Shown: in pieces, positions 1-50,165 of the stretch | How positions within the stretch are numbered: position 1 is the first letter of the stretch | Layout of the letters: each line of letters opens with the position of its first letter | Assembly: GCF_008693005.1 (NCBI RefSeq) | Contig: NZ_VXKE01000004.1 | Location: 1-50,165 of the forward strand | Direction of reading: 5' to 3' | DNA: 50,165 bases | Origin: Helicobacter canis | GTDB lineage: Bacteria > Campylobacterota > Campylobacteria > Campylobacterales > Helicobacteraceae | The notes under the pieces: generated by a model | Database searches by the model: none | Told to the model about the DNA's origin: nothing | The model's input: only the letters and a program-made list of their open reading frames with translations | Translations under genes and position numbers: made by a program

Positions 1-127
1 TGCGGTTGTCCCAAAATCCACAAAATCACTGCTATGATTACCCAAAGCTGAATCTCTGCGTGGGCGTGCTCGCTCGCGCTTGCACGCAGCCTTTAGGTAG
101 GGTCTTTGAAACAAGGGCGGGAGCCGA
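1..127. repeat. Terminal direct repeat showing a circular contig
   Basis: Bases 1-127 are identical to 50039-50165. An exact overlap of 127 bases is what a de Bruijn assembler with k=127 leaves on a circular contig. The genome is therefore about 50,038 bp and is either circular or circularly permuted with terminal redundancy, as in headful packaging. Genes at the two ends of the window are neighbours. Confidence 0.93.
64..87. other. Hairpin/cruciform just downstream of the DGR variable repeat
   Basis: GCGTGC (64-69) and GCACGC (82-87) form a perfect 6-bp stem around a 12-base loop. The hairpin lies between the stop codon of the variable protein (93) and the flanking repeat, 28 bases beyond the end of the VR on the coding strand. 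In the Bordetella phage DGR a hairpin/cruciform just after the VR promotes mutagenic homing. No matching hairpin follows the template repeat. The role here is inferred from position and shape only; GC-rich hairpins are common in this genome. Confidence 0.45.
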
Positions 128-2036
128 GGTCCCAATCCGCGCGAGAAAAGGCATTAGCACCAAGCCAGCACAAAACGCCCGCGTGGGCGGAGTCGCGCAG
201 GCTGCCGCCGTGTAACACTAGCCTAACTCCATCAGCGATCCAGCCTCCGTCCGTGGTGCCATTGGTGCTAGTGCCGCCATCGGTGCTTTTGGGGATCATC
301 GTGCCAGCAAAGACTCTTTTGACCTGCTGTCCAGAAGTGATATTGACCACTTTGCCTGTGTTGGTGTATTTGCTGCTGCTTGTCTCATCGCTGTAGTCTT
401 GCTCGTGGGTGGCAAGGTATAGAAGCTTGTCGTTCAAAAAGCAGCCGTCTAAAAACTCCCAAACATTGCCCGCCAAGTTGCAAATGCCGCGATAGATGTG
501 CGCTTGTGCTCGCTTGTCGCTGTCGCTTACAGGGATTGAAATGGTCTTGTTGCCCTGTCCAAAGTGCGCGGCGGGGTATAAAGAGTTGGCATTTTGCGCG
601 GAAGTGTTCCAGCTGTGGATCGCCCACTTGCTTTGATCTGTGGTTTTAGAGTCGGCAGTGCTGCCCATATAGCCTCTTTCAATGCAGTAGAGCAGTGCGA
701 TCGCCTCTCGCTCGTGGTGGTTTTGGATTTTAATGCCCCGTGTGAAGCTCTGCGTGCGAGATCTAAACCACTCGCGAGTTTGGTTGTTTGTGGGTCTTGG
801 GTTTGAGCGGACAAAGAAGCTGCCCTCCATACCCCCTAGGGGTATGCTCTCCCAGCTCCCTAGGTAGAATCCCTCCACTTTCACGCTAGAGACTATGCCA
901 GCTTTGTCTGTGCCGCGCCCTTGTAGGTTGGTGTAGCCTTGGTAGCCTGCTTTGTTTAGATCATAGCTAAAGGGTGCTAGGCTTGTAAGCTTTAGTAAGT
1001 AGCTTTGCGCATTAAACTCAAACTCTATATCGATCACATAGTGATCTGGGATTTTGCTTACACATTGATAAGTGGCGTTGTCAAGGTATTTTTGCATAGA
1101 GTCGCTCTCTAAAGTCGCGTCCTCTGGGAGTAGCTCTAGAGTGCCGTCATTTTTCAAAGCGTAGCGTTTGATGTGGGAGTGGGGCATATCTGCGCGGTCG
1201 AAAAATTTGGTTACAGGATCATCGTTGCTCTTTTCATTGAGTCGCTCTTGCACTTTGTCTAGCCAGAGTGTGTCCTCTGTCGTGCCTGTGTTTATGCGCT
1301 TAGATTTGTTGGTGTCGATGTTTTCGATAAAGCCAGCAAACACGGCGGCTTTGATTGTGAGAGTGATCGGCTCGCTCCACGCACTCGCCGCGCCTGTGGG
1401 GCTTATGGCGCGCACCTTTATGGTGGCTTGCGTGTCGCGGCTTGCGTCTATGGCTGTGAGTGTGTATGTGCCAGCTTGGAGGTCTTTAGTCTTCTCTGCG
1501 CTTAGGTTTTCTAGATTTAGCTCATAGGTGAGATTACTTCCGTGTGTGTCGCTGTGAGATGGGCTTATGGTGATCTCTCCGCTTGCTAGCTTTAGCAGCT
1601 CTTTGTGGCTGAAGCTTATGGCTGGTGTGGTTGGGGGGTTTTCCCCTAGGGTTTGGGTGTATTTGCCTAGTAGGTATAAATCGCGTGGGCTTGTGGCAAG
1701 GCTTGCTAGCTCTTTTGCCTTTTGAAGCAGGGTGGCTTTGGCTTGGGCGACTCGCTCTAGGCGGTCGGTGTTAAGCTCAAAAAAGCTCTTTAAAATGTAG
1801 GCTAGATCCTCTGCGCTCTTTGCACTTGCGCCTAGCTCTTTAAGCTTGTCTAAGATCTCTTGGCGGTGGGTGATGTTGGTCGCACTTGCTTGGGTGTCTT
1901 GCTCGCTTGGCACTTGGGGGGTGTCGGTGCTAGATTCTGGTGCGCCCTTTTGCTCTGGGCTTGCTTGCGGGCTGTCGCTGGACTCTGGCGATGAGATCTC
2001 GTGGCTGTGCTCTTGTTCGGTGAAATTTGTATCCAT
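93..2036 (-). CDS. DGR variable protein: tail-fibre tip with FGE/C-type-lectin-like domain
   Basis: This 647-residue protein is the diversified receptor-binding protein of a diversity-generating retroelement. Residues 1-60 are rich in Ser, Pro, Glu and Gln. About residues 180-230 resemble a fibronectin-type-III strand pattern. The C-terminal third looks like a formylglycine-generating-enzyme/C-type-lectin fold, with the diagnostic GNVWEF at about 523-528 and a Gly-Gly-Ser strand at about 610. The variable repeat encodes about residues 609-641 and stops just before the last seven residues. The start has a good ribosome site (AAAGGAG, 6-8 bases upstream). It is the last gene of the tail operon 4078-93, after a coiled-coil fibre and an assembly chaperone-like gene, which fits a displayed tip protein. 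The varied residues should line the ligand surface; the receptor is unknown. Confidence 0.88.
   Translation of the reverse strand: MDTNFTEQEHSHEISSPESSDSPQASPEQKGAPESSTDTPQVPSEQDTQASATNITHRQEILDKLKELGASAKSAEDLAYILKSFFELNTDRLERVAQAKATLLQKAKELASLATSPRDLYLLGKYTQTLGENPPTTPAISFSHKELLKLASGEITISPSHSDTHGSNLTYELNLENLSAEKTKDLQAGTYTLTAIDASRDTQATIKVRAISPTGAASAWSEPITLTIKAAVFAGFIENIDTNKSKRINTGTTEDTLWLDKVQERLNEKSNDDPVTKFFDRADMPHSHIKRYALKNDGTLELLPEDATLESDSMQKYLDNATYQCVSKIPDHYVIDIEFEFNAQSYLLKLTSLAPFSYDLNKAGYQGYTNLQGRGTDKAGIVSSVKVEGFYLGSWESIPLGGMEGSFFVRSNPRPTNNQTREWFRSRTQSFTRGIKIQNHHEREAIALLYCIERGYMGSTADSKTTDQSKWAIHSWNTSAQNANSLYPAAHFGQGNKTISIPVSDSDKRAQAHIYRGICNLAGNVWEFLDGCFLNDKLLYLATHEQDYSDETSSSKYTNTGKVVNITSGQQVKRVFAGTMIPKSTDGGTSTNGTTDGGWIADGVRLVLHGGSLRDSAHAGVLCWLGANAFSRADWDLGSRPCFKDPT
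116..210 (-). other. DGR variable repeat (VR)
   Basis: This 95-bp segment aligns without gaps to the template repeat at 49645-49739. There are 13 mismatches, and every one is a T in the template on the plus strand, i.e. an A on the coding strand. None of the 75 other positions differs. Changes fall at plus positions 128, 131, 137, 142, 143, 157, 158, 163, 164, 194, 196, 197 and 209. In protein terms, template Asn codons (AAC/AAT) become Arg, Asp, Leu, Ala, Arg, Asp and Asp, one Asn is unchanged, and an Ile becomes Leu. Confidence 0.95.
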
Positions 2037-2046
2037 TTTTGCTCCT

Positions 2047-2706
2047 TTAGATTGAGTAGTAAAGCGTGATAGAATCTAGCGTGCTTATGTCGCGTGCGGC
2101 TTGGATCTCGTCCTCGCACTTCTGTCTGCGCCCTGTGAGCTTGGCTATCTCTGTGGTGTAGGCTTTTGCCTTATCGAGCACATTGAGTGCTAGGGTGCGC
2201 TTCTCTATGCCGCGGCTTTTGGCTAGCTGGGTGAGAAAGGGCGTTTTGGCTTCGTTGTCTGCTTGCCACTCTTTGGCTTCTTTCTCCTGCATACTCCAAG
2301 TCTGCGCCTCGCTTGGTGGATATTGGCTTACTAAAATCGCTTGCGCGGTGTTTTCATAGTGTGCGTTGATCTCGGCTTTTTTGATCGCTTTTAGTGTCTC
2401 TAGGTCAAAACCTTCAAGCTTTGCTTTAGCATAGATCGTGGCTATAAGAGATTTGATGTTTTGCTCTGCTAAATCTGTGCCATCATAGAGATAGCTTAGG
2501 TATTTATACTCCGCTGGGCTTGCTTGCTGGGGTGTGCTTGGCATAACAGGCACGCTAGTCATACCGCTTGAGCCTACTTGTGGGATAAAGTCATAGTCGC
2601 TAAAGCTTGGGTCGTATTCTGGTGTGTAGCTTAGTAGGATATTGACGCAGTTGCGTGCTAGGTCTTTGCTCTCTAGGGGGGTGTGGCTTGTTTGGATAAA
2701 AATCAT
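2047..2706 (-). CDS. Tail-fibre assembly/chaperone-like protein
   Basis: A 219-residue protein between the coiled-coil fibre gene and the DGR target. Its C-terminal half (about 130-200) has the pattern common in phage fibre-associated proteins: a Trp-x-x-Gln-x-x-Glu-Ala stretch, an Asp/Thr-Pro-Phe-Leu segment, then Ala-x-x-Arg-Gly-Ile followed by a Lys-rich helix. This resembles DUF4376 or tail-fibre assembly proteins. The N-terminus is short and beta-rich with Pro-Ser-Thr stretches. Start at 2706 has GGAG upstream. It probably helps fold or attach the fibre. The family assignment is by eye and moderate only. Confidence 0.5.
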   Translation of the reverse strand: MIFIQTSHTPLESKDLARNCVNILLSYTPEYDPSFSDYDFIPQVGSSGMTSVPVMPSTPQQASPAEYKYLSYLYDGTDLAEQNIKSLIATIYAKAKLEGFDLETLKAIKKAEINAHYENTAQAILVSQYPPSEAQTWSMQEKEAKEWQADNEAKTPFLTQLAKSRGIEKRTLALNVLDKAKAYTTEIAKLTGRRQKCEDEIQAARDISTLDSITLYYSI

Positions 2707-2719
2707 TGTGTTGCTCCTT

Positions 2720-4078
2720 TTAAAGTGTGGCTTCTAGCTCATAGTCTGCTAGCCTTGCATAGAGTCCGCTAGGTCTTTGCTCTGGGCTAGGTGCTGGCGT
2801 GGCGTCTTGGATCTGCTCTAGGGCTTCTTGCAGGGCTTGGCTTATGCTGGTTGCACTCTCTTGGGTTTGGGTCTCTATGGATTCTAGGGCTTGGGTTTTG
2901 CCCTGCTCTATGGCTTGCAGTGCCTCTGTCTTTGCCTGCTCGATTTCTGGCGTGCTAGGCTGTGTGGTCGGCGGTGTGGTGGTGGGGGGTAGTGTGCCGC
3001 CATTATCTTGGATAAGCTGCTCTAGCTCTTGCTTTAGGGCTTGCTGGTGGGTGGTGAGCTCGCCTTTTGATTGTGTGGTGGCTTGCTCTAGCTCTTGCAG
3101 GGCTTGCGTCTTTGCCTGCTCGATTTCTTGGCTGGCTTGGCTTTGTGCCTGCTCTAGCTCTTGGAGCTTAGATTCTAGCTCGCCGAGCTTTTGCCTAAAG
3201 TCTGCAAGTCTCGTGTCAATCTCGCTTAGGGCTTGACTCTTGTGGCTCTCGATTTCGCGCTCGTATTGCTCTTTATCGCTTAGAAGTTGTGTGCGCATTT
3301 CATTTAGGATATTTGGTGCTAGGGCTTCAATCTGCTCTTTCATACTTTGGGCTAGGTTTAGCTGGGCTTGTATCTCTAGCTTGGCACTCTCAAGCTTTGC
3401 AAGGTTAGATTCTAGCTCTTGGCTGATTTCTAGCATTTTCTGCACGGCTTCTAGGTCTGCTTTAGCTCCTTGGGCTAGGGCTTTGGCTTCATCAAGCAGG
3501 GCTTCTGTGGTAGTAAAAAGCTCTAGGTTGCTCTTGTGTGTGGCGGCGATTTGCTTAAGGCTTTCGTTGATGTAGCTAGTGATCGCCTTTAGGTTTGCTT
3601 GCAAATTTTCTAGCTGCTCGCTGCTAAGTTTTATACTCTCTGCATAGTAGCGGTAGAATCTAAAGAGATCATCGCTGATGTTTAGCAGCTCGGCTATGCC
3701 TTGTAGGGTGTAGTGGGTGTTAGCGATCACGCCTGCGTTGTCTTTGATCGCTTGGGCGATTTCTTGCTTTAGGGCTTCTAGCTTCTGGCCATCATCTTGG
3801 GGGAGCTCTGGGGGCTGGGTGTCGCCTGTGTCAAGCTCGGGCAAAAGTGGGGGTGTGGGTGGGGTCGCTTCTGCGCTTGGGTCGTCTTGGTCGCTTGTGT
3901 TTGGTGTGTTTTCTTGTGTGCTTTCTTGGCTCTGCTCTTGCGTGTTGGAGCTGGACTCTGGCTCTGGCATTGGTGCTTGCGCGCTTTCTTGTGCGCTTGT
4001 GTCTGGGGTTTGCGCGCTCTCTTGTGCGCTTGGGGTTAGGTCTTTGCTCTCTTCTGCGCTTGGGATTTGGTTTTTCAT
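2720..4078 (-). CDS. Coiled-coil tail-fibre shaft protein
   Basis: A 452-residue protein with no cysteine and two clear zones. Residues 1-95 are a low-complexity Ser/Gln/Glu/Pro/Thr linker similar in style to the N-terminus of the DGR target protein. Residues about 100-430 are almost continuous heptad-type helix rich in Glu, Gln, Lys, Ala and Leu, with a short Pro/Thr break near 360-375. The last 18 residues are a compact non-repetitive tail. It is the first gene of the tail operon, 44 bp from a copy of the late motif, with AAGGGG as ribosome site. It likely forms the trimeric shaft that carries the variable tip. No enzymatic motif is visible. Confidence 0.5.
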   Translation of the reverse strand: MKNQIPSAEESKDLTPSAQESAQTPDTSAQESAQAPMPEPESSSNTQEQSQESTQENTPNTSDQDDPSAEATPPTPPLLPELDTGDTQPPELPQDDGQKLEALKQEIAQAIKDNAGVIANTHYTLQGIAELLNISDDLFRFYRYYAESIKLSSEQLENLQANLKAITSYINESLKQIAATHKSNLELFTTTEALLDEAKALAQGAKADLEAVQKMLEISQELESNLAKLESAKLEIQAQLNLAQSMKEQIEALAPNILNEMRTQLLSDKEQYEREIESHKSQALSEIDTRLADFRQKLGELESKLQELEQAQSQASQEIEQAKTQALQELEQATTQSKGELTTHQQALKQELEQLIQDNGGTLPPTTTPPTTQPSTPEIEQAKTEALQAIEQGKTQALESIETQTQESATSISQALQEALEQIQDATPAPSPEQRPSGLYARLADYELEATL

Positions 4079-4121
4079 TTTTTCCCCTTTTTGCTTGGCA
4101 TTGTGCTACAAACTTCCCGCG

Positions 4122-4138
4122 ATAAAAAAGGGGTAAAA
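4122..4138 (-). promoter_or_regulatory. Late motif copy upstream of the tail-fibre operon
   Basis: Plus-strand ATAAAAAAGGGGTAAAA, read on the minus strand as TTTTACCCCTTTTTTAT, 44 bp before the start at 4078. No plus-strand ORF follows this copy, which argues that the motif serves the minus-strand operon. Confidence 0.5.
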
Positions 4139-4218
4139 TCGCGCGCTTAAAGTTTAAAAGCTAGATTTTGTGTATGGCGTGGTGAAGCCTGCTTGGTCTT
4201 GGGTCTTGTGCGCTACGC

Positions 4219-4319
4219 TTGTTTTCTAAAGAAACATCGGCTAACGCCGAGCGGTGTCCCTTGTTTTCTAAAGAAACATCGGCTAACGCCGAGCGGTGTC
4301 CCTTGTTTTCTAAAGAAAC
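4219..4319. repeat. 42-bp tandem repeat, two full copies and a partial
   Basis: Two identical 42-bp units (4219-4260, 4261-4302) are followed by the first 17 bases of a third. Each contains TTTCTAAAGAAA and the hairpin CGGCTAACGCCG. The unit is a multiple of three. A copy of the same element in the opposite orientation is translated inside the primase gene near 19745-19795. The repeat directly abuts the stop codon of the accessory gene at 4324. Confidence 0.85.
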
Positions 4320-4323
4320 TGCG

Positions 4324-5085
4324 CTACGCTTGTTTTGCTATTTTTTCCTTATAGTTATATGCTCTATAAGTTTTGATTCTGTCGTTTTCATCTTTATACA
4401 CTTCTAAATCTACTAAAAACTCGTAGTGATATGGATTCTCTAGCATTTCTTGTTTTAGTCGATCATCGTCTATAAAAATATTTTTCGCACTTTTGCTTAG
4501 GTTGTAGCAGTAGGCTTTGTAAGCTTTTGGCTTTTGCGTGTTTGTTGTTTGGTAAAATTCTATAAGCATATTTTCAAATATTGTTTTTGCTTCTATTTTT
4601 TCATCAAAGCCTTTTATTTTGGCGATACATTCTAAGTTGTCGCTGTATATTTTAAAGGTGTTTTGATTGATTGTTATATGCGTGTTATTGAAATTATTTG
4701 TGATTTGCGCGTCTGCTCCTATGTTGTGGAGACTGATGATATTTGCTAAATCTTTTGCCATTGCTTTATCGATATATTTTTCTTGGCTTATTTGCTCTAT
4801 ACTTTGCTGTTTTATGGTTTTTAGATTATGCCATAGCTCAAAATACGCGTTAATCGCGCTTATACATTCATTGGGAGGGAGAAGCGAGCCTATATGCACT
4901 AAAAAGTTAAAGACATCGCTGCCCTTCTCCACGCTTTTAAGTTGTAGCTCCACACCGCCCAAGCCCTTATCCATCTCTACAAAGTTACTTAAGCTGTGAT
5001 GAAGTGATAAAATCGCATTGCTTAAAGTCTCTAAGCGCAAAGCCTGCTGCTTTTGTATTTTTAGTGTTATGATAATCTCTTGCAT
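4324..5085 (-). CDS. Accessory protein of unknown function
   Basis: A 253-residue protein I do not recognise. I choose the start at 5085 because AAGGAAG stands 8 bases upstream; an in-frame ATG at 5115 has a poorer site. The gene is clearly richer in A and T than the structural genes around it. It has no signal peptide or membrane span. The first 110 residues are mostly helical; a beta-rich Asn/Thr/Ile segment follows near 130-150, and the C-terminus is rich in Tyr, Asp and Lys. It is flanked downstream by the 42-bp tandem repeat and upstream by a structured 400-bp gap. Isolated position and composition fit a cargo ('moron') gene. Confidence 0.6.
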   Translation of the reverse strand: MQEIIITLKIQKQQALRLETLSNAILSLHHSLSNFVEMDKGLGGVELQLKSVEKGSDVFNFLVHIGSLLPPNECISAINAYFELWHNLKTIKQQSIEQISQEKYIDKAMAKDLANIISLHNIGADAQITNNFNNTHITINQNTFKIYSDNLECIAKIKGFDEKIEAKTIFENMLIEFYQTTNTQKPKAYKAYCYNLSKSAKNIFIDDDRLKQEMLENPYHYEFLVDLEVYKDENDRIKTYRAYNYKEKIAKQA

Positions 5086-5155
5086 TTTCCGCTTCCTTGA
5101 AAAAATCTTTAGCATTATAAAACCTTTTTTTTATTTATGTGCTATACTTCCACTA

Positions 5156-5268
5156 CTAAAAAGCTAAACGCAGGATTCGTGAGACCTGCCACCACCTGAC
5201 TGAGCCTTAAGGCGTAGCTAACCTTACCGCTTACCAGAAATGGAAGATGGGCTCTCCTAGCTTTTTAG
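5156..5268. other. Palindromic multi-hairpin element
   Basis: A perfect 11-bp stem closes the element: CTAAAAAGCTA (5156-5166) with TAGCTTTTTAG (5258-5268). Inside are GCAGG/CCTGC (5170-5174 with 5185-5189) and GAGCC/GGCTC (5202-5206 with 5250-5254), plus the palindrome GCCTTAAGGC (5204-5213) as an alternative to the latter. The cloverleaf-like layout could be a structured RNA or another member of the hairpin repeats seen elsewhere. I cannot match it to a known RNA family. Confidence 0.5.
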
Positions 5269-5343
5269 CATTCTCCACTTTTAAATCCACTTGCTCGGGT
5301 TTTGACCTTAAGCGTCCAATACCATAAAGATTTCTTTAAAAAA

Positions 5344-5480
5344 GTTGTGCTATAATCAAGTTCATCAGCCAAACATAGCACTAAGCTCATAACTTAGGAG
5401 GAAGCTGGGAGGCTGAGTATAGGGTATTGATAGAATCTTATCTAAGCAAGTCTTAGCTCATAACTAAGGTGACTTGCGGG
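5344..5480 (+). other. Possible small RNA: TATAAT promoter followed by two hairpins with the same loop
   Basis: TGTGCTATAAT (-10 hexamer 5351-5356) would start plus-strand RNA near 5363. Two hairpins follow with the same stem theme and identical loop CTCATAA: CTAAG/CTTAG at 5381-5397, enclosed by CAGCC/GGCTG (5366-5370, 5411-5415); then GCAAGTC/GACTTGC with inner TTAG/CTAA at 5446-5477. The region holds no ORF. It may be a noncoding RNA, or antisense to the 3' flank of the polyvalent gene. It completes the description of the 5116-5506 gap. Confidence 0.4.
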
Positions 5481-5506
5481 CTATGCCTTAAGCGTTCAAT
5501 ACTCTT

Positions 5507-8500
5507 TTATTTTTTTAGTAGTTTATTAAACTTCTCATCATCTAAAATTCCTCTCTCAAAATACATTGTTTTAAATCCCAGTTCGTTCTGTCCCTTTTGT
5601 ATCTGCTCTACCACGACATAAAATTCTCCATCTAGCTGTCTTGCGCTTATGCTTGCTGTCTCTTGGCGTTTGCCTATACTTATGCCTTTATGTGTTGCGT
5701 TGTCGGCATAGTCTTGGTATTTAGCGATTTCATCAAGCGTTACAGGCTTTTGACCACTAAATTTCACTAAATTAGATTGCTCTCCGTGTCTATTAAGTGT
5801 ATGTGCGACATTGTTTGGGTCTATGCTTCTGCGGACATCTTGGGGATATTTGAAGCCCAATTCTTTTGCGACTTTTTCATCAAGCTTATTGATTGCAAAG
5901 CGTTTATTTCTCGCTAGTGCGTAGGCTAGTGTATCTGCGTTTAGATTCTCCTTGCCGATTAGATTCATCTTGCTACCATACTTCGCGCTAGAATCTATCG
6001 CCTTAAAGACATTGTAAAGCTTTTTATTATGTTTCTTTGCTTCCATTCTACGCATTATAGCGTATTTGCCTACTGCCTTGCTTATGGCTATGCTCCCCCC
6101 TGTGCCGCCGAGCAGCCCTAGTGCAAACTTTTCAGGGCTAAAGGTGATATTGCCATTTTCATCTTGCTCCACTCCGCTCACGCTCCCCCCTAGCAGCCCA
6201 GCCCCTGCGTGTGGATTGCTAGAAAAGATATTGGGACTAGATTCGTTGAAATACTTGCCATCTACGCCTTTATTGTCAATATGCTTTATTTGGCTAGAAT
6301 CAAATGTTACTATTTCTCTATCATTAAACAATATACCATCATATCCTGCTTTTTTATAAAATGGAGTTAAAGGTTTTGTTCTTGTTGGGTATCCATAAGC
6401 GGCTTTAAATCTTGGATTATCTGCCCAATAATCTATTCGCATAGCTACCAATAAATATAATTCTGTTTCATTCTTAAAAAAGTCTTTATAATAATCTCTT
6501 GCAAATTTTTCCATTTTTGTTAATGAATTTGGCAAGAGTGCATTAAATTCTTGTAGTTGTTTTAATCTTTCTTTATCGTATTCGCTAAGTTCTTTGAGTT
6601 GTTTTATAACTACTATACGCTCCGCAATACCTTTTTTAGTTAAACAAGAGTGGGCTATATCAAATTCCTTACCGCTTTCTTTGTGTTTTAAAAATATTCT
6701 TTCTCTCCAAAAATCTAAAAATTCAAAACCATTTAACTCTAATTCTTTTTTAGCTGATTTAAATCTCCTAACCTCTTTTAATGCTTCTTTTTGTTCTTGT
6801 TCTGTAAGGTTAAAAATGCGATTGATTTCCGCGATTTTTTCTTTACTTAATTCCTTTTCCATAATAAAAGGCTTTTTAATATTTAAAAAAGTTTTAAATA
6901 AAATCCCTTGTCCCTCTTTTACATAATCTTTCGCTAGTTTTTCATCGTTAGAAAACCAATACCCTATATTAAAATTATATTCTTGCGTTTCAAAAGTATC
7001 AAACTCGGCACGGCTTCCGTGATAAAACACCTTCGACACTCCGTTTTTATCTTTTGTTAAAGGGTGTGAATCTTTTTGCCACTCTAGCAAGTCTTTTGCC
7101 TTTCTCTCATCGTAGTTAAACTTTTTCATAGTGGATTCTAGTAACGCATTAGAATCTTGTGCTATATTTCCTTCATCGGTTTTAGCAATATTAGCGTTTG
7201 GGCGCACGACATCTCGGGTTACTTGAGCTTGAACCGCTACTCCTGCTTGTGTGTGCGGCGAGCTTTGTGGGAGTAGAATCAAGCTTTCTAGCTCTAAAGT
7301 ATAGATTCTATTTTTACCCTCTATCTTTTCAAACAATGTTATTTTCGCCTGTGCTGGCTTGTCGTTTATGTATAAATCTTTAACAAACCTATGCACTTGC
7401 GCGATATTTTCTCTCTGCTTATAATCATTGTGGGTTTGTGCTTTTGTGGCATTTTCAAAGAGATTTTTCAAATGCTGTGCCGCTGCAAAATGCTCATCGC
7501 GTGTAAAGCCATTAGCTATGCTTTTATCTACTGCTTTTTTGCTACTAATTTTATTGCGCTCGGTATCTGTTACCACGCCTTGCAGCCCTGTTTCTTTGTT
7601 GGTGATTGGGGTGGATTTATAAGGCTCTAGGGCTTGCTTTAAATCCTTTCTTAACTCTGCTATGCCCTTTGCTTCCCCTGTGGTGTAGGTGAAATTTATC
7701 TTGCTTGGTGGTGCTTCGCTAGAATCCACTTCATCAAAAAGCCCTTTTTGTGTCGGTGGTGTTGGTGCGTCTTTGGGCATTTGGGTTTGTGGTATAATGG
7801 TGCTAACAGGGTTTTCTAAAGGTTCTTTAGAAGTAAAAGTGTCGTGGTAGGAAGTCTCGGCACTTTCCTTGTATTTATTGTTTTTATAACTTGTGATAAT
7901 CCACTTATTTTCCCCTACATTATCCCAGCCCTTAGAGATACCTACCCTATATTCCTGCCCATTTTTGCGTAGCACGATACTATCTACCCCATTTTGAGTA
8001 ACAACCTTGCCATCTTGTATAATCTCGCTTATCGCATTTATGAGTCCCTGCTCCCCTTCACCAAAGGCTTTAAAATCCCCTGCGTTTAAATGCTTCTCTA
8101 TAATCTTAGCAAGTCCCCAGCCTTTAGCTTGCTCGCCACTGCCTTGCACTTCTCCCCAGACTAAATCAATATCCCCTAATTCTTTACGATGAAATGCGTT
8201 TTCTATATGTCCATATTTAGCATTAAGCAGCAGTCTTATTGCATTTATTCCTTGCACCTTACTCAAGGCATCTTCATCTTTTAAAGTTTGCATAGTCTTA
8301 CTATCATTAAATACATATCCAAAAGGGTAGCCATTGTCTTTATACAGCTTATCTACATATTTTGTAAAATTTTCTTGTTGTGCCTCCTTATCTTTTCCAA
8401 AAAACTTACGCAAAAATAAGTTCGTAAATGGATAGTCGCTAAAATCTAAATCAAAATATTTTCTCAAATAGGATAAAAAGCCATGTCCTTGTGCGTAAAT

Positions 8501-9769
8501 AACATCTTCCTTGCTGCGATTTTGTATAAATGTAAAAAACTCATTATCATTCATTCCGCTTCTTAAACTCTCTGCTAATCTCTGTAATTGTTTTTCTGGC
8601 ATATTATGATAATATTGAATTAGTTTTTCAGGTTGAATCGCATCTATAAAGTGAGGTGGAGAGAAGTCTTTGTATGGTTTATATGACCTAGCCGCTATGC
8701 TTTTTTGTTGTTCTGTAACTCCTTTAATGTATTCATCTTTATTGCTTAAAGCTTTATCGTAACTTTTTTTATCATAATAATACATACTCATTCCATCATA
8801 CACTATAAAAGAGTCATTGTCTATTTTTACAATTTTATTGCTTGCTTGTTTGTCTAGCTCTAATTGTTTTATAACTTCTTGTTGCCATTGTGAAGTTCTG
8901 CCATTAAAATCTAGTTCATTATTTAAATCTTTTTTAGATTCTAACTCTTTTGCCTTTTGTAGTAATTCTTTTGTTTCACCTACACTTTTTTCACTTGCCT
9001 TTGCTTGTTTGATTATTTCTTGTGGGGTTTGTGGTATAATCTCATCTCTAGCAAGTGAAATAGCTTCGGTAGGCTTTTGCTCTGCTTTTGGTGGAGTAGT
9101 GGTAGCAGGTTCGACTCCTGCCCTTGCTAGTTTTTTGTATTTTGGATTATTGAGTTCTGCGCTATTAACTTTCTTTGCTGTGATGAGAAAATTCCCTTTG
9201 CTATCGCTATCAAGTATGATTAAATTTATTTTTTCACTATTGTTTTTATCTGCAAAAGGTAAAATAAATCCGCTTTTATCATCTGTGTAAGCTTGTTTTG
9301 CTTGGGCTATCTCTGCTGGGATTTGCTTTTGCTCCTCTAGTGTTAAAGCTTGATCATACTCGCCTTTTCTTGCTTCGCTAATGTGTCCTGCTCTCGCGCG
9401 TGTGATAAAAACGCTCGCGCTATGGTTGTTGTTTATAAGCTCTTGTAGGTCGTTATTTAGTGTTGCGATTTTTAAAATCTCTGGCGTGTTTTGGTAGTCT
9501 TTTTGCGCGATTTTTTCTAAAAACTCTCCATATTCTTGCGCGGTGGCTATGGGGAGATTGTCTAGCTCATCTTTAGTGAGTTTGCTTGTGGTTTTTGCGC
9601 TTAGGGTTGATTCTGCTTGCGCGCTAGGCTCTAGCTTTATAATCTCATCGCCCTTTTGCACTTGGGTGTAGCCTTTGGCTGCTAGGAGATCTTGCACGCG
9701 TGGCAGCTCGCGCAAATCCATATCAAAAAAGTAGGCTAGCTCTCCTTGTAGCTTCTCTAGGCAATACAT
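5507..9769 (-). CDS. Polyvalent phage protein with PBECR1-like, LPD3-like, ADP-ribosyltransferase-like and C-terminal nuclease-like modules
   Basis: A 1420-residue multidomain protein of the polyvalent class, thought to travel in the virion and be ejected into the host. Around 519-540 is a PBECR1-like nuclease core (phage-barnase-EndoU-ColicinE5/D-RelE type) with the conserved HRKELGDIDLVWG. About 737-830 resembles the LPD3 linker domain. About 914-1168 looks like ART-PolyVal, an ADP-ribosyltransferase fold: YHGS near the start and a Tyr-Asp-Gly-Ile strand and Ser-Gln-Ile-Lys near its end. A Gly-rich, possibly membrane-associating stretch follows near 1190-1230. The C-terminus (about 1310-1420) has a His-x4-Arg-His motif like RelE/EndoU-type nucleases. 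Start at 9769 has AGGGG upstream and a late-motif copy 50 bp away. Domain names come from motif recognition, not a search. Confidence 0.72.
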   Translation of the reverse strand: MYCLEKLQGELAYFFDMDLRELPRVQDLLAAKGYTQVQKGDEIIKLEPSAQAESTLSAKTTSKLTKDELDNLPIATAQEYGEFLEKIAQKDYQNTPEILKIATLNNDLQELINNNHSASVFITRARAGHISEARKGEYDQALTLEEQKQIPAEIAQAKQAYTDDKSGFILPFADKNNSEKINLIILDSDSKGNFLITAKKVNSAELNNPKYKKLARAGVEPATTTPPKAEQKPTEAISLARDEIIPQTPQEIIKQAKASEKSVGETKELLQKAKELESKKDLNNELDFNGRTSQWQQEVIKQLELDKQASNKIVKIDNDSFIVYDGMSMYYYDKKSYDKALSNKDEYIKGVTEQQKSIAARSYKPYKDFSPPHFIDAIQPEKLIQYYHNMPEKQLQRLAESLRSGMNDNEFFTFIQNRSKEDVIYAQGHGFLSYLRKYFDLDFSDYPFTNLFLRKFFGKDKEAQQENFTKYVDKLYKDNGYPFGYVFNDSKTMQTLKDEDALSKVQGINAIRLLLNAKYGHIENAFHRKELGDIDLVWGEVQGSGEQAKGWGLAKIIEKHLNAGDFKAFGEGEQGLINAISEIIQDGKVVTQNGVDSIVLRKNGQEYRVGISKGWDNVGENKWIITSYKNNKYKESAETSYHDTFTSKEPLENPVSTIIPQTQMPKDAPTPPTQKGLFDEVDSSEAPPSKINFTYTTGEAKGIAELRKDLKQALEPYKSTPITNKETGLQGVVTDTERNKISSKKAVDKSIANGFTRDEHFAAAQHLKNLFENATKAQTHNDYKQRENIAQVHRFVKDLYINDKPAQAKITLFEKIEGKNRIYTLELESLILLPQSSPHTQAGVAVQAQVTRDVVRPNANIAKTDEGNIAQDSNALLESTMKKFNYDERKAKDLLEWQKDSHPLTKDKNGVSKVFYHGSRAEFDTFETQEYNFNIGYWFSNDEKLAKDYVKEGQGILFKTFLNIKKPFIMEKELSKEKIAEINRIFNLTEQEQKEALKEVRRFKSAKKELELNGFEFLDFWRERIFLKHKESGKEFDIAHSCLTKKGIAERIVVIKQLKELSEYDKERLKQLQEFNALLPNSLTKMEKFARDYYKDFFKNETELYLLVAMRIDYWADNPRFKAAYGYPTRTKPLTPFYKKAGYDGILFNDREIVTFDSSQIKHIDNKGVDGKYFNESSPNIFSSNPHAGAGLLGGSVSGVEQDENGNITFSPEKFALGLLGGTGGSIAISKAVGKYAIMRRMEAKKHNKKLYNVFKAIDSSAKYGSKMNLIGKENLNADTLAYALARNKRFAINKLDEKVAKELGFKYPQDVRRSIDPNNVAHTLNRHGEQSNLVKFSGQKPVTLDEIAKYQDYADNATHKGISIGKRQETASISARQLDGEFYVVVEQIQKGQNELGFKTMYFERGILDDEKFNKLLKK
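9049..9130 (+). other. tRNA-like fold embedded antisense in the polyvalent gene
   Basis: TAGCAAG (9049-9055) pairs with CTTGCTA (9123-9129). Between them are a short D-arm-like hairpin (AGC-TTCGGTAG-GCT), an anticodon-like arm CTCTG-CTTTTGG-TGGAG with TTT in the loop, and a canonical T-arm GCAGG-TTCGACT-CCTGC. Defects are a missing T8, a weak D-stem and an 8-base variable loop. The opposite strand is read as protein (Ala-Arg-Ala-Gly-Val-Glu-Pro-Ala-Thr-Thr), a peptide typical of translated tRNA 3' ends. It may be a relic, an attachment site or chance. Confidence 0.35.
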
Positions 9770-9818
9770 TTTATAACCCCTGTTTTAGTGTGCGTTAGTG
9801 TGCTAGAATCTAACTTTT

Positions 9819-9834
9819 TATAAAAGGGGTAAAA
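9819..9834. promoter_or_regulatory. Late motif copy between divergent genes
   Basis: TATAAAAGGGGTAAAA preceded by GCTAGAATCTAACTTT. It ends on the ATG of the plus-strand gene at 9834 and lies 50 bp from the minus-strand polyvalent start at 9769, so it could serve both directions. Confidence 0.5.
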
Positions 9835-10085
9835 TGGATTTTGAAACTATCAATGCGCTTTCACAAAAGGAACTATTGCTGCTTTTGTTTGGATTTTTCT
9901 TAGGGGTTAGCACGCGTATTGGCGGCTATGTCTTTACCCTTGCGATCGCGCCGATCAAAGCCTATATCAAGCTCCGCAAAAAACGCGCTAAAAAAATGCG
10001 CAAAAAGGCTAAAAAACAAGCCTTTAAAGAGTGGCAGCTAAACAATCTACAAAAGCTCGATACCAAAGACTTAGAGAAGCTCTAG
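9834..10085 (+). CDS. Small membrane protein with basic cytoplasmic tail
   Basis: An 83-residue protein on the strand opposite to nearly all large genes. Residues about 12-40 form one or two hydrophobic spans (Leu/Phe/Gly-rich). A strongly basic Lys/Arg/Ala helix follows at 45-65, then an acidic end. AAGGGG lies 5 bases before the ATG, which itself is the end of the late motif. Its stop overlaps by three bases the stop of the tiny minus-strand gene 10082-10162. Size and shape would suit a holin-like, anti-holin or exclusion protein, but nothing specific identifies it. Confidence 0.6.
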   Translation: MDFETINALSQKELLLLLFGFFLGVSTRIGGYVFTLAIAPIKAYIKLRKKRAKKMRKKAKKQAFKEWQLNNLQKLDTKDLEKL

Positions 10086-10162
10086 CCTTTAGACTTGATA
10101 AGCTCGATAAATCTACTGATGATAACCCACCCAACGACAAATCCAATACATAAAAAAAGCAT
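10082..10162 (-). CDS. Tiny membrane peptide (26 aa)
   Basis: A 26-codon frame starting MLFLCIGFVV with AAAGGAG 5 bases upstream. Residues 2-17 form one hydrophobic span, followed by a short tail with Arg and Lys. It converges tail to tail with the 9834 gene. Too short for homology by eye; the perfect ribosome site and clean membrane pattern support it. Confidence 0.45.
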   Translation of the reverse strand: MLFLCIGFVVGWVIISRFIELIKSKG

Positions 10163-10222
10163 TGCCACTCCTTTATAAATTACCCCTTAAGATTTATGCG
10201 TAGTGTGCTAGAATCTAAGCGT

Positions 10223-10239
10223 TTATAAAAGGGGTAAAA
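10223..10239. promoter_or_regulatory. Late motif copy
   Basis: TTATAAAAGGGGTAAAA with GCTAGAATCTAAG upstream on the plus strand. It ends at the ATG of the 44-codon gene at 10239; on the minus side the next start is the tiny gene at 10162. Confidence 0.5.
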
Positions 10240-10373
10240 TGGATCTACTAGAGTTTATCCGCAGTGTGGGGCTAGAGTTTTTGCTCGGGTTTTTTTTGTG
10301 GGGTGGTTGTGGCTTGTGTGTGGGGGGTTTTTCTACAAAGCAAGGCTTAAAGAGTGGAGCGCGATTATGGTGA
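10239..10373 (+). CDS. Tiny membrane peptide (44 aa)
   Basis: A 44-residue frame starting MDLLEFIRSV, then one hydrophobic, Gly/Phe/Cys-rich span at about 9-31 and a basic tail. Its first residues (MDL) echo those of the genes at 9834 (MDF) and 10534 (MDL), and all three follow the same upstream motif, so they look like members of one small family or duplicated leaders. Function unknown. Confidence 0.45.
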   Translation: MDLLEFIRSVGLEFLLGFFLWGGCGLCVGGFSTKQGLKSGARLW

Positions 10374-10397
10374 GTAGCACTTGCACCTACAAATACA

Positions 10398-10469
10398 CTA
10401 CTTTATGCACGCTATGACAAAGCCCGCGCACGCTCCTATGATAAAAATCAATGTTCCTGTGGTTATCAT
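10398..10469 (-). CDS. Tiny membrane peptide (23 aa)
   Basis: A 23-codon minus-strand frame (starts MITTGTLIFI) consisting almost entirely of one hydrophobic span. AGGAG lies upstream at a slightly long distance, with a second AAGG closer. It is arranged like the 10082-10162 peptide: a minus-strand mini-gene paired with a plus-strand one. Evidence is limited to ribosome site and composition. Confidence 0.35.
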   Translation of the reverse strand: MITTGTLIFIIGACAGFVIACIK

Positions 10470-10517
10470 CTTGCGCCTTTCTCCTGTTTGGCTGGCAGTA
10501 TGCTAGAATCTAACTTT

Positions 10518-10534
10518 TTATAAAAGGGGTAAAA
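10518..10534. promoter_or_regulatory. Late motif copy
   Basis: The 35 bases before the ATG at 10534 are almost identical to those before 9834 (GCTAGAATCTAACTTTT then TATAAAAGGGGTAAAATG), a duplicated leader. Confidence 0.5.
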
Positions 10535-10833
10535 TGGATCTAGGGTTTATCTATGAGCTAATCAATAAAGAAAATATTTTTATCTTTATTGCGGGCTTTA
10601 TGGCTGGGTTTGGGGCTGGTAGTGCTCTTATGCGTTGTGGTGAAAAGCAAGTGCGCTATGAGTCAAAGCAGCGCGGCTGCTTCTATGCGTTTGAAAAAAG
10701 GGGATATATCACAATCTATTTATTTTATAAAAATGGTAAGCTAGTGAATATCGGCTGCCCTTATAAGCAAAAGCGGCTTTGCCAAGCTCCTTACTGCTCG
10801 CTTTTAGATTCTAGTTGCAAAGAGCTAGAGTAG
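10534..10833 (+). CDS. Small membrane-anchored protein
   Basis: A 99-residue protein. Residues about 13-33 form one hydrophobic span with Gly-rich packing. The remaining two thirds are a small soluble domain with five cysteines, basic at first, then beta-like (Tyr-rich strands near 55-75) and ending acidic. Same motif-ATG arrangement as 9834 and 10239. The cysteines could bind metal or form disulphides if the tail is periplasmic. Family not recognised. Confidence 0.55.
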   Translation: MDLGFIYELINKENIFIFIAGFMAGFGAGSALMRCGEKQVRYESKQRGCFYAFEKRGYITIYLFYKNGKLVNIGCPYKQKRLCQAPYCSLLDSSCKELE

Positions 10834-10871
10834 AAGCTCTATAAAAACCTTGATACTTTGGAGCGTTTAGA

Positions 10872-10963
10872 ATGATTGGCTTTGTGGTGAGTATGTTTGT
10901 TTAGCAGCTCTTGGCGTCTCGGTGCTGATGTTTATAAAAATGCTTGAGAGCTGTGATCGCTAG
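10872..10963 (+). pseudogene. Tiny membrane peptide gene with a frameshift
   Basis: An ATG with GGAG upstream opens a hydrophobic frame that stops after ten codons at TAG. One base out of register the frame continues as a second hydrophobic and then charged stretch (AALGVSVLMF, ending in Glu-Ser-Cys-Asp-Arg) to a stop at 10961-10963. Adding one T in the GTTTAG stretch would restore a 30-residue membrane peptide like its neighbours. Loss of a base, a sequencing error or recoding are all possible. Confidence 0.4.
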
Positions 10964-10967
10964 CGTG

Positions 10968-12755
10968 CTAGCGTAGCATATCGCTGGCTAGCTTTTTGGG
11001 ATTAAATTGCATAAGTTTATTGGCTCGCTTTTGTGCTTGGTTCTCTTGGGCTTGTGCGCCTGCTAGGTTTTGCTTGGCGGCTTGGGTGAGCTCGGCTCGC
11101 AAAGTTTCCGCGCTGGCTTCTTGCACGCTGGCTTGCGCGGTGTATTTATGCGCTTTAGATTCTAGCTCTTGGATTTGGGCTTTGAGCTGTGCGATTTGGA
11201 GCTGCTGCTGTGCCTGCTCTAGTGGGGCTGCGGCTTGTGCTTGCTCTTGCGCTTGCTGGTCTGCTTGCTCTAAGATCTCCTCTATATCTGGCACGATTTG
11301 TGAGTCGGTATCTTTTAGCATTAAAGGCAGCAATGTTGGCACGATGTCTGGGCGGATATTTGCGATAGTCTTAAATATCTCGCTCCAGTGCGCGAATCGC
11401 TCCTCTCGCCCCTGCTGCTTAAGCTGGGTTTTAAACTCTAGGTCAAACGCGCCGATTTTAAGCGTGTTTTCTGCTGTGGTGTTTATGCTGAAGTAGCGAT
11501 CTGCCTTTTTCTTTTCACTGATTCTAAAGACTTGCTCCTTTGTGAAGTAGTGGGTCATTAGATCAATCACTTTTTCATACAAAAGCCGCTCGGCGTTATC
11601 GGCGGTATTTACGAAGTATTGCAGCCCTAGCAGTCCGCTCTCGCGCCTTTGTGCGATCGCTACGCCGCTTTGGCGGTTTGTCGCCATAGCTAGGGCTTCA
11701 TCGTTTAAGCCGCTTAGGATTTTAGCCATTTGCCTTTTCTGCTCTGTCTTTTGGCTTAGTGCGCTTATGTCTGCGTGGTGCTGGATAAATTGGATCTTGT
11801 TTTCTTTCAATGCGCCGCTGCGCACGCCTACTACGGCGTTGTCTTTAGTGATATTCTCGGCAAAGTCGGCGATGTCATCAACGGCGTCAAGCTCATAGAG
11901 TGCTTTGGTGGTGGCTAGCATATTGCCCATTTTCATTTCAGCAAAGTTTATGTAGTCTTGGATTGGCTTTATATCCCTAAAGATTCCATAGAAGTTGCTT
12001 TTCTCATCGATTTGGTATTTGGCGATCACAAAGGGGTGTGCGTTGTTTTTAAAGGGTCTTAGCTCCTTTTTATAGATTCCGCCTTGGGGGTGCCAAAGGT
12101 AGCGATTCCAGCTATATTTTTCTGGTGCGCTCTCATCATACTCTTTAACCCAGCTTTCAATGATAAACACTCTTTGATCGGCTATATCATTGCTCCCTAT
12201 GAAAATCTCTACCCCCTCGCCTAGTAGGATCTTTGCCTCTGTGTAGGAGATATTTTGCTTTTTATGAAATCTTGTGGCATCTAGGGCAAACTTATCCACG
12301 CTATACGCATCGATTAAAAAGCTTTCATTTGGCAGGGTTTTTAGCGTGATGTGCTTGTTGCCAGCGCGATCTTGCTCGACCCATAGCTCTACAATGCTCT
12401 GCCCCATAAGCAGCTCAAAGTCGCGCTTATAGATCTCCTTTTCATACTCTTTTTGTGAGTTAAAGACTTTTAAAAGGTCGTTGATCACTTCGGCTATGGG
12501 TTTATCCTGCTCCTGCTTGCCACTTACGCGGATTTCTTGGATTGATTGTAGCTTGTAGCCAAGAATCTTATCGCAGATCATTTTGTAGATGTTTTCATAG
12601 ATTGGCACTTGTCCGCGGGCTTCTAGCTTTGCTCTCTCTAGCTCGCTTAGTTGATGTCCGTGGTAGTAGGCTTTGGCTTCTTGGTATTCTTTGAGCGCGC
12701 TAAAGCTTGCGTTAGAGTCGGTGGAGTGGGCTTGGATAAGTTCAGCTAGGGTCAT
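10968..12755 (-). CDS. Portal protein, P22-like
   Basis: A 595-residue protein with the layout of P22-type portals. An N-terminal Tyr-Tyr-x-Gly-x-Gln-Leu element at about 30-36 and an Asn-Ile-Tyr-Lys helix are typical. The core with the long Asn/Arg/Gln-Ser-Gly-Val-Ala helix at about 360-400 carries the conserved 'bound to tRNA-like/QR-ESGLLGLQYF' helix near 375. The C-terminal 120 residues are a Gln/Ala-rich coiled coil (barrel). It would form the dodecameric ring through which DNA enters the capsid. It lies downstream of the capsid and scaffold genes in the head operon. Start 12755 has AAAAAGGAG upstream. Confidence 0.85.
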   Translation of the reverse strand: MTLAELIQAHSTDSNASFSALKEYQEAKAYYHGHQLSELERAKLEARGQVPIYENIYKMICDKILGYKLQSIQEIRVSGKQEQDKPIAEVINDLLKVFNSQKEYEKEIYKRDFELLMGQSIVELWVEQDRAGNKHITLKTLPNESFLIDAYSVDKFALDATRFHKKQNISYTEAKILLGEGVEIFIGSNDIADQRVFIIESWVKEYDESAPEKYSWNRYLWHPQGGIYKKELRPFKNNAHPFVIAKYQIDEKSNFYGIFRDIKPIQDYINFAEMKMGNMLATTKALYELDAVDDIADFAENITKDNAVVGVRSGALKENKIQFIQHHADISALSQKTEQKRQMAKILSGLNDEALAMATNRQSGVAIAQRRESGLLGLQYFVNTADNAERLLYEKVIDLMTHYFTKEQVFRISEKKKADRYFSINTTAENTLKIGAFDLEFKTQLKQQGREERFAHWSEIFKTIANIRPDIVPTLLPLMLKDTDSQIVPDIEEILEQADQQAQEQAQAAAPLEQAQQQLQIAQLKAQIQELESKAHKYTAQASVQEASAETLRAELTQAAKQNLAGAQAQENQAQKRANKLMQFNPKKLASDMLR

Positions 12756-12782
12756 TGCTTTTGCTCCTTTTTATAGTTGCTG

Positions 12783-13075
12783 GATTCAGCTTTGCGCGAT
12801 AAATCTTTGATCGCTTCACACTCTCGGCGGTTACGCACCCCAAGTGCGCGCCCTTGAGAGTGCTCGCAAAGCAAAGATTTCTCATCGCAAATCTTAGAAT
12901 CCTGTGTTGTCGTTTGAAAATCCTGCCGCCTGTTACTTTTTTAGATTCTGGCGTTTAGAAAACTTGCTTTCTTGCGCGGTTGTCCCAAAATCCATAAAAT
13001 CACGCGCATTGCTCGCCCAAAACCAGCGAAGCGGTGCAAGGCGAAGCCGCAGCAGGTTTCTTTAGTAAAGCTGAA
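12783..13075. repeat. Gap filled with palindromic mosaic repeats
   Basis: The gap upstream of the portal holds no gene. 12783-12910 is a GATAAATCTTTGA...CAAAGATTTCTCATC element whose core stem here is GCAC/GTGC. 12970-13025 carries a truncated copy of the TGCGGTTGTCCC element found at 1-62 and 20400. 13018-13072 carries the 48-bp-type element (ACCAGCGAAGCGGTGC ... GGTTTCTTTAG) in reverse orientation. Confidence 0.75.
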
Positions 13076-13082
13076 TCTCTTT

Positions 13083-13349
13083 TTACATTCTCTGGGTGGG
13101 GAGCTCTTGGCTTTGATTCTCTCTCTCTAGTGCTGCCCCAAAGCTCTGCCCCAGTGCTGCTACACCTTGCTGCTGGTTTTTCATCGTGGTGTTGTAGCGA
13201 TCGACAGAATCGGTGTATTGCTGCTTTTGAAAAGTTAAGTTTTTGTCCATCATTGCTAGGTTGTCCTTGTGGTGCTTGTTGCTCATAATTAGTGAAGTGA
13301 TCCCTAGCCCTAGATCTACGCCAGCTTTGCCTAAACTTTCCCATCCCAT
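13083..13349 (-). CDS. Small virion-associated protein, unknown
   Basis: An 88-residue protein in the head operon between the portal and a 348-residue structural gene. I place the start at 13349 (AAAGGAG 6 bases upstream); a longer frame to 13397 overlaps the upstream gene. Residues 5-25 are Gly/Leu-rich and amphipathic, followed by a Gln/Lys/Asn-rich helix, a pattern like small proteins ejected with podovirus DNA. The C-terminus runs into the flanking repeat region. Confidence 0.5.
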   Translation of the reverse strand: MGWESLGKAGVDLGLGITSLIMSNKHHKDNLAMMDKNLTFQKQQYTDSVDRYNTTMKNQQQGVAALGQSFGAALERENQSQELPTQRM

Positions 13350-13369
13350 TTTCGCTCCTTTGTAGTGGT

Positions 13370-14416
13370 TTAGCTCTCTGCTAGTGGGTTTCGCCACTCT
13401 TGCTCGGTGGCTAGTGGCTGTGGTGTAAATGATCCTTTTTGCACAATAAATTGCGCTATACCTTCAGCGTTGTGATTATCAATAAGCTTGATAAATTGAT
13501 CAATCTCGGCGATTTTTTGCATATCATTTTGCGCATATCCTAGTGCGCCATTTGCTTGGGCTCTTTTGATATTTTGCACAAGCAAATCCCTAGAATCCAG
13601 CAAATGCTGCTTATAGAGTTGCGCCTTTTTGCGTATATTTTCTGCTTGTAAAATCTCTTTGCTGTGCATATCGAGCCGCGCCTGACTAAGCTGCGAGCTG
13701 CCGCCTGCGCTTTTCATAGCAATCGCTAGTATCGCGCTATTTCTAGCCTTTTGTTCAGTAGCACTCCCTACACCTACGATCCCTTGCAGCTTATCTCGTG
13801 TAAATTGACTTAACGCGCCAAAATTATTACTCATATCATTTGCAAGTGCGGTTGCAAATGATCTCATAAAACTATCGCTATAAAACGCTGCCTTTGAGCT
13901 AGCATCTGCTACTTTAGAAGCACTATCGACCCTGTGCTTGTTGTCGCTCTTTATGTCAAACTTATGCACTAGGCGATCGGTCTTAAGCCCTAGCTGCTTG
14001 GCTATGTAGGCATCAAGTAGGGTTAGATTTGGCTTGTTGTCAAAGTAGCTTATGCCTGTGTTGCGTGCGCCTAGGGTGTAGATAGTTTTATTTGTCTCTG
14101 TGGGGGGGTGCTCTAGCTCGCTTGGGTAGTTTGGCTGGGGCTTGTCGTTTATGGCTAAAAGTGTGTCGGTGGTTTTCTCATCGTTAATCTTTGCCGCAGT
14201 CTCGTTTGAGTCAAAATCTGTAAAATCCTTATAGTTAAACTCTGGCTGGTTTTGTGCCTGCTCTTTTGCTTTGGCGGCTTCTCGCTCTTTTTCCTGCCAT
14301 TTGTAGTAGTCTTGCGCGGCTTGCACACCAATGCCGCGTGCGGCTAGGGGGTTTGGCTTTTGGCTTGTAGCTTGTTGCAAGAGTGGGTGAGTGATTGCTA
14401 GATCTTGGGCTTGCAT
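13370..14416 (-). CDS. Structural or internal virion protein, unknown family
   Basis: A 348-residue protein in the head operon; the next upstream gene overlaps its start by 19 bp. It is Ala/Gln/Lys-rich, mainly helical and lacks signal peptide, membrane span and cysteine. About 170-230 hold a Ser/Ala/Gly-rich helix pair; the C-terminal 100 residues are helical (Leu/Gln/Ile/Lys). Position between a beta-domain virion protein and the portal suggests a DNA-ejection or internal core protein as in P22-like phages. No motif allows a specific name. AAAGGA stands 6 bases before the ATG. Confidence 0.5.
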   Translation of the reverse strand: MQAQDLAITHPLLQQATSQKPNPLAARGIGVQAAQDYYKWQEKEREAAKAKEQAQNQPEFNYKDFTDFDSNETAAKINDEKTTDTLLAINDKPQPNYPSELEHPPTETNKTIYTLGARNTGISYFDNKPNLTLLDAYIAKQLGLKTDRLVHKFDIKSDNKHRVDSASKVADASSKAAFYSDSFMRSFATALANDMSNNFGALSQFTRDKLQGIVGVGSATEQKARNSAILAIAMKSAGGSSQLSQARLDMHSKEILQAENIRKKAQLYKQHLLDSRDLLVQNIKRAQANGALGYAQNDMQKIAEIDQFIKLIDNHNAEGIAQFIVQKGSFTPQPLATEQEWRNPLAES

Positions 14417-15246
14417 TGCTTATCCTTTGTAGGAAGTTTTAGCACTTTTAGGGTGATTTGGGATTTTACCCACTGATCTTTGTTGTTTTTGGCTCTAAAG
14501 ATCACTTTATGGCTGCCTAGTTGCTCGCTTTTAAAGATGTAGAATTTGCTAGGCTCGATCACTTGGCTCTCTCCACTGCCTACTACAAACTCGCACGCAT
14601 TATCGCCAAAGGTGCTAATGCCTAGTAGTGTTATAGGCTCATTTGGTGCTAGCGTGGTCTTGGGGGCTAGGATCGCTACTTGCTTGTTGCCTAGCCCTAA
14701 GTTTTTCAAATCGCCCGCACGCCCTAGGATTTCTTTGATCACTTCGTCAAACTCGCTAGCAAGCGGGGTGTCGTTGATTTTCTCAATGACCTTTATCACT
14801 AAATCGCTGATATTTTTAAGTGCGCTGCCTTCGTTTAGGTTGGTGGCGTTGTTGGCTACGGCGTTCATAGAGACATTGAAGTGATTGACATAGGCGTTTG
14901 CCTTGTTGATCGCGGCATTATCCACCACGCTGCGCTTTATGCTCTCGGCTTGCACGCAAGAGGTGATCGCATCGCTTGCTAGCTTGATGTTTGCTAGCCT
15001 ACTTTGGGCGATGTGGAGCTCTAGCTCTTGTCGTGTTTTCTCCACTTCTACGCCTACTTGCTGCTTTTTTAGGTCTAGCTCTTGGAGTTGGAGGGCAGTT
15101 TGGGTAGCGACTTGGGCTAGGCTTACTTGGATTTGGGCTAGCTCGGCGTTGCTAAAATTTACGCGATTGGTGTTTGATAAAAACCCACTAGAAAAAAGAC
15201 TTCGTGTGATGTAGTCTAGTCTTGCTTGAAACTCTTGGGAGTTCAT
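14398..15246 (-). CDS. Virion protein with helical N-domain and Ig-like C-domain
   Basis: A 282-residue protein. I choose ATG 15246 (AAAAGGAC upstream); the frame upstream is translated repeat sequence with no ribosome site. Residues 1-110 are helical with a strong coiled-coil stretch (Gln/Leu/Glu) near 45-80. Residues about 195-275 alternate strands and turns (Pro-Ile-Thr-Leu-Leu-Gly-Ile, then Gly-Ser-His-Lys-Val-Ile-Phe-Arg-Ala), the look of an Ig/PKD-type beta sandwich common in phage surface proteins. It follows the capsid gene in the head operon. Possible roles: tail component, head fibre or internal protein. Confidence 0.5.
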   Translation of the reverse strand: MNSQEFQARLDYITRSLFSSGFLSNTNRVNFSNAELAQIQVSLAQVATQTALQLQELDLKKQQVGVEVEKTRQELELHIAQSRLANIKLASDAITSCVQAESIKRSVVDNAAINKANAYVNHFNVSMNAVANNATNLNEGSALKNISDLVIKVIEKINDTPLASEFDEVIKEILGRAGDLKNLGLGNKQVAILAPKTTLAPNEPITLLGISTFGDNACEFVVGSGESQVIEPSKFYIFKSEQLGSHKVIFRAKNNKDQWVKSQITLKVLKLPTKDKQCKPKI

Positions 15247-15267
15247 TTTAAAGTCCTTTTCTAATAA

Positions 15268-15600
15268 GTTTGTGGATTCAGCTTTTGGGCTAGAATCGTG
15301 GATTCCTGCGCCGCACTTGTGCGATAGACACCCAAGTCTTATCTCCGCGCGCGGCTCGAAAAGCCACGATTCTAGCTCCAAAATCTTAGAATCCTGTGGC
15401 TTGTTGAAAATTCGTGCTTTTTGTAAAAAGCTCTTGCGATGTTAGAAAAAATAAGTTTTCTATTCTGCGCTTTTCTCTCGCGGCAGTATTTGCCGATGAT
15501 TTTGTGGGCTGTCGAGCGCAAAACAAGGGCGCGGACTTGGTCGTCCGTAACCGCAGATTTGCGCGATGACTCCCGCAAAAGCGCGGCAAAGACAACGCGC
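15268..15600. repeat. Gap of palindromic repeats between capsid gene and downstream head genes
   Basis: 15268-15408 is an element whose outer arms CTAGAATCGTGG and CCACGATTCTAG pair perfectly and whose inside matches the copies at 20985 and 25145. 15490-15600 is a different element with TTTGCCGATGATTTTG and CAAAAGCGCGGCAAAG ends, shared with 32695-32800. No gene is supported here. Confidence 0.75.
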
Positions 15601-15606
15601 AGCCCC

Positions 15607-16788
15607 TTACTCCCTAGAGCTAAGTAGCCCTATCACTGCAAAGTCTTGGTTTGAAAACGGGCTCAAGCTCCCACTCTCAAGCGCAAAGCGTCCCTTAGCG
15701 ATCGCTAGCAGTCGATCTACTCCGCACACCACTTTGCGCCCTGCGTCCTCTGTATCATCGATGTAGAAATTCACCTTTTGACTCCCTGCTAAAACTAGTG
15801 CGCTAGCACCGATGAGTGCGCCAAAGCTTACAGGCTGCGCTCCTGCGTATTCACTTGGGGGGGTGATTTTGGGCGTGTTGAGTGCGTTTAGGTTTTTCTT
15901 AAACTCATCATCGCTTACGCTACTGCTTGGCATACCTACTTGCATTTTTGTCCATATCCCCATATCTAGCACAGGGCAGCCGTCAATAATGCCTAGTAGT
16001 CCTGTAAAAATGCGATTTTTATCGCCGCGGTCGCCCGCGTATTTTTGCATCTCCACCCACTCTCTATCGGCTTTGAGTTGGTTGGCTTGGTAGGAATCTA
16101 GCATAATGATATAGCTATGGTGCATTATCGTTAGCCCTCCCTCTGTCTTTGTGTCTGCTTTGATCGGCTTTAGTGGGAATGCCTCGCCCCCGTCAAAGCT
16201 AATCCCACTTCGTGCCATAAAAATCGCGCGGCGGATCGCCTTTACATTCATCGTATCGCCTGCTTTGATGGTTTTTGTCTCTGTGGTTATGCTTTTTTTG
16301 CTCTTGGTGTCTTTAAATCCATTTGCTTGATCGCAGATTACTGCATTTGTAAAATCATTACACAAAGCGCACACTAAAGCTCTATCGCGCTTATCTTGCG
16401 CCCACTCTGCTAGAGAGTCGGTCGCTTCTTTGACAAAGTCGATGTGGCGCATTGTGGAGTATTGATGTATAGGGCTTCTAAGAGCATTTCCCACGACTTT
16501 GGGGTAAATGGTTTGGTTCAAAATCTCAAAGTCATCGTAGTTTGTCTCTAGGTCTGCGTTGCCCTCGATCCCATCGCCTGTGAGCTTGCTTTTAAGTCTT
16601 GGTCTAAAAGGCTGGTCATTTTGCACATCAAAGGCACGCACGCCGCGATCTCCGCCCTTGCCTGTGAAGTTTTGAAACGGGCTTTTGATCCAGCTTAGTC
16701 GCTCGATTTCTTGCGCGATTTTTACGCTGATGTTTGGGTCTGTCTTTAGGCTGTTGTAGTCGATTGTGTTCCATTGTAGTTGGCTCAT
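15607..16788 (-). CDS. Major capsid protein (DUF4043 / N4-gp56-like)
   Basis: A 393-residue protein with the hallmarks of the DUF4043/N4-gp56 major capsid family. Near residues 35-75 is Ser-Pro-Phe, then GKGGDRGVRAF, then GDGIEGNADLE, followed by a strand-rich region and a His-Gln-Tyr-Ser-x-Met-Arg segment at about 108-114. Length suits an HK97-fold shell protein. It lies directly after the scaffold-like gene, the normal order for head assembly. Start at 16788 has AAGGAG 6 bases upstream. No signs of disruption. Confidence 0.85.
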   Translation of the reverse strand: MSQLQWNTIDYNSLKTDPNISVKIAQEIERLSWIKSPFQNFTGKGGDRGVRAFDVQNDQPFRPRLKSKLTGDGIEGNADLETNYDDFEILNQTIYPKVVGNALRSPIHQYSTMRHIDFVKEATDSLAEWAQDKRDRALVCALCNDFTNAVICDQANGFKDTKSKKSITTETKTIKAGDTMNVKAIRRAIFMARSGISFDGGEAFPLKPIKADTKTEGGLTIMHHSYIIMLDSYQANQLKADREWVEMQKYAGDRGDKNRIFTGLLGIIDGCPVLDMGIWTKMQVGMPSSSVSDDEFKKNLNALNTPKITPPSEYAGAQPVSFGALIGASALVLAGSQKVNFYIDDTEDAGRKVVCGVDRLLAIAKGRFALESGSLSPFSNQDFAVIGLLSSRE

Positions 16789-16797
16789 TGTCTCTCC

Positions 16798-17388
16798 TTA
16801 GTATCGTTGTGTTGGCAGGTCTAGTTCTGGTTCATTTACGCTAGCGGCACTTGGAATCCCACTTAGCTGCTGTGGTAGCTCTCCGCTTGGCGCTCCTTGG
16901 GCTGCTCCGCCTTGCAGCTCTTGCAAAGCATAGAAAACCTGCTCAGGTGGTAGGCTCTCGATCTGTGCTTGCTGCTCTGGGCTTAGCTGCATAAAAAACT
17001 GCAGCAGCTCATCTGGGTTGGCGTTTGGATTTTGTGCGGCAAACTGCTCTTTTGCAAGGTCTAGGGCTTGCATTTTGTCATCAAGCTCGATCTCTTGCCC
17101 TAGGCTATCGATCTCTTGCATTCTAGGTTCTAGCTCTGCTTTGATCTTTTCATTTTGTAGGGCAAAGACTTTTTCAAAAAACGCCTGCTTATCCTCATAG
17201 AATAAATCCTCCAAATCCGTATCCCCCTCGCACGCTTTGGCTAAAAAGCCTGCTAAGTCTTGCTCTAGGCTCTGCTGGCTTTGTGCTAGCTCGCTTTGTA
17301 GGGCTTGTAGTCTCTCCTGCTTGCTTGGCTCTTGGGGTGGTGTTGCTGGCGCAGGTGCGCCCTCTTGTGCTTGTAGCTCTTGGTTCAT
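16798..17388 (-). CDS. Capsid scaffolding protein
   Basis: A 196-residue acidic protein, rich in Gln, Glu, Ala and Leu and free of aromatic clusters. A Pro/Ala linker (10-22) leads into a long helix (25-60), a second helix zone (75-120), and a Pro/Gly/Gln-rich tail. Scaffolds are typically acidic, helical, poorly conserved and placed just before the major capsid gene, as here (9-bp gap). Start uses AAGGGGGG. The assignment rests on position and composition. Confidence 0.6.
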   Translation of the reverse strand: MNQELQAQEGAPAPATPPQEPSKQERLQALQSELAQSQQSLEQDLAGFLAKACEGDTDLEDLFYEDKQAFFEKVFALQNEKIKAELEPRMQEIDSLGQEIELDDKMQALDLAKEQFAAQNPNANPDELLQFFMQLSPEQQAQIESLPPEQVFYALQELQGGAAQGAPSGELPQQLSGIPSAASVNEPELDLPTQRY

Positions 17389-17397
17389 TTGCCCCCC

Positions 17398-17763
17398 TTA
17401 GATTTCAAAAGGTCTTTGACTTGCTAAGTAGTAGCCTACACGCACCTTATAAACCCCTTGTGTAGGCTTGCCGCTAGCGATACTTGCGGTGATGATTTCG
17501 TTTTTGTTGGGGGTTAGGGCAATGTTGGCAGTTTTCACGCCTGCGGTGGTGATGTCGATGTCGTTGGCTAGGTTTTCTTTATCGCCCCCATAGCCTAGGT
17601 CAAGCTTTGCCGTGCCATTTGCTGGCGTGATCACTTCTACACTTAGGTATGTAACTTCGCTATCTTTGGGGATAATCGCTACTTCTTTTGGGCTTTGATC
17701 TAGGCTTAGATCGACTTTGGCGGTGGCTAGGTGGTGGATAAAATGCACTTGTTGGCTTGCCAT
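17398..17763 (-). CDS. Head decoration-like beta protein
   Basis: A 121-residue, almost all-beta protein with alternating Thr/Val/Ile strands and no cysteine. It begins the head operon that continues with scaffold and capsid, with a late-motif copy 60 bp upstream. Small beta proteins encoded next to the capsid often bind the shell as decoration or cement. I do not recognise a named family. AAAGGAC precedes the ATG. Confidence 0.45.
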   Translation of the reverse strand: MASQQVHFIHHLATAKVDLSLDQSPKEVAIIPKDSEVTYLSVEVITPANGTAKLDLGYGGDKENLANDIDITTAGVKTANIALTPNKNEIITASIASGKPTQGVYKVRVGYYLASQRPFEI

Positions 17764-17822
17764 TTTCGTGTCCTTTCGTGGTGGTGTAAAAACTAGCGCG
17801 CAGTGTATGGGGTTTAGGCTTT

Positions 17823-17839
17823 TTAAAAAAGGGGTAAAA
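17823..17839. promoter_or_regulatory. Late motif copy upstream of the head operon
   Basis: TTAAAAAAGGGGTAAAA on the plus strand. It is followed at once by GTGCTATAAT (-10-like, 17840-17849) and an ATG at 17855, so a plus-strand transcript from that hexamer would be nearly leaderless. The minus-strand head operon starts 60 bp away. Confidence 0.5.
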
Positions 17840-17854
17840 GTGCTATAATAAACT

Positions 17855-18081
17855 ATGGCACAAATCGATAAAGTAAAAGAGCAAATAAACTTCCTAAAAT
17901 TTTGGCTTAGTCTTGTTATGGCAAGCGTGCTAGCATTGTTGGCTTTTGTGTAACAGGCTACACTAAAATCGATGTGTGGTTTTTGCTGCTGTGTCTTGCG
18001 TGTATCGTGGTTTTAGGTGTGTGTTCTTGGGCTTTATCTAAGGTGATCGTGCGCAAAATTAACGAGCTAAAGGATTTATAA
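17855..18081 (+). pseudogene. Two-span membrane protein split by a frameshift
   Basis: ATG 17855 opens a 32-codon frame (starts MAQIDKVKEQ, then a hydrophobic span) that stops at 17951. The -1 frame continues without a break from about 17950 through a second span (Trp-Phe-Leu-Leu-Leu...) and a Lys/Arg/Glu-rich end to TAA at 18079-18081. Together they would make a roughly 75-residue protein with two spans and charged ends. The junction is at GGCTTTTGTG. One missing base explains it; programmed slippage at the short T run is less likely. Confidence 0.5.
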
Positions 18082-18170
18082 TGCTACAAGAGATTCTAGC
18101 TTTTTGTATCGCGCTAGGTGTGTTTATAATCCCTATCCTAGCTTTTAAGGTGTTGCGCGAGCTGCGCTAG
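18081..18170 (+). CDS. Tiny membrane peptide (29 aa)
   Basis: A 29-residue frame (starts MLQEILAFCI) with one hydrophobic span and a basic end (Lys-Val-Leu-Arg-Glu-Leu-Arg). Its ATG overlaps the preceding stop as TAATG, so it is probably translationally coupled to the frameshifted gene before it. Its stop overlaps the stop of the minus-strand small terminase by two bases. Confidence 0.45.
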   Translation: MLQEILAFCIALGVFIIPILAFKVLRELR

Positions 18171-18757
18171 TCTAGTGCGTTTATGAGTGCTTCTAGCTCT
18201 TGTGTGCTCATATTTTCGTAGCTCTTGGCGTTGTCGTTTGAGATTTGGGCGTCTTTGCCATAGAGCTGGAGCTTCATATCGCTAAAGATCTTTGCCACTT
18301 TCTCCGCGCAAGTGATCACTATGGGCGCGTTTTTGGGGTCTTGGGCTAGGGGGCTTTGGGTGAGATTTAGTAGCTGACTCTTTGCTAGCACGGCACAAAG
18401 GGTGATGTTTTTTTGTATGTAGTTGAGATTCATCGCTTTAAGCAAAATTTCATCGGTGGAGCTTTGTAAAAGATTATCCAAAATCACAGAATCAAGCTCG
18501 CTTACATCGCCTAGATTTTCTTTAATCTGCTTTTTCATTTTCACTTGGGCGATGTCTAGGACTTTGTCGCTATGGTCTTGGATAAGGCTTTGGCGGTGGT
18601 GGGTGATGTTTTTAATCGCGCTGGCACTCTCCCAGCCCTCTTGCTTGACCCAGTGCGCTAGCGTTCGGTAGGGGATTTTGTAGTGTGTGGCTACTTCTTT
18701 TATGCTGAGATTATGCGTTTTATAAAAAATCTCTATTTCTTTTTTATTCGCTCGCAT
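18167..18757 (-). CDS. Terminase small subunit
   Basis: A 196-residue protein that starts with a helix-turn-helix (about 10-42: Leu-Ser-Ile-Lys-Glu-Val-Ala-x-x-Tyr then Pro-Tyr-Arg-Thr-Leu-x-x-Trp), the form used by terminase small subunits to bind the packaging site. A helical oligomerisation region fills the rest, ending with an acidic tail. It lies between the replication and head modules, while the large subunit is far away at 32812-34416. A late-motif copy lies about 130 bp upstream. A phage regulator with similar HTH is the alternative. Confidence 0.65.
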   Translation of the reverse strand: MRANKKEIEIFYKTHNLSIKEVATHYKIPYRTLAHWVKQEGWESASAIKNITHHRQSLIQDHSDKVLDIAQVKMKKQIKENLGDVSELDSVILDNLLQSSTDEILLKAMNLNYIQKNITLCAVLAKSQLLNLTQSPLAQDPKNAPIVITCAEKVAKIFSDMKLQLYGKDAQISNDNAKSYENMSTQELEALINALD

Positions 18758-18884
18758 TTCTTGCCCCTTTGCCTTTCTTGCGTATGTGCGCGGCTTAGTG
18801 TGTAGGTTGATCTTACTTTAAGGAGTTTTGCAAGTATGTAAGGATAGTGCCGCGCACGGGTGGAATGCTAGCAAATTGCGCGGC

Positions 18885-18902
18885 TTTAAAAAGGGGGTAA
18901 AG
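18885..18902 (-). promoter_or_regulatory. Late motif copy upstream of the small terminase gene
   Basis: TTTAAAAAGGGGGTAAAG, a variant with five G. No plus-strand frame follows, while the minus-strand gene starts at 18757. Confidence 0.4.
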
Positions 18903-18910
18903 TGTAATAA

Positions 18911-18995
18911 GGATTCAGCTTTACTAAAGAAACCTGCTGCGGCTGCGCCTTGCACCGCTTCGCTGGTTTTACGCGATAAATCTTAGAATCCTGCT
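18911..18995. repeat. Nested palindromic repeat
   Basis: An outer element (GGATTCAGCTTT ... GCGATAAATCTTAGAATCC) is interrupted by the 48-bp-type element that begins ACTAAAGAAACCTGC and ends GCTGGTTTT. The interruption follows a TTT run, as in the copy at 27921. Confidence 0.65.
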
Positions 18996-19007
18996 GCTTT
19001 CTTAGTG

Positions 19008-20960
19008 TTAAAACGCCTTTTGGGCTTGTATGTCTTGCTGCACTTGGGCGATTTTCTCGCTTAGTGTTATCACGAGTTTTAAATCCTTTTTTGCCTTTGC
19101 TTTTGTTTGCTCGCGTGTTAAATGTGCTAGGTATAAGTCGCAGTAGTGGGTATAAAAGCTATCACTATCAAGCGGCTCAACTTCTATAAATCCGCTTAAT
19201 TCCTTATTCTCCCCTGTGTGTAAAAATGCTTGCAAATGTTTATGCTGTGGGATAAAGCTTAAGTCTAGCTCGGTTGCGATATACGCACACTCCTCACTAT
19301 GCAAAATACTAGCAACAAGCTTGCTGTAATCATCTTTGGGCTGTTTTGTAGGGATTTTGTCTTGGGTGAAATACTCGCTAGGCACTCCTGTGAGCTTGCA
19401 GGCTGTGTCTAAAAACTCTTGCTTGTCGTAGAAGTTTTGGCACGCGCTAATCGCGGCTTTTATTTCATTAAACGCGCTTTGTTTATCTTTATTTTTATAA
19501 AGCCACTTGATGAAAAATTCAAACCCACTAAGGTAGTTAAACTCTAGCTTTGGCGTTGGCTTTGCCGCGCTTTTGGTGGATTCTGCGCGGTGGGCTTGCT
19601 CATTATCGCCTAGATAAATCCCTGCGCCCCCCGCTTGAAAGCCCCCAAAATCATCGGCAAATCCTGCCGCCTGCGAGTTGGTTAAATTTTGGGCGTTATT
19701 ATCGTCATTGCGAGCCGACTTGTCGGCGTGGCAAAGCGTAGCTTCTTTAGAAAACAAGGGATACCGCTCGGCGTTAGCCGATGTTTCTTTAGAATCCATA
19801 GCTAAAAGTGCTTCATTTATATCCTTGCACCTTTTGCCTTTACTATCTCTATTTTGCAAAATCGCCACCTTGACCTTGTAAAACCCAGCATTAAAGCACA
19901 CTTTCACCGCCCTAAAGTTCGCCGCCATACCGCTTTTATCATTATCAAAGCAGAAAATCACCTCACAATCAAGCCTAGTTAAAAGATTTAAATGCTGCAC
20001 ATTAAAGGCTGTGCCCCCTGTGGCAATGGCGTTTTTAAAGCCGTTTTCGTGGAGTAGAATGCTATCGATATAGCCCTCCACTACAAAGGCTGCATTTTGG
20101 GCTTGTATGTGTGATTTGGCGTTGCTGTAAAGGTAGAGAATCTGCGTTTTTTTGTAAAAGTAGCTTTCTTTGGAGTTGATGTATTTGGGGGCGTTTGGGG
20201 GGAAATTATAGTGCGGGTGGGTTCTGGCTACAAACGCCACCACCTTGTGTTGCGGATTTCTTATGGCGATGCAGATTCTGTGGTGCATAGGGATTGAGAT
20301 GTTTTGGGCGTTGGCTTGTTTTTCTTGTAGGATTCTAGGGTTTGCGGTGGGGCTAGTGGGGCTTTCTAAAGATTTTGGGGCAGAGCTAGACTGGCGGTCT
20401 GCGGTTGTCCCAAAATCTTTAGAATCGCTGCTATGCCTACCCAATGCCGAATACTTATTGGCAAAGCCGCTTTCTACCAAATCCGCCGCGCTAAAGTGCT
20501 GTAAAAGCTGGGATTTACTCGGCACGAGTCCTATGTCGTATTTTTCGCATATCTCTTTGCTTATGCCGCGCTTGTGCAAGTATGCTAGAATCTGCGCGTT
20601 TTTTGCTAGCTCGCGCTTGGCTAGCTCGTTGATTTTCTCTAGCACTTCGCTAGGGCTCTTACCTACTCTCTGCGCTTTATCATACTCTAGCGCGATCCCT
20701 GTAAGCTCGCTTAGTCGTTTTAAAGCTTCGCTAAAGTCGATTTTCTCATACTCTTTGATAAAGCTTAGCGCATCGCCGCACTTGCCGCAGCCAAAGCACT
20801 TAAACATTCCCTTTGCTTCGCTGACCACAAAGCTTGGGCTTTTTTCACTATGAAACGGGCAGCACGCGATGAAGTTTGCGCCGTTTTTGCGTAGGGGGAT
20901 GTAGCGTTCAATCACGCCCACGATACTGCTAGATTTTAGTGTTTCGATATTAGTTACCAC
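19008..20960 (-). CDS. DNA primase, DnaG-like, with two in-frame repeat insertions
   Basis: A 650-residue primase for the phage replisome. The CHC2 zinc finger is intact (C34, H37, C55, C58). The TOPRIM domain has the Glu of VVEGYID and the acidic CFDNDKSG. The C-terminal helical part should bind the helicase encoded next (21367). The start is GTG at 20960 with AAAAGGAC upstream. Two segments have no place in DnaG: about 171-211 encodes the palindromic element of 20330-20450, and about 388-467 encodes three stacked repeats (19560-19800). Both fall in loops, the first between the N-terminal and central core and the second after TOPRIM, and both keep the frame. The enzyme is probably functional. 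Confidence 0.85.
   Translation of the reverse strand: MVTNIETLKSSSIVGVIERYIPLRKNGANFIACCPFHSEKSPSFVVSEAKGMFKCFGCGKCGDALSFIKEYEKIDFSEALKRLSELTGIALEYDKAQRVGKSPSEVLEKINELAKRELAKNAQILAYLHKRGISKEICEKYDIGLVPSKSQLLQHFSAADLVESGFANKYSALGRHSSDSKDFGTTADRQSSSAPKSLESPTSPTANPRILQEKQANAQNISIPMHHRICIAIRNPQHKVVAFVARTHPHYNFPPNAPKYINSKESYFYKKTQILYLYSNAKSHIQAQNAAFVVEGYIDSILLHENGFKNAIATGGTAFNVQHLNLLTRLDCEVIFCFDNDKSGMAANFRAVKVCFNAGFYKVKVAILQNRDSKGKRCKDINEALLAMDSKETSANAERYPLFSKEATLCHADKSARNDDNNAQNLTNSQAAGFADDFGGFQAGGAGIYLGDNEQAHRAESTKSAAKPTPKLEFNYLSGFEFFIKWLYKNKDKQSAFNEIKAAISACQNFYDKQEFLDTACKLTGVPSEYFTQDKIPTKQPKDDYSKLVASILHSEECAYIATELDLSFIPQHKHLQAFLHTGENKELSGFIEVEPLDSDSFYTHYCDLYLAHLTREQTKAKAKKDLKLVITLSEKIAQVQQDIQAQKAF
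19560..19800. repeat. Stacked palindromic repeats translated inside the primase
   Basis: From high to low coordinates: the 42-bp tandem-type element near 19745-19795; a GTCATTGCGAG...CGTGGCAA element with stem CCGAC/GTCGG (19709-19736); and an element at 19566-19650 (GTGGATTCTGCGCGGTGGGC ... CGCTTGAAAGCCCCC) that recurs at 49803-49880. All are read without a stop. Confidence 0.8.
20330..20450. repeat. Large palindromic element in the primase core
   Basis: Outer arms TTCTAAAGATTTTGGG and CCCAAAATCTTTAGAA pair perfectly around the conserved centre GCAGA...TCTGC. The copy at 49990-50060 has arms TTTTGTGGATTTTGGG/CCCAAAATCCACAAAA and the copy at 21260-21340 has TTGCGCGGTTTTTATGGT with its complement. 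The centre is conserved; the arms differ but still pair. Confidence 0.85.
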
Positions 20961-20984
20961 TTTTGTCCTTTTCTAGTTTGGGGC

Positions 20985-21366
20985 GTTGGCTTTTGGGCTA
21001 GAATCGGCGATTTCTGCGCCGCGCTTGTGCGATAGACAATCGAGTCTTATCTCCGCGCGCGGCTTGAAAAGCACCGATTCTACCTCCAAAATCCTGCCGC
21101 CTAGTTTTGTTTTTAGATGTCTGGCGTTCTCTGTCATTGCGAGATTTGCGCTAGCAAATCGTGGCAATCCACACTAGAATCCGCCTTTTTATGGATTGCT
21201 TCGCTACGCTCGCAATGACAGAAAAGAAGCTTTGTATAAACAAGATTCTAAGAATTGCGGTGGGGCTGTGGTTGCTTTGCGCGGTTTTTATGGTAGAGCT
21301 AGACTAATGGTCTGCGGTTACCATAAAAACCGCGCAATCAATCGCATCGCTCACCCAAAGCTGAAT
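20985..21366. repeat. Repeat-filled gap between primase and helicase
   Basis: Four elements and no gene: 20985-21110 (arms TAGAATCGG/CCGATTCTA); 21133-21171, GTCATTGCGAG with stem ATTTGC/GCAAAT; 21190-21222, a reversed copy of that family; and 21243-21365, the large palindrome with 18-base paired arms. Confidence 0.8.
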
Positions 21367-22545
21367 CTATATCGATACTATTTCTAACACTTTATCCATC
21401 TCCACCTCCTCCACAATCTCCCCACCCCCCACTTCTATGCTAGAAAACTTGCGTGTGTCGGGATTAAACGCCACCTTTTCTTTGAAGTGCTTGCCCGTTT
21501 GCTTGTTTTTTTTCAAAATCACCATTCGGCTATTTTCGCTAAACTCCCTTAGAGCTTCGATCTCTGCCTTGCAGTGTTCTATGCGGATTATCACGCTGGC
21601 TTCGTGTCCGCCCTTTTTGCTCCCCATAGGATTATCGCGATCGCTCTTAGAAGTTTGCACGATTAAAAACACTAAAATCCCCATAGAGTGGCACAGCTTG
21701 GCAAGCAGGCTAAATTTTAGCGACTCTTCTTCCTCCATATTTCTGCCTTGTGGGCTGGTGATTCTCATCTGTGAGTCGATCAAAAAGACTTTCACCCCCT
21801 GCCGATAGAGATTCTTAATATTCTGCGCTATGGTGTAGAGCTCATAGCCCTCGTTTATGATATACATATTTTCAAGGTTGGGCGGCTTGCGCTCTGCCTT
21901 TTTGGCGCGGATATACTGCTCGATCGTAAATTCAAAGCTGAAAAATCCTACCTTTGCATAGTGGGAGATGTTTTCTAAAATTTGCAGTCCTAGCGTGGTC
22001 TTGCCTGCTTCTGGGTCTCCGCTGATGAGCACAAGCTGGGCTACTTCTATCCCCCCGTCAAACACGCTGTCTAAAAAGCTAATTTTGCTCTTAAACTTGG
22101 GCTGCTCTGGGCGTGTGGCGTAGTAGTCGATCCACTGCGCTAGGTTTTTATACTCGTTAGATTCCACCGCCTTATCAAGCATTGTGAGATCTAAAAGCGT
22201 GTTGTTATCGCTTGCCTTTATCATCTTAAGCCCATTTTCTTTTTGCTTTTTTAGCTTATACACAGTGATGAGCTCTTGGGCTAGATTGACAAAGCTTGAG
22301 TTTGGAGTCTTGCTAAAAAGCTCAAGCACATATTCATCGCCTTGCTGCTCTGTCGTTAGTGCGTTCATAAGGCTATGGGTGCTAAGAGCCTTTTTGCTCT
22401 GCAAGGCTAGGATTTTATCTAGGATTATGCCGCCCTTTTTGCTAAAGACTTGGCGCGGCGTTATGCCTAGAAACTCATCGATATCCTCTTTATAATGCAC
22501 CATTGAGAGTAAAATCTCTTGCTCTAGGGATTCTAAAGTATCCAT
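21367..22545 (-). CDS. Replicative DNA helicase, DnaB-like
   Basis: A 392-residue RecA-fold helicase. Walker A is GDPEAGKT at 176-183. Walker B is VKVFLIDS at 251-258. A Phe-Phe-Ser-Phe-Glu motif follows Walker A as in DnaB. The N-terminal 130 residues are helical and shorter than in bacterial DnaB. It should load on single-stranded DNA and work with the primase encoded directly downstream. Start 22545 (AAAAGGAG) overlaps the upstream gene by 13 bp, so the two are coupled. The 3' end abuts a repeat cluster without being altered. Confidence 0.85.
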   Translation of the reverse strand: MDTLESLEQEILLSMVHYKEDIDEFLGITPRQVFSKKGGIILDKILALQSKKALSTHSLMNALTTEQQGDEYVLELFSKTPNSSFVNLAQELITVYKLKKQKENGLKMIKASDNNTLLDLTMLDKAVESNEYKNLAQWIDYYATRPEQPKFKSKISFLDSVFDGGIEVAQLVLISGDPEAGKTTLGLQILENISHYAKVGFFSFEFTIEQYIRAKKAERKPPNLENMYIINEGYELYTIAQNIKNLYRQGVKVFLIDSQMRITSPQGRNMEEEESLKFSLLAKLCHSMGILVFLIVQTSKSDRDNPMGSKKGGHEASVIIRIEHCKAEIEALREFSENSRMVILKKNKQTGKHFKEKVAFNPDTRKFSSIEVGGGEIVEEVEMDKVLEIVSI

Positions 22546-22868
22546 TCTAAGCTCCTTTTCTGCACTTCTTGCTTGTAAAAATACATTGAGAGCAAGTATT
22601 GCTCCTCATAGCGGCTGCCTTTGTATTTTTCGATTTTACTTTTTGCCGCTCTCTTGCCTGCTTGCTCCCAAAAGAGCATTTTTAGCATTTCTAAAAAGTC
22701 TATGTCATTGATAAATCGCTTCTTGCTATGAAGTATCTTGCTACTTAAACTCTCTAGCTCACTCTCTTGTGCGGTGTTTATAAAGCCATTGAGATTCTGG
22801 CAGAAAAACTCGCTTAGGGTTATGTTGCTTTGAGATTGTAAGAAGTTGATAAAGTCTTGTTTTTTCAT
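22533..22868 (-). CDS. Small protein coupled to the helicase gene
   Basis: A 111-residue, helical, slightly basic protein with a perfect AAAGGAGG ribosome site. It sits between DUF3310 and the helicase and overlaps both genes by a few bases. Helicase loaders or accessory replication factors often occupy this place, but no ATPase or winged-helix motif is visible, and I do not recognise the family. Confidence 0.5.
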   Translation of the reverse strand: MKKQDFINFLQSQSNITLSEFFCQNLNGFINTAQESELESLSSKILHSKKRFINDIDFLEMLKMLFWEQAGKRAAKSKIEKYKGSRYEEQYLLSMYFYKQEVQKRSLEWIL

Positions 22869-23362
22869 TTTAAAACCTCCTTTCTAGTTTTTGGCGTTGG
22901 CTTTTGGGCTAAAAATGGCGATTGCTTCACGCGCCCTGCGGTCATTACCGCTAAAGGTAACTCCCTTGTGCGCGTTCGCAAAGCCCCATTTTTATCTCCA
23001 AAATCCTGCCGCCTAGTTGTTGGGGTAGAATTGTTGCTTTGCTCGTTTTTGCTAGAATCCACTTTTGGTGCTTGTGCGTTTGTTTTTCTGTCATTGCGAG
23101 CGGACTTGTCCGCGTGGCAATCCACACAATCCTTGCTCTTCTCTTTTGTCTCTAAATGGCAAATCAACCTTTCTAAATACCACTTAGCTTTTTTGCAGTC
23201 TTGCACACCACCCTTTGCTTCGTATCGCCAAAGATACTTGATAATATTTGCTACACATACTGCTTCTATGCCTTGCTTGTGTGTGGTAGCAGATTCTAGC
23301 GCGTCTATACACTCCACCTTGCCTGCTTTGTAGTGTTTGGGGGTGATTGCGTCTTGTTTCAT
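22865..23362 (-). CDS. DUF3310 protein with repeat-derived C-terminal half
   Basis: Residues 1-75 match DUF3310: a His-Tyr near 9-10, Val-Glu-Cys-Ile-Asp-Ala-Leu, then NIIKYLWRYEAKGG and a Lys-Lys-Ala-Lys-Trp-Tyr-Leu helix. This small domain is common beside phage replication and nucleotide genes. From about residue 80 on, the protein is translated repeat DNA: a GTCATTGCGAG element (23091-23128) and a large palindrome (22888-23010). The frame stays open right through the next ribosome site and ends at ATGA on the next start codon. Ribosome site AAGGAG before 23362. Confidence 0.7.
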   Translation of the reverse strand: MKQDAITPKHYKAGKVECIDALESATTHKQGIEAVCVANIIKYLWRYEAKGGVQDCKKAKWYLERLICHLETKEKSKDCVDCHADKSARNDRKTNAQAPKVDSSKNEQSNNSTPTTRRQDFGDKNGALRTRTRELPLAVMTAGRVKQSPFLAQKPTPKTRKEVLK

Positions 23363-23691
23363 TACTTACTCCTTGCGTAAAATATTTGTAAAGCTTGCTT
23401 AATCGCGCTTAATTGTGCTTCGCAAACCTTATCCTGTGTGCTTGTATTAACATAGCGCGTTATTACTCGCTCCCTTACTTCTTGCGCTTTTGCTTGGTAA
23501 GCTTCTAGGTCTAGCTTATCTTGCAGAATCTGCGCGTTTTGTGCTTGTAAAAGTGTGCTTGCGTTTGCTAGCTCGCTCTTAAGCTTGGCTATCTCTTTGC
23601 CTTGATTGTGATTCCACACACTAAGCGTTGATATGAAACCTATAAGCGTTATAAATGCTATGCATACGGCTAGAATCGTTGTTTTACTCAT
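23362..23691 (-). CDS. Single-span membrane protein with coiled coil (Rz-like shape)
   Basis: A 109-residue protein with an N-terminal hydrophobic span (about 6-25), then a periplasmic-type coiled coil (33-75), and a short tail with one cysteine. The outline is that of an inner-membrane spanin (Rz), yet the gene lies in the early module and not beside the lipoprotein at 35664. It could pair with that lipoprotein or have an unrelated role. It overlaps the DUF3310 start by one base (ATG/TGA-type junction). Confidence 0.45.
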   Translation of the reverse strand: MSKTTILAVCIAFITLIGFISTLSVWNHNQGKEIAKLKSELANASTLLQAQNAQILQDKLDLEAYQAKAQEVRERVITRYVNTSTQDKVCEAQLSAIKQALQIFYARSK

Positions 23692-24088
23692 TTTTAAGCT
23701 CCTTTAATAATTCCGCATTTTCGTGGATATTGCCTAGCACTTGCAAGCACTCTAGCTTTTGGTTTGTGTAGCCATTGCTTCCGTTATCATATATACCTTG
23801 TAGGCGTGTGCCACAATCCACTTGCAAATGCTTCTCTATGCTTGTATCCACAATGTAAAATGTGTTTCTCTCAAAAACTACTACTAGTGGGTTTGTCCTT
23901 GAATCGTATTTGACTATATCACCCTCGTAAATCTTTGTGCCTTTGCTATCATAAAATCCGCTCCATAGCTCCAAAACTAAGTCATCGCTCTTTCTTGGTA
24001 TAGCTCTTATGTTATCGCTAATGGTAAATTCTATAAATTTATTTGTGTTGCTGTCCCAAATTCTAAAATCAAAGTCTTTAAGCTTCAT
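23684..24088 (-). CDS. YopX-family protein
   Basis: A 134-residue protein with the YopX pattern: Phe-Arg-Ile-Trp-Asp near the start, the Gly-Phe-Tyr-Asp-Ser-Lys-Gly-x-Lys-Ile-Tyr-Glu-Gly-Asp-Ile-Val box at about 64-79, and a C-terminal Val-Leu-Gly-Asn-Ile-His-Glu-Asn at about 118-125. YopX proteins are frequent in temperate phages of Firmicutes and Campylobacterota; their function is not established. It overlaps the genes on both sides by a few bases, indicating a tight early operon. Confidence 0.8.
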   Translation of the reverse strand: MKLKDFDFRIWDSNTNKFIEFTISDNIRAIPRKSDDLVLELWSGFYDSKGTKIYEGDIVKYDSRTNPLVVVFERNTFYIVDTSIEKHLQVDCGTRLQGIYDNGSNGYTNQKLECLQVLGNIHENAELLKELKNE

Positions 24089-24365
24089 TTTGTCTCATTT
24101 CTAGCTTTAAGGCTCGCTCTAGGATTCTAAGTAAAGATACTAGCCCCGCTTCGGCTTCAATATTTAAGCGTGGATATTTTGCTACTTGCTCTTTGCCTTT
24201 GCGTATAAACTTCTCTAGCTCGGTGCGCTTCATCGCCTTTGCCTTGTAGGCTCTCTGCTCGCCTTGGACTTTGATATAATCAAAGCTTACACCTAGCTTT
24301 TTACACCAGCTAACAAAGCTTTGGTTGATGTTGTTGCCTTTGATAAATTCTTGTAGGTTAATCAT
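24078..24365 (-). CDS. Small basic early protein, unknown
   Basis: A 95-residue basic helical protein. Residues 1-45 could form a helix-turn-helix (Asn-Gln-Ser-Phe-Val-Ser-Trp-Cys then Tyr-Ile-Lys-Val), and 50-60 hold a Lys/Glu-rich helix. AAGGAG stands 6 bases before the ATG. Its position at the head of the early gene string fits a DNA-binding regulator, but I cannot assign a family. Confidence 0.4.
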   Translation of the reverse strand: MINLQEFIKGNNINQSFVSWCKKLGVSFDYIKVQGEQRAYKAKAMKRTELEKFIRKGKEQVAKYPRLNIEAEAGLVSLLRILERALKLEMRQNEA

Positions 24366-24367
24366 TT

Positions 24368-24490
24368 CTACTCCTTTTGGCGTTGGCTTTTTGCGCGCTT
24401 TTACTAAAGAAACCAGCGAAGCGGTGCGAGCTCACGCTATCGCAGGTTTTCTCATCAAAAATCCTTCCGCCTATTACTTTTTTAGATTTC
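24368..24490. repeat. Palindromic mosaic repeat
   Basis: A GGCGTTGGCTTTTTGCG ... TCATCAAAAATCCTTCCGCC frame contains a variant 48-bp-type element whose centre is rearranged (GCGAAGCGGTGCGAGC). No gene is supported between 24366 and 24506. Confidence 0.6.
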
Positions 24491-24506
24491 TGGCGTTTTG
24501 TAAAAT

Positions 24507-24680
24507 TCACTTCTCACTCACAAAAAATAGGTTTGTTGCCCTTAGGTGTTGCTCTAGCCTAGTAAGCTCTTTGATCAAAAAGCTGTTTTGACTTAAGCCC
24601 CTCTTGCGTGCTTGGGCTCTTAGCTTTGCTTTGTTGCTTGCGCGCATTTTGAACTTTTTTCTCTGCTTGGCACCTTGCAT
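24507..24680 (-). CDS. Small ribbon-helix-helix (Arc/CopG-like) protein
   Basis: A 57-residue basic protein starting at ATG 24680 with AAGGAG upstream. Residues about 9-45 (a basic strand, then Ala-Arg-Lys-Arg-Gly-Leu-Ser-Gln-Asn-Ser-Phe-Leu-Ile-Lys) have the strand-helix-turn-helix form of RHH repressors. It overlaps the 3' end of the upstream RHH-like gene by more than 120 bp in another frame. A DNA-binding switch or copy-control role is likely but unproven. Confidence 0.5.
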   Translation of the reverse strand: MQGAKQRKKFKMRASNKAKLRAQARKRGLSQNSFLIKELTRLEQHLRATNLFFVSEK

Positions 24681-24855
24681 AGATTCTCCTTGTAGCGATT
24701 TTAAAGGCTTTGTCATAAGGGCGTAAGCTTGCGCATATTGCCCACTCTACGACTTCACTGCGGCTGATCCCATAGAAGCTCGCTACGCTAGAGATAAAAT
24801 CTAGCGTGCTAGAGTCTAGGAACAACTTTGGGCTATGCTCTTTCTCCCTAAGCAT
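24559..24855 (-). CDS. RHH-like small protein overlapping the next gene
   Basis: A 98-residue protein with AAAGGGGG before the ATG. Residues 8-45 (a Lys-Leu-Phe-Leu-Asp strand, a helix, Tyr-Gly-Ile-Ser-Arg-Ser-Glu-Val-Val-Glu-Trp-Ala) look like a ribbon-helix-helix unit; the rest is basic and low in hydrophobics. The last 40 codons overlap the start of the 57-residue RHH gene in a different frame, which is unusual outside phages. Possibly a second repressor or an Arc/Mnt pair. Confidence 0.5.
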   Translation of the reverse strand: MLREKEHSPKLFLDSSTLDFISSVASFYGISRSEVVEWAICASLRPYDKAFKIATRRIYARCQAEKKVQNARKQQSKAKSPSTQEGLKSKQLFDQRAY

Positions 24856-24869
24856 TTTCGCCCCCTTTG

Positions 24870-25060
24870 GCGTTGGCTTTTCTAAAGAAACTGCGCTTTG
24901 CTTGTTTTGGGTTGGTGGATTCGGCTTTTTGCGACTTTTGCGCGAGCGTCAAAAAAGCCCTGCGGTCATTACCGCTAAGGTAACTCCCTTGTGCTTTTTC
25001 TCGCAGCGCACAAAATTCATCAAAAATCCTAGAATCCTTTGGCGTTTTTAGAATCCACAA
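24870..25060. repeat. Palindromic mosaic repeats between early genes
   Basis: A GGATTCGGCTTTTTGCG ... ATCAAAAATCCTAGAATCC element with core CATTACC...GGTAACTCCC recurs in reverse at 49485-49632. An open minus-strand frame through it (24848-25084) is only translated repeat. Confidence 0.75.
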
Positions 25061-25070
25061 AACTACTTTT

Positions 25071-26357
25071 TTACACATTTTCAACCCTTAAAACGGATTT
25101 GCCGCCGATATTTTTGGGCATTTTGGGCTTTACCCCTATCACTTGGGATTCTAAGATTTTGGAGCTAGAATCGTGGCTTTTCGAGCCGTGCGCGGAGATA
25201 AGACTTGGGTGTCTATCGCACAAGCGCGGCGATGAAATCCGCGATTCTAGCCCAAAACCAGCGACAGCGGTGCAAGGCGAAGCCGCAGCAGGTTTCTTTA
25301 GAAAAGCTAAATCCCTTTGGGGGAATAGTCCTTGCCAGCCCATATCTAAGCTTTTTTCAATCACGGCGCAAATATCCTGCCCCTGCTCTTTTAGTCTTGT
25401 TATTTTGCGTAGCTGGAAGTCGATTTGACTCGGTTTAAAGGGCTTTCTAGTAGATTCTTGCTTGTAGCGTATCCAAAGCTTAATGGCTTCTTGTTCGTTT
25501 TGACTAAAGCTCTGCAAGTCTAAAAAGCTAGTTAGATCGTTGTTTGATTTTTCGCGCGTGCGTTTAGAACTACTATCTTTAAGAGATTCTTTAGAATCTC
25601 TTTTTATAGTGCTCAAATTTTGAGCGTTTTTTGGGTGATTTTTTTCGCTGGTGGATTCGGCTTTGCGCGATAAATCTTTGATTGCTTCGCAAACCCTGCG
25701 GTCATTACCACTAAGGTAACTCCCTTGTGCTTGCTCGCAAAGCAAAGATTTCTCATCGCAAATCCTAGAATCCTTTGCGGAGTTGTTTAGATTTTTTGCG
25801 ATATAACTAGAATCCACTTTTTTATCGTCTTGGGATTCTAGCCCAAAACCAGCGACAGCGGTGCAAGGCGAAGCCGCAGCAGGTTTCTTTAGAAAAGCTG
25901 AATCCTTAATACTAAAACATAGATTCAAAAGGTAGCGTTGCTGCTGCGTTTGGATTAGTAGCACTCTTTTGCGATTTGGCTCGCTCACATCTTTTGCCAC
26001 AGATGAAGTGAAGTTCTCTAGCTCCTCTTTATCGCTAGCGTAGTCATACGCAGTAAAACCCTCTTCAAAGTCATAGGTGTTAATCTCCACTTCCTTGACC
26101 TTAAAGACTTCGCGCGCTTTAGGGTTGGTGAAAATCTCTTTGAGATACTTTCTGCAAGTGTTTTTAGACATAGCAAGCTGCTTGCTAAGGTGGGTAACAC
26201 TTAGCCGCCACTGCTTTGGCAGCGTGTAGAGATAGCCCGCAAGCCCTAGGGCTGGGAGACTTAGCCCACACTGCCACAGCTGGTGAGGGATTAAATGATT
26301 TAGCGTTGTAGAGTAATTTAACTCGATTTCTTTACCTTGATAAATTAGTGTTTTCAT
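25071..26357 (-). CDS. Replication initiation protein (wHTH plus DnaD-like) with repeat insertions
   Basis: A 428-residue protein. The N-terminal 110 residues hold a winged helix-turn-helix (Leu-Ser-Val-Thr-His-Leu-Ser-Lys-Gln-Leu-Ala-Met-Ser-Lys-Asn at about 52-66). A DnaD-like end lies at about 272-342, finishing in the typical Met-Gly-Trp-Gln-Gly-Leu-Phe. Such proteins bind the phage origin and help load the helicase. Three repeat-derived blocks interrupt or extend it: about 147-167 and 345-367 encode the same peptide (FLKKPAAASPCTAVAGFG), about 190-238 encode a GATAAATCTTTGA-type element, and 367-405 encode an arm-paired element. All are in frame. Start 26357 has AAAGGAG. Confidence 0.7.
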   Translation of the reverse strand: MKTLIYQGKEIELNYSTTLNHLIPHQLWQCGLSLPALGLAGYLYTLPKQWRLSVTHLSKQLAMSKNTCRKYLKEIFTNPKAREVFKVKEVEINTYDFEEGFTAYDYASDKEELENFTSSVAKDVSEPNRKRVLLIQTQQQRYLLNLCFSIKDSAFLKKPAAASPCTAVAGFGLESQDDKKVDSSYIAKNLNNSAKDSRICDEKSLLCEQAQGSYLSGNDRRVCEAIKDLSRKAESTSEKNHPKNAQNLSTIKRDSKESLKDSSSKRTREKSNNDLTSFLDLQSFSQNEQEAIKLWIRYKQESTRKPFKPSQIDFQLRKITRLKEQGQDICAVIEKSLDMGWQGLFPQRDLAFLKKPAAASPCTAVAGFGLESRISSPRLCDRHPSLISAHGSKSHDSSSKILESQVIGVKPKMPKNIGGKSVLRVENV

Positions 26358-26360
26358 TTC

Positions 26361-26531
26361 CTACTCCTTTACGCTTACAATCATCTCTAAATCCACTTCG
26401 TTTTCACATTCTGCACACACAATAACTAGCTCCTTGCTCTCATCTTGCTCGATGTAGTCAAACTCATTTTCTAGCTCGATAGCTAGCTCATTTTCTCGCC
26501 CACACGATGGGCAGTCAAACACTAGAATCAT
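26361..26531 (-). CDS. Small zinc-ribbon-like protein (56 aa)
   Basis: A 56-residue acidic protein with two Cys-x2-Cys pairs (about 7/10 and 39/42) separated by a Glu-rich segment, the spacing of a minimal zinc ribbon. AAAGGAG lies 7 bases before ATG 26531. It directly precedes the replication initiator gene with a 3-bp gap. Role unknown; a transcription or replication cofactor is possible. Confidence 0.6.
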   Translation of the reverse strand: MILVFDCPSCGRENELAIELENEFDYIEQDESKELVIVCAECENEVDLEMIVSVKE

Positions 26532-26543
26532 TTTTCAACTCCT

Positions 26544-26660
26544 TTATAAAATCTCGCGCAAAAAAAGCGCGTAAATAATCACGCCTAGCACCATAAACAC
26601 TAGGTGATCACTCACAACCAAAAGCCCTTTTTTTCTTAAGTAGTCAAAGAGTTTTTTCAT
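26544..26660 (-). CDS. Tiny membrane peptide (38 aa)
   Basis: A 38-residue frame, basic for the first 11 residues (starts MKKLFDYLRK), then one hydrophobic span (about 13-34). AAAAAGGAG stands upstream of ATG 26660. It lies between the integrase and the zinc-ribbon gene. No further identification is possible. Confidence 0.5.
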   Translation of the reverse strand: MKKLFDYLRKKGLLVVSDHLVFMVLGVIIYALFLREIL

Positions 26661-26690
26661 TCTTGCTCCTTTTTAGTTTTGCCGTTGGCT

Positions 26691-27785
26691 TTATCCAAGT
26701 TTAAAATGGACAAACTCCGCGCGTTGTCTTTTGATAGGTATATACTTCACATAATGCGTAAAAGTCGTATTTAGCGAGCTATGCCCTAGCATTGCAGAGA
26801 TCCATAGCGGCTCCTCGCCATTGACTAGCATTATCGTGGCAAAGCTATGGCGTGTTTGGTAGAGCACACGCCGCTCAAGCCCACACGCGCCGAGAGCTTC
26901 TAGCCATAGACTCATAAGCTCCTTTTCATTGAAGTCAAAGAGCCTGTTATGCTTCTTAGATCGCTTGCTTGCTTGGAGGAGCATTTGCGACTCTAGGGCG
27001 ATTTTGGCGTTTTCTAGTAGGTCGATATAGCGCGCCTTGCCTGTCTTGGTCGTGCCGATCGTGTTTGTGTATCGCTCTTTAGATTTGCAGATATAGACTT
27101 TGTCGTTTTCTAAATCCACATCGTTTGACTCTAGGGCTAGAATCTCGCCAAGCCTAGCACCGCTAAAGATCGCAAAGCCTAGGTAGTTGCGCACTTCTAG
27201 CCACCTTTTCTCGCTTTGTGCGCGCATTTCGCAGTAGCGCAGTAGCATTTCTGCTTCTTGCAAGTTTAGGGGCTTTATATCTGGCTCTTTGATGATCGCC
27301 TTTCTCTCTTTGCGCAAGATTATGCGCTCTGTGATCACGCCTGCTTCTTTGGCGTAGCTCACCAAGCGGTTGAAAAACACCACGCGCGGCTTTGGCATAT
27401 CTTTGGTGATTTGATCATAAGCGTTTTGATCTAGTAGCCCAACAAAGTTATAGGTGATCTTACGCTCAAGAGCTCTAAAGTGCATTTTATAGGACTTAAT
27501 CGTCTGGGGCTTCAAGTGCCCACAGCGCACGCGCAGGTAGTGCTCCCACAGGGTCTTAAAGTCGCTTAAATCCTCTTGCTTTGTCGCTTCTGCTCTTTGG
27601 CTTACCTTTTGCCCTTGCAAAAAGGTTATGCAAAGCTCTTTTATACGGCTAGCGATGTCTGCTAGGCTCTCACTTTTATATGCCTCTCCAGCACTGAAGC
27701 GCAGGCGTCCTAGGTTGGTATGGCAGTCGATATAGGCGATGCCGTTGCGATTTCTTATGTGCGATTTTTTGATATGTAGTTCCAT
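26691..27785 (-). CDS. int: Tyrosine integrase
   Basis: A 364-residue tyrosine recombinase that would insert and excise the phage genome. Residues 1-60 form a small beta arm-binding-type domain and 75-165 the core-binding domain. In the catalytic domain R211 (Gly-Ala-Arg-Leu-Gly-Glu), K247 or K250, R312-H313 (Thr-Arg-His-Ser-Phe-Ala), H335 (Leu-Gly-His-Ser-Ser) and nucleophile Y345 are present. The usual first His of His-x-x-Arg is Tyr309, a common variant. Start 27785 has AAAGGAG. Its presence makes the phage temperate. The attP site is not identified. Confidence 0.88.
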   Translation of the reverse strand: MELHIKKSHIRNRNGIAYIDCHTNLGRLRFSAGEAYKSESLADIASRIKELCITFLQGQKVSQRAEATKQEDLSDFKTLWEHYLRVRCGHLKPQTIKSYKMHFRALERKITYNFVGLLDQNAYDQITKDMPKPRVVFFNRLVSYAKEAGVITERIILRKERKAIIKEPDIKPLNLQEAEMLLRYCEMRAQSEKRWLEVRNYLGFAIFSGARLGEILALESNDVDLENDKVYICKSKERYTNTIGTTKTGKARYIDLLENAKIALESQMLLQASKRSKKHNRLFDFNEKELMSLWLEALGACGLERRVLYQTRHSFATIMLVNGEEPLWISAMLGHSSLNTTFTHYVKYIPIKRQRAEFVHFKLG

Positions 27786-27814
27786 TTGGTTTTACTCCTT
27801 TAGCTAGTTTCTCG

Positions 27815-28000
27815 CTAGTGGATTCGGCTTTGCGCGATAAATCTTTGATTGCTTCGCACGCGCTGCGGTTACATACACACCAAGTATGCGCCCTTGCACG
27901 CGCTCGCAAAGCAAAGATTTACTAAAGAAACCTGCTGCGGCTTCGCCTTGCACCGCTTCGCTTGTTTTCTCATCGCAAATCCTAGAATCCTTTGCAGGTG
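27815..28000. repeat. Palindromic element with a nested 48-bp insertion
   Basis: The GATAAATCTTTGATTGCTT ... CAAAGATTT/CTCATCGCAAATCC element is split at 27921-27968 by exactly 48 bp (ACTAAAGAAACC ... CGCTTGTTTT). The uninterrupted arm is present at 25738-25765 and 12886-12900, so this is an occupied site beside known empty sites. The core stem here is CATAC/GTATG. Confidence 0.85.
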
Positions 28001-28019
28001 TTTAATCCTATCCACTTTT

Positions 28020-28331
28020 TTACACACCCCCATACATCCCCCCTCCATATAGTAAGCTAAACGGACTCGGCTTGATCGCTTCCCAGCATTTCCAGCTAGT
28101 CTCTATGGTGATTTTTGGATCTAGCAGGATATACCCCACACACACGCCCACATCATTATCTAGCTTTATTATGATCTTTAGCTTTTCTACGCCTAAGATT
28201 TTTAAACTTTCCCTAGCGTTTGGGATTGTCGGCAGCTCTGCTAGATACTCTTTCGCCGCTTGTATGCTAGGGTGCGTAACAAACACACGCCCACACTGAT
28301 CCACGATTTCCACACAAAAATCTTTTTCCAT
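28020..28331 (-). CDS. Unknown small protein at the start of the early strand
   Basis: A 103-residue protein, acidic N-terminus then alternating strands and helices, ending in a Gly/Tyr-rich tail. AAAAGGAG precedes ATG 28331. It is the first minus-strand gene after the 1.5-kb noncoding block, and the left copy of the 30-bp inverted repeat lies 24 bp upstream, where a promoter or operator would be. Family not recognised. Confidence 0.5.
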   Translation of the reverse strand: MEKDFCVEIVDQCGRVFVTHPSIQAAKEYLAELPTIPNARESLKILGVEKLKIIIKLDNDVGVCVGYILLDPKITIETSWKCWEAIKPSPFSLLYGGGMYGGV

Positions 28332-28354
28332 ACTTGCTCCTTTTGGAAGTTTGT

Positions 28355-28384
28355 ATCGGTAAAGATCGTGTTATTTGAAAGCTG
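28355..28384 (+). repeat. Left copy of a 30-bp inverted repeat
   Basis: Pairs with 29188-29217 in opposite orientation: 27 of 30 bases match, including an unbroken TCGTGTTATTTGAAAGCTG (28366-28384). It lies just upstream of the ribosome site of the gene starting at 28331. Confidence 0.8.
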
Positions 28385-29187
28385 GGAGAGTCAAACTAGA
28401 TGGTGTATTGGGCTTTTCTAAAGAAACCTGCTTCGCCTACGATGAGCGTTCCGAGTCCCCCACACCTTGCTCGCTCATACTTTTGAGAGCTCTTTACATC
28501 TCACAAAAGCGCAAGCGCACCACACACGGATTTTTTGTTTCTCACACCTAGCTTAGAGTCCTACTTCTAAACCTATAAGCGAGTGAGTGGGTCCCCCAAA
28601 GCGTGCTATGTTTTGAGAGTGCTAGCTTCTAAACTCTACAAGCAAGCAAAGCGCGCGAGTAGGTTATAAACCATTTGAGAAAAGAAAGCTTGAAATTTGC
28701 AGGCTTTTTTGCACATTTTACGCTAGTTTGACATCTTTGGCACAGAGTTGGCACAGGGCGGTGGGGCTTTGACCCCCCCAAATCCCCCAGAATTTCCTAA
28801 AATCCTAAAGGCTCTCCCCACGATTTTAAGGGTATTTGCTACCTTTGTCCCTACCTTTACCCCGCCTTTCCACTTGCCCAAAATTTTCATTTTTTCCTAG
28901 AAAGTAGATTCTAGGGGTGAAAAGGGGGAGCGGAATAGTGATGGATTAAGGCGTAAAGCGAGCAAGTGCTGGCGTAGCGCAAAAGCCAACCCACGCGCAT
29001 TGTGAGAGACTTTGTTCAAGAGCAGCACTTCGCAGCGCAAAAGCCAAGCAACGCGCTTAAAGCACGCACGCAAAGCCTCTTAAGCTCCGTAGAACCGCAA
29101 AGCCCCACGCGCAAACCTACCACCTTCAAACATTGGCGCACTGCATTGGCACACGCCCAAGCCTTAAACATTTGGCACAATCTGGCA

Positions 29188-29217
29188 CAGCTTTCAAATA
29201 ACACGACCTAAACCGAT
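29188..29217 (-). repeat. Right copy of the 30-bp inverted repeat
   Basis: Inverse of 28355-28384. It stands at the end of a run of TTGGCAC-like words. The 863-bp segment from 28355 to 29217 is thus bounded by inverted repeats. Confidence 0.8.
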
Positions 29218-29836
29218 CGGCGCAAATTGTAGCGCAAAAGCACTCTATTTTTGCATAAATTTTGCAAAATCTTTGCAAGCCCCCAGAAATCAAAGCTTCT
29301 AAAACCTCTTGCAAAGCCCCTACGCACGCAAACCCGCTAAAACTAAACAAACCCAAACCCCCACCCCTTACAAAACCTAGCTAGAATCTAGCACGCGGAT
29401 TCCACGCGACAAGCCTGCGGACAAACTCAGCCCAAGCACGCACCAAGCGCACTTCCACGCGCTCGCGCCGCCTACCCAAACACGCGCGATACTCTAGGCT
29501 TTTGCATTTTTGCATTTGCACTCCACGCCCACGCTCCGCAAAAAGCGCGCCATTTTTACACAAATTAGCCCTATTTTAAACTATTTGCCTCTCTCCCCTT
29601 TTGTCAAGCTCGCTTCAAATCTCCCCTGCGCACGCTTTTTAATGTGGGGCTTTTAATGTGTTGGGCTTGAAAAAGGGGCTCTGTCAAAGTGTGGGCGGGT
29701 TCAAAAATGTGTGGGTCGGCTTTGAAAACGGCTTTGAAAGTGGTCGGTGTATGGCTTTGACGGGGGGTTTGAATGTGTGGGCTCGCGAGTCAAACCAAGA
29801 GCGCACGCAAACCAAGCCAAGCAAACCACAAAGCCC

Positions 29837-30430
29837 CTACGCCTGTGCCCTTGTGTAGAGTGTGGGCGGGTTCATCGCGCGATTTTTCCCAGCGCGTAGA
29901 GTTCCCTTAGCTCTCTCATACTCCGCGCGGTAGAATTGTAGCTTCTGCAAGTTCTGCGGGTGGGTCTCTATGAGTAAAAACTCGCATAAAACCCCTAAAG
30001 CCAAAGCCCTAGCATAGCTCTCCCCAAGTGCTAGTGTGTCGCTAGCTCCGCGCAAAGCCCCAGCATAGAGACTAGCGCATATTTTTAGCTCTCGCTCGCG
30101 CACGCCATTAAGCCCTAGCACGCCGTAGCGGTTGCTTCCGTAGTGGGTGAATCGCGCGCCTTGCATTTCCCACGCCTTAGCGAAAATTGCCGTGGGTATC
30201 TCGCGCCCATCTAAAGTTATGCTATAGATTCTAGCGATTTCAGCTTCTAGCTCAAACTGCTCGCTCGCTTCAAGCTCCAAAATATGGATATTCTCGCCAA
30301 ACTCGGCTATAAGGTCGTTTTGCACGACACTAAGTCGCTCTAAAATAGCACGATCGCTTATGTGCAAGCTCTCATACTCATCATCGCGCAAAAGTGCTCG
30401 AATGTGTGTTATAGCTTTATTAGCTTGCAT
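29837..30430 (-). CDS. Head-tail connector/adaptor-like protein
   Basis: A 197-residue mostly helical protein. ATG 30430 has GGGGGGAG upstream; a longer frame to 30463 lacks one. Residues 1-45 resemble the start of podovirus adaptor (gp4-like) proteins: a helix, an Asp-Arg-Ala-Ile-Leu-Glu-Arg turn, then Gln-Asn-Asp-Leu-Ile. A beta insertion near 60-75 and a final helical bundle follow. It is the last gene of the operon that starts at 32423. The role at the portal exit is inferred from pattern and context. Confidence 0.45.
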   Translation of the reverse strand: MQANKAITHIRALLRDDEYESLHISDRAILERLSVVQNDLIAEFGENIHILELEASEQFELEAEIARIYSITLDGREIPTAIFAKAWEMQGARFTHYGSNRYGVLGLNGVRERELKICASLYAGALRGASDTLALGESYARALALGVLCEFLLIETHPQNLQKLQFYRAEYERAKGTLRAGKNRAMNPPTLYTRAQA

Positions 30431-30843
30431 TTTCTCCCCCCTAGCTCTAGTAGCTCTCTCCATAGCTCTAAATACCTTGGCGGCGTGAGTATGTCTCTGC
30501 CAGCTTGCAAGTTGATTTCACTTAAAGTCTTAAAGTCTAAATACTTCTGCCTGCTCTTGCTTGGCAGTAGATCCGCCCTGCCACTTTGCAAAAACTCATC
30601 AAGCCTTCCCGCTTCTATGCCCTCAAAGTCCCACTCTCTATAGCAGCTCTCAATCCCTATTTCCCCCTCGCCGCCATAGATGTATAGTGCTCTATCGCAG
30701 CTCTCAAAGCACATTAGCTCTCCTGTGCTTAAAGGCATCAGCGTGCTTTGGCTTGGCTCTAGGGTAAAGCTCTTTACACAGATCCCATAGCTGTTGTATA
30801 TGCTTATCTCGCGCGTCTGCTCGCTGTTTCTTACCTCTCTCAT
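30409..30843 (-). CDS. Virion-module protein, unknown
   Basis: A 144-residue protein. The first 80 residues are beta-rich with a Ser/Gly/Glu pattern; the rest is helical. It overlaps the connector gene by 22 bp and its ATG overlaps the previous stop (TGATG), so it is translated as part of the 32423-29837 operon. A tail accessory or collar role is plausible. No family recognised. Confidence 0.5.
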   Translation of the reverse strand: MREVRNSEQTREISIYNSYGICVKSFTLEPSQSTLMPLSTGELMCFESCDRALYIYGGEGEIGIESCYREWDFEGIEAGRLDEFLQSGRADLLPSKSRQKYLDFKTLSEINLQAGRDILTPPRYLELWRELLELGGRKCKLIKL

Positions 30844-31685
30844 CAGCGCACCACTACGATGTTGTTTTTAATCGCGCCTTGTGGCTTCTCGGGCTTGCCT
30901 TGGGCTAGCTCCCAAAGCCTTGTAGATTCTAGTAAAATATTTTCTACTAGCTCTTGTGTGCCAAAGATTTTTAGGCAAAGTAAGCGTAGCTTGCTCTCAT
31001 AGCGATCTTTTATAATCTCATCACTGCCTAAAGCTTGCTTATAGATCTGCTTGGCGTGCTTTTCTAGGGTCTGCACTAGCTCGCTGCTTGGGTCTGCTAG
31101 GTATTGTTCTGTGCTCTGCTTTGCGCTTTGCTTGATTAGCTCTTGTGTGCTTGGCTCTTTTGCTAGCTCTTTGGCGATTGGCTCGGCTTGGATTTTGGTG
31201 TAGTCTAGTAGGCTTTGGTAGTCTATCGTGTTTGCTACTTGCTCCGCGGCTTTTTGCGCGTGCTCTTGCAAGCTCTCTAGTAAAACTTCATTCTCTTGCA
31301 GGCTTTGGGCTAGCGTGCTTGCTAGGCTAGATTCTAGCGTTTGTATGGCTTCTCTCTCAAAGCGTGTGATATGCTCTTGCAGGCGTGAGTCTAGCTCGCC
31401 TGTAAAGCTTGCTTCAAACTCGCTCTTAAGTTTTGCTATCTCCCTTGCTATGCTTCTTTGCGTATCTAGCACGCTTTGCTCTAGCTTTTCTGCGATGTGG
31501 GCTTGTAGCTTTGCTTGCGTGGCTTTTAGGGTTTGTGTGCTGCTAGATTCTAGCTCTTGCTTGCTCTCTTGCAAGCTTTGCGCTAAGCTTTGCTCTAGGC
31601 TCTCTCGCGCTTCTTGCACGATAGCTTGTAGCTTAGATTCTAGCTCGTTTAGCTTTTGTAGCTTTTCTTGTAGTAGTTGTGCCAT
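30843..31685 (-). CDS. Coiled-coil virion protein
   Basis: A 280-residue protein with nearly unbroken Glu/Gln/Leu/Ser heptads from 1 to about 200 and a more globular end (about 225-265). Similar in style to the fibre shaft at 2720-4078. It may be a second fibre, a tail needle or an internal rod. AAGGAG before the ATG; the neighbours are virion genes on both sides. Confidence 0.5.
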   Translation of the reverse strand: MAQLLQEKLQKLNELESKLQAIVQEARESLEQSLAQSLQESKQELESSSTQTLKATQAKLQAHIAEKLEQSVLDTQRSIAREIAKLKSEFEASFTGELDSRLQEHITRFEREAIQTLESSLASTLAQSLQENEVLLESLQEHAQKAAEQVANTIDYQSLLDYTKIQAEPIAKELAKEPSTQELIKQSAKQSTEQYLADPSSELVQTLEKHAKQIYKQALGSDEIIKDRYESKLRLLCLKIFGTQELVENILLESTRLWELAQGKPEKPQGAIKNNIVVVR

Positions 31686-31694
31686 TCTCTCTCC

Positions 31695-32423
31695 TTATTT
31701 GAGTAGGGGGGTGGTGGTGTCGTGCAGTGATGAGAGTCCGCCTGTGTAGCCTGTGAAGCTGCCATAGCCTTTGGGTGTGCCTTGTGGGTTTGGCATTTGG
31801 GCTAGGGCTTTTTGGCTTAGTGCTTGCGTGTTTGGTGGGGTGGTTAGATTCTGTGTAAGCTTGCTAGCTTTGGTGGGTTTGGGCTTAAGTGCGCTTGGGG
31901 TTGTATCTGCGCCGCTAAAATTTGCGCCGATTTGTTGCCCCAGCTCACTTTGGCTAGCCTTTTTGCTTTGGTAGTTTGCTATCGCGCCTTTGGTCTTATC
32001 CCACGCCCATTTTCCAGCCTTAGCAGTTCCTACGACCGCTGCTGGCACTCCTCCTACTGCTAGGTCACTTAGGCTTGTTCTCTGCGGGGCGTTTGCCGCT
32101 CTCTGCGCTCTTGCTTGCTCGGTTTGGGCATTGACTATCTCCATAGCTTTTGCTGGGTCGCCGACTTTATCCGTTAGGGCTATAACTTTTAGAAACTTCC
32201 CCTCCTCCTCTGCCCTTTGCGTGGCTAGCTCTCTTTCAGTATCAAGCTTTTGCTGCTCTAGCTTCATCTGCTCGCTTTTATCAAAACTCTCTTTGATCCC
32301 TGCTAGTGCTGCTTGGCTTGCTCTTGCGCCCTCTGCTTGCACTTGGGCTTGGGCGGCGTAGGCATTTTGGACATTGTTGGCGGCGTGGGCGATGTTTTGG
32401 GCGTATTGGGCTAAAATACTCAT
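31695..32423 (-). CDS. Internal virion/ejection-type protein
   Basis: A 242-residue Ala/Gln-rich protein. Residues 1-80 are helical. About 118-140 contain a Gly/Ala/Val-rich stretch able to enter a membrane. The end is a Thr/Pro/Gly-rich disordered tail. Proteins of this make are often packaged in podovirus heads and ejected with DNA. First gene of its operon, with AAAGGAG at the start and a late-motif copy about 115 bp upstream. Confidence 0.45.
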   Translation of the reverse strand: MSILAQYAQNIAHAANNVQNAYAAQAQVQAEGARASQAALAGIKESFDKSEQMKLEQQKLDTERELATQRAEEEGKFLKVIALTDKVGDPAKAMEIVNAQTEQARAQRAANAPQRTSLSDLAVGGVPAAVVGTAKAGKWAWDKTKGAIANYQSKKASQSELGQQIGANFSGADTTPSALKPKPTKASKLTQNLTTPPNTQALSQKALAQMPNPQGTPKGYGSFTGYTGGLSSLHDTTTPLLK

Positions 32424-32539
32424 TTACTACTCCTTTGAGTTTTGGCATTTTTAAAAACACAATTTGTGCATTTTCTCCACTTTTGCGGGGGTTTTAGATC
32501 TGGCACAAATACTTCCACACTATGCTAGAATCTAAGCAT

Positions 32540-32556
32540 TTATAAAAGGGGTAAAA
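32540..32556. promoter_or_regulatory. Late motif copy
   Basis: TTATAAAAGGGGTAAAA with GCTAGAATCTAAGCA upstream. It ends on the ATG of a 28-codon plus-strand gene and precedes the minus-strand operon beginning at 32423. Confidence 0.5.
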
Positions 32557-32642
32557 TGTTAGAGTTACTAGTATTTGGCACGATATTTGGTAGCATTGCT
32601 TTTGTCTTGTGTATAGGGATAAAAACCGCACTTGATATGTAA
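32556..32642 (+). CDS. Tiny membrane peptide (28 aa)
   Basis: A 28-residue frame (starts MLELLVFGTI) that is almost only one hydrophobic span with a Lys/Asp end. Like the peptides at 9834, 10239, 10534 and 45408 it starts at the last base of a late motif. Function unknown. Confidence 0.4.
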   Translation: MLELLVFGTIFGSIAFVLCIGIKTALDM

Positions 32643-32689
32643 GCTTTAAAGTTTCACGCGCTATTTCCCTTTAAGGTTAGTCGTTCGCG

Positions 32690-32811
32690 CTTGGATTTGC
32701 CGATGATTTTGCTAGCTTTCAAGGTAGTGGCAAGGGAGTTACCTTAGTGGTAATGACCGCAGGCACTGCCGTAGAATCTAGCAAAAGCGCGGCAAAGCAA
32801 AGTGCGCCTAG
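32690..32811. repeat. Palindromic repeat ahead of the terminase 3' end
   Basis: TTTGCCGATGATTTTGCTAG and CTAGCAAAAGCGCGGCAAAG form the arms; the core is the GGGAGTTACC...GGTAATGACCGC module found in at least five elements. Shares ends with 15490-15600. With the tiny gene it accounts for the 32424-32811 gap. Confidence 0.75.
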
Positions 32812-34416
32812 TTATATATTCCACGCGACTCTACGCCCCGCGCTAAACCTCCGCCCCCTAGATTCTAGCGGCTTTTGCGCTCTTGGGCTTGGGGCTTTGA
32901 CACTTGCGTGGTTGATCGCACTTGCAAGCGCGTCTATGCAGTCATCTTTCCTAAAGGGCTTTTCTGGATTGAAGCTAAAAAGCTCCCTTTTCATCTGCCC
33001 TAGCCCCTGCGCACTCGCGCTAAAGCATAAATACCCCGTGTTGTAAAATGGCTTTATCGCCTTAATCTTATCGACCTTTGCTAGCTTGCGGCTTGGTGTA
33101 TAGACTTCTATGCTATTTGTCATTAGCGGTTGTGCTCGCGCCTTTAGCTTTGTGTTTGCCTTGATGATTTCTTGGTGTAAAATCCGCTCTAGTGCTATGC
33201 CCCCGCCATCACTTTCTATAAAGATTCTAGCTTTTGGATACTTTAGCCCTATGTCGATGATGTGGCTTGCCGTTTGGCTCTCCTCCCAAATCCCATAGAT
33301 ACAATCACGCACGCAGTAGCGGTTCGCGCTCTCTACGCTCTCCACGCTCACTACGACTATGGCGCGGTTGTCTGCTTTGGTGTTGGTGCTGGTGGCATTA
33401 TCGACAAAGATGTATTCTAAGCTCTCTCCTAGTTCGTAGTTATGCACGAGTTTAAACAAAGCAGGATCAAAGTAGCCGCTCTCGCTGACCATTGGCTCTT
33501 GTAAATACTGCGTGCTAAACTCATCATTGCCCATTTGCAAGCGCAGGGCTTCTAGCTCTTTGGCGTTGTGCCGCTTCTCAAAGAGTGGCTCTTTTGGCTT
33601 GCGCTCATAGCTGTAGTCGCATATCGTGTAGGTTTGGGCTTGCTCTTGCGTGGCTTTTAGTGTCTCTACTCGCCACTGCGCGATCGTGGCTTCATCGAAG
33701 TTTTTAGGGTTTAGTAAAAATCCGCATAGATCATCATCGCCTAGGCGTTGCATTAGGATTGTGATATTGCTCCTGTTGTCTTGCAAGCGAGAGAGCACGC
33801 TTTCTTTGAAGTTTTGATTGACTAGGTCGCGTGCGGCTTTAGAGCTCATCTCGCTTACTTTTATGGGGTCATCGATCAAAATTTGGTGCGCGTGGAAGCC
33901 TGTAATTGCGGCTTTCAAAGTCGTTACAAAAAGTCCGCCGCCCTCTTTTAGCACAAACTCGCTGGCATTATCTTGCAAAAAGAGCGTTTCCCCAAAGATC
34001 TGCTGGTAGAATCTACTTTTCATTAAGTCTCGCACTTGGTTTGAGATCTTGCGGCAGAGATCATCGCTGTAAGAGATGTAGATAAACTTTTTTTGCTTAT
34101 TTCTGCCCAGACTCCAAGCGATATAAGTGCGTGCTAGTAGCTCTGTCTTGCCATAGCTTGGGGGCATATTGAGCATTAAACGCGTGATATTTTCTGCGCC
34201 CTTGTCTTTGGCGTAGTGGTAGTCGGTATGGCTTAGAATCTCACTTAGGTAGATGAAGTGCCAGTTTTCCAAAAAGGGGGCTAGATTGTATCGCTCCCAC
34301 TTTAAGCGCAGGAAATTATAAAGACTCTCCCGCGCGCTTACGCGTGTTTTTATCTCTTGCAAGGCTTGCTTTTTTTGCGGTGTTAGCTTTAGGGATTCTA
34401 GCTTCTCTCTAATCAT
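32812..34416 (-). CDS. Terminase large subunit
   Basis: A 534-residue packaging motor. ATPase: Walker A MPPSYGKT at 84-91, Walker B ILIDD at 179-183. Nuclease: D339 (IFVDN), E401/D403 (IESDGG) and D491/D492/D495 (DDCIDALA). All needed acidic residues are there. It would cut concatemers and pump DNA through the P22-like portal, in line with headful packaging and with the circular assembly. It overlaps the holin-like gene by 8 bp and is the last gene of the lysis operon. The C-terminus carries a few Arg-rich residues next to repeat DNA. Confidence 0.9.
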   Translation of the reverse strand: MIREKLESLKLTPQKKQALQEIKTRVSARESLYNFLRLKWERYNLAPFLENWHFIYLSEILSHTDYHYAKDKGAENITRLMLNMPPSYGKTELLARTYIAWSLGRNKQKKFIYISYSDDLCRKISNQVRDLMKSRFYQQIFGETLFLQDNASEFVLKEGGGLFVTTLKAAITGFHAHQILIDDPIKVSEMSSKAARDLVNQNFKESVLSRLQDNRSNITILMQRLGDDDLCGFLLNPKNFDEATIAQWRVETLKATQEQAQTYTICDYSYERKPKEPLFEKRHNAKELEALRLQMGNDEFSTQYLQEPMVSESGYFDPALFKLVHNYELGESLEYIFVDNATSTNTKADNRAIVVVSVESVESANRYCVRDCIYGIWEESQTASHIIDIGLKYPKARIFIESDGGGIALERILHQEIIKANTKLKARAQPLMTNSIEVYTPSRKLAKVDKIKAIKPFYNTGYLCFSASAQGLGQMKRELFSFNPEKPFRKDDCIDALASAINHASVKAPSPRAQKPLESRGRRFSAGRRVAWNI

Positions 34417-34909
34417 TCTTATGCTCGCATACTTCTTGTCCGCAAGTCTCGCAGATTTTAATCTCTGGCTCTTTTGGGGCTAGGTCCTCCACTTTCACGC
34501 TTTCATCATAAGCCTTTTTCACATCTTTGTTTAAAGCCCCCTCCATACTAGGCAGCGTAGTATTATCTCCATATCGCTCTTTTAGCCATTTATTTATCTC
34601 TTTGTTATAGATTGTGATACCTGTGGCTACTGCAATGTGTGGGATACTAGAGAGTAGGTAAGCCGCTGTGAGTGCGCTCCAGTCATCATTTGGAATGACT
34701 TCTGGCAGAAATCCACTTCTAAAGCCTATCATCACCCCTAAGAAAACCCCTAGAGATAAAATCACTTGCACGCTTAGAGCTAGTAAAATTAGGGCGCGAG
34801 GCATACCGATAAGCTTGATATGCTGCGCGGTAATTGCAATCGCTACGCCAAAGACACCAGCACTTAAGGCTATAAGCACTTTGTAAATTAACTCTACTTT
34901 ATCATCCAT
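34409..34909 (-). CDS. Holin-like membrane protein
   Basis: A 166-residue protein with three hydrophobic spans (about 10-29, 38-62, 80-100) and a hydrophilic C-terminal tail with a Cys-x2-Cys-x4-Cys set near its end. Topology and place in the cassette with DUF5675, a lipoprotein and the terminase suit a holin of the LydA/phage_holin_3 type. GGGAG before the ATG. The cysteines are unusual for a holin and might bind metal. Confidence 0.5.
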   Translation of the reverse strand: MDDKVELIYKVLIALSAGVFGVAIAITAQHIKLIGMPRALILLALSVQVILSLGVFLGVMIGFRSGFLPEVIPNDDWSALTAAYLLSSIPHIAVATGITIYNKEINKWLKERYGDNTTLPSMEGALNKDVKKAYDESVKVEDLAPKEPEIKICETCGQEVCEHKND

Positions 34910-35097
34910 TAGATTTTACTCCCAATATCCCAGATAATCAAAGCCCCCACCAAAGCAAAGACTAGATAAATTATCCCCACCATAATCCCTTGCCCATAAA
35001 AGTCTATAAACACCCTTATGGCTATAATCACATCGCTAAAGGTATCGCATATGCCTTGCTTTATGCGCTTTAGCTTCCATATTGCCCATTCTCTCAT
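34909..35097 (-). CDS. Small membrane protein in the lysis cassette (62 aa)
   Basis: A 62-residue protein with an amphipathic basic N-terminus and a strong hydrophobic span (about 34-57). Its stop codon overlaps the ATG of the holin-like gene by one base. An antiholin or second holin is possible; the sequence alone does not decide. Confidence 0.5.
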   Translation of the reverse strand: MREWAIWKLKRIKQGICDTFSDVIIAIRVFIDFYGQGIMVGIIYLVFALVGALIIWDIGSKI

Positions 35098-35116
35098 CTA
35101 GCACCCCCCCCAAACA

Positions 35117-35596
35117 CTATCTGCTACCTGCTGGGGCATCTTTAGCTTGTGCATAGTCTAAAAAAAACTCTTTTGTATAGAGTGTATCAAGGCGCACTTT
35201 TAAATCCGCATCGGTTATGCTATTTTTATCCCTGCTAGCTCTAGCGGCATAAGTTGGCATACCACCAGCGCGCGTGCGCTCATTGCCATTTCTCACTATT
35301 TGTATCGCTTCACTTACGCTGATTTTACGCAAAGGCAAGGCATTATCCAAAGTGCTATGACATTGTGCGCACCCTGTCCCTGCCCATACATCTTGGTTCT
35401 TTTGTAGTTTGTAAAAAAGGGCTTTTTCTTTTTCATCACTTTGGAGCTGCGTGCCTATGGCTTGAGCTTCCGCGCGTAGCTTCATAAGTGTATCTGTGTT
35501 TTTATTGATAGCAGCATTGACAGACTCTATCATAGAGTTACCGAAGTAAATCACAGCTAAGATTCCAGCTAGATACCAAATATTCCAATTTTTCAT
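35117..35596 (-). CDS. Membrane-anchored monohaem c-type cytochrome
   Basis: A 159-residue protein (ATG 35596 with TAGGAG upstream; GTG at 35602 is less likely). Residues about 6-20 form an uncleaved-looking membrane anchor, 30-66 a helical spacer, and 70-135 a small class-I cytochrome c fold: haem site C76-A-Q-C79-H80, and Met113 in Gly-Gly-Met-Pro-Thr-Tyr as likely distal ligand. It would be a periplasmic electron carrier matured by the host Ccs system. It lies between an Rz1-like lipoprotein and holin-like genes. I know of no standard lysis role for such a protein. The hairpin leader before it also occurs before the reverse transcriptase. Confidence 0.85.
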   Translation of the reverse strand: MKNWNIWYLAGILAVIYFGNSMIESVNAAINKNTDTLMKLRAEAQAIGTQLQSDEKEKALFYKLQKNQDVWAGTGCAQCHSTLDNALPLRKISVSEAIQIVRNGNERTRAGGMPTYAARASRDKNSITDADLKVRLDTLYTKEFFLDYAQAKDAPAGSR

Positions 35597-35605
35597 CGAC
35601 ACACT

Positions 35606-35645
35606 CCTAAAGCTGGTTTGCGTCTTGCGCGCAAGCCGATAGATT
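35606..35645. repeat. Hairpin leader repeat, copy 1
   Basis: CCTAAAGCTGG then a hairpin (TTTGCGTCTTGCGCGCAAG) and CCGATAGATT. The second copy is at 49209-49248 upstream of the reverse transcriptase. On the coding strand it ends in the ribosome site CTTTAGGAG of the cytochrome gene. Confidence 0.75.
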
Positions 35646-35663
35646 TGAAGCCTTGCCCTCTCA

Positions 35664-35891
35664 CTACTCCCCCCTGCAAAAGGCTAGGTCTCTCTCTAGC
35701 AGCTCTGTATATTGCAAAATCTCTGCGACATCTTGGCTTATGCTAGAGTCTTTGCTAGGCGTGGGCTTGGGGAGTGGCTTTGTCTTGCATTTAGTTGGTA
35801 TATAAACTGCCTCGCGCTTTGTGCTAGCACAGCCTGTGAGCACTGCTATAATCACGGCGATTAAAACAAAAAACATTTTTAGCTTTCTCAT
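35664..35891 (-). CDS. Rz1-like outer-membrane lipoprotein
   Basis: A 75-residue lipoprotein. I choose ATG 35891 (TAGGA upstream), which gives a classical signal: basic MRKLKM, a hydrophobic core, then the lipobox Leu-Thr-Gly-Cys with the cysteine at about 21. The short mature part is Pro/Lys/Thr-rich at first and then helical. This matches outer-membrane spanins, which fuse the two membranes in the last step of lysis. Its partner could be the Rz-shaped protein at 23362, or one of the small membrane proteins here. Confidence 0.65.
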   Translation of the reverse strand: MRKLKMFFVLIAVIIAVLTGCASTKREAVYIPTKCKTKPLPKPTPSKDSSISQDVAEILQYTELLERDLAFCRGE

Positions 35892-35944
35892 CAAAAATCC
35901 TACCACCTAGTTATTTTTTAGATTTCTGGCATTTTGTAAAAAAG

Positions 35945-36073
35945 TCTGCAAAGGATTCTAGGATTTTGGAGATAAAAACGGGGCTTTGCAAGGTGAGTCA
36001 AGGGAGTTACCTAAAGTGGTAATGACCGCAGGCTCGCCGTAGCAATCGCCGTTTTTAGCCCAAAAGCCGAATC
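35945..36073. repeat. Palindromic repeat in the lysis cassette
   Basis: Arms AAAAACGG and CCGTTTTT enclose the core GGGAGTTACC...GGTAATGACCGC; outer ends are GGATTCTAGGATTTTGG and GCCCAAAAGCCGAATCC. The related copy at 22888-23010 has arms AAAAATGG/CCATTTTT, again a compensated change. Confidence 0.8.
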
Positions 36074-36577
36074 CTAAGCCTGAATCTCCCTTACTTCTAG
36101 TCTAAAATTCTCTACACCGTGCTTTTGCACCAAGTCATAAAAGTTTTTCACCGCGTCAGTGCTACTGCCTATTGTGCCATTGCCATTATCCGCATAGCCT
36201 AGCAAAATACACCCCTCCGTGTCTTGCGGATAATTGCCGATGTGAATGTGAATCCTGCGACCTTTGTGTTCCTTGCGCTCATCGCTGTAAGTGCTTAAGC
36301 ATTTGGGCTTAAACTCTTTAGGGAGTGCTACGCTTGACTCTGTCCAGTAAAGTTGGTAGGTTCTCGCTACTATGCGCTTATCTTGGTTTGGTGTGTCGGT
36401 GCTTGGTCCGCCATTCTCGCAAGTAAAGCATTTAAATAATTGCGCCCCGCTCTCATCGGTAACTACTAGCTCGCCGATTGTGCTAGGCTCTGTTTTATAT
36501 ACGCGCCCTGTTTTTGCATTTGGTGGTTTCTGTATGTTGTTATACTCTTTCTTTCTTTGTAGTATGATTGTTAGCAT
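36074..36577 (-). CDS. DUF5675 family protein
   Basis: A 167-residue protein matching DUF5675: Ser-Thr-Ile-Gly-Glu-Leu near 31-36, Phe-Thr-Cys-Glu-Asn near 51-55, Lys-Arg-Ile-Val-Ala-Arg-Thr-Tyr at about 67-74, the central Arg-Ile-His-Ile-His-Ile-Gly-Asn (about 107-114) and Thr-Glu-Gly-Cys-Ile-Leu-Leu-Gly. The His/Cys arrangement resembles YkuD-like and other wall-active folds, and the gene sits at the head of the lysis cassette, so a wall-degrading role is plausible though not shown. AAGGAC before the ATG; the start overlaps the tiny gene 36571-36648. Confidence 0.75.
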   Translation of the reverse strand: MLTIILQRKKEYNNIQKPPNAKTGRVYKTEPSTIGELVVTDESGAQLFKCFTCENGGPSTDTPNQDKRIVARTYQLYWTESSVALPKEFKPKCLSTYSDERKEHKGRRIHIHIGNYPQDTEGCILLGYADNGNGTIGSSTDAVKNFYDLVQKHGVENFRLEVREIQA

Positions 36578-36648
36578 TGCGTGTCCTTAAAAATATAGAT
36601 GAAAAACCCAAAGCTAAAGCCGATCATCGCGCTTGTGATAAAAAGCAT
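36571..36648 (-). CDS. Tiny membrane peptide (25 aa), first gene of the lysis operon
   Basis: A 25-residue frame starting MLFITSAMIG, one hydrophobic span with a short polar end. AAAAGGGG stands 4-5 bases before ATG 36648 and the late motif about 50 bp upstream. Its end overlaps the DUF5675 start by 7 bases, so the two are coupled. It could be a holin regulator. Confidence 0.45.
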   Translation of the reverse strand: MLFITSAMIGFSFGFFIYIFKDTQC

Positions 36649-36698
36649 TTTGCCCCTTTTGCGTAGGTTTGTCGCTATGGTAGATTCTTTGCTAGACT

Positions 36699-36715
36699 AA
36701 AAAAAAGGGGTAAAA
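36699..36715 (-). promoter_or_regulatory. Late motif copy upstream of the lysis operon
   Basis: AAAAAAAAGGGGTAAAA on the plus strand. On the minus strand it stands about 50 bp before the tiny lysis-operon gene. A GTG follows at 36716 on the plus strand, but that frame is antisense to a real gene. Confidence 0.5.
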
Positions 36716-36744
36716 GTGGAGATTTTTGCAGTGGTTGTTAAAAA

Positions 36745-37491
36745 TTACTTTGAGTTTTTGAGTCTTAAAATATCTTGCGCTATATTTTCATATTCATCAA
36801 AAATTGTCTTTTTATTACCATCGTTTCCAATATTTTGGTATTCCATTTTTCGAAGTTTTCTTATACGATCAACTTCTAGCTTTTTACTTTCATCGCTTAA
36901 AAGATGGTAGTAATCTTTAATAAGTGCCTTGTATGAGTCTAAAGCCCCTCGTATAAAATGGTTTTTCGCTCTTGTCTTGTTTGCTTCGCCAGAATATAAA
37001 ATCACAGCGTGAAGGTGCGATATAGCATTATGAAATTCAATCAATGTTTGTTTTAAGATTTGATTATTTTGCATAGTGGTTGTTTCGCAGGATTCCACAA
37101 GTTCATCAATTTTTTCAAGAGAATTGTTTGCATAGTATGCGTGTCGCTCTTTTGTATTTGCTATATAGATTTTCTTTATTTCTTCTTTGCTTAGAGATTT
37201 TCTCCATTTTTGGTAGTATTCCACTGCTTTTGCTAAATGTAAAAATTCTTGCGTGAGACTTGGATCATTTTCAAAAGTAGGTAAATAGTTTGAATGTCTA
37301 GTGGTATTTTCAAAAAAAGGCACCTTGCAATGCCCTCTTAATTTTACATACTCTTTCCAATCATTTTTTAGCCTAGCTCTGTCATCTGGATTAACTTTTT
37401 TATTTGCCATTTTAAGATAAAAATCAAAAAAACTTTTAATCAAAAACCTATTGCGTCCATAAACTATCGAAGCAACAGAGTCAATCTGCAT
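36745..37491 (-). CDS. AT-rich accessory protein, unknown
   Basis: A 248-residue, Lys/Asn/Tyr-rich, largely helical protein without membrane span, clearly more AT-rich than the virion genes. About 105-190 contain regularly spaced His, Glu and Lys residues in long helices. An alternative start is 37410 (residue 28). It lies between the lysis operon and the large polyvalent gene and reads like a recent cargo gene. Phage exclusion or host takeover would be guesses. Confidence 0.55.
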   Translation of the reverse strand: MQIDSVASIVYGRNRFLIKSFFDFYLKMANKKVNPDDRARLKNDWKEYVKLRGHCKVPFFENTTRHSNYLPTFENDPSLTQEFLHLAKAVEYYQKWRKSLSKEEIKKIYIANTKERHAYYANNSLEKIDELVESCETTTMQNNQILKQTLIEFHNAISHLHAVILYSGEANKTRAKNHFIRGALDSYKALIKDYYHLLSDESKKLEVDRIRKLRKMEYQNIGNDGNKKTIFDEYENIAQDILRLKNSK

Positions 37492-37537
37492 AAAAATCCC
37501 ATAGAGTTTGTAAAAAATGTAATATCGTGCCGATCTT

Positions 37538-37774
37538 TTACCACTCTCTAAAATCCTTTGGATCTATGTCGCACTCAAGTAAAAAGCTATCAAACTCCTT
37601 TTCACTCATCTTTTTGCCCTGCATATTATCCTCAAAAAATACATCACCATTTGACTCTAAACCACTATCCGCTATGCCTGATGATATAATAGCGTCCATA
37701 AAAGTTGTGTCAAATCTATCAGCTTCGTCAAAGACAACGCCGATACTAACTACCCGCTCGTTTGCCTTGTTCAT
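37538..37774 (-). CDS. Small acidic protein after the polyvalent gene
   Basis: A 78-residue, strongly acidic protein (Asp/Glu about a quarter). ATG 37774 has AAGGAG 7 bases upstream; a longer frame to 37864 overlaps the polyvalent gene and lacks a site. It follows 83 bp behind a gene with nuclease-like modules. Acidic small proteins in that place are sometimes immunity factors, but no family match supports this. Confidence 0.5.
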   Translation of the reverse strand: MNKANERVVSIGVVFDEADRFDTTFMDAIISSGIADSGLESNGDVFFEDNMQGKKMSEKEFDSFLLECDIDPKDFREW

Positions 37775-37857
37775 GCCGAGCTCCTTGAGTTGATAAAGTA
37801 AAAGAAAGTAGCCATTTTGCCACAAAGAGTATAAAAGGTCAATGGTGGGGGTAAAGC

Positions 37858-40800
37858 CTAGCACCTAAGCTTCTCTAGGTTTGTGAGTATGTGCTTGTGC
37901 GCACTCTCTAGCTCTTGTGGGCTAAGATTCTCAAAGCCTGCGAGCCTTGCATAGCTTGCAAAGTCGTCTAAAGATTCTAGCTTTATGTCAGCTTGGTTAA
38001 ATGTTTTTGTGGTAGAATCGCTGCGGTTTGATGAGGGAGGCGATTTTGCTAGCGGCTCATCTGTAAAGCTATCACCGACTCGCGTCTGCATAGCTTCCAT
38101 TCTCTTTCCATTTCGCCGATCAATAAGCTCGGTAATGATAAACTTCCTTTCATCTCTCTTGCCTATGACTAGCGTGTATTTATCTGTGATTATCTCCACT
38201 TTATCCGCACTATCCTTGTAGATTTGTCCCTCTAAAATCTGCGGTATTTTGTCTAAAAGGTCTTTTACTGCTCGCTCTGCTTGCTCGCGGCTCATTCCTT
38301 GATTGATAAAATCTTGCATTCTGCGTTCTATAATATGCTCTAGCCCCTTGCTAGAATCTCCCCAGACTAAATCAATATCCCCCAGCTCTTTGCGGTGGAA
38401 TGCGCCTTGTATATGCCCCATTTTTGCGACAAGTAAAGTTTCTATCGCTCCCTTATTTTTAACCTTATATAATTCTTTATCTTTAGCTAAACGCTGCAGC
38501 GTTTTTTTATTATTTATCAAAAAACCAAAAGGGTGTCCATTGTCTTTAAAAAGTTTGTCAATATAGCGACCTAAATTATCCTTTGCTACCTCTAGTTTCC
38601 TTTGACCTAAGCTCATACTTGTAAAAGGCTCTTTGCTATCTGCAAAATGCTTGTGTATAAAAAACTCTGTGAAGTATTCCCCATTAAAAGATGATATGCC
38701 AAAAAATTTGTCTAAGGTTGGAATAAAAGCTATTCTTTCGCTCCCTATATTCACAGGCTCTTTTTCTAAAAATTCTAAAAGCTCTTTTTCTTTACCTTTA
38801 AATCCATTATCCAGAAAGCTTTTTCGTTTCTGTGCTTCTTGTCGTGTAATAAATTTACCTAAATATGTTGTAAAAAGTTCCCCATTCTCTCCTTTGGTGA
38901 TGCTTATAAGGTCTAAATCCTTATCATTTATTTTTCTCTCTATCACCAAAGCCTCGCCCTGTGTATAATGTCCTAAAATCTCACCTGACTCATCATTTTT
39001 TATTTTTTCTATAAATTCTTTTTGCCACGCATTTGTGTTATTTTCTGCTGTTTCTTTTACACTTTTGCCTTGCTCTTTTGCTTGTTTTATGATTTCTTGC
39101 GGTGTTTGTGGTATAATGTCGTCTTGATTTGCTTCGCTATTCAACGCTTTAGCGGTTAAATCGGGCTTAGCGATTATTGGAAGCTCGGGCAAGTCGCTGT
39201 ATAACACTTCTCCGCCCTCTTTAATTTTATTGTGTAAATTATTGAGATTCTTTGGCGCGTTGCTAGAGATTATCCACTGTCCTTGATCGTTTTTACTCAC
39301 GCTGGCAAAAAACTTCCCTAGCTTTTCATCTCTAAAATCTTTGGCAAAAATTATCGCGCCATCGACTTGCTTTACCACTGCGTTGGGTGCTTCTAAAGTC
39401 TCTTTGATATAGGGCAAAAACTCTAGCCTGTCTCGTTGCATAAGCTTCACCAAACTATTTGCGCTTAAACTTATTTGCTCCCCTTGCAAAATCGGCTCTA
39501 AGGCTTGTGCTACTTGCTCGCTAAATTGTGGTGTGTAGGATTCTTGCAAGTCTTTAAGCCCAAAGGTCTCTAGCCACTGCTGTGCGATGTCGGTGGGGAT
39601 TTGGTGGGTGTGTCCTTTTGTATCAGTGTAGGCTAGGCTAGAATCCACTTCATCAAAAAGCCCTTTTTGCGCTGGAGATTGCGTGGGTTGTGGTATAATG
39701 TCGCTAGGATTCTCAAATAGCCGAGCGGCTTTGGTAGCTCCTGCATCATCGTGATGAGAGTTCTCCACCCCTTTAGATTTTGGGCTACGATCTACGCTGC
39801 TGGGGTGGGCTAATCCTTCCAACTCTACACTATAAATCCTATTTCCATTTTCTACACTTTCTTTTAGTGTTATAAGTGCTTGGGCGTTTTGGTCTTGCAA
39901 GTCTTGGCTGTTTATGTATCTATGTATGCCTACGATGTCTGCGCTTTGATTTTTGGGGGCTTCAGTGCGTAGAAAATCGCTATTTTTAAAGAGATTTTCT
40001 ATATTTGCCACTGCGTTAAAATGCTGTTCTTTAGTGAATCCATTATTTACGCTTTTTTGTATCGCCTTATCGCTTAGCATTTTATCAATGCCTGTGCTGC
40101 TTAGTCTTGCTACTATGCCACTTTTATGGGTTATGTCTATGTTTTTAATACTTTGTAGCTGTTGCTTTACTTGCTCTCGTTGGGATTTTTTGGGCATATC
40201 TACACTAGAATCCACCTTTTGCGCTGGGGTCTGTGCTGGGGTTGGTGTGCTTGGTGCTTCTGTGCTGGCTTCTTTGCCTGCTTGGGATTCTAGCGTGTTC
40301 TTTGGTGGTGTGGGTGGTGTCGGTGGTGTAGGGGTGTTTGGCGGTGGTGTGCTAGCTTTGAAAGCATTATATTTCTCTCGTAGTTTTGGTAGCAGCTCCA
40401 CTGCTTCTGCGACTTCTTTGCCCTTATCTCCTTCGCGGATCATATATTCGATAAAGTCAAAAATGTCGGCTTGCTCGATATTTCTCCCCGCCGTGAAGCC
40501 TATCTCAAAGTCTAGTCTAGGGGCTAGCTGCTCTCTTATGCCGTGATTTGCTCCCTTTAGTGCTTCATAGAGATTACTGCTAGGATTCTCAAGCCGCATA
40601 AATCGCGCCAAGCTCGCCCCTAGTAAATCGGCTATTAAATTATCATAAGTGTTTGGCATTATCTCTAGCATCATATTGATACCACTAGCGTCTGTCGTGT
40701 CTAAAATATGCTTAATCTGCGCGTTAAGCTCTTTAAAGTTTGCCGCTCGCGTGGTGTGCTGGCTTGTGGCACTTTTATACATCGCGCCGAGCAAGTAGGG

Positions 40801-43800
40801 GCGCAAGTCAAGCTGCTTTAGCCCATACTCTACGGCGTTATTGCTTAGGATATGCCATAGCCCTGCGGTGTCGGTAAAGGTGTTTAGCGTCCTAGCTGCG
40901 TCCTCTTTGTCAAGCTTACTAAAGGCGTTAAGCATTTCGGTGATATTGGCGTTTTTATCGGCTTTTATGGTGTTTGCTAGTAGGGCTAAGTTGGCATCGT
41001 TTTCGTTGGGGTAGGGGCTAGGATCTAGGATTCTAGCGATTTTGCTCTTTAGCTCTTGCACGCTAGTGGATTCTAGCTGGCGTGGGAGCTTGGCAAAGTT
41101 TGGCGCGTATCGCCCTAGCACGCTGTAAATATGGTCGCCCAAGTTTTTAATGTCTTCTTTGTTGGAGTTGTAGGCTATGCTTAAAAGCTCTTTTATGCTT
41201 AGATCATCGCTTGGGGTTCGTAGTAGTAGTTCATCGCTGGCTAGCTCGATATTGAAGCGCTCTTTTATCGCCTTTTCATACGCGGCGCGGCTCTCTGGGC
41301 TAAAGTCTTTAAAGCCTTGCACGCGGTGGTTGCCTGTGATGACTTGCCCATCTTTTGCGATTATGGGGAGATCTTTATAGCCGCCTCGCCCTAGCACCAT
41401 CTCTGGCTTAAAGTTTTGCGCTATGGATTCTATGGTTTTATGCTCTTTTTGTGTGCGTGGCTGGAGTCCATCGGCGTTGAAGTTGGGCTTGACATCGCGA
41501 GCTTTGACGATTACAAAGTCTAGCTGGTAGATATTATTATCATCAGTGGCTATGCTGGTGGGGGGGTTCTCTGTGTGCTTCATCGCTATGGGCTGCCCTA
41601 GTGTTACTTCCCTTTCCATTTCGCTCTTGCCTGCGCGGCTGTCTTTTAGTCTTTGGATTTGGTCGTTTTTATCTTTAATCGCTTGGGCGGTGGCTTCATA
41701 TTTGGCGGCTTGGGCTGCTTGGGCTGCTTCTTGGGCTTCTTGCGTGGCTTGCTTTTGCGCTTGGGCTTGCTCTATGGGGGATAGTGTGGTAGAATTGCCG
41801 TTATCAGCTTTAGTAATAGTCGGCGAGTCTTGCCCGCCTTGTCCATTTAGTGAGCTTGAGCTGCCCTTGCTAGCTTCTGTGTCTGTCGGGCGCGCAGGAG
41901 TGTTGAAGCGGGGGGTTAATTCTAACTCTACACTATAAATCCTGTTTTTATCTTTATCTAGGCTTTCTTTTGTTGTGATGAGTGCGTTTGCATTGTTAAA
42001 AGGTGCGTTTAGTCTGTGGATTATCACGCTTGGATTGTCGCCTTTGTGGTTATGTGTCGCGGCTTCTTGTGATATGCTAAAGAGTCTCTCTATATCTCCC
42101 ACTGCTTCTAAATGCTCTTGCTTGCTAAATCCATTTTCTACGCTTTTTGCTATGGCTTTATCGCTTAGCATTTTATCTATCGAAGCGTGGTTTATATAAG
42201 CTTGCACGCCTTGTGCGTTTGTCAAAGGCTTATTTAAAATCGGCTCTAATCGTTGTAAAAGCTCTTGTTTTATCTCGCTTGTTTTTAGGCTGGAGTCTAG
42301 CGTCTTTGGTGTCGTGCTTGGCGTTATGGCTCTCTCTAGGCTCTCTTGTGCGCTATCGACCTGCCCCAAAATCTTAGCGATCTGCTCGCGTGTAGCGTTT
42401 GTGAAGTCGCCTTTGATCGCTCGCGCTTGCAGCTCTAGTTTAAACTCCCCGACACTTAGGCTAGAATCTAGTGCCTTTTTTAGGTGAAATCTTAGTGCTG
42501 CGCCCTGCACCTTTTCATTCAATCCTTTGGCAAAGGGAATATGTGGTAAAAGTCGCACGACATTGGCAAAGAGAGCTTTTATCGCTTGAAACTTTATCGC
42601 GCCCTCCAGTGTGGTGGCGATAGAGCTGCCCATTTTCTCTGTCGTGGTAGGGGCTAGCGAGCTTAAAATCTTGGCATCATTGCGGAAAAGTGTGTGAAAA
42701 TCTTGGGCTATGGCGATAAAGTCCTGCGCACTCTTGCTTTGGAAGTGCGCTTTCAAAGGATCTAGCCGCTTAAAAAACGCGCTAGAGTCTAGCGCACTGC
42801 TCTCTCCATAGCGCACTAGGCTTATCTCTAGCATATCTTGGAGCAGCTTTAGCTCCACTTGCTCGCGTGCGCTCTTTGGTAGAGAGCCTAGCAGGGCTTC
42901 AAAGTTTGGGATACTATCGCCTTGCGCTAGGAAAAATCGGCTAAGAGAGTTTGCCACTTGCTCATAGCTCTTGGCTCTATCACGCACTTTGAGCTTATCG
43001 ACTAGCTTTAGGGTCTCTTTCATCTTGGCATAGTCGCTTAGGGCTGTGTCAAAAAGTGTGCGCGCATCGTTGTAGAGTGCTTTGTTTTGCGCAAAAATCG
43101 CTTCTATGCCTGCTTGTATATCGCGCTTGATAAAGCCATTTACCGCGTCTTTGACAAAGCTTCTAAAGTTTGGGTCGGTGGCTTGCTTGTGGTAGGCGTT
43201 AATCGTTTTAAGCGCGTTGTTTAGGCTCTCAAAGGTTACGCCCTTGGGGTTGTAAATGCTCGATTCTACAAAGTGCAAAAACTTCGCGCTATCCTCTACC
43301 ATAACCCCTGAATCTAGCAGCTTTTGCTTAAAGCCCTCAAAGCTTTGGGTGTTAAACTTACTCACTTCGCCTAGCTCTAAGTGCTCTGGCGTGTTTGGCT
43401 CATCGCGCTTCAAAACTACGCGGTAGCTATCATCATAAACCCCTTGCAAGATGTCCTCTATGGCTTGCTTATAAGAATCTTTTGTGCCTTTTTCAAAGTT
43501 GTTAAAGACATCTTTGATCGTGTTTGGTGCTAGCTCAAATCGCTCTAGCTGGTGTGCTAGCTTCTGGCTTGTTTGGTCTAAAATGTTCAAAAGATTTTTC
43601 TGTATCACAGGGCTAGCGTTTGCCGCTTCGCTTAAAAACGCGCTTAGATTCCCGCTCTCATCAGCGCGGATCGCTCGTATAAAGTCCTTTTGCGCTTGCT
43701 TTTGTGAAGTAAAGGCAAAGGTATCATAAAGCGATTTCGCGCCCTTGACTATGTAGCTATCACTTCCTAGCTTGGATTCTAGGGAGTTGAGTGCGCTTTG

Positions 43801-45297
43801 TGCTTGGCTTGTCTTGGTCGTGCCGATTTGCACCTCCGCGCCAAAAATGGATTCTAGCTCTTTTAGCTCTGCTTGGACTTCTTTTGGCAGGGTGGTGTTG
43901 ATGAGCTTTTGCGCGGCGGCTTTGTTGCCATCGTGGGCGCGGGAGATAAAGCCTAGCACGGGGGTGTAGTCGATCGCTGTGCCTGCGATATTTTTAAGCT
44001 TCTCTGGGTTTAGGGTTTTGATCGCTGTGCCTGCGACTTTAAGCACGGCATCTGCTGCGATATTGAGTGCGCCCTCTTGTGCGCCGTGTAGTAAAGCTTG
44101 GGCTAGATCTATCTTTTTATTTGCTAGCACATCTGCGATCATCGAGTCTGTAACCCCCCCGCCAAACGCCCCCGCCGCGCCATAGGCTATCATACCTTTA
44201 AGCTTACCCTTTTTATAGCCATACTCCGCCCCTGCGATCGCCCCTGCTAGGCTGCCTATGTTGTCTTTAAACACGCCTTTAATCTCGTCCCATAGTCCTT
44301 GCTCGACTTTGTAGGCTTTCTCATCTTTGATGAAGTAAAGCCCCGTTTTGTTGTAGGCTAGGGTGTCAAAGCCTAGCTCCTTTGCCACTATGGCATAGTC
44401 ATCAATCATCGCTTTTTGCTTTTTGTCAAACTCTTTGCCGTGTTTTAGTGCGCTGATAAGTCCTAGGAACTGCTCGTTACTATTGACATTTTCTAGGCGT
44501 TTTTGCGCGGAGACAAAGTTGCTAGCACTTTCTTTGGCGTTTTCTCGGTCTAGGTAGTAATCTACTAGCTCTTTGTCGCTGTTATTTCTCAACCAAGAGC
44601 TAATCGCGCCCACGCGCTGCTCTATGATCTCGCGCTCTTGCGGGGTGAGCTTGTAGTAGTTGCTAGGGTTATCTAGCTTTCTTTGCGCTAGGGTTTTATA
44701 GGTGTTGTAAGATTCTAGCTCGAAGTCATAAGCCTTAGCCTGCGCGTTTTTGCCGCCAAAGAGTGCCGCGCTTGCATCGTGGCTTAGGTCAAAAATATTG
44801 CTAAAAATATCTTGGTTTTCAAAGTAAGCTTCGCGTAAAAACGGCGAGTCTCCATACTCTTTAGCAAATTGCTCGCTTGTAACGCCTGATCTTTTAAGGT
44901 GGTTTAGGATCTCTTGGGCTTTGTGGCGGCGTGTTTCTAGCTCTTTTTGGCGGAATGGTGTGGGGTTGATTTGGTCGAGCACTTGCGTGGCTCGCATTGC
45001 TAGATCTTTGTAAAAGGGCTGGTTTTTTAGCTCATCATCAAGGGCTTTTAGCTCTCTGTAGGTCTGCTCGCGGCGTGGTCGGTAGTTTAGGGGTTTTGCT
45101 GGGTTGTTAGGATTGACTTTGATCTCTTTTTGCCCGCTCTCCATAAGGTTTGTAAAAATTGCTTGATCATCAAGTCCTTCAAACTTGCTAAAGTCTAGCT
45201 CGCTCTCGACATTGCGCAGGTAATCTACAAACTGCCCTTGTAGGTCTGTGCTGTTGCCATAGAGAGTTTTTACCTTTTCAAGGTTGATACTAGCCAT
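37858..45297 (-). CDS. Giant polyvalent phage protein with two LPD3-like, a DdrB-ParB-like and a PBECR1-like module
   Basis: About 2479 residues. I choose ATG 45297 (AAAGGG upstream) rather than 45315. Order: N-terminal helical region (1-330); a Gly/Ala-rich membrane-active stretch (about 345-430); a long helical body; an LPD3-like module (about 1035-1125); a DdrB-ParB-like domain (about 1255-1335, with ITGNHRVQGF and the Lys-Asp-Leu-Pro-Ile-Ile strand) followed by its helical partner region; a Pro-rich linker; a second LPD3-like module (about 1720-1830); a PBECR1-like nuclease (about 2300-2400, core HRKELGDIDLVWG); and a short helical end. Such proteins are thought to be injected with DNA and to act early on the host. 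Late-motif copy 93 bp upstream. It shares blocks with the 1420-residue protein. Confidence 0.72.
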   Translation of the reverse strand: MASINLEKVKTLYGNSTDLQGQFVDYLRNVESELDFSKFEGLDDQAIFTNLMESGQKEIKVNPNNPAKPLNYRPRREQTYRELKALDDELKNQPFYKDLAMRATQVLDQINPTPFRQKELETRRHKAQEILNHLKRSGVTSEQFAKEYGDSPFLREAYFENQDIFSNIFDLSHDASAALFGGKNAQAKAYDFELESYNTYKTLAQRKLDNPSNYYKLTPQEREIIEQRVGAISSWLRNNSDKELVDYYLDRENAKESASNFVSAQKRLENVNSNEQFLGLISALKHGKEFDKKQKAMIDDYAIVAKELGFDTLAYNKTGLYFIKDEKAYKVEQGLWDEIKGVFKDNIGSLAGAIAGAEYGYKKGKLKGMIAYGAAGAFGGGVTDSMIADVLANKKIDLAQALLHGAQEGALNIAADAVLKVAGTAIKTLNPEKLKNIAGTAIDYTPVLGFISRAHDGNKAAAQKLINTTLPKEVQAELKELESIFGAEVQIGTTKTSQAQSALNSLESKLGSDSYIVKGAKSLYDTFAFTSQKQAQKDFIRAIRADESGNLSAFLSEAANASPVIQKNLLNILDQTSQKLAHQLERFELAPNTIKDVFNNFEKGTKDSYKQAIEDILQGVYDDSYRVVLKRDEPNTPEHLELGEVSKFNTQSFEGFKQKLLDSGVMVEDSAKFLHFVESSIYNPKGVTFESLNNALKTINAYHKQATDPNFRSFVKDAVNGFIKRDIQAGIEAIFAQNKALYNDARTLFDTALSDYAKMKETLKLVDKLKVRDRAKSYEQVANSLSRFFLAQGDSIPNFEALLGSLPKSAREQVELKLLQDMLEISLVRYGESSALDSSAFFKRLDPLKAHFQSKSAQDFIAIAQDFHTLFRNDAKILSSLAPTTTEKMGSSIATTLEGAIKFQAIKALFANVVRLLPHIPFAKGLNEKVQGAALRFHLKKALDSSLSVGEFKLELQARAIKGDFTNATREQIAKILGQVDSAQESLERAITPSTTPKTLDSSLKTSEIKQELLQRLEPILNKPLTNAQGVQAYINHASIDKMLSDKAIAKSVENGFSKQEHLEAVGDIERLFSISQEAATHNHKGDNPSVIIHRLNAPFNNANALITTKESLDKDKNRIYSVELELTPRFNTPARPTDTEASKGSSSSLNGQGGQDSPTITKADNGNSTTLSPIEQAQAQKQATQEAQEAAQAAQAAKYEATAQAIKDKNDQIQRLKDSRAGKSEMEREVTLGQPIAMKHTENPPTSIATDDNNIYQLDFVIVKARDVKPNFNADGLQPRTQKEHKTIESIAQNFKPEMVLGRGGYKDLPIIAKDGQVITGNHRVQGFKDFSPESRAAYEKAIKERFNIELASDELLLRTPSDDLSIKELLSIAYNSNKEDIKNLGDHIYSVLGRYAPNFAKLPRQLESTSVQELKSKIARILDPSPYPNENDANLALLANTIKADKNANITEMLNAFSKLDKEDAARTLNTFTDTAGLWHILSNNAVEYGLKQLDLRPYLLGAMYKSATSQHTTRAANFKELNAQIKHILDTTDASGINMMLEIMPNTYDNLIADLLGASLARFMRLENPSSNLYEALKGANHGIREQLAPRLDFEIGFTAGRNIEQADIFDFIEYMIREGDKGKEVAEAVELLPKLREKYNAFKASTPPPNTPTPPTPPTPPKNTLESQAGKEASTEAPSTPTPAQTPAQKVDSSVDMPKKSQREQVKQQLQSIKNIDITHKSGIVARLSSTGIDKMLSDKAIQKSVNNGFTKEQHFNAVANIENLFKNSDFLRTEAPKNQSADIVGIHRYINSQDLQDQNAQALITLKESVENGNRIYSVELEGLAHPSSVDRSPKSKGVENSHHDDAGATKAARLFENPSDIIPQPTQSPAQKGLFDEVDSSLAYTDTKGHTHQIPTDIAQQWLETFGLKDLQESYTPQFSEQVAQALEPILQGEQISLSANSLVKLMQRDRLEFLPYIKETLEAPNAVVKQVDGAIIFAKDFRDEKLGKFFASVSKNDQGQWIISSNAPKNLNNLHNKIKEGGEVLYSDLPELPIIAKPDLTAKALNSEANQDDIIPQTPQEIIKQAKEQGKSVKETAENNTNAWQKEFIEKIKNDESGEILGHYTQGEALVIERKINDKDLDLISITKGENGELFTTYLGKFITRQEAQKRKSFLDNGFKGKEKELLEFLEKEPVNIGSERIAFIPTLDKFFGISSFNGEYFTEFFIHKHFADSKEPFTSMSLGQRKLEVAKDNLGRYIDKLFKDNGHPFGFLINNKKTLQRLAKDKELYKVKNKGAIETLLVAKMGHIQGAFHRKELGDIDLVWGDSSKGLEHIIERRMQDFINQGMSREQAERAVKDLLDKIPQILEGQIYKDSADKVEIITDKYTLVIGKRDERKFIITELIDRRNGKRMEAMQTRVGDSFTDEPLAKSPPSSNRSDSTTKTFNQADIKLESLDDFASYARLAGFENLSPQELESAHKHILTNLEKLRC

Positions 45298-45311
45298 TTT
45301 TTTACCCTTTG

Positions 45312-45353
45312 TCATTGCGAGCCTTGCAGGGCAAGGCGTGGCAATCCATAGAA
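45312..45353. repeat. GTCATTGCGAG hairpin repeat
   Basis: GTCATTGCGAG, stem CCTTGC/GCAAGG, then CGTGGCAATCCA. The copies at 45504-45537 (CGGAT/ATCCG), 23091 (CGGAC/GTCCG), 19709 (CCGAC/GTCGG) and 21133 (ATTTGC/GCAAAT) share ends but have different, always self-complementary, stems. Confidence 0.85.
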
Positions 45354-45390
45354 TCTACTTTATGCGTGCAAATATGCTAGAATCTAGGCA

Positions 45391-45407
45391 TTTATAAAAG
45401 GGGTAAA
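45391..45407. promoter_or_regulatory. Late motif copy upstream of the giant polyvalent gene
   Basis: TTTATAAAAGGGGTAAA with GCTAGAATCTAGGCA upstream. It lies 93 bp before the minus-strand start at 45297 and directly before the plus-strand ATG at 45408. Confidence 0.5.
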
Positions 45408-45488
45408 ATGCCAGAATCTATAAAAATCGTGCTTTTTGTGTTTGTCGCGTTTGTGGTTATTTGCTTAGTAAAAGTTGCTTTTGGTTAA
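45408..45488 (+). CDS. Tiny membrane peptide (26 aa)
   Basis: A 26-residue frame starting MPESIKIVLF, then one Val/Phe/Ile-rich span and a short end. Directly behind the late motif, as with the other plus-strand mini-genes; flanked by hairpin repeats on both sides. Function unknown. Confidence 0.4.
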   Translation: MPESIKIVLFVFVAFVVICLVKVAFG

Positions 45489-45503
45489 AAATATTCGGCT
45501 TTG

Positions 45504-45537
45504 TCATTGCGAGCGGATTTATCCGCGTGGCAATCCA
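45504..45537. repeat. GTCATTGCGAG hairpin repeat
   Basis: Stem CGGAT/ATCCG between GTCATTGCGAG and CGTGGCAATCCA. It ends exactly at the stop codon of the 700-residue gene. Confidence 0.85.
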
Positions 45538-47640
45538 CTATTTCGCACTAGATTCTAGCTTTTTAATCTCTTGGGCTAGTGCGCTAGAAAAAAACTCCCC
45601 TATAGGTGCGTCTTGCAAGTAGCTTTCTAGGTCTTTATCTAGGTTTGGGTTAAATCGTATGCTATAAGGGTCGCTAGTGCCTCCTAGTCGCCCGTGGTCT
45701 AAGTTTCCTAGCTCTAGGGTTTGGTATGGGTCGCTATCGCCCCCACTTTGCCAGCGTAAAATCTCGTGCCAGCTCAAGGCTAGCTCTTGGGCTTTTGCGT
45801 AGGGGAGTGTGTCTTGGTGGTAGAAGTAGCGTGCGCACTCGTGGGAGCTTGGGCGTGGGAGCTTTGGCGTGCGTCTTATGTGGTGCTCGCACCAAAATTT
45901 CCCAATATCGCTCCAAAATCCAGCATTACAGGCTAAATGCTCTCGCTTCATTTCTCCATTTTTATACACAAACACATCACTACCACAAAGGCTCTCTTTC
46001 ATCTGCGCCCAAACTTCGCGCGTGTTAAAGTCGCTAGCGTGTAAAGTCTCGCCCTGCTCTGCTAGCACTTGGTGTGCTAAAAACTCGCTATAGCCTTGTG
46101 TGTAGAGATTTTGGAGCTTGGTAGCTATATTTTTTTTGTAGGTTCGATCATTCATAGCGATATATGTCGCATAGTTTATAAGCAAATCATAAGCCTTGAT
46201 AGCCTTGGTGGCTTTGGTAGAATCTAGGGCTTTAAGGTGTTTGATTTTGGCTTGCTTGTAGGCTTGCTCTCTGGCGTCTTGCTGCTGCTCGCTCTCCTGC
46301 TCGCTCCCCCAAACTAGCTGGGATACTTGCTCATCATCTAGCCCTTGGGCTTTTAGGCTAGATTCTAGCTCTAGTTTGATGATGTTTTCTTGGATTTTGC
46401 TAGGGGGTTGTGGGCGTGAATTTTGGTCGCTTGGGGTTTGGGGGTGTAAAGAGCTGTAAGGATTCTCCAAAGCTTGGCTGTCTTTGTGCGCGGCTTTTTT
46501 GGCTAGGTGCTTTGAGTAGGCTAGCTCGCTTGCTCGTAAAGCGTGGTTATAGCGGCGGTTTTGGGCTAGGAAATCGCGGCTTTGTGCGTAGGTGTGGAAC
46601 TGCTCCTCTTTTAGGTTGAAGTTGAAGTCATAGACTGCTTGGAGGTAGTCGCTAGAGCTGTATTGCTCCGTGCTGCCTAGGTAGATAGCTAGCTCGCTAA
46701 GGACTTTGCGCAGGTCTTGGGAGTTGTTGTTTAGGGTGTTTTGGCGGTAGGCTAGGTCGTTTTCTGGCTCTTTGGCTTGGGCTTGGGGGGTGTGTGGGCT
46801 GATCTTTTGCATAAAGCCTTCATTCCCTGCTAGATCGTAGTGCGCTCGCCCTTGGGTTTGCTCATCAAGCTGCTTTAGATTCTGGTCCTGCTGGCTTGGC
46901 TCGGGCTTGGTTTGTAGGTGGCTTGGGGTGTAGGGCTGGCTTGGCTGGTAGGTCTCACTGCCTGCGCTGTAGTTTTTGTAGCGGAATCCGTTGGCATAGT
47001 TGCTATAGCCTTGGTAGATCTCAAGTGCGCCCTCTTGTAGAGCCTTTCTGCCCCCTAGGGTTTGCAGGCGGCTTTGGGCGTGGGTGGCTTGCACGCTTTG
47101 GGTGTAGGTGATGTAGGTGAGTGATTGCTCGGCGGCGGTGTTACCTATGCTTTGGATTTGGACGAGCATTGTTGTGATCGTGGCTAGCGCGCTTGTAAGC
47201 ACTGCTACCCAAACAGGCAGCCCAGTGAGTGCGTTAAGTGCTATGCCTATGACAAACTCCGCCACCCAGGAAGCTATTTGCGCCCCACTTACTAGATCCA
47301 TAGCGTAGTTGCTCTCAAAGCGTGCTTTATGCTCTGCCAAAGTGTCTGTGAAGTAGCGTAGTCCCTTGCGGTGTAGGTAGATCTGCTCGCCTGCTGTCCA
47401 TAGCTCCCCTAGCGTGCCTGCTAGGTAGTGCTTCTCAAGTGTTTTTAGCCAGTCTTTGGCAGTGGCTATGGTGTGTCTATCGCTAGGGCTTAGGGGTAGC
47501 ACTCTATCGCTAGTTTCTAAATCTATCACAATATCGGCTTTAAGCACGATCGCACTAGCTTTGTCAAAAAGCTCGCTTCTATACTTCGCCCTTAGTCTAT
47601 AAAACTTGCTCCCATCAAAAAGCCCCCAGAATCGCTCCAC
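45538..47640 (-). CDS. Large membrane-active virion protein, unknown family
   Basis: A 700-residue protein. Residues about 115-160 hold two closely spaced hydrophobic segments (Ala/Val/Ile/Leu-rich with Gly), enough for a membrane hairpin. About 225-330 are a Gln/Pro/Ser-rich linker. The rest is helical with many Gln and Lys, ending in a Tyr/Trp/His-rich part (about 560-690). The GTG start overlaps the DUF1353 stop as TAGTG. Size and form resemble podovirus internal core or ejection proteins that open a channel through the envelope. No enzymatic motif seen. Confidence 0.5.
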   Translation of the reverse strand: MERFWGLFDGSKFYRLRAKYRSELFDKASAIVLKADIVIDLETSDRVLPLSPSDRHTIATAKDWLKTLEKHYLAGTLGELWTAGEQIYLHRKGLRYFTDTLAEHKARFESNYAMDLVSGAQIASWVAEFVIGIALNALTGLPVWVAVLTSALATITTMLVQIQSIGNTAAEQSLTYITYTQSVQATHAQSRLQTLGGRKALQEGALEIYQGYSNYANGFRYKNYSAGSETYQPSQPYTPSHLQTKPEPSQQDQNLKQLDEQTQGRAHYDLAGNEGFMQKISPHTPQAQAKEPENDLAYRQNTLNNNSQDLRKVLSELAIYLGSTEQYSSSDYLQAVYDFNFNLKEEQFHTYAQSRDFLAQNRRYNHALRASELAYSKHLAKKAAHKDSQALENPYSSLHPQTPSDQNSRPQPPSKIQENIIKLELESSLKAQGLDDEQVSQLVWGSEQESEQQQDAREQAYKQAKIKHLKALDSTKATKAIKAYDLLINYATYIAMNDRTYKKNIATKLQNLYTQGYSEFLAHQVLAEQGETLHASDFNTREVWAQMKESLCGSDVFVYKNGEMKREHLACNAGFWSDIGKFWCEHHIRRTPKLPRPSSHECARYFYHQDTLPYAKAQELALSWHEILRWQSGGDSDPYQTLELGNLDHGRLGGTSDPYSIRFNPNLDKDLESYLQDAPIGEFFSSALAQEIKKLESSAK

Positions 47641-48032
47641 TACTTATAGCCCTTACACTTTGCATAGATTCTAACGCCTAGATAAATCACGCGTGCTTTA
47701 AAGGGGCTAAAGCTCCTAGTCTCTAGCATTGCTTCTAAAAATATCTCATCGCACTCTTTGCGCGAGATTTTGCCCGCGTGGGCTTGCTCGCATAGATAGT
47801 CGTGCAAAATCGCGCATTTTAGTCCTCTGCCGTAGCGTTTGACGATAAAATGCAGTCCAAAGTTGCTAAAGCCATCGCTAATAAAGCCTGCTGGGACTTC
47901 TACGCGGCTCTCTTGTGCGCCTTTGCGGTAGTAGAAAAAGCCTTGCAAAAGTGTCAAACTCTTACCATCGTTGCTAAACTCCGCCCTTATAGGCTCTGTA
48001 AATCTCGCTAGCTCTTTTTGCTTGTCTTTCAT
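47640..48032 (-). CDS. DUF1353 family protein
   Basis: A 130-residue protein with the DUF1353 signature: Pro-Ala-Gly-Phe-Ile-Ser-Asp-Gly (about 47-54), Ala-Ile-Leu-His-Asp-Tyr-Leu (about 73-79) and a Glu-Cys-Asp-Glu-Ile-Phe-Leu-Glu-Ala-Met helix (about 92-101). The His-Asp and acidic residues could hold a metal. The family is common in phage late regions; function is unknown. It lies next to the reverse transcriptase gene but does not look like the basic four-helix Avd accessory protein of DGRs. AAAAAGGAG before ATG 48032. Confidence 0.8.
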   Translation of the reverse strand: MKDKQKELARFTEPIRAEFSNDGKSLTLLQGFFYYRKGAQESRVEVPAGFISDGFSNFGLHFIVKRYGRGLKCAILHDYLCEQAHAGKISRKECDEIFLEAMLETRSFSPFKARVIYLGVRIYAKCKGYK

Positions 48033-48073
48033 CGTTGCTCCTTTTTGCCAAAGTATGCACTAAAGAGCCGCGA

Positions 48074-48090
48074 CAAAAAAGGGGTAGCTA
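48074..48090 (-). promoter_or_regulatory. Weak late motif copy
   Basis: CAAAAAAGGGGTAGCTA, with only the A-rich/GGGGTA core kept, about 45 bp before the DUF1353 start. It separates the DGR from the downstream virion genes. Confidence 0.35.
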
Positions 48091-49134
48091 AAAGTGAAAA
48101 AGCCTAGGCTCACGGCGGTAAAAGCATAGCCCTTTTAGTGGGTAGGCTATGCGTGATTTCTTGCAGTAGGCTTTGATCTTTGGCTTAAGCTTTCTAAAGA
48201 CTTTGCTAAAGAGATTGAAGCAGCAAGCTCTTTGGTAGAATCCATAAAAGCTAAAAATCCTTGCAAACTCTTTGCCCCCTACGCGCTTGATCTTTGCTAG
48301 GGCTTTGATCTTTCTGGCATTTCTAGCACGCAGCAGGGCAAAATCTGCATAGAGCTTCACGCCCAAAAAGTCTAGCCCTTGTGCGATTGGCTTTAGCTTG
48401 ATTTTGTGCAGCTCTAGCCCTAGGGCTTGGGTCTTTGCTTGCAGGGTGTGAAAATGCTGCCACAAAGCCTGCTTTGAGTTGCTAAAAGCTACGATGTCAT
48501 CAGCATAGCGCAAAACTTTCACACCTTTGCACGCTGGGTAGTCTAGCTCTCTTAGGTAGAAATTCCCCAAAATCGCGCTTAAGTAGCTCCCTAGGCTTAA
48601 GCCTTTGGGTTGTGGGCTGTGTAGGAGTGCGTGCAGCAGCTCTAGGGCTTGCTTGTCTGCGATCTTGCGCGAGATTTGCGCTAGCAAAAGCTCTCTATCG
48701 ATATTGGCATAAAATTTTCTAATATCCACTTGCAAGTAGTGCGTATAGATTCTAGCATATCGCTTCGCGCGTTTAAGGGTATAATCCACCCCGCGCCCCT
48801 TGATACAGGCGGCACTCTGTGTGCTTAGGCTTTTTAGTAGTAGTGGCTCGATGATGTTGGCGCAGGCGTGGTGGGCGATTTGGTTGGGATAAAAGGGGGC
48901 GATCTCTAGCTCTCTGTCTTTGCCATTTTCGTGCTTGATTTTGCGCGTGGTGGGCTCTAGCAGTGGCTTTTGCCCTAAGAGTCGCTGCTGCACACTTTTG
49001 GCATAGTAGGCTCTATTTTGTAGCACTTTTTGCACGCTTTTTCTGTGCTTTTTGCCGCGTGCTGCCTTGTCTATGGCTTGGTTGATATTCTCTAGGCTTA
49101 TGATTTGTGTGTATAAGTTTTTATATCTTTTCAT
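48088..49134 (-). CDS. DGR reverse transcriptase
   Basis: A 348-residue reverse transcriptase that copies the template repeat RNA with errors at adenines. Motifs: the N-terminal Pro-Phe-Tyr-Pro-Asn-Gln-Ile-Ala-His-His (80-89); catalytic Asp in LQVDIRKFYANID (134-146); the DGR-specific block GLSLGSYLSAILGN (178-191), which corresponds to the Leu/Ile-Gly-x3-Ser-Gln motif of other DGR enzymes; and the active-site YADD (210-213). Thumb region about 235-300. In the DGR block the usual Gln is Ala187. The C-terminus is basic, as expected for binding RNA. It lies 510 bp after the template repeat. GGAAG lies before the ATG. Confidence 0.92.
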   Translation of the reverse strand: MKRYKNLYTQIISLENINQAIDKAARGKKHRKSVQKVLQNRAYYAKSVQQRLLGQKPLLEPTTRKIKHENGKDRELEIAPFYPNQIAHHACANIIEPLLLKSLSTQSAACIKGRGVDYTLKRAKRYARIYTHYLQVDIRKFYANIDRELLLAQISRKIADKQALELLHALLHSPQPKGLSLGSYLSAILGNFYLRELDYPACKGVKVLRYADDIVAFSNSKQALWQHFHTLQAKTQALGLELHKIKLKPIAQGLDFLGVKLYADFALLRARNARKIKALAKIKRVGGKEFARIFSFYGFYQRACCFNLFSKVFRKLKPKIKAYCKKSRIAYPLKGLCFYRREPRLFHF

Positions 49135-49208
49135 TGTCGCGCTTCCTTATCTTTGCGCAAGCGCAAAAGTCGCTTTTCACCGCTTGGGCAGCAGAGCCGC
49201 CCTACGCT

Positions 49209-49248
49209 CCTAAAGCTGGCTTGCGTCTTGCGCGCAAGCCGAGAGATT
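49209..49248. repeat. Hairpin leader repeat, copy 2
   Basis: Same 40-bp sequence as 35606-35645 with two base differences; here the stem GGCTTGCG/CGCAAGCC is perfect. It stands about 75 bp before the reverse transcriptase start, within the TR-RT spacer. Confidence 0.75.
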
Positions 49249-49419
49249 GTTGTTTCTTATAAAATATTGTTTCTTTTCTCCCCGTAGTGTTCGAGCTTGA
49301 AGCCTACTAGCCACTTGCCCGAGCTTGCGCTCTTTGGGGGCTTTCTTTTCGTTTTGGCGTGGCGACTTTTAAAAAGTCGCGCATTTATCGCTCAAGGCTT
49401 AAAAGAGTAAAGTTTTTAT

Positions 49420-49640
49420 TTTGGATTGCCGCGCCTTGCAAGCAAGGCTCGCAATGACAGAGGTAAGTTTCTCAACAAGCCGCTGGATTCTAGGATTTTT
49501 GATGAATTTTGTGCGTTGCGAGAAAAAGCACAAGGGAGTTACCTTGAGTGGTAATGACCGCAGGGCTTTTTTGACGCTCGCGCAAAAGTCGCAAAACAAG
49601 CGCAGCGAAGTTTCTTTAGAAAAAGCCGAATCCTTTAAGA
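49420..49640. repeat. Palindromic repeats in the TR-RT spacer
   Basis: 49421-49460 is a reversed GTCATTGCGAG element (stem GCCTTGC/GCAAGGC). 49485-49632 is a reversed copy of the 24900-25035 element with core GGGAGTTACC...GGTAATGACCGC, ending 12 bp before the template repeat. Both may be transcribed as part of the DGR RNA. Confidence 0.75.
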
Positions 49641-49644
49641 AATA

Positions 49645-49739
49645 GGCGGGAGCCGATGTTCCAATTCGCGTTAGAAAAGGCATTATTACCATTCCAGCAC
49701 AAAACGCCCGCGTGGGCGGAGTTGTTCAGGCTGCCGCTG
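49645..49739 (-). other. DGR template repeat (TR)
   Basis: This 95-bp segment is noncoding and matches the variable repeat at 116-210. On the coding strand it has 20 adenines, 13 of which differ in the variable repeat; the other 75 positions are identical. Read in the target frame it has eight AAC/AAT codons. Such codons can become many residues but never a stop. On the circle it is 414 bp from the VR and 510 bp upstream of the reverse transcriptase, the usual VP-VR-TR-RT order. Confidence 0.95.
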
Positions 49740-49797
49740 CTCTTTTAAGCCTACGGCTGCTTACAAGACAGCCGTTAAGGTGGATTCGGCTTTGCGC

Positions 49798-50100
49798 GCT
49801 TTTGGTGGATTCTGCGCGGTGGGCTTGCTCATTACCGACTAGGTAAATCCCTGCGCCCACCGCTTGAAAGCCCCCAAAACCAGCGAAGCGGTGCAAGCGC
49901 AGCGCAGCAGGTTTCTTTAGAAAATCATCGCAAAATCCTAGAATCCTTTGCAGGGTTTTATCAAAAAAAGATTCTAAGATTTGCGGTGTTGCTAGTGGTG
50001 CTTTTTGTGGATTTTGGGGCAGAGCTAGACTTGGGGTCTGCGGTTGTCCCAAAATCCACAAAATCACTGCTATGATTACCCAAAGCTGAATCTCTGCGTG
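49798..50100. repeat. Repeat stack between TR and the contig end
   Basis: 49803-49880 repeats the primase-embedded element of 19566-19650. 49875-49925 is a 48-bp-type element. 49975-50100 is the large palindrome with arms TTTTGTGGATTTTGGG/CCCAAAATCCACAAAA, which runs through the circular junction into base 62. No gene is supported in 49135-50038 apart from the TR. Confidence 0.8.
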
Positions 50101-50165
50101 GGCGTGCTCGCTCGCGCTTGCACGCAGCCTTTAGGTAGGGTCTTTGAAACAAGGGCGGGAGCCGA

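What the first reader, a model, noticed from the sequence alone, without database searches (positions are those of the whole stretch)
48088..50165. Complete diversity-generating retroelement split across the two ends of the linear window
Closing the circle brings together a lectin-like target gene (93-2036), its variable repeat (116-210), a template repeat (49645-49739) and a DGR-type reverse transcriptase (48088-49134). Seen linearly, the VR and TR are 49.5 kb apart and the system is easily missed. DGRs are well known in Bordetella phage BPP-1; in a Helicobacter-type podovirus this would be, as far as I know, new, and it would let the phage retarget its receptor.
Basis: partly seen in the sequence, partly recalled or inferred. 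Interest (0 to 1): 0.95.

Follow-up and report, generated by a model that had tools for sequence, protein, structure and literature searches.

The report
Hypermutation cassette of a Helicobacter phage
A phage of the bacterium Helicobacter canis carries a complete hypermutation cassette, and two assemblies of what appears to be the same bacterial strain differ at 11 of 45,012 phage bases, every one at a predicted mutation site near the end of a gene for a likely host-recognition protein.

Summary
Confirmed: a diversity-generating retroelement (DGR), closed across the ends of a circular H. canis phage contig. All parts lie on the minus strand: target (2036-93), VR (210-116), TR (49739-49645), reverse transcriptase (49134-48088). 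VR and TR differ at 13 of 95 bases, all 13 at TR adenines. GenBank holds the phage twice: BK070057 is this sequence, BK070056 a second assembly bearing the same strain number. Over BK070056's 45,012 bases the two differ at 11 positions; all 11 lie in the VR and face TR adenines. BK070056 runs unbroken across the junction, and the contig's terminal overlap ends one base before the first differing site. The RT lies in the DGR clade (100/99), and its predicted fold best matches the BPP-1 DGR RT. It carries LGSYLSA instead of the usual (I/V/L)GxxxSQ, as do the 25 of 27 close relatives that cover the motif. No Avd-like protein was recognised. Two further H. canis strains carry related cassettes. 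A known kind of system; the papers searched held no report of a DGR in a Helicobacter phage. Receptor retargeting is inferred, and no reads were available to time the VR change.

The parts
93..2036 (-). DGR target gene, 647 aa, predicted tail protein with the VR at its C-terminal end
   Evidence: ORF; phrog_5302 'tail protein' E 4.7e-28 over residues 284-646; no Pfam match; C-terminal domain related to the target of another DGR, hhalign probability 92
116..210 (-). Variable repeat (VR), 95 bp
   Evidence: 13 mismatches to TR, 13 of 13 at TR adenines; 11 of 11 differences between the window and BK070056 lie here
116..125 (-). Shared end GGCTCCCGCC of VR, candidate initiation site of homing (IMH-like); the TR copy is 49645-49654
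   Evidence: TR and VR agree up to here and then diverge; the role is inferred from BPP-1
64..87 (-). Inverted repeat 3' of VR, possible homing hairpin or a terminator
   Evidence: Folds in three phages: BK070053 z -3.3, NCTC 12410 z -3.2, but the window itself only z -0.3, 65 of 200 shuffles as good
49645..49739 (-). Template repeat (TR), 95 bp, 20 adenines
   Evidence: identical in BK070056
48088..49134 (-). DGR-type reverse transcriptase, 348 aa, motif LGSYLSA and YADD
   Evidence: PF00078; phrog_1423 reverse transcriptase; DGR clade; motif; best PDB match 8ub7 by sequence and by fold
47640..48032 (-). Conserved neighbour downstream of the RT, DUF1353 / phage tail assembly chaperone family; role in the DGR unknown
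   Evidence: PF07087, phrog_1158; 92% identical in BK070053 and 64% in NCTC 12410
1..127 (.). Terminal overlap, identical to 50039-50165; marks the circle junction and ends one base before the first VR site that differs between the two assemblies (base 128)
28902..29028 (.). Probable attachment-site region: 127 bases identical to the end of contig C3 of the same genome

Best explanation
This is a complete diversity-generating retroelement (DGR) of a Helicobacter canis phage that likely rewrites the end of a predicted host-recognition tail gene by copying a fixed template repeat with a reverse transcriptase predicted to make errors at adenines. Shown: the parts, their order round the circle, adenine-only differences between TR and VR, the RT's place among DGR RTs, and a VR that differs between two assemblies while the other 44,917 compared bases do not. 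Inferred: the TR is transcribed, reverse-transcribed with random bases at adenines, and the cDNA replaces the VR, starting from the shared GGCTCCCGCC end. The altered residues would form the binding face of a C-type-lectin-like domain at the tail tip, so that progeny could bind altered or different surface structures of the host. The phage is temperate by its integrase and likely present in this DNA both as an integrated and as a circular form.
For: 13 of 13 VR/TR differences at TR adenines over 95 bp; no such pair with C or G as free letter nor in 20 shuffles. Window against BK070056: 11 differences in 45,012 bases, all in the VR, all facing TR adenines. 9 of 9 in BK070053. 13 close targets vary at codons with TR adenines (mean 2.05 bits, 12 codons) and hardly elsewhere in the VR (0.06, 19 codons) or in the rest from residue 301 on (0.13, 316 positions); P0122 and P0123 differ at 9 of 744 residues, all at such codons. 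RT in the DGR clade at 100/99; best PDB match by sequence and fold is the BPP-1 DGR RT 8ub7. Same cassette order in BK070056, BK070053 and NCTC 12410.
Against: The RT lacks the usual SQ (LGSYLSA). No Avd-like protein recognised, though the PF05635 search had silent controls. The target has no Pfam match and its fold model failed. BK070053 and BK070055 are identical, VR included, so they show no turnover. One NCTC 12410 VR copy (C3) is frameshifted and has 1 of 10 substitutions not at an adenine; the other (C1) has 12 of 12 at adenines but a 3-base gap (my count of the alignments). Two short stretches outside the VR also differ between those copies. No reads were available, and receptor binding is not tested.
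Confidence: 0.95

Rival explanations
1. A DGR that worked in the past but is now silent; the VR differences between the two assemblies are standing variation between culture-collection stocks.
For: No reads to date the change; BK070053 and BK070055 have identical VRs; a frameshifted VR exists in NCTC 12410.
Against: The RT is an intact frame with YADD, and 44,917 other bases did not change while 11 VR bases did. The contig's overlap ends one base before the first differing site, as expected if the reads were mixed there (inference).
Confidence: 0.12
2. The target is not the receptor-binding tip but another displayed phage or host-surface protein, and the DGR serves another purpose.
For: Only a general 'tail protein' family match; no Pfam match; fold model failed.
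Against: The match is to a phage tail family, and the target's C-terminal domain is related to another DGR target. That DGR targets in phages are mainly receptor-binding proteins is stated in an abstract seen in a search listing (PMC10743442).
Confidence: 0.15
3. The terminal overlap is an assembly artefact and the parts are not neighbours.
For: 127 is a common assembler k-mer size (recalled), and contig C3 shares a 127-base overlap with the window too.
Against: BK070056 crosses the junction exactly; BK070053 and NCTC 12410 have the same order on one contig.
Confidence: 0.02
4. A retron, defence or group II intron RT lying by chance beside a repeat.
For: GenBank names the RT of BK070056 'Retron-type'; PADLOC and NCBIfam models of other RT classes match weakly.
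Against: NCBIfam matches are all under their cut-offs; BPP-1 brt gives the same pattern of weak matches; tree, fold and TR/VR agree on a DGR.
Confidence: 0.01

Closest known systems
Bordetella phage BPP-1 DGR (mtd-avd-TR-brt)
   Same: Order target, TR, RT on one strand; adenine-only VR differences here; RT of the same clade and fold; VR at the 3' end of a tail gene
   Different: BPP-1 has avd between mtd and TR, none recognised here; RT motif LGSYLSA against IGSLTSQ; the target is not detectably related to Mtd
H. canis prophages Hcanis32756/T, 12740, 01463 and 12410 (BK070053-57; PMC11840440)
   Same: Hcanis32756T is this very phage; four of the five records hold the RT and the target
   Different: Annotated as hypothetical or retron-type; the paper's main text has no 'reverse transcriptase', 'retro' or 'diversity-generating' (term search); BK070054 as deposited lacks the cassette
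DGRs of gut phages, such as crAss-like and Bacteroides phages
   Same: Their RTs are among the remoter matches in phage records, about 27-36% identity
   Different: Other targets: the target search found only the 4 H. canis records among 50,697

Membership tests
Diversity-generating retroelement | A TR/VR pair differing only at TR adenines | tested here: met
   13 of 13 over 95 bp, ends set by the scan rule; controls; 11 of 11 between assemblies
Diversity-generating retroelement | VR inside a protein gene, at its 3' end | tested here: met
   VR 116-210 in ORF 93-2036(-)
Diversity-generating retroelement | RT of the DGR clade near the TR | tested here: met
   24 rows with BPP-1 brt against 6 group II and RT-Cas1 rows, 100/99; fold 8ub7; 510 bp from the TR
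Diversity-generating retroelement | Usual, not defining: motif (I/V/L)GxxxSQ. PMC3521204 reports other last two residues in 15 of 155 DGRs | tested here: not met
   LGSYLSA: the first half is met, SQ is not. The paper's own exceptions still show adenine exchanges (passage), so this does not bar membership
Diversity-generating retroelement | Usual, not defining: Avd-like accessory protein | tested here: inconclusive
   No PF05635 match in the genome, but the controls were silent; small ORFs of the cassette not conserved as genes
Diversity-generating retroelement | RT-dependent transfer of mutated cDNA from TR to VR | not testable with these tools
   Needs an RT removal or a homing assay; VR change in nature is seen
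C-type-lectin-fold DGR variable protein | CLec fold of the C-terminal domain | tested here: inconclusive
   Model failed, pLDDT 34; related by profile to another DGR target, which itself has no solved match

The most novel reading that the evidence does not exclude
A whole clade of Helicobacter phage DGRs runs adenine-specific mutagenic retrohoming with a reverse transcriptase that has lost the glutamine of the SQ hallmark (LGSYLSA) and without a recognisable Avd, so that glutamine is not what makes a DGR RT err at adenines; and a culturable H. canis strain is a natural system in which VR turnover can be watched.
Probability: 0.5. Interest if true: 0.72.

Novelty: new member of a known kind. 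Interest (0 to 1): 0.58.

Why it matters
It appears to be the first DGR described for a Helicobacter phage, in a strain that has been cultured and sequenced. Two assemblies of that strain form a natural experiment: in the compared DNA the VR changed and nothing else did. The clade-wide SA in place of SQ bears on an open question, which part of a DGR RT makes it err at adenines; PMC3521204 proposed the SQ motif for this role (passage).

Tried and rejected
Target fold: AlphaFold2 with 13 sequences gave pLDDT 34, so no fold search was made of it. PDB profile search of the target: nothing below E 0.09. hhalign to Mtd: nothing. Avd by PF05635: no match, but the controls were silent. Two small ORFs in the cassette (49399-49692, 49726-50067) were rejected as genes: their matches in relatives are scattered over many places, as dispersed repeats are. 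The tRNA-Lys call at 9050-9129 was rejected as lying inside a long ORF on the other strand. The IMG/VR scan with the RT found 4 loci, best 33%; the genome-contig scan 3 loci, best 31%. A scan with P0101 gave one locus, L047, with its own TR/VR (18 adenine mismatches over 121 bp) but SQ, so the second SA group (P0062, P0101) could not be checked for a TR/VR. A first quick tree of 57 rows carried long-branch warnings; a careful one with 30 rows replaced it. One search printed a chance value computed with 13 for a core that held 12; the value used is. The second structure job went to the RT. No read data were reachable.

Full report
What the window is. It is the whole of contig C4 of a 26-contig, 1.93-Mb genome. 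GenBank record BK070057 ('isolate Hcanis32756T prophage', host Helicobacter canis, 50,073 bp) is the same sequence: its first 50,000 bases, all that I fetched, equal window 93-50092. The contig has terminase, portal, major head protein, primase, helicase and integrase genes. Its portal matches 171 phage records, many of them prophages of H. cinaedi, H. pylori and other Helicobacter.

The cassette. On the minus strand, going round the circle, come the target gene (2036 to 93) with the VR (210-116), 414 bp from VR to TR, the TR (49739-49645), 510 bp, then the RT (49134-48088). TR and VR align over 95 bp; 13 differ, all at the 20 TR adenines. The scan that gave this ends a block at the first mismatch not at an adenine, so the ends are chosen by rule; the plain alignment shows the same block. 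With C or G as free letter there is no pair, T gives only the mirror image, and 0 of 20 shuffles give one. Read in the target's frame the TR is rich in AAC and AAT codons.

The junction. The 127-base overlap could have been an artefact. BK070056 ('isolate Hcanis32756', 45,012 bp) runs from target through TR to RT without a break and matches the window closed into a circle. BK070053, which is identical to BK070055 (isolate Hcanis12740), and strain NCTC 12410 show the same order.

The VR changes. Over all 45,012 bases of BK070056 the two sequences differ at 11 positions. All 11 are in the VR and all face TR adenines, so TR and RT are identical. Both records carry strain number 32756 in their isolate names; that they are one strain (the T suggests the type strain) is my reading of the names and of the near-identity. 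The differing site nearest the overlap is window base 128, the base right after it. A graph assembler stops where reads branch, so the contig end is itself a likely trace of mixed VRs in the reads (inference). Whether the change came within a culture or between stocks cannot be told without reads. On the other side, BK070053 and BK070055 are identical over 45,743 bases, VR included.

Relatives. The protein search gave 186 RT matches, 120 of them listed; the first 27 form the Helicobacter clade, and P0022 is named H. canis by its source. Of 13 target relatives, ten close ones together with the window, BK070056 and BK070053 vary almost only at codons with TR adenines: 2.05 bits over 12 codons, against 0.06 over 19 other VR codons and 0.13 over 316 other positions from residue 301 on; 4 remoter rows (P0131-P0133 and NCTC 12410) were left out of this count. 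P0122 and P0123 differ at 9 of 744 residues, all at such codons. G004 is taken as H. canis NCTC 12410, because BK070054 (isolate Hcanis12410) matches its contig C1 at 99.9% over 16,293 bases. In it two copies of one 8-kb stretch share the TR and have different VRs: of 17 differing columns 11 lie in the VR stretch, 5 in a cluster between TR and RT and 1 elsewhere; the cluster is unexplained. By my count of the printed alignments, the C1 copy has 12 of 12 substitutions at adenines plus a 3-base gap, and the C3 copy 9 of 10 plus a 1-base gap that shifts the frame. BK070054 itself lacks RT and target, probably because the deposited stretch was cut short. So 4 of 5 H. canis prophage records have the RT and target, and all three strain numbers with distinct sequences (32756, 12740, 12410) have the DGR.

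The reverse transcriptase. Pfam RVT_1. In a careful tree of 30 rows, chosen from 142 aligned, the window RT lies in a clade of 24 with BPP-1 brt and RTs of loci that have their own TR/VR, split from 6 group II and RT-Cas1 enzymes at 100/99. The predicted structure (pLDDT 89) matches the BPP-1 DGR RT 8ub7 best (TM 0.82/0.87), as does the sequence (E 6e-23). The motif (I/V/L)GxxxSQ reads LGSYLSA here and in NCTC 12410. Of 27 clade proteins 24 have LGSYLSA, 1 LGNYLSA and 2 do not cover it; of 93 remoter RTs 90 have SQ, 2 SA and 1 RQ. The two remoter SA proteins are sister to the Helicobacter clade at 97/93. PMC3521204 (passages) lists SP, SH, NQ, PA, AQ and VQ as the exceptions in 15 of 155 DGRs; SA is not in that list. 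The VR changes at adenines here are nonetheless plain.

Missing or unsure parts. No Avd was recognised: 9 proteins round the cassette against Pfam, PF05635 against the genome with silent controls, and the small ORFs. The gene after the RT is a conserved DUF1353 / tail assembly chaperone protein. Inverted repeats follow the VR in three phages, as PMC3240598 (passages) describes for other DGRs, but the window's own does not exceed chance, the loops do not follow the consensus of that paper, and a terminator is not excluded. The target's fold could not be modelled. Its C-terminal domain is related to the target of another DGR, found in G141, a genome of the same family, with 15 adenine mismatches over 116 bp, again with ends set by the scan rule. 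G141's contig may be foreign: my guess, as its large neighbouring ORF looked to me like a siphovirus tail gene; not tested.

How common. Of 121 genomes of the family searched, 5 had an RT match: G000 and G004 (this clade), G141 (another DGR, with SQ), G029 (RT-Cas1) and G128 (not examined).

Lysogeny. Contig C3 of the same genome (13,315 bp) ends in 127 bases identical to window 28902-29028, near the integrase. This suggests an integrated form in the same DNA beside the circle (inference).

Literature. Full-text searches for DGRs with Helicobacter, Epsilonproteobacteria and Campylobacterota, and for H. canis or other Helicobacter prophages (listings seen) gave no report of this DGR. PMC11840440, which describes these prophages, has no occurrence of 'reverse transcriptase', 'retro' or 'diversity-generating' in its main text (term search and passages); PMC4860318 has none of 'canis', 'reverse transcriptase' or 'retro' (term search). 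PMC8144416, a large DGR survey, has no 'helicobacter' in its main text (term search). PMC4978471 describes another, Abi-like RT in H. pylori (passages). PMC3521204 puts 2.6% of its DGRs in Delta/Epsilonproteobacteria and has no 'helicobacter' (passages). Supplements could not be read, and most subscription journals are not in the library.

Verdict. A real DGR with strong signs of recent activity, in a bacterial genus where I found none described for a phage; a known kind of system, with an unusual RT motif.

Noticed in passing
1-57 and other intergenic places; G000 contigs C1, C7, C8, C10, C12, C14, C21, C22: Short dispersed repeats (about 50-120 bp) are shared by the phage's intergenic DNA and the host chromosome.
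   Followed up: partly
28902-29183: The end of G000 contig C3 equals 127 bases here, and the start of contig C5 is 87% similar to 28921-29183: likely attachment site and trace of the integrated form.
   Followed up: partly
L064 (BK070054) and G004:C1: The deposited Hcanis12410 prophage (25,478 bp) seems cut short: its genome carries target, TR and RT beyond the deposited stretch.
   Followed up: partly
G004:C3:71856-71864: A cluster of 5 differing columns between TR and RT in two otherwise nearly identical prophage stretches of one genome.
   Followed up: no
L057 (G141:C12), TR/VR near L055:2645-2968: A second, unrelated-looking DGR with the usual SQ motif in another genus of the same family; the contig may be foreign.
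   Followed up: partly
L021 (G046:C182): One TR with two candidate VRs, 21 and 10 adenine mismatches, in a genome of the same order.
   Followed up: no
37858-45315: A 2485-aa ORF matching phage families of unknown function (phrog_4668 and others), GenBank 'hypothetical protein'.
   Followed up: no
9050-9129: ARAGORN reports a tRNA-Lys inside the long ORF 5507-9769 on the other strand; probably spurious.
   Followed up: no
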